Both the position numbers and the translations under genes were made by a program. A DNA stretch of 64,000 bases from Branchiostoma floridae (Eukaryota; Chordata; Leptocardii; Amphioxiformes; Branchiostomatidae). Location of the stretch: positions 22,217,936 through 22,281,935 of the forward strand of contig NC_049982.1 in assembly GCF_000003815.2 (NCBI RefSeq), written 5' to 3'. The notes under the pieces were generated by a model. That model was not told where the DNA came from. It did no database searches and saw only the letters and a list, made by a program, of their open reading frames with translations. Positions 1 to 64,000 of the stretch are shown piece by piece (within the stretch, counting starts at the first letter, position 1; each line of letters opens with the position of its first letter).

Positions 1-789
1 GACAATGTCCAGCCTGTACAGCCTTGCCTTTCATCTTTTGTACACTGCTGGTCAACAGCGGCTACAAAGTGTTGAGAGAGCATATCACAGCTAGCAACAT
101 TTTACAGGCAAGGTAGTGAAAGACCTGCAGGAAAGCTTAAGAGTCTCTGAATCCATCAACCTCAGGTATCCCATGCCAACTCCTGCAATGAGCATGCAAT
201 AGCACCAGCTCCACTTGCCCCCTCCATGGTGGCTGGCTCTCAGGTCCAACCCTGACAGGGCAGCCTTGACTGACCCACTATGGGTGGTAAACTGCTGCCC
301 TCCCCCCACCAAGACATTTGGTTTTAATACATCTCTTATGGATTCTACACTTGCAACTTGGTAGCAGTTTCAAGTAGTGAGGCAGCAGGTAGTAGCAACT
401 CTATTCAAACCAGATGTCGTACATGTCTGACAAATATGGTCTGTTTCTCAACTACAATTACCGGTACTTTATACAATGCACTTTACCATCATGGTAGAGG
501 CCCAAATCATGTGTTGGTTTGCAGCAATTCATTAGTTTTACCTCTTCCCAATTGGAGCTTAAGCTTCTTTGATAGCAAATCGGAAACTTTGTATGAGACA
601 TGGCTCTCCTACCTGTTCAACTTTCTGACAGGGAGCTTAAAGCAAACTAACTCAATTCATTACCCACCAACTTGATTTTCATTCCATCACCTAATGCACA
701 GTTGCAACCACACCATTTTCATGCAGCATTGTGGTAATGTCAGAAATCATTTAGCCTCTATTTATACCACAATGATGGGAATGAAAGGT
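1..789. other. Non-coding, probably Slit intron 4 or downstream DNA
   Basis: No exon with a family signature on either strand. Short open frames here lack splice logic and codon bias. I see no repeat structure. Confidence 0.5.
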
Positions 790-996
790 ACCCACCCTGA
801 CAACCCAGAGTGACCCACCCTGACAACCCAGAGTGACCCACCCTGACAACCCAGAGTGACCCACCCTGACAACCCAGAGTGACCCACCCTGACAACCCAG
901 AGTGACCCACCCTGACAACCCAGAGAGACCCACCCTGACAACCCAGAGTGACCCAGCCTGACAACCCTGGGTGACCCACCCTGACAACCCCTTGGA
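790..996. repeat. 23-bp minisatellite, 9 copies
   Basis: The unit acccaccctgacaacccag + agtg recurs with starts at 790, 813, 836, 859, 882, 905, 928, 951 and 974, a perfect 23-bp period. The first six copies are almost identical and the last three carry point changes. The minus strand is open in two frames, giving Gly/Leu/Trp-rich pseudo-peptides that shift frame each unit, so it is not coding. Confidence 0.97.
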
Positions 997-1927
997 CAGC
1001 ATCAACTGCCACCTTAGGCCACCTGAACTCATCTATAACACCGTCCCTCTCCCCCTCTCCTTAAACCCTTGATAGGATATGACCCCATAAAGTTACACAG
1101 TCACTTATTCCAGCCATATAACCAGGTGGTGTGGAAAATTGAAGTATTGATCCAATATATAGTCAGCAAAAATATTACAGCTGACAGAGGAATGATTGGT
1201 AGTAACTTACTACTAAAGGAGACTGGTAGAAAGTAGTGAAGGATGTAAGTCCTTCTCCAGCCACAGTTTCAAATGTAAAACAAACATATCAAAGCTTGCA
1301 AATGCCCATAATATAATAATCCAAATGCCCATAGTTGATAGTGTAACTGCATGTGGCTGAACCATACACCATGTAGTCTGGTTCAATGTACCCCGAACTA
1401 CTAAATGGTTACTACAGGCAGAATATCAAGCATCTCCCTATAAAACTGGTGGTTTTCCAGCCCACCCCAGGTGTGACTGCTTTGATCTGCGGCCTGCTGC
1501 CTGTGTTTGTAGGCCAAACAGTGCAGGAAGGATCATCCCTTCATACTGGGACCCTGTCAGCCTGAGGAGGAAGTAATTGGAAAGATGAAACTCACAAACT
1601 GTCCAAACTGTGACAGGCCAAAGGTAAATATTGACAGCACAGGGGTAGGCTTCCTGTGTTCAGACATTAGCACCATAGGGTGACCCCAGATCTGCTTTAT
1701 CTCAATCCCTGATCTATCTGAAATATGATCACATTTGAAGCACACCTCACTGATGATTACAGCCACTTACAAGGTAACACTAGCAGAGGTGTAGCAGCCA
1801 GGATAAATTAGGGAGGAGGGTAGCTGGGTTGATAGAAGGTGTCAGAGCTGATCCATTCTGGTATACATGTATGCATGTAGTCTCCAGCAGTCCAGGAGTG
1901 TATATGCATTTGGCTTTCCTCTGAACA

Positions 1928-2022
1928 GTAGCCTGGTATCCACACCTATAATTGTACCTGCCAGTCTCTTCCTCCTCGCAGGAAAGACTTGGCAGCTTTC
2001 ATAGGTTTGGACACCAGGCTAC
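1928..2022. mobile_element. Foldback (MITE-like) element with TAGCCTGG termini
   Basis: Outer inverted repeats 1928-1950 and 2000-2022 match at about 20 of 23 positions (GTAGCCTGGTRTCC...). An inner pair at 1959-1973 and 1981-1995 (CTGCCAGTCTCTTCC against its complement) continues the stem. The whole element of about 95 bp folds into one hairpin. It has no coding capacity and would depend on a transposase elsewhere. Confidence 0.75.
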
Positions 2023-5000
2023 AGTTTTCTGACAGCTTACAGAAATTCTGACATCCACTGAAAGTATGAGTCTGCACTTCATGGTGCATGCTCTAAACTG
2101 TGAATTACAGGTGGAGTAAGTAAAAGAACTCACCTACAAGTACGATCTACACATGTCTAATATACATCTTTCATTACCTGTATCTGCACTATATAAGTAG
2201 TAAATGTCACTATTAGTAAGCTAGGGGTTAAGCAGTGAGAGTGAAACAAACCAGGGCCAGAAGACCAGACCAATCAGGGTTCTATTTAGAGGGGTCATGA
2301 CCTTGCACTCTTTACACTTCTTGTGATAAGTACATACTCCCAAACAACCGTCCACAACATTTCATCAGATTAAAAACTTCCCCACCATCGCTCGTTACTT
2401 AATAAAGATATTTCCCAATAAGACTTATCAATGTCCTTCTTCTTATCTCTGCTTTCATAGATCTTGTTGCTTCCAAGGCGTTACAGATAATTTGGCACAA
2501 ACAATCTCAGAAAAAGTCTGCTAAAGTTATATTTGTCTTGTTAAGGAGGACTCACGGGACATGCATTGCTTTAAAAGGTTTCCATAAAATATTGTTTTCA
2601 TTCCTGCCTAGACACAAGCCTTTAGTGACTCTTGTTGTCGGACATTCCAGACTTTAGTTTTGACCAACTGGCTCTCTGGAGACCCTCCACACCAGGGATG
2701 CAAGAATCGTACTTGTCTGAATTCTTGGAGGTTTAGCCCCAACCTTGGGTCTGTTTTGTAAGATAATACAGCTAATGTTACAGGAAAGTCAAGTTGACAA
2801 AGTGCTAACTGACCTTGACTGGAAAACATTTTAAGCACCCAATGCCTGACAAAAGGTGCTAGCTCTGGTATTCTGTACCGGCACGTACTGGCATGCAATT
2901 CTGCCCGAGAGTGACAAGCGGAAGCTATGTTAACCTTTGAAAAATGTCCTCCCTTTCTCATTCCTAGCTGCGGCCATTATTAATGTTCTGGTGTCCTGAG
3001 CAGCTATCATCAAGTGCAGAAAGTATGAGGTGGGCAGCCAATATTGCTGTTGGTATTTGAATGTGCCAGGAGCAGTTATCACGCAATCACCATGGCGGGC
3101 ATACCACACGCACCCTGCCACCTCTCAAAATATTAGACAGCTTTGGCTGGCAGGGTTATGTAGAGTCCAGGCTGCTGCTATTGTCTTGGAAGCCTGCAAA
3201 CTCTGACCTGTCAGTCGCCCTTTCTTCTGTTTGAGGTGTGTGATGTTTGTTGTTCTAGGGATCACATAATGTACAAGTGTTCCCCTTACCTGTTACCACA
3301 CCTGAGGGGGGTCAGTAGGAGGAAACAGTGTCTGGCCTGTGGGCCAAGCTGCTTTCAGACCCTTACAACACCACTTAGGTGACATCCATGAAACTTCATC
3401 CTGTGCTCAGGAGGCAACAATGGCGAAATGCTTTTACACTGTTTGTAGGGCTGTATCCCTTCTTTGGGAGGCAGAGTTGATACAACAGACAAGACCACCA
3501 AGCTTGGGAAATGGCAGGTCCGACCAGTGTGGATAGTGTGGGCCTGAGCTGTGTCTTCAGGTGCACCTCTAAAAGGATGGACTATTAAGGAAGCCTTATT
3601 GAATTGCCATGACAACCTCTATCAACACTCAAATCTCCTTGTTGTGCCCAAGGTTCACCTTTTATGTGTCTTTCAACAGCTACAGTTTGACTTTGGAAGC
3701 GAACCTTGAGCTCTAAGGCAAATGTCATGTGATACTTCCTAACGCTCCACCTTCCTCAAGAACAACACACATCTTTAACACTGAACAATTGATAGGAGGC
3801 TCGCAATCAAGACAATAATACCAAGTTCATACAACACCATAGTCATCTTTCTAAAAAGCAGATTGAGCCAGCTACAAGTGTATATATACACAAGAGCTTA
3901 GACACATCAAGTAAAACATGTTGTAAATACATGGGGAAATTTCAGTTTGAAATCTAAATAAGCAGAATCAATTTTGCAGATTGCGATACATTTGTACGCA
4001 GCATTTCTTCTATGATCTGATTTTAGGTTTGCCTCTTGGCACAGGAACCAGTATTCTCCTTCCGTTACACAACTTGTAGTATGAGGATGTCATTCAAGAA
4101 GGTGTAAAAGTTACCCGATTCCAGCAAACAACACCTGTGGTTAAGTCAAACCCTGTAAATCGGCTTATGGCCACTTGACCTTGCATTACACTGGTATCAG
4201 AGCTGGCTGCAATCACCTCTCTATCCTCTTTCACACATTTCAGCTATGTTTGCCAGGGAACTTGGCCTTCACAGAGGGGGGTAGAATGGCAGGAAACCTT
4301 CACGGACCTTTCAGAGACCACAAATGGTCAAGTGCTATGACCTAGGGAGTATACATGTAAGTGCGTAGGCTGACATTCACACCATATGGGAAACTAAAGG
4401 TTAGGTACCATTAATATCATGTTTTCCCCATTAGTTTCAGGGCTGTTTGTTGGTATAGAGGCAGAAAGAATATTTCACCCCATCCATCTTAAATTCAAAT
4501 ATCATGACAATGATAATATGTTTCAATGATCAAAATGACATTGGTTTCAAAAAGTCCAATTGCTTTTTCCTTTGCAAGGCCCAAACATTAATCATGCTTA
4601 ATTGCTTTCCAAAACCTGCAATTAGAGTTTGGACAGTCCTGGTTCAAAATGATAGAACCTTTAGTATGAATTGAAAAGGAAGCAAAGCTTTGCTGCACAA
4701 CAGCTTTCGCCTCAAAACAGATAACAAGAATACTAGAACTGAACTTGTCAGCTATCTGACATTGTGAATCACCCTGTGAAGGTAGTTGCTTCAGCTGACT
4801 TAGCCCACCTGCACTTCTTGACAGTTAGAGTCTACACTGAAAAGTAATGATAAATCAATAATTGGGCAGTCAATGAAGCATCATTATGGCTTTTGTACCA
4901 CATTTCTGAACTCTGCACCCCACAAACAACAGGTAGGTTTCCTTCCACAGTGGGGGATTTATAATGTTTTGAAAAAGCTATTACATTAACATTGCTTCAT

Positions 5001-8000
5001 CCCAGGAGGCCCCTTTCTGCTGGCGGGCTATTTTCATTACCTTTTGTCCGCCAGTCAGCACATGTCCATTTCCATGGTAACGGTTCAGGTACCACCTGAC
5101 CTCCTCACCGGGGCAGACATTCCACACCACAGGCCTCTTGTTCACAACTATGTTAAATTCTCTACACTGCATTCCAAACATGTTTTCAGACCTGTAGTTT
5201 CAGCAGCTACCTCTGATTCCTTGGTGTGAAGTTTCTAGTTTCTCCCCATGCCACCCTGTCCTCTCCATGGGTCAGGTGGTTTGTGATAATGTGCCTATAG
5301 CTTTCTAATAGGGCATGAGAAAAGTACTGGCTGGTATCTAACTGGTAATGTATGTGCACCAAAGCAGTGTGCCAAAAGGAACAGGTCTCAAGCTACTTGT
5401 TTTTCATTCCCATGGACTCCCACCACAAAAGAAGAAATTAAGCTAAAAAACTTTATCACTACTTTTTGAAGTTGACTTTGGAAAACTGATAATAACATTC
5501 TGCTTTGCTTTACAGGTGCCATGAATACATAGCTTGATTTCCAAAGATAGTCTAGAGATGTTGTCAATGGATAAAACTCACCGCAGCCAGCAAACGGACA
5601 GGAAACCTTCTCGATCTTAAATCATGACACATGATGAAAGCAAGATCTACAAGAATTCTTTCACTATACAAGATGTTACAAACATAAAACAATTCCAATC
5701 GAGTGCAGCTTGACTTGATGACCATAGTTGTTAAGGTACTTTGTAAATGTAAGGCCGAAAATGACTCCTTCTACACTTTATTTTGTCTTAAAGATTTGTG
5801 CTAGTCCACAAAAGTAGGCCACTGTTAACAGCTTAACGACCTTGGGGTAGGTCTTGCTCACCAATGGTGTGTTAACTCTTATGGAAACAGGTAAAGTTTA
5901 GATAGGTGCTGCACCAACCACAACCCCCACCAGGAATTATTGGTTTGTCTGATCAGGAGATTTTCACAAAGCTCCAGGAGTTGGTGTGTCTGGTTCATGC
6001 AAGTTTCCACTTTGAAGTACATCTCACTCTGGAAATGTGATAAGTAGTGATGTGTAAAATTGACTACTGATCGCTAACATTTGACTTTCCAAGGTGCTTT
6101 TCATAGGTATTTCCATCACCACTCTGATGTGCCCAGCAATGGATGCAGAACTAGTCAGATGAGCTCCTTCGTGTGGTAGAAGCTAAGAAGTCCTGAAAAG
6201 TTTTCTTTTGTTTCATTGCGTGCCAGACAAACAACTCCTGACCGCAAGATCGACACATTATCATGCTACATTTGTGCCTGCTTTACATGCTCATGAAGTT
6301 TCATAAAGAAAAAAATGTTTTTACTATTCTAGCTGAAAGTCTATAGGTATGAACCAATGGGTGACCTTGGATCACAATCACTATGGTGACTCATTGTTCT
6401 CTGAAGTTCTTGCCTAATCAAATACAACTGAAGACTACTATGGCCTGGTATGTTTGTATAACTCCATTTTTCTGTCATCAGCCGCACTTAGAAAGGGCTG
6501 TTCAATCTGTGAGAACAAATTCTGCTGCACTTGTCAGTATATAAATGTTTGCGTTACACATACCCAGTATGTTGCCCGTGTTGTTTTAAATAGTGGTTCA
6601 CTAACAGTAGGACCACTCCAAGTATGCCAATCATTTACCCGCATACATGTAGTCCACAACATGAACATTATGCGAGATGCTTTGCACCATTTTCATTGAA
6701 ACTAATTAGACCAATAAGACCAGCATACCATAATGGCAGATATTAGAAGAAGGCTTATGAACTTCAAGCGCTATTATTTTCTTCGAGCATATGATTTTCC
6801 TATGAGTGACCTATACGGGTCAGGTGGATGTTTTCATAACCGTATATAACCAAGCAAAATATTTGAGGTCAGCCAAGAGACTCCTGGCCATGGCATAGGA
6901 ATGGGGGCCTGTAGGGAGATGTAGAATTGAAATCTTGTTTCCTTCAATAGAATGAAACACGAGAACTTGGACGTCACTCTGGCACAGTTGGTAGCACCAA
7001 AAAATAGATAATCTTGTTAACGTTACTACAAAGTGGCGAGATGACAAGATACAGCCTTGTAGCACAAGCAATCTGCTTTCCAACTAATGACATCTACCAG
7101 CCTCCAGGGTCTGTCAACTACACAATTCACAAATTTCACAGAAAAGGAAGCCTCTTAGAAGACCATGAGAAACTGTACACAAAGAAAAGAGGCCAGCAGG
7201 TTTTTTGCATACATGAAGACGTCATGGCTATGCAGAGATAGACAGTTCAGACTGATTTTCCAGACCATGAGACCTCTCTAAGAATGTCAGGACTTTGGCA
7301 TGTCAATAAGAAAGACCTAATTACACTCTCAGACCACAGGAACACAACCATCATACAGGAACAACGATGAAAAGAAGTCTAATAAGTCATGACGAAAGGT
7401 ATTGCTATGATTGAAAATGTTTGTCACCGAGAGAGGGAATGAAGCGTGTTGTGTGTGTTTTCTCTCTGTAAGCATCGCAGACCAGTAAACAGGTCCATGT
7501 GAGAGACAGATGCCAACGTTGATATTGCCTGGTGTTAAATATTTGGTTCTGACATGAGCTAATGAACTGTCTCTGGCCCTCTTGGGTGTTTGTGGCTACA
7601 TCCAAGGACCAGTCACAAACAGGGGCTCATCCTTCAAGACAAGAAGAACCAATCATGGACCTTTTCAAACTTGATTATTCTCATCTTCACATTCTGGAAG
7701 AGAACTCTTTAGTACTGCCAATGCCAGAAGATTCTTCAATGAGCTTGCAATGCATGATTTACTTATATTTACAGTGTTCTGAATTTGCCTCATGCACTCA
7801 GCTGAATGTCTGGTACTCTCTATACAGTTCCATCCTTTCAAAGCATCACACTGACAAGTGACAATCACATTATCGCTTTGTCTACAAGATGACCTTCTGT
7901 GGCTAACAGGGTGAAAGTTATACTTGTGAGCTCTGTTACTGCCCGTCTATCACCCCCTACCAGAGAGTGGCCTCCTGTCAAGGCCGCAGGAGAGGACAGA

Positions 8001-8435
8001 AATAATGTCACACCCCCATGAAAGTGTAGAGGATAAAGATGGCACAGCCATCCTAATCTAGTGTTGGCTACAGTCCAAGTTCATGTTTATGGTGGTGTTT
8101 TAGGTCTACAGCTTTAAAAGCATAGAGAGGGTTTGGGTGTTTGGGATCAGGGCCTAACTGGTATGACCAATTGCTGACAAAACAGGTTTTGGAACTTTAC
8201 CAAAGAAGCAGACAAATGGGGATTGAACTCTGGACCTGTGGCATCAGTTTGTCTATAGCTGGTTCTTAGAGTCAGGAGGGAGAACTCCTTGATCAACCAT
8301 TAGAACAATTTATATGTTTGGGTCTGCTGATGAAGCAAAGGGTTGGCATGTTTAGCGCTCCACCGGCGCTCAATGGGAGTTAAAATACAGAAACAGTGAT
8401 GGAGAGTACAGGTCAAACTGAAGGGCGTGGGTTCA

Positions 8436-8653
8436 CAGTTTGCAAACTTTTCCAACACTGGCGGGCTTCAGACCAAATCAAACACTCTGACTCATCGGTA
8501 CAGCCTTAGACTCCAGTCTGATCCTTCACACTGTTCCTACAAATGTCGCAATCAATAGTCATACCATGGAGACACCGAGAGGGGTGCTTGTCGCGAGGGA
8601 CGGAGTTTACAAAGTTTGCCGACACTGGCGACTTTCAGACCAAACCAAACACC
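8436..8653. repeat. Diverged tandem duplication
   Basis: Segments 8436-8484 and 8603-8653 align along their length (CAGTTTGCAAA..., ACACTGGCG..CTTTCAGACCAAA..AAACAC) about 168 bp apart. Each is followed by a similar TACAGCCT..AGACTCC stretch. This points to an old duplication of a unit of about 170 bp, function unknown. Confidence 0.55.
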
Positions 8654-9135
8654 AAACCCATCAACAGGTCTCTGTGTCTACAGCCTAGCCCAGACTCCGG
8701 CGTGCCTCTGGCCTACGTTCTGACAATATTTTCCATCAACAGTTAGTGGAGCTGGACCATTGACTCCAATGTTTAACGTGTGCTTGTGTCTACTTAGCAG
8801 TGGAAAAGTTTTGTTTGTTTCCAGGTTTGGTGGCTGAATTCCCCAAAGGTACCAACCTTAGCCAATAACAAAAGGAAACTTTCTCCTTCTTCTGGGACAC
8901 AGACTACTCCATATGTTTGCTGCCTTCATCTCAAGATCCTCTTAAGGGAGATAAGTGGGTGTACTGGGATGACAATACTCATGCCCAATTAGTAATCAAT
9001 CACATTAAGGCACATTTGTACTCTAATCACTGTCAAATTCGTCCAGACATTACAGCCGTCTCCCCACAGACTTAATCTCCGACCTGATGCCGAAATGATA
9101 AGGAGGAGAATACAGGTGTACCAACCGGCTCTCAC

Positions 9136-9225
9136 CTGGCCGGAATACTTAATGAGAACAAAGTAGAGGTTGGGGTAGTTACGTAGACACTTCTTCTTCA
9201 CCTCCTTAATAGTCATTGTTAGGGA
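9136..9225 (-). CDS. Candidate isolated exon, unidentified
   Basis: A 90-nt segment flanked by CTCATAACAG and GTGAGAGC is open in phase 0 and reads MTIKEVKKKCLRNYPNLYFV then LIKYSGQ after three leading residues. Codon use looks plausible, and an internal ATG could make it a first coding exon. It does not resemble Slit or any family I recognise, the acceptor is weak in pyrimidines, and no partner exon was found. It may be chance. Confidence 0.2.
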
Positions 9226-12200
9226 CTGTTATGAGAAGGGCAAATGTTTGCCGGCCACTTGATGTGGCGCCATAAACACATAATCCTGCCTCCCATGCAA
9301 ATAAGCCAGGAGGCAACTGTACTTCTCCCTGCCGTTTGCGCCTGTACGTCACGGCGACAGGGAGGGCAGGGTGGAGGCCGAGTTGACACGGCAAAAAGCT
9401 TTCGTCTGGACCGAAAGATAAGGATGTCTTTGAGGAGGAAAGTCAAACAAATCCAGGGCCTGAGTAGGAAAGGAAGGGCATCCTGACAGGGATTTTGAGT
9501 GCTGGTGCCAGCGCACACATCCCCATTAGAACTGCACAAGCACCAGGATCAATACCTGGGAGGGCCCTTACCACTCCAGGTCTGTGAGTTTTGTGCCGTC
9601 CTAGACATGGTAACATGTGGATGAACCTGTGTTGAAGAGGCTTAATCACCTGTCAGCCTGTCTGTAGAGGTTCAGGGGTCTATGGGGCCACCTCTTCCCT
9701 CCTACTATCAGATCGAAGTTACCACTAGTACAGCCTTTATTCAATGATATCAAAGTTTCTGTAGTCTGGATGCAGTTACCTACAACTTTGCCTATCTGTT
9801 TATCTGCAATCTAGAAATAAGAGAAGGGAAGACATCACACAAGCATACACAAGTCTAGGTGTCTGCCATTGATTCCTTTTGGTTTGATGCTTCTTAAACA
9901 GAAGTTGATGCACACAATAATGTGTAAAGTACAAGCTTGGGTAGATAAGTGGCTGCTGCGTCCTGTCTAAATCTAAATGTTTATAATCAAATATAAATGT
10001 GATGATCAGTCATGATAGACTGTACGTGCATGTGGCTGCACAGTAATGAGACTAGGAAGGCCATCCCGGCCTGGATAATCCTACTGTAGACAGGATATCA
10101 CTAGGGCACCAAACCCCCAATTAAATGTAAAGGATTCCATGGCTCCTGTAGATTTGCACAGCACTTCCATTGGTAGGTTGGTATGACAAAGACTTTTCAC
10201 TTGAATACACTTGAAAAACCACATCCAAACATTTCCACACAAACACAGACTTCTGGTGTACCCTCGCTGGCACCATTCGTTCCAAACAAAGCTAATCCTG
10301 AGCAGGGACATAACTTAACTCATGATGGTTGCCTGCCTATGGTGATTGGTAATTTATGGACTTAAACAGCACTCATTTTCACAGTGGTTAATGGGTGTAA
10401 TAGACTTCAGTATTGACTTCTAATACACAGGTGGTCTTTTGTGCACAATGCCCCATGGTGGGATAGAAGTGTAGCAGAATCACTGATTATTGCCCAAACC
10501 ACTCAAGCATTTAAAGGAGTTTATATATCAGGCAACAAAGTAAAAAGATGGATGTTTTCTGGGCAGCTAAGGTGAAGGAGGCCTGTGCCCTGCGATATCA
10601 GCGGAGATTTGTGCTTAATGTCTATAATGATAACTTAAGGAGAGCCTAGGATTGTTCAGAACTACAACCTGATCAGATACAATGAAAGAAACTTACTGCA
10701 AAATTTTAAAGATATTTGCACAGTTCTTATCAATCTATCTTGTTGCGCAAGAAAAGTTTATGCTCTTCGCTGCCACCCCAACGGCTTCACAACTCAGACT
10801 AAAGAAAAGACTTGTGACTCATTATCCAGTGCTGTATGTCAGGTGGATTAGTCCAGACTATTCCCTATTCCCCAGAGGACATTTGTTAAGTTCTAGGAAA
10901 GCCCCTGGCAGACGGTCAAGTGTAATTGGCTGGCACCAGCCTTCCACTTCCTCGCCCTACCCTGACCCCACCACATGCCAATCACCACCACAACCCTCTC
11001 CGCTAAGTCTGGGCGCGATCTGGACCCAAGATGAACCCCGCAGCTTGTCCGCAAATATTTGCCGCTCTTCCCCGCTGCAGTAAGGAATCCCCAAACAAGT
11101 GATTACAAACTGCACCAGGTTTGCCAAACACTGCTCTGCTTTCATCCACCCTTCCTATACCTTTAATCTACCCCGGTTTCTCTTGCTCATAGTCCCCGCA
11201 GTTTCCTCCCATCACCATTTCCTCTGTTGGGTGATAGCCCTTGTGGTTGCTCCAGCTTGTAGTAGGAAATAGAACATCATGAGAATAAAGGTCCAAAGTG
11301 CATACAATACACACGCAGATGCACAATATTGTTATGAATATTATAAAGCATAACCTCATGTATAAATGATGATCAGTCTATGGTGCACTCTTCTGTAATA
11401 CTCCTCAAGTTCAAATTCAATCTGCGCTTTTCTGGTAAACGATTGATTCATGATGTCTTGAACAGTTTCGGGCAACATAACATTCTTAACTGGCGCACTC
11501 CGGGTTCCCTGATAAACCCAAGGACATCGTACTTCTCTACATTGTCCTTGATATTAGTCTTAAGCCCCTCACCACATGTCGGTGAAGACCACAAGTGAGC
11601 GACACATTTTGTAAATTGTAGGGATATCTGTACATCAAAGAAGACAAAACAAAGGCGTGGCAGCAGTTTCCAAATAGCCCTCTATCTAAGTTGTTGCCTC
11701 TGTGTACCTAATATAACAGTGGTAGCTCTCCCTCCAATTCATTAATAGCCACCCCTAAAACAACTAATGAAATAGAAGCGTAAAGAACCTGCTCTAGAGA
11801 AAGCCACTGAGGCAGCGACAGACTTGCTACCTCTAAGATACTTTATCCCAGAAATTACGCCACCACTGTTCTGTTTTTCTCCTATTGCCTGAAAGTAATT
11901 TTCTCCGACATGATTTCCGGTGAAGTCCCTTTGAGAGGATATGAAGATCTCCATCCCAGTAATGGAAAAATGGAGCTGCCATCTGTCGCCCAGCTTTTAA
12001 CATGAATCTGCTCTCCGCTGTATTGATGTCTTAATAGAACTCCTTCTAATCCGATAAATGGAAGGTATGAGACCTACTTTCAAGACTGGAGCGTACCGGA
12101 TTCAACTCTGGAAGTTTCTCTACCAAGTTGGAGAAAATAACGACATAGCCAAGCCTGTGTTTCTCCATCATAGCTTATGTTTGAGCAACTTTGAGTATGA

Positions 12201-15200
12201 ATAGAATCATGTCATGCTAAAAGATAATTGACAACTTGTTAAAAGCATTTCTGGCTGTGAAGTACATGTAACTGGATCACCATGTATTGTTTGACAGACT
12301 AACAATGATTTGGATGAACAGGTCAGAGACTGACAATAGTCATACTGGGGCTACAACTCTTTTTTTCCAGCTCACTTCATCCATTCAGAGCTTGTTCTGT
12401 AAGCAACACATGTGGACACAGGCTGAGCACATTGTTTATCTCATTAGTAAGGTTAGAGCCAACGCTGGAACAAGGAGAAATCCAGCAACAAGCTCTGTCC
12501 AACAGACCACACATGTCTTCTTCATTTTTTAGTATCATCTGATTCAAAAACTGTCTAGTGAGTCTTAAATCTGGCTTATTCCATCATTATTTATCCAGTT
12601 TTTCCAGTATTTGATAACAACATGTAGAGAGAAGGTTGTACTTCCCAGTGGCGTGTCATCTGTACTGCATTGAGGCTGCCAACAATCTAATACTCCACTA
12701 ATCAACTAGGGGCAAAAGAATCTAGGCTCCCCCTGCTTGGTTCATTATATTGATCAGGTGCAAATTACGACCAGCCGCCCCCACTTCATACACCAGTGAC
12801 AAGGTAACAAGCTTTGGGAGACCCAATATCTGGGGAGAGCACCTGCCCACAAAGAAAGGTCACCGACCTCAAATTAAGTTACTTAAGTCTTTCTATGCCT
12901 GCTGGTGCCTCCTGTTCCAGAACGGGACAACCGTCCCGCTCCCCTTTTCAAGGTCCATGGGAAAATGTCAGGTTTTATCAGGTGTAATCCCCCGCTACAG
13001 TTGAGAGGTGCTATCTCTGGACTCACCACAGTGTGTCGGAATGTTCTATTGTAATTTTGGTCAGCAGAGGTTGTGACCATGCTGCGTTAATAAAGGTAAT
13101 ACTGAGGAGGGCTTCATTTTCTCACGGGGATGCAAGAGAGAACATTTATAGGGGAACTTCAAGTGTTTATGTCTTCTTCCAGCTTTAACAAAACTGAAAT
13201 CCTGCCATGAACTGGCCACTCAGTTCTACCTTCACTCTGCCTTCAGAGTGGGTATATGATACCATTCACAGCTGGATTCCAGGCTATAAAATTGCAGTTC
13301 TTTCATCTGAGTCTGACATGTAGTATGCAACTAACAGCACACGCATGAAAATGAAACTCTGAACTTGGTTTCTGATAAAATTGTGCCTTCCACTTTTTGT
13401 ATTGGCACCAATGACCAAATCTACCAATGTTTGGACATTATTTGTTCATTTTGATAGATTATGATTGTTTTGTTCTAAATGGTTATTGATAGGATTACCA
13501 TTGTTCAATTCTTCCTCACTATCCCAGTGATTGTTCTTTTCTTTCCTTGTCATTACCTGCAAATGAGGTGTCTAAGTCAGCCCAGCCTTGATTATGTAGA
13601 GAGGACAGCCAATACCAATCAACCACAGGACATTAACATGCTGACTGCCCTCAAAGCTGATTTCTGTTGACCTTGTCATTCGCAAATTGGCATTCACACT
13701 TTATTTGGACATTTATGAGACATGTACTAGTACAGAGACAAAGGAATTGCTCTGATTCAGTTTGATTATAGAATCGTACAGTCTAGCCTGTGATGATTTC
13801 TCTGCTCACATACATGCTTGTATGTCTACAATGTACCAAGAAACATTTTGGTCAGGAGAAAAGGTGTTTCATGTCTAACATATGACCCAAATGCACACTG
13901 ATGTCAAACATATTATATCTGCCTATAAGCCTTTAATTGGCAGCCTTGAGGACTCCCAGGTTAACTTTCAGGTCTTGGCAAGTAAATCCTACAACATGTT
14001 CCTCTGATCTCCTGATCTGGAAACCTTCCATACTGTGAGTTGAGCTATTGTTTATGTTTTAGTGCTGTTATGTACTTATCACAATAAGCTTTCATTAGTA
14101 ATCCAATTATGCTACAAACATAGACTAATTACTTGAAGATAAAACATTTTTTGTTTAATGTTAACAGTAAACTTAAAGTGTAAACTTAAGGAAGTCAGTC
14201 AGCTTTTATTTAGAAGGTGTCACATATGAGTTGGAAAGTTGGTCAACGTTAGTGAGAGTCTACTTTAAGGAAGAAAAGCTGCAAGGCTTCCAAGACAGTT
14301 CCATCAGTCCTAAAGCCAAATCCTGGTCCCAATGTGATAAGCACAGGTTCACATTCCCAGATTAACACTTGCCTCCCCACCTGCACAGCTTCAACCTCCG
14401 CTAAAGGACTGGTCCATTTACAACTTTGGGTGGGAGGCGAATCTTACTTTCCTCCCATGTAGATTAGAGGAGTCTGTTGGGCATACTGCCAATACTAAAT
14501 GTATCTATGCAGCAGCGAGTATGTATTACCTGACATACTTATAATACATACTACACTTTATATAAAGTTTGGCAGGTTGACTTTGCTTTACGCTGCTTTG
14601 AGGCGGCAACTACAGTGTATGCTTTTCACATTGCACAGCTTACACTCTACCTTAAATCTGAGCAGTCCAGCTATGAATCACCTGGAATTAAAACAGCTGA
14701 CAAACATATTCTCCAGTAACATTTGGTCAAACAGAATGACATCTTGTAAAATGAATTATCAATCGAAAAGGAAACACCAACAAAGTACGATAAAACTAGA
14801 TGGCAAGTTCCTCTCTCCCTAAGTGCATAAGCACGTCCAAACTACAGGAGCTGCATGTACTTGTAATCCTGCCACAGCTGACAACTTGTTCCCACAAATG
14901 TTCCCAACGGTTAAACAAACATGGGCTGGTATCTGATGGTGGGTCCATATTGATGCCTTCACCTGTATATAGGATTGGGAGAGGTAGTCAGGATCAGGAT
15001 GGAGTGTAGATAGGATGTCAGGTAAGCATGCTGCCGGGGAAGTTTGGGCAGCTAAAATAAGAATAGGAATTTGGAGTTTATTTATAAATAAGACCTACAA
15101 CTTGTCATCTAGATGTCAGGCTGAGGGACCCCACAGGAGGGGGATGTGTTGAAATGATGGATGTCAAGTGTCTTCCTGTGCCATGGTCAACCACAGGATT

Positions 15201-15215
15201 TCCTAAACAACTCAG
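9226..15215. other. Non-coding stretch in the presumed Slit intron 4
   Basis: Six kilobases without a supported exon. A 133-codon frame at 10682-11083 on the plus strand has no domain or splice context. Some segments (for example 11730-12060) look less simple than background and might be conserved non-coding DNA, but nothing decisive is visible. Confidence 0.45.
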
Positions 15216-15480
15216 TCAGGAGACAGCACCATGTTTTACTAGATGCTGTACCAGGAGACAGCAATTAATTTTACTGTCTGTTGTGCCAGGAGACAGCACC
15301 ATTTTTACTGTCTGTTGTGCTGGGAGACAGCACCATTTTTACTATCTGCTATAGAAGGTGACAGCACCATGTTTTACTGTCTCCCAATATACCAGGAGAC
15401 AGCATTATTTTTACTATCTGCTACAGAAGGTGACAGCACTATGTTTTTTACTTTCCAATATACCAGGAGACAGTACCAGA
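15216..15480. repeat. Minisatellite, 34-38 bp unit, 8 copies
   Basis: The core caggagacagcaccat followed by tttttactgtctg recurs with GACAGC or GACAGT starts at 15222, 15257, 15292, 15326, 15360, 15398, 15432 and 15469. The copies are diverged and alternate between CAGGAGACAGC and GAAGGTGACAGC variants, suggesting a dimeric higher-order unit late in the array. Confidence 0.93.
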
Positions 15481-18400
15481 GACGGCATTATAACCAACTG
15501 CTAGAATGTCCTGATGGACTGCAATGTGTGGAATAAGAAGTTATCAAAGAAATGCCCCCAGATGGTCTTACCAACCATGCACTTAACAAGAACTATAATA
15601 ATGCAGATGCATTGCAAAATTCTAGATGTCTTGATTTCATGACAAGAGAGTGTTCCTGAAAAGCTCCAGTTGAATACCCCTAAGGACCAGCAGAAAGGTG
15701 GTTAAGATTTAAGTAGTCCCAGGTGGGTCATCCTCTTTACAAACAGACACCTCCCACTTCCTCCTCAGAGACCTCAGGGGTATGGATATAATTACCTTCC
15801 ATCTGGGATGGACAGGTTCAGATATCCTCTTTTCTAGATAAGGACAGAAGCTAGGATAGGCTGCCATGTGCAAACTGTTTGCCCAGATTTGTTCAGGCTT
15901 CCTTCAAGCCCCCATCTTGTTGTCTGTTTTGATATAGGACTTGGTAGCTGGCTTCCCCCACTCCAGTTTTCCTTGGTTGGAATTTGGCCACTTCTGGCCA
16001 GCAGGAAATAATAACTGTGACCAGATAAGATGTGGTGACACTTGTATGGATGAGAGGAGAGCTGCTGCCTGTGGCCACAACACACATGCCTGGCTGCCAA
16101 CCACCAGAACATGCACATCTGGGCCTCCATCTGACCATACAGGTCCTGGACACCAACCAAACATTGGCATGGAAGTCAAAAATGCACCAAACACACCTTC
16201 CAAACTGTATTTGTGAGTTTATGAACAGATTAATTCTGCATCCGATAACAGGGCAGAAGTGTGGGGAACCGTCCTGGTTGTTGGTATGTTTGGTGAGATG
16301 TGATCAACATGTTTGTATGGGTAGGTTCACAGGTGGAGTGTGAGGAATGCACACATGAGACAAGCTGGTGTGGTACAACATGCCTTCTCTCCTCATCACT
16401 TCCTGAAGCTTCCTCAGGTATGAGGGGAAAGTATTTGTGCCATATTGATGATGAAAACAGTCTCCACTTGTCTAACATCACTGATTCTTCCACACACTGT
16501 TTTGATGCTACTGATCATCTGTTACAACAACATAATTACTACAAGCTAGGTTACACAACCTTTCAACCAAAGGCTGCAACCACACGGAGACCACTGAAAG
16601 GCCAAAGCTTTCACCAATCCTTCAATGAATTTCATAGATAAAGAACAATCCATCTTTACTTTTTGTGTATTTTATTGCGTTCTTAAATCATACTTATGCG
16701 TCTCGCATCATTTTCCAATTAAGAAATAAAGGGTCCCACAAATCCAATATTGGTCCCTTAGTGTGGTAGGTGCTGAATCCCTAACCATTGACTGTCTACT
16801 CTAGCACCATTCCTGACACACAAAATGTTAGGACAACTGGTACTTCAACATGTTTATTATGCCTCCTCCCGTGTTATATTGCTGCACAATAGCCACTTCC
16901 AGAACCTCTTCACGTTTCATGCTATGTGGTGCATAAGCTGTATCATGACTCGTCCTGGTCTTTTTGTCTCAAGAAGCGCAGAAGTTTCCCTGATGCCTAA
17001 AATAGCTGACCCTGTTTGGAGATCCCAGCAATGGGAAAGACAAGCAAGTGAGATTTACTTTTACACCATTCCATGAGATATAAGGAGAGAACATAAAAGA
17101 CAAGTATAACTTACTGTATTTCAGTAAAGCATAGCATTACCAGAAGAAATACACAAATTGTCCTTCGAAAAGTTGTCAGCTTTTGTATGCATCAGATAAG
17201 CTATTGCCTACAATTGTGACTTTGTTGTTCATGTTCATACAGCTTGTCATTGATTGTTGTAGATGTATACCATGGAGACCAGAAGCTGGATTAAAGCACA
17301 ATTGTGTTATGATACATTTTGTGTTTTGTAGGTCTCAACTTCCCAGACAAATTGGCTTTTTTTCAGTAGCTGATGCCAACATGTCAAATTGGCTCCTGAA
17401 TGAACATCATACAGAACCACAGCTTACATGTTATCCATAGCTTTTTGGCATCGTCACGTTTTTGTCATTACGGCTTTATGTCCTTTGTACATTTCTGTGG
17501 CTGGTCCCGAAGCCAGCCGTTATGGACTTTGCCTCAATACAGGGTGATCTCACAGAAACAAGATACTGTCGCCAGGCTGGACAATACGGTAATTCCTTTC
17601 TATTGTGTGTGTGCTGCCCTGCCTTGCCTGGATTGTACTAACATTATAATTACATTGTTTCACATGCCAACTACTTGTACGCTTTCCTTCACATCCAACT
17701 TTCTCCAAGGCAACAACCTTTCCTCAGCAATTATCACACCACTCCTGTAAAGCTGTGCCTTTAGAGGTGCTGAACATAATTAATTCCTTATTGCCCCATT
17801 ATAATGATTATAGTCATCGTGTCCTCAGGTGGGGCTAAATGACAGGTGAGTGATTCTAGCTGTAAGGTATGTCCCATCAAAGCTTCTGATAAACCCACAT
17901 GCTTTACATGCCTTTATTACACATCATCTCCCCTGGCCTGACAGTGATCCTGTGCAGAAGGATGGGTGGAGTTGGGCAGACCTTTTAGTGGTAAAGCGGG
18001 TGGGCAGATAGCAGGGTTGTACATGTGAGCCCAGTAGCTGGGGCCCTGAGCTGACACATGATATTAGGGACAACACAGCTGCCCCTGTCTGTCTGGTTTA
18101 TGTGTCCAGCACCATGGCAGGGCCATAGACTGTTCCTGTGCTACATGTATATCAAACATTGCCATTAAACAGGCTTGGGTCCGCTTGGTGGGAAGAAATG
18201 AAGGGGGCAGAAGAGTTGTCATGGCTACATACAGTGACGAAAATGATACATGGGGTCAAATAGATCCACAGACCAATGTGTAAACTGAAAATGTCTAACT
18301 TGGAAGCTTTCCATTGTCAATGTTCACTTTTGAGGAAACTAATGATTATTCTACATATTGATTTGGAATACTTGATTTCTGTGACATGTTAGAGTTTCAG

Positions 18401-21400
18401 CAATACTCTGGCATTGCAGGTGACTCTTGTCACATTTTCACATCTGCAAAGGGCATTACAGCTTATCTTATGTTCCTGTCACCAATACCAGCCCCTTGAC
18501 ACATTGCTGAACTCCACACTATAACTAACACACCTTTACTTCTACATGTACTTTGATTTACCAAAACCAAGAGACTGATTACAGATTCCTTTAAATCTTT
18601 TACTGCTGACTGTGGAATGCCCTCGTCAGCGTTAACATTTAAAACCACTAATTAACTCCCAAGGCAAGGAACCACATCAGTGCTTTGATGACCAGTTATA
18701 ATCCTAATGAGCGGCAGGATGAATGAACACTGATGACGATCAAAGCCCTTTGTTCGCCAACCCTGTCATAACGTCTCTGCTCTGATGGACGAAAGTCACA
18801 GGATGTTGTTTACTAAACATCCTATTTATGTACTATCAGGTAACATTTGTGTTTGAGTCACAGCAGAACTATCCATGCACAAAATTCCTCCTCAACTTCA
18901 AAGACTTCTCAGGTAAATTCCTTATCAGTTGCTACAATTGTGGAGACAGCAGGTAGAGGTTATTTTAGTTACCCATGATCGCTCTGTGGTGATTATCAAG
19001 TGTTTTGATGATTGTTAATTCAGAGCTGTCTGTTTTCTTAGCAGCGCGTGGCTAATCATAATACCAGTATGCACGATACCAAATATAAAGTATAATCATG
19101 CAGGGACTGTTGTTGCCAGTTATTGCACTTGTCTACAATCCACCCTATAAAAAAGGTCACATAACAACACAAATCACTCTGAAGAGGTCTAAAGTCTAAA
19201 ACGTGCTCACTGTGCTGCTACAGCAACCGGCACAATAGGTTCCCTGTACTGTGGTTTCACCATAAAACTTACAAATTTATGGTGCATCAATATCCTGCCA
19301 CTGTGCATCAGTAAATCTTGGAACAGGTCAGTTCCTCCTGCATAGTGGTGGCTCTTGTGAGATAACCATAGACCTTTGGTGCAATGATTTAGCGTTCACC
19401 ATAGTGGCTGGCCCATCTCAAAATAAATCCAAGTAAAATGTACCTACAAGTATAACACACTATTGACAGAATGCCACAGCTACCTTCAACATACAACTTT
19501 GTGGTACACTTTGTTAAACTAAAGGCAAAACATTAAACAATCCTTGAAGTCGGGGTAAACACTTCCTTCCGTGCAAGATGCGAGGCCAAAATTAGATTAC
19601 CTATAAAGTCCTTGATGTATACTCGGTACATTTCTCTTTTTGGTCAAATATTATATGGAAGCAGCCGACAGTATCATTTGATGAAGCAGCCAACAATATC
19701 ATTTGATGAGGCAGTTATTGTGACATGTTCTTTCTTCTCAGGGTACAGCTCGGAACATTTAGCCTGATTAGAGAGCTTTACTGTATACTTAATGTATCAC
19801 ACCTGTGTCTACCTGTCACTAACTATATTTACTCAAAGGCACCTGGTCTGTTGGCCAGCAGGGTCAAGTCACACTACACTCAACTTGCAAGTAGAGCTGA
19901 AGTAGTTGAGGGAGACATGCCTTCATATGAACCAAGTCAAGTAGCAAGAGTTGGGATCCTAGTCTGTTCTGATGCCTTGCATGTTTTTGAACTACACCGA
20001 CATGGACCTAAAAATATCTCTTACGCTGTTAGGGATGCCGCTAATCCGACACACCTCTAATCCTCCGAGATAAGAAGATTTTCTGCTTACTGAGCCTGAA
20101 TTAATCCTCTTCAAGTTGTGATGCACTAAAGGAGATTGTAACCCGATGCGTACCTGTGCCAGGTTTACCTGTTGTGTCTTTGTTAGTACAGTGAACAGTA
20201 ATTGTCTTGTATGTAGGGATGCAGGATTAACTTCTGATGTAAACAAGGAAATCTCAAAAGTCTGCTTTTACCAGTACATAATCAGGTGATAAATTTTGGA
20301 ATCAAGAATTAGAACAAATAGATGCCACATCTGCACATAAAGTATATAATGATGATGATGATTATTACAATGTGATATTTAAGGATTTTTTAGAACTGTG
20401 TGGCTGTATAGCTCTTCAAGGGGAAGTTCAAAGAGAAGAACGGGTTTGACCAGGTGCTAAATCATTGGACTTTTCATGCAGTTTTGTAGTTGCATTCTGA
20501 AAGGTGGAGGAGGGGCTGTAATATGGCAGAAACAGAAACAGTCTCAGGGCAGATGTGGTCACCTGACCCTGATGTTCTGTGAAATTTGTACCCCCCCTTC
20601 CTGAATGCTCCAGGAGCAGATCAAATTACAGGATTCAATGTGTAGAACGAATGAATAAGACATGGTTTTTCATCATGGTGAGTTTTCCAGAAGGCTGGGT
20701 AGAAGTGTGGTGCATCTGCCATGACTAATCTATGTCACGCTCAGGAGTCCACACATGTAAGTACAATGCCACATCAGTGTGTTCACAAAGCCCCTTGTAC
20801 AAGAGTTTCCCTTGCCTGCTGGTGAACTGTGCTGGGATGCCACCCACCTTGTCAGACCTGTTTTCCAGGTCAGAGACAAGATGCTCTTTGGATGCTGCTC
20901 AATACAAATTATGAGACAAATCTTTCTGTTCTCCAGTATTCTAACATCCGGATCACATAGGCAGTCCACAGGGCAGGCTCCAGGGGTGGCGCATTACTGT
21001 TGCTGTTTCTGTTTATTTGTTGATTTAGTGCCGTTCTCTGGTTGCCTTGGTAATCCGTGTACCCCGAGGTCGGAGGTTGGACCCACTGACTCCTACAGCA
21101 ACTGGCATGTTAGTAGTAAGGGTTGCATATTGTCCTCTGGAAAGGATCAAAAACTAGAGAGCGAAGCTTGTTCCACAAAAGGACAGTTCTTAACCAGCTA
21201 TACAGAAACAGAAGCTGGTGTGTTATGCAAAGGTTAAATGTACCTTTTTAAAAAGTTTTTTGGCTCGATACGACAAAGTTTCAAGAAATATACACGACAT
21301 CCAGTGGCCCTGGCGGAAGTTGGTGCCTGTTGTTGTCTCAGTGTCCACAAGACGTGCTGACGTCATGGTGCGGCGGGTGGCACACGTGCACGCCACAAGG

Positions 21401-24400
21401 TGCGGGAACTTCGCACGTCCATGCCAATCGGTATGAAGTGGTTTTTAATTGCCCTTTGAACTCGACGCACTTAGCCAGCAATGTTGGGGGAAAATGGCGG
21501 CCATCAATTTGTGACCACCACAATATTTCTTCTGGCAAAAAAAGAACATCAGTACAAAAATTTTATCTGCAAAGTCCGCTATGGCAATAGTCATTGTTAA
21601 AGAGCCTTTATCTGCAAAAAGCTTTTCAAACATTCCATGCTAGTCAGTAAAGATTGCCTTAGTTGCTCAAAGTGCAGCCTCCAATATTCCTTGCCAATTA
21701 AATCAAGGTTCTTATTAACCAGCACACTATGATCTAATCAGTGATACCAAAATTGAAAGCATTCCGTTTCAGTAACTTTCATTGTCATTCTGTGATAAAC
21801 AAGCCTTTAAAAGAGAAGTCTGGTCCCCTGTGTGGATCAAAGCTGGGAATCACAATGGTGAACTTTTTACCTTTTTTGTCCATACAGTTCAGTTTTTATC
21901 TCCATCGCCACATTTGTCATTCAGTAGCCATGGCAACCATTCCACCTAGACAATTCCCCTGTGTCTGACCAAATGTGACTGAGTGCATTATGATTCCACA
22001 ATATTCATGTCAGACTTGTAAATGAGAATTTTCATCATTCACCCCTCATATAACCACAGACAAGTCATTTATCATTCCCTCGACAATAGAACGGAGGACA
22101 ACAGAGATGGCCGCTTTGCCTGATATTTTATGATGACTTCATTATGATTCACACCAGTGTTCTTGTCTTTCACATCTCAGTGTACTCATGCCCTGTCTAC
22201 ACTATGGACCAGTCAATCCCCTAATCTCCAAGCAGATGTAAGGTTAACCATCAAAAATGCAATACTAGAAGAGAGTACTAAATGTTGAAAAAACTGGTCC
22301 CAGGGGTAATATGCAGAGAATGGGCCAGATCCTAACATCTGCTTGGACAATATCAATCCCCCCTATATATTGGTATCTTTTATCTTTGAATAAACTCTCT
22401 GCACAGGACAAATAACTGAAACTTTTCCATTTGACTAACTGAGTTCTGCAGAATCAGTTCACCCTGTCAGACCCATCATCCATCCAGACAGTGCCAAGGT
22501 GATTATTGATGAGGGCTATATGTGCACTCAGATATGTAATAAGCTCCAGTTATGAAAATTCTATATCAATTTAATGCCACCTGCTAATGACATTACAATG
22601 GGCATGGAAACTTGTCTCCTGTGTCTCATGAATAAAGATAACGAGTGGCTTTTCCCTGACAACACCTGGTGTCGCGTTTACGGTAAGACGATGGGGGGGG
22701 GGTCTATATGTATCATGTATGCTATTATATGCTTCACAATAAATTCAGACATAACGTTACCCCTCTTGAGTCAGGTTGGTAACTTTGTACAATAAACTAT
22801 CAATTGATCAGCTGCTGCCATTTTTGCTCCATTACTTCATGAATTACAGAAACCAATACCGGTGGATTCTAACTTGCTTTCATTTTGAGGCCGAATACAG
22901 CTGAAATGAAAAATCTGGCCAATACACCGTACCTAAACACTACAATAGATGTCAACCCACCAATAGAATATAGATTTTGTCTGGCCCTGCGCCAGAGTCT
23001 CCCACAGAATGTTAAACACCTCAGCAGTGATGGAGGAGAGGTAAGTGATCCGGAGCCGGGACTAATTATCAGGATTGCGGTTGCAGCAAATTAGATTCCT
23101 CATGCAAGATGATTAAATAATTTCCTTTTTCCTGCATTCCAGGGGACTGCCAGCCCGGTAATTATAGGCCTTCTCCTTCTGAAGGAATCCTTCAAATGTT
23201 CCGGACTTTCTGAAGTGTAAAGTTTGAATAGTTCAGGAGAGGTATTACATTTAGTAACTGCAGCTATGGGACACAAATTTGCCATTCACTACACCATGGC
23301 CATAACTTACATAAACACCCAAGTATTAATCCATTAAATCCCTAGTGTGTTTTATTGCCTGTTCTAATGAGGCTGACATTTAAGTGCTAATGCTCCATCT
23401 CTACTGCAATTTGCCCTTATTACGGAGAGCCGATAAAAACATGTAACAATAAAAAAGATAAAGATAAAATGGAGACTGTAAGTTTGATAGGACTTCGTTG
23501 GAAATAGAACAGTGCAACTGTTGGAAACAGATATTTCATGTCCCTACATGGAATACACTGGCACTCTTACAGGACAACGCAGAAAGAATCGATGGTGCCA
23601 AGGGTTCAATAAGCAAGTATATGATAATGGGGAAAGTAATTTTCCCCTACAGTGCTCACAGACAATACAAGCTGTACTGTTCAATACAAGGATCTAACCT
23701 GCCAGAAAAAGCTGTTAAAGGAAACCTGTTCAGCTGGGGAGACTGGAGGGCTGACTTGCAATGTTGCTTCTAACATTAATCGATTAAAGTCCATCTTTAA
23801 AAACCAGGAATCATTTTTGTTGACTAAGAAAACCTAAGCCTCTAATTTTGGAACAGTTTATTGGCCATCCCTCCCCTAATTTCATAAATAGCCCCCCTGG
23901 AGTTATCCCTCCAATAAGGATAAAGACGTTAAGTCCCGTCATAAGCAAGCTAACAATAACAACAACCAGCTAAGTTGTTGTTAATGAGCAACGTTCTCTT
24001 TTATGAACTGATATGGACCATGGAGTTTGAAGTATATCTAGACTAATGCCAATGACACAATGTAATGTACCCTACCAATGTCCCTAGTTGTCAGGACATA
24101 AATAGGCAAATTTCAGAACTCTGACACCAACTTGATTACTCTGACCTCAAATTGGCAGGCGATCCATTACCTATAAACAGGTAAGTCCTTCTTTCAGAAG
24201 TACCCAATTCAAACTGCGTGCTAAGTACATTACTGAGACTGTGGAGCACGGGATGTATTTTGAACCTCCTTCCTGAGACTGCGTGATACTCAGACTGCAT
24301 CTTAAATGATGTTAAAGTAGTACAAGGAAGAACTGTGTTTTTTCTCCCTAGGAGCATCTAACAATGGAGAGGAGTTTGAAGCAGTGACCACTTTCCCGGC

Positions 24401-27400
24401 TCTCAGCTTTGCATGTTCCGATAACGTCTGCTTTAGAACAACATGCCATACAATAGGAGGCTGGGTCCGGGGTGCAAACGATACTTAGCCTGACAAGGTA
24501 GACCCGTGTTATGTGGCCAAGAGCCTTTACATGCATATTGAGTTTGTTCTAGATACTATCTTCTGGGGATCTTGGGTGATGAAATGACTGGGGTATGAGA
24601 CAGGTACATTCCTCCTCGGCAGTGAATAGGGCCTTGCTCCCCCATTGTTTCTGCCAGGAAGCTTTTTGCAATGGATACTTGCTTTAGAATGGCCAGGTCT
24701 TTGTCCCAAACATCTGTCCACACTGTCTGGCTTTCTCACTATCTGCTCAAGGGTACAAGCTCAGAGTTGGAGGGGGGAGTGAAGGTCTCAGCAGTGGGCC
24801 TGTCCCACATAGAGTGCAGGCAGCCAACAGTGGAATAACTTAATTACCAGAAAGGAGCCAGGAAAGATTTAGCAGCAGCCCAAGCAACACAATTCCAGCT
24901 TTCCTACACTTTATTCACAGACTACATTTCAATAATCAAATACCCCACCACAGACTGGCTTTTGTCAGAGTGTATTCATTCCCCTCGGAGGCTCTGAATG
25001 GAAGGGCAGCAGAGGGACAAAACTCCCAGGGAGTGGCTGTATGGGGAATGAGAAGAGAGGGCAGCAGAGAGCACCGCTCCAGGTTTCCCTGAACAACGGT
25101 CGTGCTGCGCTCCATGTTCCTTGTGTCAGTTCTAAATCTCTAAACAACAGTTGTGCTATGGTGCCTGACAGATTCCCTGTTGGCAGACAATGTTGGCATA
25201 GCCATGGTGGATGATAATAAGAAAGTCTGCCCTCTGAATCAATTATCTTGGGAAGGCTTCCAGCATGTTAATGAAAGCACTGAAAGATCTGATTTGTGCC
25301 TGGATGACCATGGTGTCAAACAACGTTAAACCAAACAGCACGAATTGGAATTCCAACTTAAGATGGACACTATTTGTGGCTTTGTTAGTCTATACAGAAC
25401 AGGAATAGCACAATGTAGCCAATAATATCTTCTATGCTGTACCCAAACAACTCAAGATGACTTTGCTATTCACTAGTTTCAATATAGAAGAAAATACCTT
25501 CACCAGGCATACCACAGAAAAACCTGTAGTGTTCTGTTATCCCTAAAAAATGTCACTCACAATGCCCTGAGCTGCTAAATTTGTATGCACACCCTGAAGC
25601 CCTCCCCGTTTGAAATTGATTGGATTAATGGAAAACCCTTGTTATCCCAAATTGTGTTATCTGGTTTAGACACCTCTAAATTAAATACTCCAAATCAACT
25701 GCTGGTTTGATCCGACAGGCCACTTGTAGAGAAGACAAGCAGTTGTCCATGACATGTTCCACCACTACTTCTGATGGTTTCTCAGTGCTCAGGGGGCTTT
25801 CAACAACCGCCCGTCTTACAGCACCTGTCTATTCTACCTTTCACAAAGGCACAACCAAACAAAAGGCCCATGCATGTGTGACCGCACACCCCCCAAGAAA
25901 ACACAGGCATCGTTAGGTAAACATATGCACCATGTGTCCAGAGGAGTGCTGAAACATTCCCGGTCAGAAGGTACAGTAGGGGTGACTAACACAGGTCTGA
26001 CACACACTATCAACATGAATCCCAATGACATTCCCTGGGCAGTGGAATCCCTCACCCAGCAGCCTATAGAGGACAACCCTTGCAAAGATAGACCTGGCAA
26101 ATATGTGCATTTATATGCATTGCACATTAATTGGGTAACTATGTACAAAGTGTGAAGGGTATGTACTCTCTGCGATTTGTGTGCTCAGGTGCAAGCGGGT
26201 TGCTCACACAGGGACAAAGGCCACACGAGGGAACAACACATGTCCACTGAGCCACCGCACATATCCAACGCACATAGAGACTGCATTATACCCTTTCACT
26301 TTTGTGACACAAATTTCCCAAGAAGGGCATCAGTATCAGGATTGTGTGTCTAGGGGCTGTTGCCAAGGCAACGGTGAAGCTATCCCTTGAAGCACCGGCT
26401 GACGTCCTGATCAGATGAAGTGCCGTTCTGTACAGTCAGCCTCGTTCTTAAAGGAAAGAATGAAGTAAACGTGCCATGCCCGAAGGATCTTACGAAACAG
26501 CAGCGCAAATCTCCAGGATTACGCTCCTACGCTTCTTTACCTGCTTTATATTTGTGGCTTTCAAGCCCACAGTGCCCAGAAAGCAGTGTTTAGCTTCCTC
26601 GCTATGGTCGCCTGGAAGCTAAGCTGGCTCTCCGAATGAAAAGGACACCCATGTGCTGGCCCTTTGACTGGACCTGGCCGCGCTGACGACATGCTAAGCA
26701 AACATTTGGCAACACTGGACGCCGCCGTAAGTACCACTGGCTGGTGGAATGGAAAACATGGCATACAAATATACATCACCAGGAAAGGCTTTGCCAATAC
26801 AGAATGGCTTTTCAAGGTCTAACACCCCTTCAAACAGAATTCTATCACCCAAATCCCACATTAGGATTGTACCATTGCCGTCATATGGGGGCCCAGGGTT
26901 ATCACCTATGACTCTATGTCCCGATGTGCCGTCATTAGACAGTAAAACAAACTTGTTTTGGATTTAAATGTGTTTTGCCAAAGATAGAGGATGTGGTAAA
27001 TACAGCAGAGTATTAGAGGATTGGGTAATCCTGACGCTGGGGGATTTGCATACCTGAAACCATCTGGCAATCCTTAAGTAAGGTTAATGCCTTCAACTCC
27101 TCCCTGCCCTAAAAGGGGCACTTTTTGCACTTGAAGCGCTAATGAGACAGTCCTCTCCCCTCTGAATAGGGGACGGCAAAACTTTCTTCTGGCAAAAGCA
27201 TACTTAACTGAGTGGTCTCTGATGCACGCCACTAAAAGGTCCATTTAGGACGAGTGCTTTACGATGGAAAAGCTTGTTCATCCATACGTTCAGAATATCC
27301 ACAAGCCCCCGCAGTACTCCATGATGGAGTAGAACATACACTTAGGACTGAGCCACCATTGCACTTCTACTTCTGCCGTAACATCTTAGACAAAAAGTGG

Positions 27401-27527
27401 AACAGCAACACTGAATATTAAATTGCATACTAGTGGTATGCAACCCCCTCACGGGTCAGACCCCCCCCCCCCTCCATGAACTTGACAATGATCTGCATAT
27501 TCTCCATAGTGAGGAAGCGGTACTCAC
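15481..27527. other. Non-coding stretch in the presumed Slit intron 4
   Basis: Twelve kilobases directly downstream of Slit exon 4. I searched the minus strand for further 72-nt LRR exons, LRRCT, EGF and laminin G signatures and found none. It contains AT-rich segments with TAATTA-type cores (17780-17820, 18648, 23068-23160) and TCF/Sox-like cores (18683-18755), a G run at 22690 and a C run near 27461. Confidence 0.45.
18640..18760. promoter_or_regulatory. Cluster of TCF-, Sox- and homeodomain-like motifs
   Basis: Within 120 bp are TAATTA (18648 onward), CTTTGAT at 18683-18689, ATCAAAG at 18739-18745 and CCTTTGTTC at 18747-18755. These match the cores bound by homeodomain, TCF/LEF and Sox proteins. 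Short motifs occur often by chance, so this is only a candidate intronic enhancer of Slit. Confidence 0.25.
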
Positions 27528-27599
27528 AGTCGATAGATCCTTGGCATGTTGGAGAACAGGAGGTCTGGGAGACTCTTCAGAACGTTTCCATTTAACCGT
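27528..27599 (-). CDS. slit: Slit coding exon 4: third leucine-rich repeat
   Basis: Exactly 72 nt, phase 2-2, with a TTGGCAG acceptor and a GTGAGT donor. It encodes RLNGNVLKSLPDLLFSNMPR, matching the RLNxNxLxxLPELLF pattern of Slit LRR3. The preceding intron is 1,114 bp. The next exon should be another 72-nt repeat starting DLSxNxI, but none was found below this position. Confidence 0.93.
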
Positions 27600-29873
27600 C
27601 TGCCAAGAGAAGAAGAAAATTCAATAGTTAGTTTTCTACAAGCTCATCTGAAGTTGTAGCAACAGAACTAATTCACTTCAGAAAATCTACTTCTACACAA
27701 TTCAGAGTTCTACAGCCAGGACTTTAAATTGTGTTTTAGTTCATTTTTTTTCTACCAAACTTGATTCAAAAGCAAAAAGATGTAATAAGTTGAATATTGA
27801 TCAGTAATTAATGATTGATTCATTGAATATTGATGATGTAATAATTGACTGGATCTATTTAATTGATTTTTTTTTACTTTTCCAGAGGTACAGTGACATC
27901 ATGTACTTAACCTGGATATGTTCATGTCTGACACAAAGCTGTGTAAATTCCCCACCCAACCCACAGGGGACAAGAATGGTGTAAAGTGTCATCATCACCT
28001 TTACCATGATGTCATCATGACATCACCATATAAGCCAACAGTGAATAAGGTGCCTGGCATGTCAAGTAGCCGAGCACCAGGCTCTTCTCTAACACTTGGG
28101 CATCTCAGAACATAGCGTTGCATCAACTTTGCGGCGTGTTTAATCGATAGTAGGTGAACAGGTTGGCTGGTTAGTTTACAAAGCTCTGAGTCAAGTCGGT
28201 TTGCTTAGGAGCAATGAGGTCAACTGATATAAGTTGGATAATACCATTGTTGTGTTATAGGGGTGTACAGGACCTGAGTAGTTGGTTTGTGTAAACTTTA
28301 CCATGGTGAAAACACCTAAGTGGTAAGAATATGTGAAAGTTTATTTTTCATGAATTATAAATCTGAAACATGACTGCGTTCCTACAACTCATTGTCAAGA
28401 TCACTTATGAAAGATTATATATGAAGATACAGATACAATCGGATGGAGGGCGGCTGAAGTCACTTCCTCATATTTACTCCCCCCTGTAACCATGATCTGG
28501 AGACCTGTCTTCCTTCCTCAACTCTTACACACTTCAGCCTGGGAGGGGAACGTGCCACTTCTACCCTTTCTCTCCCTCCTCCCCCACATTTCCAGCGGCT
28601 TCTATTCTGGTGCGGCCCCCGGACGGAGGGAGAGCAAATAAAATGTGGGGAATGCTCGCGGGTTTGTTTGTACAATTTGGAGTGCGTCTGTGTGTGGTGG
28701 GCTCTGTACTTACAGCCGCTCCAGCGACACTAGGTCCTGAAAGGCGCCCTTTTCGATCGTCGAGATCTGGTTATTCAGCAGTTGGCTGTGTGAGGGGAAA
28801 AAACAATGATTTATTAACTGGTGAGAAACGTGTGATCGGTAGAGAATAGGCGGGATTAACACGTCATTTTCACTCCATACAGACGCCGGCGGGTGGTCTA
28901 AACGATCACAAAGTAACAAGTTCATGTAAAGTCAATATTGGGCGCAGCGTCATTTGCTACCCTCAAAGAGAAGAGAAAAGAAAAGCATTCAAGACCAACA
29001 ATCGTCAGCATAAGAATTGAGCTGAAGTGTTTTTCACGAAGTCCTTTGTTTACTCGTAGACAACGATATTTTCACAGAAAAGAAACGAGACATGTACTAG
29101 ACTGAGGTTTAGGTAGACAATAAAAACCTCTTCTCTAGCGAGACACGCTAACACTAGTAACAGTTACGGTGTCGTCTGCCGACTACTGTGGGACAATAGA
29201 AAGAGATAAGAGAGAAACGCCCTTACAGAATTCTCAGGTTTCTCAGCCCAGCGAAGTCATTCTTGCCGATCCTGGTAATGTTGTTCCCTTCAAAGTCTCT
29301 GAAAAACACGAAACGGCAAAACGCGTTTGCTGCATAATTACAAAGACAAGTCATGCTAACTGTCACATGCAATGATGACATTCGTATTTGGTGCGCTTCA
29401 CTTCGAAGTGACCTATCAAGTCAACCGATGTAACATGTTCTAGCCCTTGGCAAAACTCACATTCATTCCGCCGGCTAACTCTTTTCAACGTTACGTTATC
29501 TGGTCTGTAGAGACATCGGCGTAAGGGGTCTGTGTCCCTTGAGGCGTTTTAACTAAATCCAGAAAACACGAGGGTAAGTGCAGCCGTTGGCTACAAAACA
29601 AGGCTTGTGATACCAAACACAGCATTTAAAGGATTTTTTTCGTACACCTTCAGTTTATAAAGAACCGTGTTCATCTGTAGTAACATGGTGCGGCGGTGTG
29701 GAGAAGAGATCAACTTACATTCTCTCTGTGTTCCGCGGGATTCCTTTGGGCACCGCTCTCAGTCCTCTGTTTCCGCAGTCCAGACTGTTCCCTGGGCAAG
29801 AACACTGCTTAGGGCAACTTCTGCCTAGCGCAGCCTGTCCCACAACAAGCAAGAACAACAGCAAGAAATCCAT
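27528..29873 (-). CDS. slit: Slit ortholog, 5' coding part (4 exons, N-terminal LRR domain 1)
   Basis: Secreted guidance ligand of the Slit family. Slits bind Robo receptors through their leucine-rich repeats and repel axons and migrating cells at the midline; that is family knowledge. The sequence shows join(29719-29873, 29227-29298, 28714-28785, 27528-27599) on the minus strand, all with GT-AG introns and one continuous frame of 123 complete codons. Domain order is a hydrophobic signal peptide (residues 1-17), a cysteine cap (Cys20, 24, 26, 33) with the spacing of LRRNT, then three 24-residue repeats. Diagnostic strings are IPRNTER, GNNITRIGKNDFAGLR, NQISTIEKGAFQDL and LPDLLF, which track Slit LRR1-3 closely. 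A full Slit is about 1,500 residues with four LRR blocks, EGF repeats, a laminin G domain and a C-terminal knot. Everything after LRR3 is missing from the window. Other LRR proteins are unlikely given the NTER and STIExGAFQDL strings. Confidence 0.95.
28714..28785 (-). CDS. slit: Slit coding exon 3: second leucine-rich repeat
   Basis: Exactly 72 nt, phase 2-2, CACACAG acceptor, GTAAGT donor. It encodes NNQISTIEKGAFQDLVSLER, close to the NxISTIExGAFQDL pattern of Slit LRR2. The intron upstream is 441 bp. Confidence 0.95.
29227..29298 (-). CDS. slit: Slit coding exon 2: first leucine-rich repeat
   Basis: Exactly 72 nt, phase 2 at both ends, with a TTTTTCAG acceptor and a GTAAGG donor. It encodes one LRR (DFEGNNITRIGKNDFAGLRN...) that follows the NTER of exon 1 in frame. 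The intron to exon 1 is 420 bp. Confidence 0.95.
29719..29873 (-). CDS. slit: Slit coding exon 1: signal peptide and LRR N-terminal cap
   Basis: The chosen start is the ATG at 29871-29873. It has A at -3 and G at +4 and is followed directly by the hydrophobic core MDFLLLFLLVVGQAALG, a good signal peptide. Two in-frame upstream ATGs (29895-29897 and 29991-29993) would add 8 or 40 residues before the signal peptide and are less likely. The cap reads CPKQCSC...LDC...IPRNTER. The exon ends at a GTAAGT donor after the first two bases of a codon (phase 2). The 5' UTR extends into 29874 and above, but its end cannot be seen. Confidence 0.94.
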
Positions 29874-30900
29874 CCTCGACACGAGCCGTGGTATCATCAC
29901 GGTAAGATAGGGGGTAAGGGTTCGTCCCGCCCGCCGGCCAATCGGGCCTGCTGGTCCGTAAGTCCCAGTGGTGATCCTCGCTCTCACTAGCACGGGTCGG
30001 CTGAGCGGCCGTCACGCCAACTACACACGGTCAGAAAGGACGTAAGCTTCCCCGAATAGATCTCCTCACCGCTCGGTAATCCACATACCACGCCTGCGAG
30101 CCAGTCCCAGTCCGCGCGCACGCCCGTATCTATCCCTGGGGTCCGTCCCTGTGCGTGTATGTGCACGATGTGGCTCCAGCCTCTCTCCTCACACACACAC
30201 AGACTCAGCCTGGAGAAGTGCAAACAAGCGCCTCCTATTCAGCCCGCAGTGCGAGGGGACCCGACCGCCTCCGGGATCACTCTACTCCGTCTGTCAAATC
30301 AATGAACGGTGAATTATACTGCCTGTCAGCCATCCATCAATCTGTCAACAAATTGCAAAATAAACCGCCCCTAAATTTGCCGATGTTATCGCCCTTGAGT
30401 ACACAAATACGCCGTATCACCGGCAAAGATCTGAGTTTACGTACGACTGAGGTGATCCCCCGTCCGAACGCTTTGCCTCAGACAAGCCCAAACACGGACA
30501 AACCAGCGCGCACGCCGTCTCACCAGCCCCAAAGCGGGACGACCACAAAAAGTCGAAAGCCAATTTGGAAAAGTGGGAGCCAGTTAATAATCCTGCTGGC
30601 GCTGCGGTGTTTCACTCAAATTATCCGACTGCGGCCCGAAGTCAATACGGAGTAGTCCAATGGGCCTTGATGCTCGGCAAGCCGTTTTGATGAAGTATTC
30701 TCTACCAAAGCGTGACCGCGAATTACTTTGTCTAGGGGCGGACCAAAGCTTCCGCAGGTGGAACGCCTCTCGGTAGAATAACGCTGAAATCTGGCACCTG
30801 CGCCCGCTGACGTAGTAGTGTGTCTTTCAGCACAAAATCAACTCGTGTATTTTACTAGTTCTAGCATAGGCATAGACCTCTGATTCACCATCTAAGAAGT
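29874..30900 (-). promoter_or_regulatory. Slit 5' flank, CpG-rich, probable 5' UTR and promoter area
   Basis: The kilobase above the Slit start codon is clearly richer in CpG than the surrounding intron and intergenic DNA, for example around 29930-29960, 30100-30130 and 30600-30720. A CCAAT core sits in a GC-rich setting near 29935-29950. I see no convincing TATA box and cannot place the transcription start. A CpG-rich promoter without a TATA box is an inference from composition and position. Confidence 0.4.
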
Positions 30901-31369
30901 TAAGAAAGTACGGTTACATTCAAGAACAATAGTTAATGTACACACCCCTCTGATGACAATGGATTGCCCCTTTACCACTGTCCAATGACCATAGTGAAAC
31001 CCCACGAGTTCTCCGCATCTTGTTTGAAGAAAAAAGACCGAATCGAAAATTCAACCGCTGTGAAATCATTGCTACTGTTTTGTCCGCGAACGCGCCTCAA
31101 CAATAGCGGTGATTTGCTGCATTGAGGGGTTCCTTTTCCCTGGGAAAGTTTGCCGCTGCGCTTTTCAACTCTCCTCGACCCTTCCCTTATCGAGGACCGC
31201 AGATCACAGATAAAGCGTAAAGTGGTGTTATGGACTACAAGTGTGGGTACGTGCGCAGATTTCGTTTGACCCTGCCGCGAATAAAGTGTGCTTGCATTAT
31301 GATATCTTATCTTTAGTGATTGCATGTTCATCATGTTATGTGCTTCTGTTTGCTTCTGTTTGTTTTCTG

Positions 31370-31500
31370 CCCGTGTTTTTATGTGGTTCTATGTGTGTAT
31401 GTTTGTATGCATGTTTGTGTGTTTCTTCTATATTTGTTTGTGAGTTTGGATGTGTAAGTATGTTTGTGATTGTTTGCTTGTTTGTTTGTTTGTGTGGCTG
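31370..31500. repeat. TG/TTTG-rich simple sequence
   Basis: An imperfect tract of TGTGTG, TGTTTG and TTTG units about 130 bp long. It produces open frames on both strands (Cys/Val/Phe and Thr/Asn/His rich) that are artefacts of composition. Confidence 0.85.
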
Positions 31501-31770
31501 TGCGAGCACGCGTGCGCATGCGACTGCTAAGTATTTCGGACTTTGATGCAGGATTATTTGTGTCCACGGCGGCGCTCTATGGACAGTCTGTGACATTAAT
31601 CATGATTAATTCCGGCATGTCGCTCACAGCATGACGGCATGACGGTTCGCGAGTCTGCCGGGGACAGTACGGGTCTGGCGACACCCCAGGGGCGGCATGG
31701 AGCGTCCCCGTTTAGTCCATTCTGCGCGGGAATTCCCTGAGCTTATATGCGAACTTTTCAAATATTAATG

Positions 31771-31784
31771 CCATGACGTCATGG
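31771..31784. promoter_or_regulatory. Perfect 14-bp palindrome containing a CRE core, 1.9 kb upstream of the Slit ATG
   Basis: The sequence ccatgacgtcatgg is a perfect palindrome around TGACGTCA, the full cAMP-response element bound by CREB/ATF factors. It lies in the Slit 5' flank. That it is functional is inference. Similar TGACGTCA cores also occur near 21359 and 60669, so this may be chance. Confidence 0.35.
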
Positions 31785-34700
31785 TCGGACGAAGCAATCG
31801 TTTGAAGGGATAAAGTCAGAAAACGTTAGGTTATGATTCCTTCAGAGGGCGGCGAACGAAGTTGGCAAACGTTAGCATATTAACATTGAGTGAAATCCTA
31901 TATGGACAAACACACACAGTTCTTATCGTTGTAGCTTTCTTCTCTTTAGCAAGTCAAACTTGGCAGCTCCAGCTTGGTCACATCAATAGCGAACGACAGG
32001 TGCAAGCTGGCAATCCACGGCCGTACTGGTGAATAGCGCACTCTACCGTTTAGATTGAGTACTGCAGATAATGGTGTTGACTTCACCGACGGTCATTCAA
32101 GATCTTCCTTTTCTGCAACCCACCAGCAACTAAACGCAAATAAAGACGATTATTTGTTGCGTTTTTATCGCCAGAGTAAGGTTTGCCGTTGTAAACTAGA
32201 TGAGAGACAAATTACTTTTGTTGTTGTTCAACGCCCACTCAGTAATTTTCCGAACTTTTTCCCGCTACTTGAGTACGTGAATAATGCATACACCTGTGTG
32301 TGAGTGACCAATAGGATATGGCTAGATATAAAAGTCTCAGACGAAGGAAATATCTCAGGTGTGTTCGTGAAGGAAGGGGGTGCAGAGACTGATTTCAATC
32401 AACCTCAGTAAAAGAACCGTACTGAAAATGCTGGTTTGTTGTTGTGTCCGTTTTTTTATAGAGTACATCATAACTTCTAATGGCGCCTGTTGTTAAGAAG
32501 CTTCGGGAGCGCGTTTGGTCTACGAGCGGGAAAATTTGATTCCCTGGCTTTACGTGAGGATTAGGATACAGGAAGCACGACTGTACAGCGCGCATAATCA
32601 GCCAAATCAGGGGAAGCCACAGAATTGCCCCTCAAACCTCCCGTAATCCCCGCCTGTGGGTACGTCGTCGTTTAAACAGATTTCTGGATCAGGAATCATT
32701 TTCCACTTCCTAATTTCATTTCCCCAAGGCTTTCATCTCCCTGATGTCCGCCCTTCATGCGGCGCGGCGCCGGATGCCTGTCGTCGGGACGTCTCTAGAA
32801 CAGTCGTTACCTGGCGGGGCAGGATACCTGCCACTACCTGCCACAACGTTACACCTGTACTCACCTGTATTTCACATCTATTTATCTGCGGACCGTACGC
32901 CAAGGGTACACACGCAACGTAACATAACTGTTCTTTTGGTGGACAACAACAAAATTCATATTCCCAAGGCGACAATCACATGGAAAGACCCAAAGGGGGC
33001 CATGTGATGGAAGATAACGTTGGGCCCTTCATACCGCCATGGGAAGATCGGGGAACCGATATGTAAAGTATCCACATAGTCCTGTCCTGTGACACCTGTT
33101 ACTGCTGTTCTTCTGGGATAGCACTGGTCATGAGTCACCGTGATCTTTATCTGATACTGATGATAGTGAAATGATGTAGCTTTAAGATTAAGGGAAATAT
33201 TGAATCACTATGTATCCATTATATACATGGTTTTGTCTTATGAAAGGTGTGGCACGGTAAATGTGCCTGCCAGGACACCAGCCTACATAAGGGTACAGAT
33301 ATTGTTGTATGTTATATGTCAATGTTCACTTTGAGGTGCAGTCTTCATGTACAATGGGAGGCAATAGTACATTTTCTCCCAATAAATCGATGTCTTGAAA
33401 TGTTTTGAAGGTAAGATAATCGCTGATAACGTAACGTTACCTGCCATCCTTGGGTGCCCACCTTTCTGTGGTGTCCACGGTGTGTCAGGTCTCCACTGCC
33501 CGGCGTGTCGGTCCCTTTGTGTAGTACCGGGCTCTGTACACGCACGTGCACCGTGCCGCTGTTTACCTGATCAACATGACTTACGGCACCGGCATCAGGG
33601 ACTAAAGTAAACTATACCGACATACAGGCGGTTGGTCGGTTGAGGGACAGATTTTAGAAACTTTTGTTTTTCTTTTTCTCTTTCTCTTTCTTTCCTCAGT
33701 TATGCTTTCTTGCTATGCTACACTTCACATTGCAAAGGAAACCCAATCCCTATCTATGTCTCTTTCTCCTCGGCTTTGATATAACGTTGTTTTTTCTTTC
33801 CTGACTGGGAATGCGCCCTTTCATTGTGACGTCACGTATTAATAACAGTATATGGTTATGATAGTCATTATTTTACATCCATGCCCTATCGGAACTATGC
33901 CCTAAGAACTGTCATAGAAGTACGAACCAGCAATAAAGTACACATAGTGACGGAAGGTCTGATACTAATGTGTTTTATTATCGATTTCATTTTGGAATGT
34001 CCAAAAATAAACCTTTAAACGTTGATTGGAAGCTGACTTTTGAAACCATTGAATGGGGGAGTGCCAAACAAAGGCATTATCGGATTCCTTCAAACTTGAT
34101 AGCAGAACAAATCTCGTTTCCTACTTAGGAACTCATTGTTGATGCTAATGACTTTCTGGTGACATCAATGTCTACCAATTCTTTGCTAAAGAAATGGCAC
34201 AAATATCAGTTTCAAATCATTTTCCCTATAGCCAACGTAGTTAGTCTGGTAGTAGAGACTACGTAGTTGTTGATCCACCAGACGGTCAAAACTTTCTGTA
34301 CGATAATCATTGCAAAAGAGACGGTACATGTATGTTTAGACTCCACAACTCGATGCCGCCATGCTCCAATAGATAATATTCAAACGGAGACGGAATCGTT
34401 AATAATTGACTTTTCTGTCGAGTTTTATAAGGATTTTGTGCGCATTTGGTCGCCACCGTCTCATGTCTATTGTATTTAGAGCACGTGACAACGTGGGGTA
34501 GCTGTAGCTCGGCGGAGAAAACTACCTGCAAGTTTCTCCTGTGCTGTTTCCTAGTTGGTAGTACATCAGGACAATTAGAGATAATTCTGACATCACAGAA
34601 ACTTTGGAACACATCCACAATCCACATCCTCCTACGCAGGAGGATGATAATCCAGAAAAACGAAAGGAAAGTTGAATTTTACAGTTTTCAAGTTTGATAT

Positions 34701-35323
34701 TGACCGCACAGAATCCAGTCTCCAAATGTTGTGTAGCGTAATGTGCAGGAAATGACTGTAACGTTAACGTTACATTCAACCGTGATTGTGTAAAACTTTC
34801 TGTATAGATGTTATAGATCTGACTACAGATGCAGTTGAATCTATATTAGTTGCCCCGAGTAGACGCCTTGTCCACTGCAATCGCTCACACTGCTCGCCGC
34901 CGCCGCTATCGTTCGATACTAACCATCTTATCTCACAGCGGAACATTTACAAATCACGTAGTCTTCAGTAATGGCTTTATCACTGTCTGCTTAAGTCACG
35001 AAGTGCTCATCTGAGAGAGCTAAGTACACAAATAATCCGGCACTAAAAGCCCGCTTATCGGAGCTCCATAATTTGTACCCTTGTCTTATCGGGCGTGTCT
35101 GACAGGATTGACGCTACCAATATTTATTTGGGCCTTATCAGCACGAGACGCACGTACGGCTGCAGTCTTGTGCTGAACACATGGGGGAGGGAAGGGGGCA
35201 TGTTCATCACTATAGTACAAGCCGGGCCAAGGCTTGCAATGATACAGATTTAAGGGTCATATGGACGGATTTAAGAAGTTAACTTGTGGCGTCAAGATAC
35301 GTATTCTTTCTACCTCTCGATAG

Positions 35324-35377
35324 ACCAACCAACCAACCAACGAACCAACCAACCAACCAACCGACCGACCAACCAAT
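35324..35377. repeat. (ACCA)n microsatellite
   Basis: About thirteen tetramers of ACCA/CCAA with a few G substitutions (CGAACC, CCGACCGACC). Open in several frames by composition only. Confidence 0.95.
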
Positions 35378-37858
35378 ACCGCGAGAGAGATATGATAGGA
35401 CAATACGCTTAATATGGTTCGTTTCCTGGACTATGATAGCAAAAAAAAAGTCTTTCACCGACATACCCTGTATACAATGATACCATCGTTATTTGAAAAG
35501 GCCGGAGCATACAGTAAGTGGCGACCTCTAGCGACCTCTTACTTTCTATATTTCACATGGTCATATTTCTAGAATCTCTTTGCCATTTATCTCAGACTCT
35601 GTTTACAAAGGTTGTACATGTAACATGTTTATTGGTCTATAAAAGTTCCTTTCTTTGCAGTACCTATCTTTCATAACATATGATAGTTAGCCACGAACTG
35701 CAAAGGTAACTCAAAGAAGTAGTCATTAAGGTCTGGAACCACAAGAAAGTATTAGTCGCAAACTCCCAAAGGTACGTCCTTACGAAAGTCCAAGTCACGT
35801 GTTTCAAACATCAAGGCGCAGGACCCAAAAACATACATTTCCATGCATAATATAGAATATCAGGACACATGCGTTCAAACTTTTAAACACAATGGTGCTA
35901 ATACCGAAACAGGGAGTGATTTGACACGCAAGGACATTATATTTGTGAAACGTTAGCGTACTGAGGGGGAATGTTGTTACGAGTTATCAGATGGCCGGCC
36001 CCTCCTTGCCGCTCACCGCCCTGTCATTACAGCAGATAGGTCTGATGTTTGTAGCTGAAGGACGCAAACTGTGAGAACTGTTCTGTTGTTATTGAGATAT
36101 GGCACCGTCTGCCGCCAAATGGTCAATGGGCGACTTTGTCATTCCAGATTCGGGATCCTAAAATCTCCGATAGCTAAACTACGTCGTGTATAATGGATTA
36201 GCCTTAAATAGAGCTTGTCGACAATGTTGCAGTACTAATCATCGTATATTACTTTTCTTGTTAGTCTCTTGTACTCGGGATAACCGAAATAGCAAAACGT
36301 CCTTGGCATCTTGTGTGATTTTGCGTCGAAAAATGCCCTGTTTACACGTCTGTTGTGTCTGTAACTATGCGAACGGCACTTCGTAAGAGAAACAATTGTC
36401 CAAACAGTAACAACAAACGCAGCAGACCGTCCAAAGATTTGTCCCGTGCGACAGATTGTACTTCAATCATCCAATCTTTTGACCTTGGATTAGAACACAA
36501 AGCCTTTTTGGACAAGACGTCAGTCAGTAGTTCTACATCCAGGCGCCATTTCGCAGCTAAATTGGACAGGGGAACAAAGGCGGGAAAAGTGAAGACCGCC
36601 GGATAGTCTGGCCCCAGTGACCCGGCCTTGGAAAGTCCTGTTGTCGGCACTGATCTACAAAACTGACGTTGTCTTCACTCGAGGAAAACACAATGATAAC
36701 GCGAGTCGGAATTTGGTATCAAAGTACTAAGTGTGGACAAACCAAGGGGTTAGTTTAACGAGAGCTTGACGTATTGGCAAAAACTCTTGTATCAATCTAA
36801 CAAAATGCTAACTACTAGTATGAATACTGTACAGAATTGGTGTCTTTTGAAGTCCAATCTAGCGTTCGTGCAGGCTTTGTGACTGGGCGGCCATACATTC
36901 TCACTGCCAATAACAGGACTTGAAAGTGATATTTAATTCATGAACAAATCTGCAAATCACGATCACGGTTTAGTGCTGTCTCTTTACGGTACTTGCCACA
37001 TTGCAACAGTCGTCTGAATTGCGTGGCGTACTTCTAGCTAGGATAAAATTAGCCCTACAACACAATAATATTGGTCAATTTCCAAATTACGCGTTTTCAT
37101 TATTCGTATCATATGTGGCATTGTACTTGAATGGTATCTTTCACTTGTACAACGTTATTGAACGGTTCAGGCGACCTCACACAGACAGCAGCAAATACTC
37201 TCCTATTAGGTCCCGGCTTATTCTTGACGTGTTGTTAGGCGTCTTTGTCGGGTTTTTCATTTTTTCAGGTTTTCTTTTTGTCCGCCAGTCAAACTACAAA
37301 ATCTGACAAAATACAATGTACATAACCCAATATAGACATATTAAAATGGCGTCAAAAACAAGCCGTAGCCTCACCTCTGCTTGGAGAGTAAGCAGCAAAG
37401 GACATTGGATGTTTTCCTCAACATGTGAGAAATGTACCATGTGTTTAGTTCATCACCAAAGGATACAGCAATACCTGTCGGAAGCCTAGCTAAGGTCTGA
37501 GGTAAAGTAATGACTGACAAATTGTTAAGGATGGGCTAAGACACCTGCTTCGGAAATGAGCCATACTTGGCGGGCCGTAAAATATGACAAAACATGAAAG
37601 TTAAATTCTGGGAAAACGCAACATGTTGTTCAGATGGTATCCCGTCCAGTCAGGCAGCGGAAATCTGGACAATACGGCTCCGTTCCTCATTAAGTTAAGA
37701 GCACGACGCGGTGAATGGCAGTCGCTGAAAACGTGTAATTTTGGGCGCCAGGCTGGGGAGTTGTGCGAGACGGAGAGAATTGGCGGGAAACTCCAACCTG
37801 TGATTACCTACGTCATCAGGCGCCAGCTGCAGCTCAGACGGCAGAAGTGCGACCACAA

Positions 37859-38029
37859 CTTACTCTTCAAGCAGAGGTTCGGCTGTGAATGTTTTAACGC
37901 GATTTAGGCTTTTTTTGCCGGGCTTTCTATTGTGTATAATTTTCTTCATGTCTACCAGATAAACTGTCCGGTAGAAAATAGAAAGCCCGTCTAAAACAGC
38001 CACAGCCGAACCTCTGCTTGGAGAGTAAG
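37859..38029. mobile_element. Nested foldback (MITE-like) element, 171 bp
   Basis: Terminal inverted repeats 37859-37887 and 38001-38029 are 29 bp with one mismatch (CTTACTCTTCAAGCAGAGG...). An inner perfect 12-bp pair lies at 37920-37931 and 37977-37988 (GGGCTTTCTATT). Fragments of the terminus (CCTCTGCTTGGAGAGTAAGC) recur near 37375-37395 and, diverged, at about 38057-38072. No transposase is present, so it is non-autonomous. Confidence 0.85.
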
Positions 38030-38349
38030 CATAATTAGCCCACCGATCGCGAAACCCCTGCTTGGAGAATATCGGCAATATGATATAGCTACTAGGGGAC
38101 CCAATCTTGCACCACTGCTTCCTTCCAACAAAAGCTATCTGCCATCAAAAAAAAAAAATCAAGATCTTGGCATGTCCGTGAGTGATGCTGCAGTACCAAG
38201 TCCACACACCAGGAGACCCCAAATCGACTTGGAACTTCGTCTTTCCAACTCCTACCAACATACCAAATATCATTACCAGAGCGAGTTTCTGAAATCAGGC
38301 TGACCCAAAATATCCAGCAACGCCAAGACACGACAGATACACCCGAAAC

Positions 38350-38449
38350 AACAACACAGACACACGCACATACTAACACACACACACACACACACATACA
38401 CACACACAAACACACCCACACCCACACACACACACACCCACACACACTG
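38350..38449. repeat. (CA)n microsatellite, interrupted
   Basis: About 100 bp of CA dinucleotides with C and A interruptions. Cys/Val-rich frames on the minus strand are artefacts. Confidence 0.97.
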
Positions 38450-38534
38450 TAACATGATTACACACGGCACTAAATGTCAGTGCATGCACGATATGTCTCG
38501 CCCCACACTGATAGCTCCTCTGTTTCAATGACAG

Positions 38535-38935
38535 GGGGTCAGTACTATTTGCTTGTGTGTTCACCTGTGGATGATCTGTTCAACATGCCCTCCGGTTCTT
38601 CTTTGGCGTGCTCAATAGATCTTAAATGGCCAACATAATGAGCAGACAAAGCAGTTCAACAGAATGATTTAAAGAGTGCGGTGAATGATGTGTTCCCCAG
38701 GTTTGACAGTGTCCCTCGGCATCCTTCTCGAGGCCGCGTAGACAACAGTTTCTATAGGAGTCCCTCAGGCCAAAGAGAAGAACGTACGTTGTATCTTCCA
38801 TGTAATTCGCGTGTAAAGGTATGTGCACTGGAGTGTGGAGGCTTCAGATCTCTGAAAGGTTACACATTGTCGCCCGAAGGTTTGGCAAGAAAATCGGGGT
38901 CAGTTTTATTTGCTTGTGAATTCACCTGTGCATGA
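38535..38935. repeat. Pair of 40-bp direct repeats, 361 bp apart
   Basis: 38535-38574 and 38896-38935 match at 35 of 40 positions (GGGGTCAG..TTTGCTTGTG..TTCACCTGTG.ATGA). No coding content is recognised between them. They may be the ends of a small unknown element or scattered copies of one repeat. Confidence 0.6.
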
Positions 38936-39408
38936 TTGGTGGAAATGCTCCAGGCTTTTGCATGATTAGAATACCTTCATTTCCATTCATGTACGCGCGT
39001 GTAATACTGCTGTCTCCTATTGTATGAATCCATAGAAGTTAAGCATAGCAAGGCCGCTAGATGGCGCAGATTCACGGCAAAAAAGAGCATGTAAGCCATG
39101 CTGTACGGTATGTACGTAGCCACTTAAAATGTTGTATGGATGACATTCGCATGCAATGTCTGTTACTTAAGCAATTTTTATATAAAACATTTAACTGTAT
39201 ATAGAATATATACAGTACATTACTATTTTCTTTGAGTAACCTTTTTTGGGGTTAATTCAGTGTTCATTGACAATCAGGACAAGAAATAGATTGGAGTGGT
39301 ATGATGTTTGTAAGTATAATTCTATATTTTTGAAATTGTGAGAATAAATTTGCTATTTTCTTATGTTACATAGCTACGCAATACTAACGCATACCCAACA
39401 TGTTAACA

Positions 39409-39885
39409 GTGTGCTGTCCGTGGTACAGATGCAAGCTTTCGAGAAGTGTGCTGTCCAGGAAACACTCGCCTATCAGAAACAGTGTGCTGTCTATAGTGAT
39501 GAAGCTAGCTTCTCAGAAACTGTGTGCTGTCCATGGTACTGAAGCAAGCTTTTCAGAAACAGCATGCTGTCCAGGAAACAGCAGTCTGTCAGAAACTGTG
39601 TGCTGTTCATGGTACTGAAGCAAGTTTCTCAGAAACAGCATGCTGTCCAGGAAACAGCAGTCTGCCAGAAACTGTGTGCTGTCCATGGTACTGAAGTAAG
39701 CTTTTCAGAAACAGCATGCTGTCCAGGAAACACCAGCTTGTCAGAAACAATGTGCTGTTCATGGTACTGAAGGTAGGCTCTCAGAAGCAGCATGCTGTCC
39801 AGAAAACAGCAGCTTGTCAGAAACGTGCTGTCCATGGTACTGAAGCAAGCCTACAAGAAACAGTGTGCTGTCCATGGTACTGAAT
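39409..39885. repeat. 76-bp minisatellite with two-part unit
   Basis: GTGTGCTGT(C/T)CATGGTACTGAAG starts recur at 39522, 39598, 39674 and 39750, exactly 76 bp apart, with more diverged copies from 39409 and to 39885. Each 76-bp unit is two related halves (CTGTCCATGG... and CTGTCCAGGAAAC...) of about 38 bp. Both strands are open because the unit lacks stops. The array sits just past the candidate ABLIM poly(A) site. Confidence 0.94.
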
Positions 39886-39951
39886 ACGATACAACTGATA
39901 GCCAATAGATACACAAAGGAGTCAAGCACTAGTGTTGAGTTGGAAGCATTG

Positions 39952-39957
39952 TTTATT
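39952..39957 (-). terminator. Candidate polyadenylation signal AATAAA
   Basis: AATAAA on the minus strand, followed within 40 bases by a TGTGTAT-type downstream element. It fits as the distal poly(A) signal of ABLIM. Confidence 0.35.
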
Positions 39958-42900
39958 GGCCTTACATTGAAATGGAGCAATACAAGGGAACAGGGGTCTT
40001 ACCAGTCAGTAAGTTTCACTTGTTCAGTCTTTGAAAGGTAAATATATGAACGGCTATGCAACAAAGTCTTACGACCACACACACTGCTAGTAGGGCATGT
40101 TGTTTTTTGTCTTCTGATCAACAATGCATTATAAACGTGAATCTTCAGTGTGCATGCGAATTGCCTTGTAATTAGTAAAACTACAACAATACCTTTTTAA
40201 AACATATAATTGCGATATCATTTAAATATAAAACAACACATAATAATTGGCATTATTTGATCACACTGTATTTTCACATTGCAGCAAGCCAAAGCAAAAA
40301 CCTAGATTTTGAAAAAAAACACATAAAAATTGACTGTCTCCATGTTAGCTACAGCCAACACTCGTCTTGACTTCCCCAGGACCTCACCAACTCAACTATC
40401 TGTCCAGACACAGTAAATGACATATGACATTGTTATGTGAGGTGAGAATAATTGCATTGGACACAAGTTAAAAAAGATTGATATTTCTGCTATGAAGATA
40501 TGACCATGGTGCATAGCAGATAGCTATAAGGCAGGCTATGCTGTGATGTTTATGACTGAAGAGGTTTGACATCAAGGTACAGTCAGCTCTTCTAACAGAG
40601 AAGTACATGGGATCAAGACATGGAGGGGGGAGGGGGGCTTATGATTTACAAGGGAGGACAAGTTGGAAGGCATGCAGGTCTACAAACATCTACATTTGAT
40701 GTTCGGTCTGGCTCTGTACTTGTAAAGTAGCAACAGGTTTTTGCCCACAGCGACAACTATTCTTATTTCATATGACAACCACAAATACCATGTGGAAAAA
40801 AAATGTTACAAATAGTTTTGTAATCCTTTCCTATCTATGTCCAAAAGTCATAAAGTCAAGACTCAAGCTTCAGTTCATTTCATTTCATTCATCTGGTGAC
40901 GCTATAAAGTCCCACCAGATGACTCAAGCTTACTCTGCATTAAAATATAAAAATCAACTGAAAATTGACTGCGGAAGTTAAAATACCGATTTTGAACTTC
41001 TGAGTCTGCGAGTCAAAAACTGTCCTTGCCTTATAGTGTCTGTTTTTTTGTCTGCACAGAAATGTGCTTTTTTATTTTTTTGTTGCTATTTTGACACGTC
41101 CCTTTTTATGTCTCCTCCCTCCTTCTTTCCTGCCCTGCCCACAACCCTTATAACACTAACGAACCAGTAAGTGTACTAGGACCTAGAGAGGTGCAAACAA
41201 TCCTCCAATGTCCCACCATTGCCTGGGTACAAGTTGTTCCTAAGAGAAATCAGTCAGTTTTTTTTCTGAAGTCTGATCCAGTTTCACAATTATAGGCCAC
41301 CTCAATAAACCTGTAGCTACATGTCACGTTGTTCTATAAGGGTTTCCATAATTGGTTCTCCTTTGTATATCCTGTATTCATAAATAAGCATAGCATAATA
41401 AGTTTCCTTTTGTATTGTGTGGAGTAGCTGCTGATATTCGTCAATATCTAGAGATAGGGACACTGCGACAACCTTACCCTATATCCTTCACTCTCACCAT
41501 GTTTTTCTGTAGAACTTTGACCAAGGTAAGACTACTTTTTCCACTATTGAAATGAATCCCTTTCAATGCAGGAATATAAATTTCAATGGGAACTGCAGAT
41601 AAAGTTCTCTGAAGTAAATGTTATACAACTAAAAAGATGACATTTTCATTGTAAAAAAAAAGGATCTTCAAACAGAATATGCCAAGTTTTGATAAAGAAT
41701 TTAGCCTTTAGACACATAGGCAAGTTCTGATCAGATTTTACAGATCCCTTAACCCTCATATACACATAGTAAGGACAAATTTTCCCACTAGTTTGTACTG
41801 CTAAGGATTATAGCACTGAGAAGGTTAAAAAGGGTTGACCTATAAAAGACTGACAGCAGGAGCTAACCTTTCTTACCTACTCCTCGGTGGTAACTTAAGG
41901 ACGAGTTTTACAATGTACAACACGATCCATAGTTTAATTACATGAGATAATAACTGTCATGTTCACCATCAGTCTACCAGGCCCAATCTCACATATTTGC
42001 TATTACTTCACTGAAAACGTAGCAAAATAAACATTAAAGTTCAAACATGTATTTAACATGTATTGCAAATACCTTGAGGCCCTATGTTTGTGTATCTGTG
42101 TTATAATATAGTAAATGCTAACAATGGTGGGGCAAGTGTTTCCCTATTGGCTGAGGGTCTAATGGTATCATAACATATTCTGCTTACATGTTGAACTACT
42201 TTTCAAAGAAAAGTTAAAGTAATATTTTTAAACAAGAGGTAGCAATGCTTTTGACACTTAGGACTGGTTAGATTAACAGAGAGCAAATTTAGGCAGACTC
42301 TGCTTTCTCTAGAATTATTGTATATACGTAATATATATTATCAACATACAACTGACACACTTGTAAGTCGTATCATTAATGTAACAGCACCTGTTAAACA
42401 AATGCAAATGATCTTAATGATTATATATAATTTGATTACACATATTACACACATATATAATTATATATGACTATACATTGCCATCATCAATAATAACAGA
42501 AATGCTAGAAATGTAAAAATAAGTTTGACACAAGTTGACTAAAATAGGCTCTATCCTTTCATGCTACAACTGATGTTCTTATTTGGCCTTCACTGAGAAG
42601 TTCCATTTTCATACATAATACTAAAGTGTTTTCTGATGTCATCCTTGTTTTGATGACTATCACAATGACAGAGGGAAATGACAGTGAATGTAACAACTAT
42701 TTTTACATAGCTGACATTCCAGATGTTGTAGGTCTAACAATCTCGAGCTATTAGTTTTTATGTCTTAGTGATCCTTCACTTCTTGTTACTTCTACTCCAT
42801 CATTGTATTTTGGATCATTTCAAATGTTGCAGAATAGCATTCCTGTAAAAACACATAGACTAAATCAACAAGTTTACCAGTGAAATGATCTGTGCTAATA

Positions 42901-43228
42901 ACATATTAACATGACACTGTCCCTTGAATTTGTTGCCTGTGTATACCTACACAAGCTTGCACACTACACTTATCTCACACTGCATTCAGCACGATTCTGT
43001 CTGCTTCATTGAACTCCTCTAATCAAAGCACTACCATCTAAATGCCCACTTTTCCTTCAACTTTTCATAGAAAGATTGAGCTTAGAACCACATCTGTTTT
43101 CTAAATACTGGTGGTGTTTTTTGTTCTTTTGAGGCAGATACCTAACAGCTGAGATGAACACAATGCTGGTGGTAGTATAATCCTGTCTACAAGTGAAACA
43201 CACAAAGGAGTGCGTGGGAAAGTCTGTG
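39952..43228 (-). other. Probable long 3' UTR of ABLIM
   Basis: Below the ABLIM stop lie 3.3 kb of AT-rich, CpG-poor DNA with no coding potential. The strand-correct AATAAA at 39952-39957 has a T/G-rich stretch 20-40 bases past it. Another AATAAA sits at 41071-41076. A minisatellite begins almost at once past the first site. The extent is inferred; a shorter UTR is possible. Confidence 0.4.
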
Positions 43229-43342
43229 TCAAAATAGATGAGCACGTTTCTTCAGCTCTGTTCTCCTCCATGCTGCCAGCCTGCTGAACTCATCTCTGGA
43301 CATGTGGAACACTGCGTCAAAATCTGCGTCTGACATGTGATT
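43229..43342 (-). CDS. ABLIM: ABLIM terminal coding exon: villin headpiece core and stop
   Basis: 114 nt including the TGA at 43229-43231. ATTTCAG acceptor, phase 0. It encodes the headpiece subdomain NHMSDADFDAVFHMSRDEFS then RLAAWRRTELKKRAHLF-stop. Visible headpiece landmarks are the three core phenylalanines (DFDAVF...EF), the exposed Trp, the basic actin-binding cluster after it (RR, KKR) and the invariant C-terminal Leu-Phe. The headpiece binds F-actin. Confidence 0.97.
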   Translation of the reverse strand, partial: NHMSDADFDAVFHMSRDEFSRLAAWRRTELKKRAHLF

Positions 43343-46300
43343 CTGAAATACAAAAAATAATACAGAAATACTGTAAATGCAGAAATGTTCGCGTGTGGTT
43401 TTATATTTGCGGTTTCCGTGGTGGCAACTTCACCGCGAGCTTAAAACCACCGCGAAAATTTTTCCCTAATAGTTTTTGACTACAGTCGATGGTGCTACCG
43501 CGAACTTAAAAGCACAGCTCTAAGATAATTCTAGTGTAACCTGAACATGTATAAAACGTGATCAGACTATTCTCATTTTTGGTGACATAATCAGGACAAT
43601 CTCACCTCTAGCTTGGATCTGTCCACATCTGGGGGAAGTTTATAGTTTGTTGTCAGTAGCTCCACCACTGGGTATATCTGCAAAGTATAGCAATCAGCAA
43701 AACATGTTAGTTTGATGCACTGAGTCTCATTCTTTCACTACCTGCATTCAGTACCTGTTTTTGTTACCTACTAAGGCAGTTAAGTTTATATTTCAAATTC
43801 AAGTTCCAGTGTAAGACCTACAGATCAGAGGGTGTAAGCATAACACTAAGCAGAGGTATAGTATCAACTGCTTGAAGAGTTTCTTAATATTAATTTGTAA
43901 ATTTGTAAATTGCAGACTGGTAAGTTTCTTCATTTTAGTCATTATTTCTTTATTAAATACCCATACGGCATTGGACAGATAAAAATAATTCCCAAGCACT
44001 GGCTAATAGAAATGTCAGATATATACAGCTTACACAAGATAAATTTCATAGGATTAGATTCAAAATAAGTTCTCTTCATAAAAGCATCTACTGGGTATCT
44101 AGGAAAGCATCTAGCAAAAGTTATTCTACCCAGTGGATATTAATTCTTCAGTTTTATCCTCAAACAGGCCCAAAACTAACATAATGTAGTCTTACCAATG
44201 TCAGTTATATAAATTGTGTATCTTATTCTTATTACTGGTGTTCCAAACATCTTCTTAGAACCTGTTTAACATAGCTTGGGCCTGTTGAGGATCTGTATTT
44301 GACACATAGACTAAGTTATATAATACTGGACATTATGGCTACATTGTGTTAAGTTGTAAGATGACTACTGCATATGTACATGTACTAAGTTATTTAGCCT
44401 GGTCCATAGGAATGGTATTGGCAGAACAGCCACCACCCGAGGACCCTGTCTAAGCTACGTGTGTGTCAGACCTGTCTTCCCTGATCTATAAAGTCTACAC
44501 AGGCTATAGAAAATGCTACTGTTTGGAATGTTCTATTTGCTTTTAAGGGAAGACAGGTCTGGTAGAGGATTAAAAGGTACATTTTGTATGTCTACTCACT
44601 ACTGTGTGCAGACTACACTCCTGTCATCACCAACATCAGGTCTCAAGGTCAACAAACAAGTTTAGACAGAGCGAAGTCACCCTTACAGAAAGATCTGTAG
44701 ACCACTCAAACCCATACATCTCATAAGTGTGTTCAACATTTTAGATGTTCAAATGAGTTGCCTGTTGATATAGTAGTGACATTCCAAGACAAAACACTTT
44801 AAAACATTTCAAACACTTTTTTTTAAGATTTGGAAGGATTTAGTTTCTGCATGACTCCAAGGATGCGGGATGACCATGAAACCTTGAGTGGAGGATGTGA
44901 GGGGTGGGGAGCTGAAGTGAGAAGTTTGTGGCAAATGTGAGGGTGGTGGGGGTGTAGGATGTAAGGGATGGGGGGCATGTAGGGGCATGTGGCAGAGGAC
45001 TTGAGCAGGGCCAAGGGATGGTGGAGGACAGACGAGTGTGGGGCATGCTGGTCAGCTCACCTTGGGTGGGCCCATGTCTGGAAGTGACTGACCTTTACTT
45101 CTCTGCAGTGACCCCAAATCACTGCCCGACACCTCCCGTGAGCGCACAGGTGAGCTGGAGTACTGACAACACAGGACAGGGGAACAAAGGAAGATGTCAG
45201 CACTTTCACTCAGGAACAAACAAACAACTTTCACCCAAGAGTAAAGAAAGATGTTAGCACTTTCACTCAAGAACAAGGAAAGGTAAGAACAGTTTTACAG
45301 CATGATTCATATTACATCATATTGCATATTACATCATATTGCATATTACAAGCAATGTGGACTTTAGATGTGCTACTTTCTAGCAGTTGCTTAACCATCA
45401 GCCTGCTAAGGTACCAGTTGGGTATCAAAATTTAGATTGGGTACTGGGTCAGGCAGCAGGGAAAGGGTTATATGCATCCTGTTTTATTCTTCCTTGCTGA
45501 AATCCACAACTGGCAAGGCTAGGAAATATTGACTACAGGCAGAAAAGCAGGCAAAATCATCACCATGAAGGCAACAACTGTTACAGTAACAGTACTTACT
45601 GCTGAGCTCCGGTCCAAGCTCGACTCTGTAGCAACAAAAGGAAATTAGGAATAACTATTGACTCTGTGATAGGCAGTAAAACGGTTATATATGGTACATA
45701 ATAATGTATGCAAATTTCAGTAATCACAAAAGGGTCAGGTGCATCTTTTTCTTATACCTTGTACTGTATTGATGGTACTTATAAACTTGTCATTTCCCTT
45801 TGTGCATGAATTTTGCAATGATGTAATACTATGTAACAACAATTTCTTATCTAGTCAAAACAATGCGAACTGAAGAAGTTAATGATGGTCTGCTTCAGTC
45901 TTTTATGTCCCTTTGAAAACCCATTCTCAAAGCCCCACACACCAATACATAAATAACCCATTCGCATACATAGTAGCCTGATATCCAAAGATATCATAGC
46001 TGCCAAGTCGCTTCATCCTCTCTGACACAAGTAGAACTATTTGTGTGAGAGGATGAAGAGCTAGATTTTGCTGCTATAATACGTTGGCCACCAGGGTACT
46101 CCACATAGCCTTGTCTGCATCCTATACAATACACCATGGGGAGGTTCTGCTAAACCAGGCTGAGGTTTGCACTTTTGTGGCATAGCCTCAAACCAGCTGT
46201 CAGACAATCAGAGAATCGGCTTTCCCTTAAGAAAATATTTTTAGCGACTCTCTGATTTGTAACAGCCAGGTTGGAGGTCACATCCATAAAAGTGGAAACA

Positions 46301-49300
46301 TCAGCACGGTTTAGCAGAGGCTCCCCAAGATACAATTTTGTATATTGTATAAGCTGCAAGCAGGGCTTTGCTGGAGACTGTGAGTGCTTATGGTTTAAAT
46401 TCTATAAATAATACAGCTTGATTATAAAAAGCTTGAGCAGCCCTACCTGATGATTTACTGTGCAGTGCCCCAGGAGCCTCATTGTCCCAGTATGGCCCAG
46501 ACAGGCCCTGAAAAATACAGGGAAAACCTATCAACACACACGACAGCCCTGACACACCAGACTTTGGGTGGGAGACAAACCATGCAGTTAGTACCTGTGG
46601 GTGCCTTCTTGTGGCTGTTATAGAAATCCCTGGGTGAACATTCATGAGATCTCAGACTTTGGCAAATAAGAATTATCTCTATGACCAATTTCAACATGGA
46701 GTTAAATTTCAAAATTACTTATTGGACATTTTCATTCTTAAATTTTTTTTGCATCTAGTGGCAACCACAGTAAGCTGTTATTGCCCATACATTTACAATG
46801 CACTCAAACTGAATTGAACAATACCATAGTCATGTAAAATGTGTACACAGAATCCCATGTGTTGTATTTGTATAGCCAGGTTAGTGTCGGTGATCTAGAA
46901 CGTCTTTATGAAGTGATTTCTTAGCCAGGGAACCCTTGAAGAAGCAGTGGTGGTCAGAGTTAGCGTCACACAGAATGCCCCCATTAGTGTGCAGGGTTAG
47001 TGCTCATCCACGACAAACCAAGGTTAGGTTAGGGGCTTTTTGAGGAAAATAAAACAGTAAAGGTTACATTTGTCAGGCCATTCTCCGTAGTATGAGGCTT
47101 CTTTTGGAGCGAAATGAACGTGGTGGAGGTGTAGGTAGCCTCAAAATCAGGCAAATCAGGGCTGCTACCATGATCAGCACCTCGCTGGAAAGGTCACAGA
47201 AAAACTCTGAGCCATGCAGTCTCTATAGGAACAGTTACACTACAGCACACTATAGACTCTAACACTTACATAACAGCTATGGGAAGTCTCTATATGCTGT
47301 CTAGTGTCTATGTACTATAAGACAATAACATAAAACAGTTTACATTTAATGAAAAAAAACAAGGATGCTATGTAGGATGACATTGGAAATGCAGGAGACA
47401 TGCCTTCTCTACTTAGAACTTAAAACGGGATAAACTTTGGTGGGGCAAACACTAAGGCTTCCTTGCCAATAGATAGCAATCCCTGAGCAACTGATGAGCG
47501 ATCAAAATTGGATTTGTGTTACTCTTCACTCTTAAATTGGAATATGACGCACAACATTTAAGTATGACTTAAAACATAACAATACATCCAAAATGTAAAA
47601 AACTCGTTGACAACCTGTTGCTCAGTGATCGCAGTCTCCAGTGGAGAGGGGATGTAAAAGATCTACTTTATTAATAGGATATGTTTTAGGAATCTTTTCA
47701 TTTCTAAAGATTCTACTCATGGCTTCTTTGATATTTTGATGAGGCTTGTTAGCTAAGCTCTAGTCTTGGCATACTGCTGAAGCCTGATCATGTAAGTGAA
47801 TGGAGTCAATACATTAATCAGCACTGATGTGGGACTTGTGGTCAGTAGCAGAATGAAAGCTTAACAGCTTTGGGGAAACATTCCTTCAACAAATAATGAG
47901 GTTTTCAGCTGGCAACAGGGCTGAGCTAAAACATATCAACCTTGCTCTCAACATGTCTATAGACTGATTCCATATAGTCTTGCCCACCTCATTTACAATG
48001 CAAAATAAAAACGTAAGGATATATCATAATAGGAGATCTGCAGCCACTTTCTCATTGGTCAAACAGCTGATTGCCATGCAATAATTGATCAAACTAAATC
48101 GTCATGGACAGTCAGGATCAGTTAGCCTGGGTACCATCCTATTTCTACCGGGGCTCCGTACACTCGCTTCCCTAAAGTGGTAGCGAGTGTAAGGAGCCCC
48201 GGTAGAATACGGATGATACTCAGGCTAAGGATCAGTCTATTGACAGGCAATTTTTTAACACAATCATCATCTTGCAAGAACTTCTCAAAACTATATTTAC
48301 ACCAACACTGGGCATTTGGTACATTGTGTGGGTGCATTTGATACAACAACACTTATTATTTTCCCTTTCTTAACTGTCAAATTTGGTCTCTCTTCTTTTG
48401 AAAGAAAAAAACTGTTCTGCTTCCTCTAAAACCAATGGTGCAATAAATGAGACAGGACAGTTTTGCATGGTTACATCCACAATTTATTGCCATTTCTTAC
48501 ATGATGGTATTGTCTAGCACTAAGAACAGCTGTGTTGTATTTCAAACATTGAACTTTATGTAATTGTATATGTAAGGGATGATGCACACATGAGGTACAC
48601 AGACTTCAACCTTTCTAGAAATTTCTCCTTCCATCTAAATACCGAGCAACTGAGTTGCATCCAACAACCAGCGCTTTCCTCTTACGTACTAGATCATGAT
48701 ACTTGTGAACCACCACTGTTGTCTGCCTTTCAGAGTTGTTATCAGTGTGTATACAGTAACCAAATTCCCCTGTAATGTTGGACAATAACCCACCATGTAA
48801 AGACAACTGTAAACTCCAGTTCTCCATAAATCGGCTCCATGCTCCAACTTGACCAGCAATACTCATAAAGTTTGTCTGTTTCAACCTGTGTTTATCCCTA
48901 CTTTGTTGACTCTTGGCATTATTTTCAACATCATCTCTCTCTAGTCACCGTCTATCAGATTCTGTCTATAATCACTGCCAAGTTCACATGTATGACAATG
49001 ATCGTTGTGAATACATACAATGTGTGCATTCAACAAATCAGGACATAGTTCGTTTTAATTTGCTTTGAGGAAACCTATATTTTGATACATCTGCAATCCT
49101 ACAACAACAATTACATCTATCAGTAGCATGCGGCAACTATCTATGGCCTTGTTGCCTATGCTAGAACTAGATAACATAATGCTGCTGCTCAAGACTGGGA
49201 CCTCAGGTGACGCCAGAAGACGGAAGATGAAGTGTTGTCCGGTGGTTTTGTTGGTAGGAGCAAGACAGATGTTCTTGCCTTAGATTCTGAAGATCTGGAA

Positions 49301-52300
49301 GGAGTGAAAGAAGACTTGCTTTGAATGACACTTATCCCCTAGTACATGTACACTGTATGAAGCTGCAATGCAACATCAAGTTAGCCTGGAATCCTGCCTT
49401 GTTAGCTTTGGTCCAACAATCACAGGACTCCAGGACAACATTACATCTAAAGCTATGTTAATAAATAACCAAAACAATGTAGTAGACATCTTGGGGTAGA
49501 AGCAATAAAGGGAGAATGAAAGGTGGTGACAGTAACAGGAAGTCTACATCTGAAGTCAGAGTCTTTAACCTTTAGCATGCTGAGGGTGCAGCAAATAATG
49601 CAACAATAATGGCTACACTGCTTATATTGAGCTTTACAAAAAATGACACGTCAGTTAAGCATGGCAGCATTCCACTATGGGATTAAATGTCCATGGATTG
49701 ACTAATGCTGCACGAAGCAACAAGATATTTGTGTTGGGCTTACCTACCTAAAGGCACTATGAATATTATCATGAGTGCTATATTGTAGACTAGCATATAT
49801 TAACATTTAAGTTTCTGAAAACATGATAATATATGTGTCGTACATGTATATACATATTATATCATTACTTGTTTGAAATTTCAAAAGTCAGTTACAGAAT
49901 TTCAAATGTTTAAAATCAGATTTTGCTGACTCCTACATTTCATTTTGTCCACCCAAAATATTCTCTATATATGTACATAGATTGTTAAGGTACTGTGCAC
50001 CTATTACCCAAAATGAATTGAGCCCTAGGTCATCCAGGTGTTAACAATTGTGCTGAACAACATAGACAGAAACAGGGCCACACAGCTGACAGTAACAGGG
50101 ACACAAGCCTTGCTCATCAACATGGATGTAGGAAAAAATGCAAACAAATCAAAAAGGAAAAACTTCAAAATGCAAAATAAGTAGATGGGTAACAAAAGCA
50201 AAGATGTGAATGAAAAAGAAGCAGAGAATGGGAGAATGTTCCAGAGAGAAATGTATGGTTGGTGTGTTTTCTGACCTGTAGTCCTGTGAATGCATGGGAC
50301 CAGTCATACTTCCAATAACATTGCACTACATCTAGAAATGATTTACGTGTTCTGCCAGCCTGCAGCAAAACACACCAAAACCAGCAGTCAGCACCCAAGT
50401 CTGTGCAAGGCCTGTGGCTGACCATTACTGACAACTACTCATCAACATCTCCACACAATCCACACTGTTTAGTTCCACATGGGAGGGGAAACAAAAACAT
50501 GTCTAAAGTCCTCCTACCATCGGCTCAGGATCATTTTGATCCCCGGGCATAGCTCCCTGAAACAGGAGCAGGTGTCAGTTTGAAATTTTTGAGAATAGTT
50601 TTATCATCAGATTGGTAAATCACTGGACAGCAGAGTTCTTTGCACACAACTTGGAATTAACATCTTATAGCCAATACCCTCAGTGATCATTTGTCACCTT
50701 CCTTAGGGCAATACCGTGAGCTACAGATAGGTGGCGCTTCTGTACTTTGAAGAATGTGGTTCTAAATGAACAGAGTTTATTCTGTATAATCAAGGAGCTT
50801 TTATCAGCTCCTTGGTATAATGCAGCAACACCTAGCTGAAGTGAGAAGTAGAACCAGACAGTACTGCCACAAGGAAGGTGACAGATGATCACCAAAACAT
50901 CAGCTAGGCAATGACACATTGGTTGTGTAGAAAGAACTTTATCCATTTGCCTCAGTCATTCTCAATCCATGAGTATTATCAGAGTCATGACAAAACAGTG
51001 TGTGGAAGGAGAACAACAGTATGAGTTTTCTGAATCTTCTTTGATGGCTGAAACTTATTGCAACTTACCAAACAACATTTTGCTCAGTATATCTACAAAA
51101 ATACAGCATGCATTCATATTGACTGTTCCAATGACACAATCTGGGCAATGACCCTACTATAAACATTATTACTAGGCAATACTCTCATTCAGTTTTATCT
51201 TGTTGCATACAGGTTATATCTAAATCCACTTTTTCACGTAGTGATCGATAGTCATACAGACTAACAGTAACGGGGATAAATGTACTCTTTGAGTGTTAAG
51301 AGTAAACAACATACTTAAGACCTATCCTATGGAAATTCAAATAGTAGTAACTTAAAGTTGTATGGAAATGGCAATTGCTATTGTCAGTTGTCAGTCAGAG
51401 TCAACCACAAGCTGTGATGGTTAGAAATGCATGTGATATAAAGAGAATGAGATGGGAAGGAGCATGGAGACTATAGGGCACAGGTAAAACTTACACAGAA
51501 AGCAGAGGAAATGGGAAAAAGTGACAATATAGCCTTCTTACAGTATAAACTCAGCACCATTCTTGTATGTAACATGGCTAGCTGCTTAAAATTACAACTT
51601 AACTGATGATAAATCTTTCAAGTTAGAGTGTAGCAAGAATACTGCACAAACCTGTCCCATCATGCACCTGGAGCTAAACAGGACTGAAAACTATGTTGGA
51701 ACTTATGGTTTCTTTAGTTTATAACAACCCAATATTGATGCAACACTGATGATCTTTGATAGTGAGACACATTCTAACATGCATGTTGCTCAGTCCAGAC
51801 ATGGCATGCTGGCTTCTATTATAATGATATTTTGGACTAAACCATCTAACATTGAACCTGATCTTTTATGATGAGGAATCAGGCCAGGAAGGACTCGGTT
51901 GACAGAGAATGTAGGTCAATGAAGGCATCCAGGTAATAAGATGTGAAAATGGTCAAATGTTTCAGATAGTATCCACCATCTTTTGCCAGTGTCACTGACA
52001 AAAGATAGTGGCTATGGCTACTATATCTGAAACGTCTAACAGATTCCCGAATCATATTATCCAGTTGTTTGAGTAACTGCTTTTTGGAGAGTGAATGAAC
52101 TTTATCAAAGTTTATGGTTGACATTCTCTTTTCAACATAAACTGCTTGCAACAATTTGTCCAAGTCCATCCTCCAATGGATACCATAACCAATGGCCGGG
52201 CATCACCAAGTACTGCATGACTTTGATACTGACTGCTACTTTCTTTTGGTCAGATGATTCCCACATGTCCATGTTACAACATGTTGCAGTGCATGATGGG

Positions 52301-55300
52301 TCAGACAGTTAGTGACAACAGACCATATCATACTGACCTGCCAGTAGTTGGGTCTACAAAAAACACATGGTCTTCTGGGTAGGATGCATCCACAGCAAGC
52401 TGGTACACGAATCATGCCGCATGCCCACACCATGTGAACATGCCATGGACGGTGGGATGACATAAGCATCATGCAGACTGTCCCTTCTGACACCACTGTT
52501 TGACATCATAGTCCAGACTCAACAAAGCTTGGCAGGTTTTTCAACATGACAAGGTCTATAGCATCATAATCAAATCACTGTCAAAAGTCTTGGTAATTAA
52601 CCTGGTTAAATGCAACGGCTGAAAATATTGACTGTGAAAGATTCCATAAAAAACAATCATTGTTGCCTGTTGCCTGAGTGCATGTCAAGTGCGATGTAAA
52701 CAAAAAATCAGAGTTCTGCATTCCAGGACAAGGAACCTGGATTAAAGACTAAAATGCAACCAAGATGTAAATTGTACGAATTTTAACACGACATGCTTTG
52801 ATTTGAGGTGTCTGTTTGCTGGATATGCATTTTGCAAGCAATGCAGTTCTCCACACATCCTGACCATCTGGAGAATCTAACAGGCACAGAGTGGCATCAG
52901 TACGTAGTTTACTGTTTACAGTAACAATATCAGCATGCAATGGAGGCATCTGTACTACAAGGGAACACCTGTTTGCACATGCCATATTCTAATAATCAGT
53001 GCCACACTGCAGTAAACAATGGACTGTTCCCTAGTACCCAATAAGTTAGCCACATATTGTCGTACATGTACATGTGACTGCTGTGATCTTTCATGATGAT
53101 AATGAGATGTGTTTCTTGCAAGGTTACGTCTACTTCACTTGATGGGTATATTGATTATCATCTGCTTAATGCGGATAAAATCCAATAGAACAAAATTTTG
53201 CAAGTTTGAAGAGAGACACGAGGAATGATAAACATATCATGACTGTCTAGAGGGAATCTCTTTGGGACATATCAGTAATATGATATGAATTTTTATTGTA
53301 TCTAATGTGATTGTATTTGTAATTGTATTTGGACTTTTTCATAAGAGCTGACTGTATGTGCAGTTGACGCACTTAATGCACCTGCAAAATACCCAAACAT
53401 GCACAAACTGTACACAATTCATGGCTAAGAATGCGTGTCCTTAAAGGGTCCCAGCATTTTGCGTAAATCTTCTGTTGACATGTTCATAGTAACAAAAATC
53501 AGCCCTTTTATAGGTCTCTGTCTAACATTGAGCATTTGGTCATGTGGATAATAGGTCCACCCTTGACTTTGGGACCTGCAGTTTATTATTACTGATTATT
53601 ATCACAATAAAAATGCTACATTTCATGGGTAAAAAAGACTAATTTTTTTCACCAAGTACCATAACAAAGACTGCTCCAAAAAGACAAGAAAAAGGTGAAT
53701 TTCTGAGATCTACTGAATGAAGTATCAGTAATGCACACTAGCACCTCTATAACACCTTTATTAGGTGGCTGTCATATGGTACCTGGTCAGAGTTTTAAGT
53801 TAAAGCAGTACTACACAGTTTGATGTTGACCNNNNNNNNNNNNNNNNNNNNNNNNNNNNNNNNNNNNNNNNNNNNNNNNNNNNNNNNNNNNNNNNNNNNN
53901 NNNNNNNNNNNNNNNNNNNNNNNNNNNNNNNAACAAGGTCATTAATGTTGTTTGACAACATAGCCACACCAATGATGATGATGATGAAGAGAACTCACCA
54001 TCCCTGGACGTGAAGCTGAGGGGAGTGTCGACGCCTTCTTCTGTGCTTCCAGGTACCCGCCGGGCGGGGCGTAGTTCGGTTGTCTTGGCGACATGTCTGC
54101 TGTAAAACCAAGTCTGCAGGTTAGCTTATTGGATGGTAACTCTTTTGGAAAGAAAAACATCACCCTCTTTGATTGCACTGGTTCTGGGACTTTCTAGAAT
54201 AAATTGAAAGGTTGTGGTGAAATACAGTGTAACATGGACAGCCAGACAGTGTCATTTTAGTTATTTCATCTAGCAGCACGAGAGAGGTTTTTGTGGTGTT
54301 TTTCGTGGAAAGGTAAAAAATTATAACACCTTAAAAAGTTTCATGATTCAGAGAATTGGATTTCTACGATAATCAGTAAAAGTCTAAGAACCAGAATTAG
54401 GAACAAAAATTACGAAACACGAAACTCAAGTCAGAAAATCAAACATAGTTTTTGTGTAGAACATTGAGACACATCTTAACCTTTTTGTGGGATAGCAAAA
54501 GCTAAAATTATCATTGGTGCAAGGTAGCCATGCAGTGCCATGCAGTGTCTTCTGAAAGGAAAACAAAATCTGAAAGTAAAAACAAAACTAAAAATACTAA
54601 TAATTGTATAATAGCAGAATTCAGGTGAGGGAATCAAAAAGTTTTAAAAGACTTAGTGGCAACTGTGGGTTAACTACAGAGAAGAGGAGATGGGAGATTG
54701 TTGTGGAAGAGGATTTTCAAACATACTGCCTAAAACAACCACAAACTTGGGGCTAGTTCCAGAAAATGGCCCTCGGAATAACTGCTTTACTGAGTTGCAG
54801 GAATTCTTTTCTGCTTCTGTAGATCCATTATAAGAAATGACAAGAGGGACTATATCATCCAGAGAGTAAACATTATTTGCCAAGAAATTTCCCAATGCTT
54901 ATCAAAATATATCAAAAGTTTGTATGTAACCATGTAGCCATTAGATATTATATAGTTTTGTGCAATGTTTAAATGTAAATTCTAGTCTTTTTGGGTTTGA
55001 ATTATTAACATTCCCCATAATGCCCATAGAGTCCATTCCAAGACACCATGCGGATGTTTGTTGCCATTGTTTAAAATTGATTTTAAAGTTTTGTAATTAT
55101 ATGTCTAGGACATTTGATACTTCAGAAATATTTTTAACACTGTTTCAACTTTATAAATATTTCCCTGGTCCTGTAAAACTTTGGAAATATTCATGGTGTG
55201 GAATTGGATACTTCTAATGGTTTCTAAATAATGATAACAGCATTCTACCATTATTTACCATTTTCTACCATTTTTTATAAATGGTTCGGTGGGCTGGGAA

Positions 55301-58300
55301 AATAGCAATTCACACATCCTTGCAAAATATGGTTGGGTGCCATGCAACAATGGCCCACCACAAAGGATCCACCAGTGCCCAGCAGTGAAATCTAAAAATA
55401 AACAGATGCAACAATAGGGCTTACTTTTATGGGGGCAATAAACTAATTTTACCATTTGGCCAGGCTTACCATTTTTTGTAAATATTTGTAAATGTGAAAT
55501 AATCACAGAGAGGTTTCACAATTATTCTAAATAAAGATATTTTTGTACAGTTACTTTCAAAATTTTTCTAAAATATTCAAAGAAATTCAAATAAATGAGT
55601 ATTTTCTTAGTCAATTTTTTGAAAATAATTGAATTATTGTGGCTCAGATATTGAGTTTTGTACAATGTTTAAATATAAATTCTAGACTTTTCGGGTTTGA
55701 GTACCATTCCCCATAATGCCTATATCAGATCACTGTATAACATATTTTGGTCACATTCTTATGTTTTGTAACGTCGCTTTGGACAGCTTAAGTTCACATT
55801 ACTTCCCCTCAGACCAAGAAGACCTTGTAATGTTGAGTTTGAAATTTAGTGAATCTCCACCTCCTCTATACAGCTATGTTACTGCTGGAAGGTTAGAGGT
55901 CATGGGGCTCAAGACACTTGTACAGACCTGCATGCTTCAACTGGAACTTTTGTACCTACAGAATGTTCCTGTTGGTTTTATCTTAAAATTGGTCAAATAA
56001 CAGGGGCATCATTTTGTCCAAAATTGTGTATTCTTTTCATTTTAGTTCAAAATACATTCACATAAATCTTATCAAGCCAAAGTCCTTTGAAATATCCTTT
56101 GGCTAATTGGGTAGCACTGGCCATACAATGTGAATTACCAAATTGATAAATCAGATCCATAATTCAAATAGCAGGTGGTATGTTTCAGGTCCCTCGAGCC
56201 TGGACCATGTGAGAAAAGTGTCTGTGTGCAGTGTGGTGTAGCGGGACGTACCATTCTCCTCCATGGGGGACACATAGGTCCTGGAGGGCGCTGGACCCAG
56301 CAGGGGTAAAGAAGAGAGCACACACAGACAAGTTAGTAAGTTGTAGTGTGGGACAGATGGGGACACAGGGGCTGCCAGCCTGCCATGCGGCTCTAGTTTG
56401 CTCTGCTGGTAGATTCTTTGTGCAGTGATTAAAAAGCAATTCTGTAATTTTGTTTGTTTGATTGATTATCTTGCTAATTAATGTAAAAGACCTTGCTCCT
56501 GACGATTCAGACTGGCTGGCAGATAGCCCCCTGTAGAAATTGTATGTCATCATAAAATACATTGTAAGTGAAGTTTCATTCTTGAGTGTGAAATCCCCCG
56601 TAGCCATGCAGTATCTAATTCAGTATACACACAAACTAAGGAAAAGATTATGTGTACAAAAGTAACATTCTGTACAATGATAAGTCTACACAGGACATGA
56701 ATACTTGGTCTGGTAGAATTGTTATATTGGAATCTGTCCTCATGTTCCCTTCAAACATGGACACCAACATTGTTCACAGCTCTCTTAGTAATACTGACTA
56801 CTTTGGATGATCTTGAGATAACTACACTACATGGACACATCAGTAACAAAATGAAACATGAAGGAGAGATGTTTCCTGTAATATTTCCTACTCACAAGCG
56901 TCCACGGGGGAGTCGTATCTTGGTTTGAACGGTGGTTCGTGGTCGGCGGCCGGGACTCGAGAAGCGCTGCGCGGGTCCATGTCTCCGATGTCTGCAGGTT
57001 TCATGTCTTTCAGGATCATCTTGCCGAGCCCAGACTGACACTCTTCCACAACCTTCTTGTGTTCCTGCTCACGGCGCCGATCAAGGTCTTCCAGCGGGGA
57101 AGTGGAGCGTCTTAGTCGCCCTGGAGATGGTGGGGGTGATCATGATGGGTGTTAGTGAGGAAAACTCGATGTCAACACACCTGAAGTGACAACTTATAGT
57201 TTTCTATTTCATCTGATGTGAACTTACATCACTCAGTGTGAAAGCAACTTGGATACAGTCAGCACCACACGTTTCACAGATAGAAAGAGAAAGAGAGGCT
57301 ACAAATTGTAGGGAATAAATAATTTCTATAAGAACATTTTGCTATCCAAATGAAAGCTCATCTGCTTTGGCAGAATCTATAGCTGTTAAGATTCAACTTG
57401 TTCCAATATATCATACATCTGAAGAAGGTCGACCAAAAATTTATGTGTTGGAACAAAGTTTAAACTTTACAGCTAAAGAACATTTTGCTCTTTTAAACGT
57501 TTTGCTAATGCTCTCATCAACTTGCTACTCTTTCTCTCCCTTCCATCACTACTTGAAGCAAACATCTCCCTGACACCACCCCTATGCCACAGTCGGGTGC
57601 AGGGATGCAAACATTAGGTGATGATGATGAGAAGTTGCTGCAGAGTTAGAGGGTGAACTTGTTACTGAAGACTTGCAGTCTACTCTCCGTAAGCTGCATG
57701 CAGAGCCTGGGAAAAAAACTCAACTGTCAGATCAAACAACACGTCCATGTGCAGCAGTTCACTTAGTGACAAACGGTGAGCTCATACTGGAAGAACAAGG
57801 CATTCTGGTAGTGAGACAAAAGTCCCATGCATGTAGCCCTTTGCTCGCAGCCTTTAGAGCTAGTGTAGCTGCCACTCCAGGGTGGGACCTGTGCTGCTCC
57901 CACCCCGGGTCTTACCGTAGTAGAAGTCGGCGTGTGGCGCAGGCCAATCATCCTTCTCCACAGGTAACAGGTCTTCTGGGGTCTTAGGTCGGGCAGCCGG
58001 TGTTCGCTGCATTTTTATTACATCTACACGGCCTACTGACTTGCCTGAAACCATGGCAACCATAGTAATGGGTGTTTGGCCTGCTCTGAATTTAACTCTG
58101 GTGTTACTCTTACTACATCATGGTTGATGACGAAGGTAGGTCGGTTTACATGTATCTATGTCTGCATGTTTTGCATCTACATTATCTAGGTGCTGAAGAT
58201 CTCTTAATACCCAGAACAGGCTGCACCCACATACAGAAATATGGTAGTCATAGTTACATGTCTGGGAAACTGGGAAAACACAGAAGAGGCCAAACAACAG

Positions 58301-61175
58301 TGAAGCAATACAAGAAAGAAAACCCTAGACAGTGTTGGCTCTAACTGGCTAATATTTTCTTGAGAGACACACATAATAAAGAAGAGGTAGCAGAAATCCA
58401 CATTGAAAGATCGAGGTTCTACTACTCTACTTGACCCTGCAGGATGACCTTACCAACACTTGTTGATGGTGAATAGACAGAACCCAGTGTCTTCCTTCCC
58501 ATGGAATAGGAATTTTCATACTCAGAATCCTCTGGGCCCGTGGCGGATGGGAAACGTTGTTGCTTTATAACATTTTTTAGGAAAATGTCTGAAAAAATGA
58601 GCTATGGCTGTAAGGTGCTGGGACATGGCAGAGACAACAAGGGACAGATAGACAGGGATAGAAGTCAACATGTCACAAACACACAACTGTTGAAAGGAAA
58701 ACAAAAGAGAAATCATGAAAACAGAAGTGAAATATGGAGTGAGAGGGTGCGATCAATGAGAAAAAAAATAAAACTGAAAAGTGAAAAAAAGAGCAGAATG
58801 GAATGGCTATCAAAATTTTGTCTAAAAGCTGCTACATCTACAAAGCTTTTACTATGCAGAATACAGATAGAATGTAGATTTGAGATGGATGTGAAGCTGC
58901 ACTGCTAACTGGCTCCAACCTGAGGTATTGCCAAAAACATACTTAATCTCAGCACTTTACAACCAAAGCTTCACAGATCAAGAGAGTATGCACATGTCAG
59001 GGTAGAGATTAGGGTCTGCTGGTAGAGATCCGAATAGTCTGTAAATCTTAAGATATCTGCTTAAAGATACTTTTCAACTTCGATTAATGTTACTGTTTAT
59101 TTGAAACTTAAGATTTCTAAATGGGACACCACCCTAATACATTCCTGGCATCCTCCTCATTGGAATCTCTACCAGTGGAATCAGTGATTCAAGGATTCAA
59201 TTACTGCACTCTCTACCCTGACATATGTAAGGGAATAGAGACAGAGGAAAGCCACATGTACATAGTACATGTACTACACAGTACACAGTATATCTGGAGG
59301 GATTTATCCACATGTACACAGTACATGATTGTACATGGTACATGTGGAAGGATTTATCCACATGTACACAGTACATCCTACCTTCTTCATCTTCAGCCTC
59401 CTGTGGAGGCCAGAAAACATCATCTGTCTCTGTGGGACTCTTACCCGAAGGAAACCTCTGCAGACTGGCTATAAACCCCTGACTCAAGGGGGCTGGAACA
59501 ACACTGGGGCATGAGAACACTGCAGCCAACCTCTCAACTACTCAGGCTTGGGGTTAGACACAGGTTTAGACAGATGAAACCTAATCTCAACCACCTTTTT
59601 ATCATGTATGTTATAGGTTGTAATTTCACACTGTTGAGATGTTGGTGTCACAGCATGCTTTGGAGATGAGAATAAAAAGTCGAAGATATTGCATTTCTGA
59701 AGAATGGTAAATGGAATAAATTTTAAGCGATTTTCATTTGATATTATGGCATTATTAAAGGCAAAGCAAGGTTTGGTTTCATTTTCATTTTAATATGTTA
59801 GACAACAAAGAGCTAAGTGTTGAATCTACAGATCATTTAGCTTGAAGACTTTCATTCATTTCAGTTTTCTCCTGAACAGAGCAGGTAGAGACCCTCTGCA
59901 GAGCTAGGTTATGGCTGGATGCAGTGTTCTCATGGGAATAACACAGTGACAATGCCTGCTACATAAGTCCCTTTACTCCACACACAAAGGTAACGTTACA
60001 TACATCTTTAAGATGCTAAGACTGCTTCAACATAACACAGACCACTAGGCCAGCTGTCAATGTCATATCAATCATGTTGAAAACGTAATTTTGACAAGTA
60101 CAACCGAAACTGCACTTCACTGACGTAACTGCAGTTAATCATCAACAAATAACAGTCAAACAAAGAATTATATTTGGATTTTGTAATACAATGCTTTTGG
60201 TGCTGTTAGGTTTCTGCTTCTGGTGTGAGAAAAGGGGACTTTCTGCTGGCAAGGTCAGATTCCTACCTGGCTCATACGGCACAGGACTACTGAGCCATGG
60301 AGAGGAGGCTTCTCTGAATGGAGAGGTCGGAGGTGAACAGCTGTCCCCCCTGCTGCCTACACTGGGAGACCCCGCAGGCATTCTCATGCTCCTGATAATA
60401 TCCTCACGACTAACCTCCGTGCTACGAGCCTTCACCGCTATGACAGCGAAAATGGTGAACGGATTCAGCAAACAGTGTCATCTGTCCCTGGTAGCTTTCC
60501 TCTCAGTTTTAATCATACATGTCAAGTTCATAGCATTCTCTGTACTTTTGACGCTGAGAAGTAAACAAAATATCTACAACAAAAGTTGCAACAAAATTGT
60601 AGAATTTTACTAGATACTACCTTGTAATAAGAAACTAAGAAGGATTGATTTGGGTCAAACTTGTCTCCGTGACGTCACAGTATCACTTGGTAGCAGCAAT
60701 CAGCAGAGAGTTCATTTCCACAAGAAGTGCTGAAACTGGCTTTGAGGTACAAACATGTAGATATACAGTCAAAACTGCCCAAGAAGACCAGTCTGGGGAC
60801 TGATACAATCAGGTATATGGACAGGACTCTTCATGCTTGTGTTGATGGTAAGAACAATCTCAGCTATGGTCACAATGGCCAGGTGGTCCTCTGGGTGGTA
60901 CAGGTTTGACTGTATATAGATTTTTTACTACATCTTTCCTGTTGCAAAAGGGACATTAAAAAAGACACTATCACATTGTGTACTGGTACATGTTATGTAT
61001 GATCGTTTACCCCACTGTGTATTACCTGTGGCAGCAGGAGAGGGAGGTCCTGGCCAATCGTCTCGCTCGATTCTGGATGGGAAGTCTGGTTGAGGGCGGA
61101 ACCCGCTGGGGTAGCGAGTTGCCTGGACGATGTCGTCATCGAGCTTGGCCGTCTTCTTCTTATCCTCGCTTTCAT
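43229..61175 (-). CDS. ABLIM: Actin-binding LIM protein (ABLIM/UNC-115/dematin family), C-terminal half, 14 exons
   Basis: ABLIM proteins bind F-actin through a C-terminal villin headpiece and link it to partners through N-terminal LIM domains; UNC-115 acts in axon guidance and lamellipodia. That is family knowledge. The joined exons are 61026-61175, 60267-60437, 59382-59492, 58454-58531, 57916-58044, 56896-57120, 56252-56290, 53999-54096, 50518-50556, 46447-46507, 45600-45625, 45061-45102, 43606-43677 and 43229-43342, minus strand. Every junction keeps frame and uses GT-AG, giving 451 codons plus a stop. Order: WPxP-containing linker modules, a charged segment with QSGLGKMILKDMKP and PRYDSP (the family's conserved SGLGxxILK and RYDSP blocks), a Ser/Pro linker, SLPDM, IYPVVELL..NYKLPPDVDRSKLE, then the headpiece ending AHLF. 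The LIM domains are not visible here. Dematin lacks LIM domains, but the DII...WPGP and RYDSP blocks point to ABLIM. Confidence 0.9.
43390..43520. mobile_element. CGCGAA/TTCGCGG inverted-repeat element in the last ABLIM intron
   Basis: 43390-43412 and 43433-43454 are imperfect inverted copies (CGCG.GTGGTTTTA...GCGG against CCGCGAGCTTAAAACCACCGCG). A third partial copy, ACCGCGAACTTAAAA, lies at 43498 onward. Its CpG content contrasts with the AT-rich intron. It looks like a dispersed non-autonomous repeat; I recall similar sequences in lancelet genomes but cannot check. Confidence 0.65.
43606..43677 (-). CDS. ABLIM: ABLIM exon: IYP block leading into the headpiece
   Basis: 72 nt, phase 0-0, TTGCAG acceptor, GTGAGA donor. 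It encodes IYPVVELLTTNYK and LPPDVDRSKLE, the first half of the villin headpiece. It aligns with the IxPYExLxxTN and LPxxVDRxxLE blocks of ABLIM and dematin. Confidence 0.95.
44467..44561. repeat. Inverted repeat with perfect 16-bp arms
   Basis: CAGACCTGTCTTCCCT at 44467-44482 and its exact complement at 44546-44561, with a loop of 63 bp. It lies within the ABLIM intron between 43678 and 45060. Probably a small foldback element. Confidence 0.7.
45061..45102 (-). CDS. ABLIM: ABLIM exon RSKGQSLPDMGPPK
   Basis: 42 nt, phase 0-0, CTGCAG acceptor, GTGAGC donor. It encodes RSKGQSLPDMGPPK. A SLPDM/SLP motif before the IYP block is usual in ABLIM and dematin and is a likely phosphosite region. Confidence 0.85.
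45230..45350. repeat. Short local direct duplications
   Basis: GATGT(C/T)AGCACTTTCACTCA occurs at about 45193 and 45250, and the motif ATTACATCATATTGCAT is doubled at 45311-45350. These are small tandem or near-tandem duplications in an ABLIM intron. Confidence 0.55.
45600..45625 (-). CDS. ABLIM: ABLIM micro-exon ESSLDRSSA
   Basis: 26 nt, phase 1 to 0, GCTACAG acceptor, GTAAGT donor. With one base from the previous exon it gives ESSLDRSSA, which runs into RSKGQSLPDM in the next exon, a Ser/Arg-rich stretch typical of the family just before the headpiece linker. Confidence 0.75.
46011..46058. repeat. Hairpin, CTTCATCCTCTC arms
   Basis: 46011-46030 and 46041-46058 are inverted copies (CTTCATCCTCTCTGACACAA against TTGTGTGAGAGGATGAAG, a two-base indel) with a 10-base loop. 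A TAGCCTG-type terminus lies 35 bp to the left, so this may be part of a decayed TAGCCTGG element. Confidence 0.6.
46147..46317. mobile_element. Foldback element, about 171 bp
   Basis: Perfect 10-bp terminal arms CTGCTAAACC (46147-46156) and GGTTTAGCAG (46308-46317). Inner arms AATCAGAG near 46207 and CTCTGATT near 46250 continue the fold. Non-coding, inside an ABLIM intron. Confidence 0.6.
46447..46507 (-). CDS. ABLIM: ABLIM exon GLSGPYWDNEAPG
   Basis: 61 nt, phase 0 to 1, TTTTTCAG acceptor, GTAGGG donor. It encodes GLSGPYWDNEAPGALHSKSS. Its length is not a multiple of three, but together with the following 26-nt exon it makes 87 nt, so the two should be included or skipped together. Confidence 0.72.
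48122..48228. mobile_element. Foldback (MITE-like) element with TTAGCCTG termini, 107 bp
   Basis: Perfect termini TTAGCCTG (48122-48129) and CAGGCTAA (48221-48228). Longer inner arms include CTACCGGGGCTCC against GGAGCCCCGGTAG and ACACTCGCT against AGCGAGTGT. Almost the whole element pairs with itself around a short loop near 48170-48183. Confidence 0.85.
49385..49434. repeat. Short foldback, CCTGGAATCCTG arms
   Basis: 49385-49396 and 49423-49434 are inverted copies at 11 of 12 positions. With the flanking TTAG the left end reads TTAGCCTGGAATCC, like the ends of the elements at 1928 and 48122. Confidence 0.5.
50518..50556 (-). CDS. ABLIM: ABLIM micro-exon GAMPGDQNDPEPM
   Basis: 39 nt, phase 0-0, TGTTTCAG acceptor, GTAGGA donor. 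It encodes GAMPGDQNDPEPM. The support is frame consistency with both neighbours and good splice sites. The sequence itself is not a recognised block, and it may be optional. Confidence 0.65.
50791..50814. repeat. Perfect 9-bp hairpin
   Basis: CAAGGAGCT and AGCTCCTTG flank a six-base loop TTTATC. TATAAT occurs just outside both arms in the same orientation. Probably the core of a dispersed repeat in the intron. Confidence 0.5.
51959..52033. repeat. Foldback, GTTTCAGATA arms
   Basis: Outer perfect arms GTTTCAGATA (51959-51968) and TATCTGAAAC (52024-52033) with inner arms ATCTTTTG and CAAAAGAT. It lies inside the minus-strand open frame 51879-52169, which argues against that frame being a conserved gene. 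Confidence 0.65.
53832..53931. other. Assembly gap (100 N)
   Basis: Run of exactly 100 N, a placeholder of unknown true length, inside the ABLIM intron between the exons at 53999-54096 and 50518-50556. Confidence 0.99.
53999..54096 (-). CDS. ABLIM: ABLIM exon with a NAGNAG acceptor
   Basis: 98 nt, phase 1 to 0, GTGAGT donor. It encodes DMSPRQPNYAPPGGYLEAQK then KASTLPSASRPGM. The acceptor is a tandem TTTTACAG-CAG, so splicing can include or omit one Ala-preserving codon. An N gap lies 67 bp on the lower-coordinate side, inside the next intron. Confidence 0.85.
56252..56290 (-). CDS. ABLIM: ABLIM micro-exon SPSRTYVSPMEENG
   Basis: 39 nt, phase 1-1, GGGTCCAG acceptor, GTACGT donor. It joins in frame to both neighbours and encodes PSRTYVSPMEEN. 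At 13 codons it is a good candidate for an optional exon. No domain is recognised. Confidence 0.8.
56896..57120 (-). CDS. ABLIM: ABLIM exon with charged SGLGKMILK and RYDSP blocks
   Basis: 225 nt, phase 1-1, CTCCAG acceptor, GTGAGT donor. It starts with RLRRSTSPLEDLDRRREQEH, an Arg/Glu-rich probably helical stretch, then EECQSGLGKMILKDMKPADI and, near the end, KPRYDSPVDA. SGLGxxILK and RYDSP are conserved landmarks of ABLIM and dematin between the linker and the headpiece. This is the exon that first identified the family. It is GC-richer and CpG-richer than the introns around it. Confidence 0.92.
57916..58044 (-). CDS. ABLIM: ABLIM linker exon E, third WPxP module
   Basis: 129 nt, phase 1-1, GGTTTCAG acceptor, GTAAGA donor. 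It encodes VDVIKMQRTPAARPKTPEDL and KDDWPAPHADFYY. This is the fullest copy of the D-I/V-I-x-x-x-R-x-P-A...D-D-W-P-x-P module along with exon A, and it sits just before the exon with the SGLGKMILK block, the position I recall for the single vertebrate copy. Confidence 0.88.
58454..58531 (-). CDS. ABLIM: ABLIM linker exon D
   Basis: 78 nt, phase 1-1, GGGCCCAG acceptor, GTAAGG donor. It encodes EDSEYENSYSMGRKTLGSVY then SPSTSV. It is Ser/Tyr rich without a recognised domain. The frame connects exon C (ending E-E) to exon E (starting G-K-S). A nearer AG 9 bases into the exon would also keep frame, so the exact acceptor is slightly uncertain. Confidence 0.84.
59301..59376. repeat. 26-nt identical direct repeat beside an ABLIM splice donor
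   Basis: GATTTATCCACATGTACACA + GTACAT occurs at 59301-59326 and 59351-59376, 50 bp apart, amid many ACATGTAC and GTACATGT palindromes from 59255. The second copy abuts the donor of exon C (GTAGGATGTAC on the minus strand). Confidence 0.8.
59382..59492 (-). CDS. ABLIM: ABLIM linker exon C, second WP module
   Basis: 111 nt, phase 1-1, with a TTGTTCCAG acceptor (the alternative CCCCAG 11 bases upstream would break the frame) and a GTAGGATG donor. It encodes FIASLQRFPSGKSP and DDVFWPPQEAEDEE. RFPSG followed by DD..WPP repeats the order seen in exon A (RYPSG then DDWPGPP). A 26-nt direct repeat overlaps the intron just past the donor. Confidence 0.86.
60267..60437 (-). CDS. ABLIM: ABLIM linker exon B, DII half-module plus Ser/Pro-rich segment
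   Basis: 171 nt, phase 1-1, GTCATAG acceptor, GTAGGA donor. It encodes VSREDIIRSMRMPAGSPS, which resembles the start of the WPxP module, but the DDWPxP end is replaced by a Ser/Pro-rich stretch (SPPTSPFREASSPWLSSP). It looks like a partial or diverged copy of the module in exons A, C and E. Ser-Pro sites suggest proline-directed phosphorylation, which is an inference. Confidence 0.87.
61026..61175 (-). CDS. ABLIM: ABLIM linker exon A, first WPGP module
   Basis: 150 nt, phase 1-1. It needs one base (G) from the previous exon, which gives DESEDKKKTAKLDDDIVQ, then RYPSGFRPQPDF and RDDWPGPPSP. The acceptor is TTGTAAAG and the donor GTAATAC. The DDWPGPPS block resembles the single DHWPGPPS-like block I recall from vertebrate ABLIM. 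The more obvious open frame starting at the ATG at the exon's 5' edge is a shadow; the phase-1 frame joins the neighbours. Confidence 0.88.
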
Positions 61176-61496
61176 CTTTACAACAGAAAAGCAGTTAGAG
61201 GAGATTAATGTTTCTGTAAAAACTATAATACATAACACATTCCCTTGTCTCAGGTTTGTTCTCTCACACCTAGATGCAACTATGACATTACTCTATGCAC
61301 ATGTATTAGGGGACACTATTCTAGTATCATTACTGTACTTATTCTATCTTTTAAAAAAAAGTCCAAGGATCAAGGGACAGGGTAGTGAAAAACTCAACAT
61401 ATATGGAGGGCAACCTGTCTTGCTACAAACACTCTTGTGAGCAAGGCATACATGTATATTATGTAGTTCCTGATTGTTCTTATTTGTATTGTGCTG

Positions 61497-61826
61497 GTAG
61501 TATCCTAGCACTAAGGACAGATGCCACAGTTCTAATCAATAAGGGTAGATCCCAGTCGGGGACTGTGGATAGTATACTCGCACTCAGGACAAATGCAAAT
61601 GCCATCCAGGTATTGTGCTGATAGTATACTAGCACCAAGGACAGATACCACCCGGCAATTGAGCTGATAGTATACTAGCACCAAGGACAGATACCACCTG
61701 GCGATTGAGCTGATAGTATACTAGCACCAAGGACAGATACCACCCGGGTTTTAAGCTGATAGTATACTAGCACCAAGAACAGATGCCACTCAGGTTTTGA
61801 GCTGAAAGTACTAGCACCAAGGACAG
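61497..61826. repeat. 46-bp minisatellite
   Basis: AGTATACTAGCACCAAGGAC recurs at 61623, 61669, 61715 and 61761, exactly 46 bp apart, with a shortened copy at 61807 and diverged copies from 61497. It lies in the ABLIM intron 5' of exon A. Confidence 0.93.
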
Positions 61827-63479
61827 ATGTCACCTGATGGATGCACACACACAAACACTGAAAGCGCAAAACATTGCATGTACAAAATCAAACATGAAAA
61901 GGAAAGGAAAAGACAATAAAAAAATCATTATCAACAAAAAAATACAGGACAGAATGCAAAAGGATAGGAAAGTGTTGCATTCCACATTTTTTTGGTGCTG
62001 GGAGCAGAGAATGCAGCTGTTAGTCCGAGATCCAAGCAAAAACAAATGACACTAACTTAAAGCTAAAAATCTAAAAGCACTCTACCGCATATACAGTTTA
62101 CCTTGTGCCATACACTGGTTATAGATATGGAGCAGTAGACAGTTAATATCAGTAAAGCTGCATCAAATCAATTATACAGGATAGATCCTACCTATATGTC
62201 ATAGCAGAATAACTGACTAAGCAGAATAACTGCAAATGAGGGTTTTTCTCGTGTCACTCCTATTTTCTTCTTGACATCAAAACTTTGTTGCACAATTCCA
62301 TGTAATCATTCCTAGAAATGTGCTTTATTTTTCTTAATTTTTTGTCCAGCAAAACCCTTTCTGGACCATTCTGCAGCAATAGCCATGTGGATTCAGACAT
62401 ATGACCACAGTGTTCAAGCATGCTCCTGATTAATCCACACCCCTCCAGATGTCTACTTGTTGCCTGAAGGGTACTTCAGCTTCTAAAGGTTGGTGGTCAG
62501 CTACAACATGACGTAACCCTGCTCTGGTGGTCATAGAGCGGTAACTACATAGAACTCTACTGAAGGTGTGCAACAAAACCATTTCGGTGTCTGTAATGGG
62601 TTTTAAGTGACCCTTACTTAAGAACTTTCAGTTCCAGTCAGGTATATTTTGTACATGGCTAATTGCAAAAAAAACATGTGGATATAACATTGACATGTAC
62701 AAACAAAACTCATATTCATGATATTTCTATTCAAGGCAGCATGCCAAAATAACAAAAACAAACAAAAGAGCTGCTTTATCATTATGTAATACAAATATCA
62801 GTCGATTTTGACGATATGTTACTGTAAAATAAAATGCAAAAGATGTTAGATATACAAAAGAACTGTGGAAACTGAACTATTGTCAGGAAACCTGTTTAAC
62901 ACCACTGACAAAGGTTCAATTCTTTGATAAAAACAAAAGAAACGATACTAACCGAAGTATGCACTTTGGGAGTAAACTACTGTAGGGAAGGATAAGGTGT
63001 CTTGTGATAACAGAAAAACAACTCAGTCAGGATTGGGGAAAATGCGTTTAACCTTTAGCACACTATGACCACCTTCACACACCTGTAGGTGTATGTGCAC
63101 ATGAAGTCCAGCATGCTAAAGGTTAACGAAAGTAGATCTTCATCATAGAAGACATCACCAGAGAGAAGAAAAACACACACTTAAGGGAGGGGGGTATTTG
63201 TCGTGTACAAGAAGACCTGATAACATAGTACAGTACACAGGGATGGTTTCAAATGTCAAGGCCATACAAAAAAGAAAATAACTCCAATATGAATATCAGA
63301 GGGTTTAAAAAAAAGTCTATCAAAGTGAACAACTTTGAACAATTTTTTGTCAATAAACTAAGTAACTTACAAGAACTTGATGTTAAAAGAACTCTGCCAC
63401 ATGCTCTGATATATTTCTAATACACATGAAAATGAACAAGGTTTAGCTGCCCTGGGTCCCTGCCAGTTTGTTTTCTCAC
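61827..63479. other. ABLIM intron 5' of exon A
   Basis: 1.65 kb, AT-rich, no exon recognised. A short palindromic CCTTTAGCA/TGCTAAAGG pair flanks 63050-63122, which may be another small foldback. Confidence 0.45.
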
Positions 63480-63492
63480 CTTGTCCAACCTG
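63480..63492 (-). CDS. ABLIM: Probable ABLIM exon end, cut by an assembly gap
   Basis: A good donor (GTGAGAAAAC) at 63470-63479 is preceded on the minus strand by 13 bases that read QVGQ and end with a single G. That is the phase needed to join exon A as GAT. The rest of the exon is in the N run above it. It could be a chance GTGAGA. Confidence 0.4.
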
Positions 63493-63592
63493 NNNNNNNN
63501 NNNNNNNNNNNNNNNNNNNNNNNNNNNNNNNNNNNNNNNNNNNNNNNNNNNNNNNNNNNNNNNNNNNNNNNNNNNNNNNNNNNNNNNNNNNN
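63493..63592. other. Assembly gap (100 N)
   Basis: Run of exactly 100 N. It probably hides most of an ABLIM exon whose donor lies at 63479. Confidence 0.99.
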
Positions 63593-64000
63593 TCTTATGA
63601 AATGCTAAGAAAAGATCACATATAAGATATTCAACAGTTTATATGTTTCAAGTGAGCTATTTCTCTTCTTTTTTCAAAGATGAGGAGTTTTTCCTTTTGT
63701 CTCTATCGAGGACCATGTAGTATACTAGTATCTGTTCTTCTATATGAGATTGTACTGAGTTCCTAAACAATGTACTGAAAGGAGATCACATGAACAATGA
63801 CAATGCTGATTGGTCAGCAATTAACGGATTGGTCGATTAAGGAATTTGACGGTCAAATAAAAGTAGGGCTTTTATTGGTTGCTAGGAAGAACACCAAACA
63901 AACAATTGGTGAATGGAAACATGTCTGCCATGTAACCATACTGGTGGTGTAACAGATGGTGATAGTTTGGTGCCTGCACATTTTCATCAACCAAGAGGGC
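63593..64000. other. Unassigned sequence beyond the gap
   Basis: 408 bases, AT-rich, with no supported exon. It is presumably ABLIM intron. Confidence 0.4.

Follow-up and report, generated by a model that had tools for sequence, protein, structure and literature searches.

Introduction

The vertebrate proteins abLIM1-3 have been described as combining LIM domains, an unfolded region homologous to dematin and a villin headpiece (PMC6056535), an organisation that the gene reported here appears to share. In the same account, the dematin-homologous region of abLIM1 crosslinks F-actin, associates with spectrins and adducin, and requires the headpiece. According to a review, the unfolded part of abLIM1 drives phase separation, which changes of F/Y to S abolish (PMC9961026). 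Single ABLIMs have been described for Drosophila, Nematostella and Amphimedon (PMC3305314).

Dematin (DMTN, EPB49; PDB 8iah chain 5) resembles the present gene in carrying a short block, then an LGKMILK segment, then a headpiece, and differs from it in having one block, the single match in a chain of 405 residues. To our knowledge, dematin has no LIM domains. The paper on the 8iah structure is said to describe dematin ringing the actin of the junctional complex. Vertebrate abLIM1-3 are not known to have more than one block each; the family profile PF16182 fits one block between positions 186 and 236, whereas five exons occupy this place here. Tandem exon duplication, a general mechanism in animal genes, leaves adjacent homologous exons of the same phase, as are found at this locus.

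In the literature on abLIM and dematin, we found no experiment that assigns a function to the block itself. Outside subscription papers, no title or abstract opening among the matches listed dealt with repeated blocks or exon duplication in ABLIM, and no paper naming the Pfam family PF16182 was found.

Results

A probable ABLIM-family gene with five module exons

The window, a stretch of 64,000 nucleotides from the 513 Mb genome of Branchiostoma floridae, contains five related exons, A to E, and the segments that follow them. The main features of the locus are listed below; unless stated otherwise, coordinates are those of the window.

C4:22217936-22281935, modules on the minus strand: the window
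64881 on the extended window scale, upstream of the window: exon with the KHFHTP motif
61026..61175, minus strand: exon A, full module; core DIVQATRYPSG, DDWPGPPS at +18; nearest to the dematin/AbLIM block
60267..60437, minus strand: exon B, core-only; EDIIRSMRMPAG, followed by a tail rich in Ser/Pro that lacks the WP spacing
59382..59492, minus strand: exon C, compact module; FIASLQRFPSG...DDVFWPPQ, W at +13
58454..58588, minus strand: exon D, core-only; NVIKQQRFPSA core, W absent
57916..58044, minus strand: exon E, full module; DVIKMQRTPAAR...DDWPAP, W at +18
56896..57120, minus strand: exon F, SGLGKMILK segment of the AbLIM anchor region; PF16182 positions 236-290, 14.9 bits alone
43229..43354, minus strand: end of the villin headpiece and stop codon; PF02209, E 4e-16

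The gene most likely belongs to the ABLIM family, to judge from the LIM-like exons, AbLIM anchor region and headpiece seen at the locus. The best relatives of solved structure for the headpiece are dematin headpieces (PDB sequence search), and the anchor region is recognised by PF16182 when exons A and F are joined (37.5 bits against a cut-off of 29). Candidates for three of the four LIM domains were located by a pattern search of genomic DNA, as LIM-like exons upstream on the same strand (97981, 105748 and 109087 on the extended window scale). Compared with LIM chains in the PDB, one of these peptides ranked paxillin first, followed by two LIMS1 entries and, fourth, Actin Binding LIM Protein 2.

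All five exons share a core of the pattern [IV][IVA]xxxRxP[AS][AG], and in the full copies DDWPxP follows 18 residues past the core proline. A preliminary description had reported four of them, A, B, C and E, and on the minus strand their peptides are confirmed at those positions; every exon is flanked by an AG acceptor and a GT donor, divisible by three in length and of phase 1-1. Its count of three full copies and one partial copy has to be revised, as exon D (IFLKNVIKQQRFPSATGPEDSEYENSYSMG...; phase 1-1, splice sites present), which sits between C and E, had been overlooked and only A and E are full. Exon C, previously taken as full, has its tryptophan at +13 rather than at +18; exon B indeed lacks the WP end and carries its tryptophan at +27 in other surroundings, and exon D is without one. 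Of the five modules, A and E are full copies, C is compact, and B and D are core-only. Together, the five exons hold 20 F/Y/W in 227 residues, and the introns between them are about 400-800 bases long.

The phases are as the preliminary description gave them, though they are weaker evidence for duplication than it had supposed. Exon F and a small exon at 56252-56290, neither of them a module, are also of phase 1-1; the shared phase therefore allows duplication or skipping and demonstrates neither.

Several short repeats accompany these exons. A 50-base tandem duplication with inverted-repeat arms inside it (59281-59376) lies at most 6 bases from the donor end of exon C, and a 46-base minisatellite of 4.8 copies (61611-61828) lies just upstream of exon A. 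Other minisatellites are found at 790-990 (unit 23 bases), 15217-15478 (unit 34-103) and 39513-39874 (unit 76).

Homology of the modules

A joint search of the five exon peptides yielded 13-residue cores (IVQATRYPSGFRP, IIRSMRMPAGSPS, IASLQRFPSGKSP, VIKQQRFPSATGP, VIKMQRTPAARPK) with a sum-of-pairs score of 236; 100 shuffled sets of unchanged composition averaged 79.5 (sd 15.4) and reached 141 at most. The possibility that the peptides align no better than shuffled sequence, raised with the preliminary description, is decided against by this comparison. When each exon was left out in turn, with cores taken from the joint search and hence biased towards the modules, p values over 20000 shuffles per exon were 0.00005 for D, 0.0001 for C, 0.00015 for A, 0.0002 for E and 0.0012 for B. 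Exon D has the highest core score of the five in this test (109), and none of 736 other 44-residue pieces of the window equals any of the five scores. Chance similarity was discarded on these grounds. A scan of 65104 windows with a PSSM from cores picked by eye, which carries a bias towards the modules that the joint shuffle test is free of, placed A, B, D and E right behind the four trained modules, and C at rank 9 with four unrelated windows above it.

Pairwise, the likeness is uneven. Exons A and E form the strongest of the ten pairs, with an ungapped alignment of 30 residues that scores 61 where 50000 shuffles reach at most 58. The pairs C-D, D-E, B-E and C-E have p values of 0.001 to 0.0034, those of A with B, C and D lie at about 0.02 to 0.03, and B-C (p 0.65) and B-D (p 0.13) are not significant alone. 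In a plain multiple alignment three columns are invariant, and identity to A is 16 to 36%.

Dematin is the link to the described proteins. Exon A matched a single sequence in the PDB, that of dematin (8iah, 8iai, 8ib2), over residues 163-199 in an ungapped alignment of 37 residues (E 1.7e-5). Exon E matched the dematin chain alone, weakly (residues 167-196, E 0.7) and in the same register as A, and the five-exon chain was significant on this dematin segment only for the stretch where A runs into B. In the dematin segment, as in A and E, the WP tryptophan lies 18 residues past the core proline. The LGKMILK segment of dematin gives a weak match (1.8 bits). A common core in five exons, two of which (E weakly) match the same dematin segment, supports the earlier proposal that a block single in dematin has here been multiplied by exon duplication.

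Comparison with the family profile

In PF16182 the block covers positions 186-228 and exon F begins at 236, which leaves about 8 positions where this gene has four additional exons; with this spacing, the profile has no space for four further exons. Exon A alone aligns to positions 186-228 with 14 bits, under the cut-off, and exons B to E alone gave zero matches. Joined singly to F, every module exon scores higher than F by itself: besides A, these are E (24.2 bits), D (22.5), B (20.3) and C (18.3). Decoys joined to F in the same way reached 19.7 bits at best among 17, seven of which were scrambled by hand without verification as exact permutations; of the ten true shuffles (three of B, four of D, three of E), nine scored 14.9 to 19.7 bits and one had no match. 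This outside profile thus supports A, E and D, and B marginally, and does not support C.

The chain from A to F scored 35.6 bits in two stretches, the better of which comprises E and F; in this query, and in that of the chain against the PDB, the residue at the A-B join was entered as D, where the spliced codon is A. A PF16182 search of the genome gave no match at the locus and equally none in 14 control genomes, and is hence uninformative.

Age and extent of the array

At the DNA level the modules have drifted far apart. Exons A and E agree at 37 of 93 bases and, among third codon positions, at 5 of 31, and a repeat search found no exon-exon DNA repeat among the modules. A recent duplication is ruled out by these two observations. 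At the protein level, A shares 10 of 31 residues with E and 12 of 31 with dematin, and E shares 11 of 31 with dematin. Since E is no more similar to A than dematin is, and the third codon positions are saturated, the duplication is old. It may date back as far as the split of lancelets and vertebrates, these identities being compatible with either side of that event.

Measured against tandem exon duplication in general, adjacent homologous peptides and matching phases (all 1-1) are both present. Residual DNA similarity of the copies, which is not required and whose loss is expected of an old duplication, is absent. The modules differ from typical tandem duplicates in their saturated DNA and in their unequal lengths and completeness.

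A scan of 123964 bases of the minus strand, made up of the window and a further 60 kb that reaches upstream to the LIM-like exons, detected no sixth module. It sees cores that are unsplit by an intron and lie outside the window's two N gaps of 100 bases each; beyond the five modules, all of which score at least 28.4, no score exceeded 9.8. When A, B, D and E were used to search the whole genome for paralogous modules, only this locus and contig C278 were returned. Two weak genome matches of B (E 0.02) were discounted because both cross four stop codons.

A second copy of the locus

The unplaced contig C278 (30760 bases) repeats the locus, starting about 5 kb past the upper end of the window and extending as far as exon F. 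Identity is 91.8 to 99.9% over long stretches and drops to 82% around exon A and at the 46-base minisatellite. Silent and replacement differences number 4:0 in A, 2:1 in B and 4:1 in C, without indels; pooled, 10 are silent and 2 are replacements (P 3.6e-5 for at least 10 of 12 silent under random change). Divergence of the introns is 18% for A-B, 4% for B-C and 2.4% for C-D, and they contain 20 gap events. The mostly silent, indel-free changes indicate that A to C are coding and constrained. From exon D through exon E, intron included, the two contigs do not differ at all, so that this stretch is uninformative about constraint. Two additional bases in the C278 version of exon F, close to where the contig ends, may be an assembly error.

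C278 may be the other haplotype. Because collinearity is lacking between its first 18.2 kb (1-18243) and the 55 kb of C4 compared above the break, with 386 bases covered, it could instead be a rearranged, chimeric or duplicated stretch. The remainder (C278:18244-30760) duplicates window positions 56890-64000 and sequence upstream, at about 99.8% identity above 63.6 kb and 92-95% or lower below; the switch coincides with a gap of 100 N at 63493-63592, as if the assembly swapped haplotype there.

Two further differences between the contigs are worth recording. In the A-B intron (60438-61025), the divergence is accompanied by 172 gap columns and far exceeds that of the neighbouring introns, and an insertion or poor alignment is possible. 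An array of about 1 kb at C278:25362-26411 matches the 46-base minisatellite, which appears strongly length-variable between the contigs.

Discussion

Here, we describe a lancelet gene of the ABLIM/dematin family in which homology, order and reading frames of five module exons, coding constraint on A to C, and the dematin match of A (strong) and E (weak) are established. The reading that we prefer, and to which we give an even chance, is an ancient tandem exon expansion that yielded five copies of a weak actin- or cortex-docking motif in the disordered linker of the ABLIM/dematin family. One linker exon, between the LIM domains and the villin headpiece, would have been tandemly duplicated long ago to give the five. 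Each block would then dock weakly, as a linear motif, to F-actin, to cortex partners (spectrin and adducin, for example) or to both, and could at the same time serve as an aromatic sticker for condensation. Given the shared phase, varying exon inclusion would tune both the length and the valency of the linker. By homology, the block should fall within a part like the unfolded one of abLIM1; its place there, together with the activities described for that region, makes a weak docking motif and aromatic sticker, whose number sets valency, the most likely role.

The copies need not be equivalent. Exons A and E probably retain full binding function. Exons B, C and D, which are without the WP motif at +18, may for that reason be unable to bind the partners of A and E, and would probably act as partial sites or spacers. 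A harsher version holds that only A, and perhaps E, is functional and that B, C and D are decayed relics serving as disordered spacer. This is the strongest rival, albeit an unlikely one. The missing WP spacing in all three agrees with it, as does PF16182 support that, measured against decoys, weakens from A to C. It does not readily explain why the frames of B and C have stayed open and indel-free, with 6 silent and 2 replacement changes, while the three introns from A to D show 20 gap events and 2 to 18% variation, nor why D, one of the supposed relics, has the highest leave-one-out core score.

Next in order, and also improbable, is the idea that A to E are used as alternatives, either mutually exclusive or as cassettes that are mostly skipped, so that each protein carries about one block of variable sequence. 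Tandem homologous exons, all of phase 1-1 and divisible by three, are what such choices would look like; each of them, joined to F, improves on F alone in PF16182; and multiple alternatively spliced transcripts have been described for mouse Ablim1 (PMC2885315). Against this, the modules are very unequal in length and completeness, the introns of about 400-800 bases are long enough for joint splicing, and the gain of C in PF16182 falls inside the decoy range. Furthermore, a limited repeat search found no intron sequence complementary to several others outside the tandem array at 59252-59376. That the likeness of B, C and D reflects convergence of low-complexity Pro/Ser-rich sequence, a view to which the non-significant pairs B-C and B-D lend some colour, is very improbable, considering that composition-preserving shuffles stay far below the joint block and that no other piece of the window attains the module scores.

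A splice-adjustable array of five docking motifs could predate the vertebrate split, a single motif having been retained in vertebrates and distributed among ABLIM1-3 and dematin; we regard this as doubtful. If true, valency would be set by exon number within one lancelet protein and by paralogs in vertebrates, and with respect to abLIM condensation and the crosslinking of F-actin the array would represent a natural series of valencies. The modules single out, within a long disordered linker that organises cortical actin, a short block that evolution has copied and retained. Its tie to a segment of dematin, a chain of a solved spectrin-actin complex, makes the role of the block testable by mutation.
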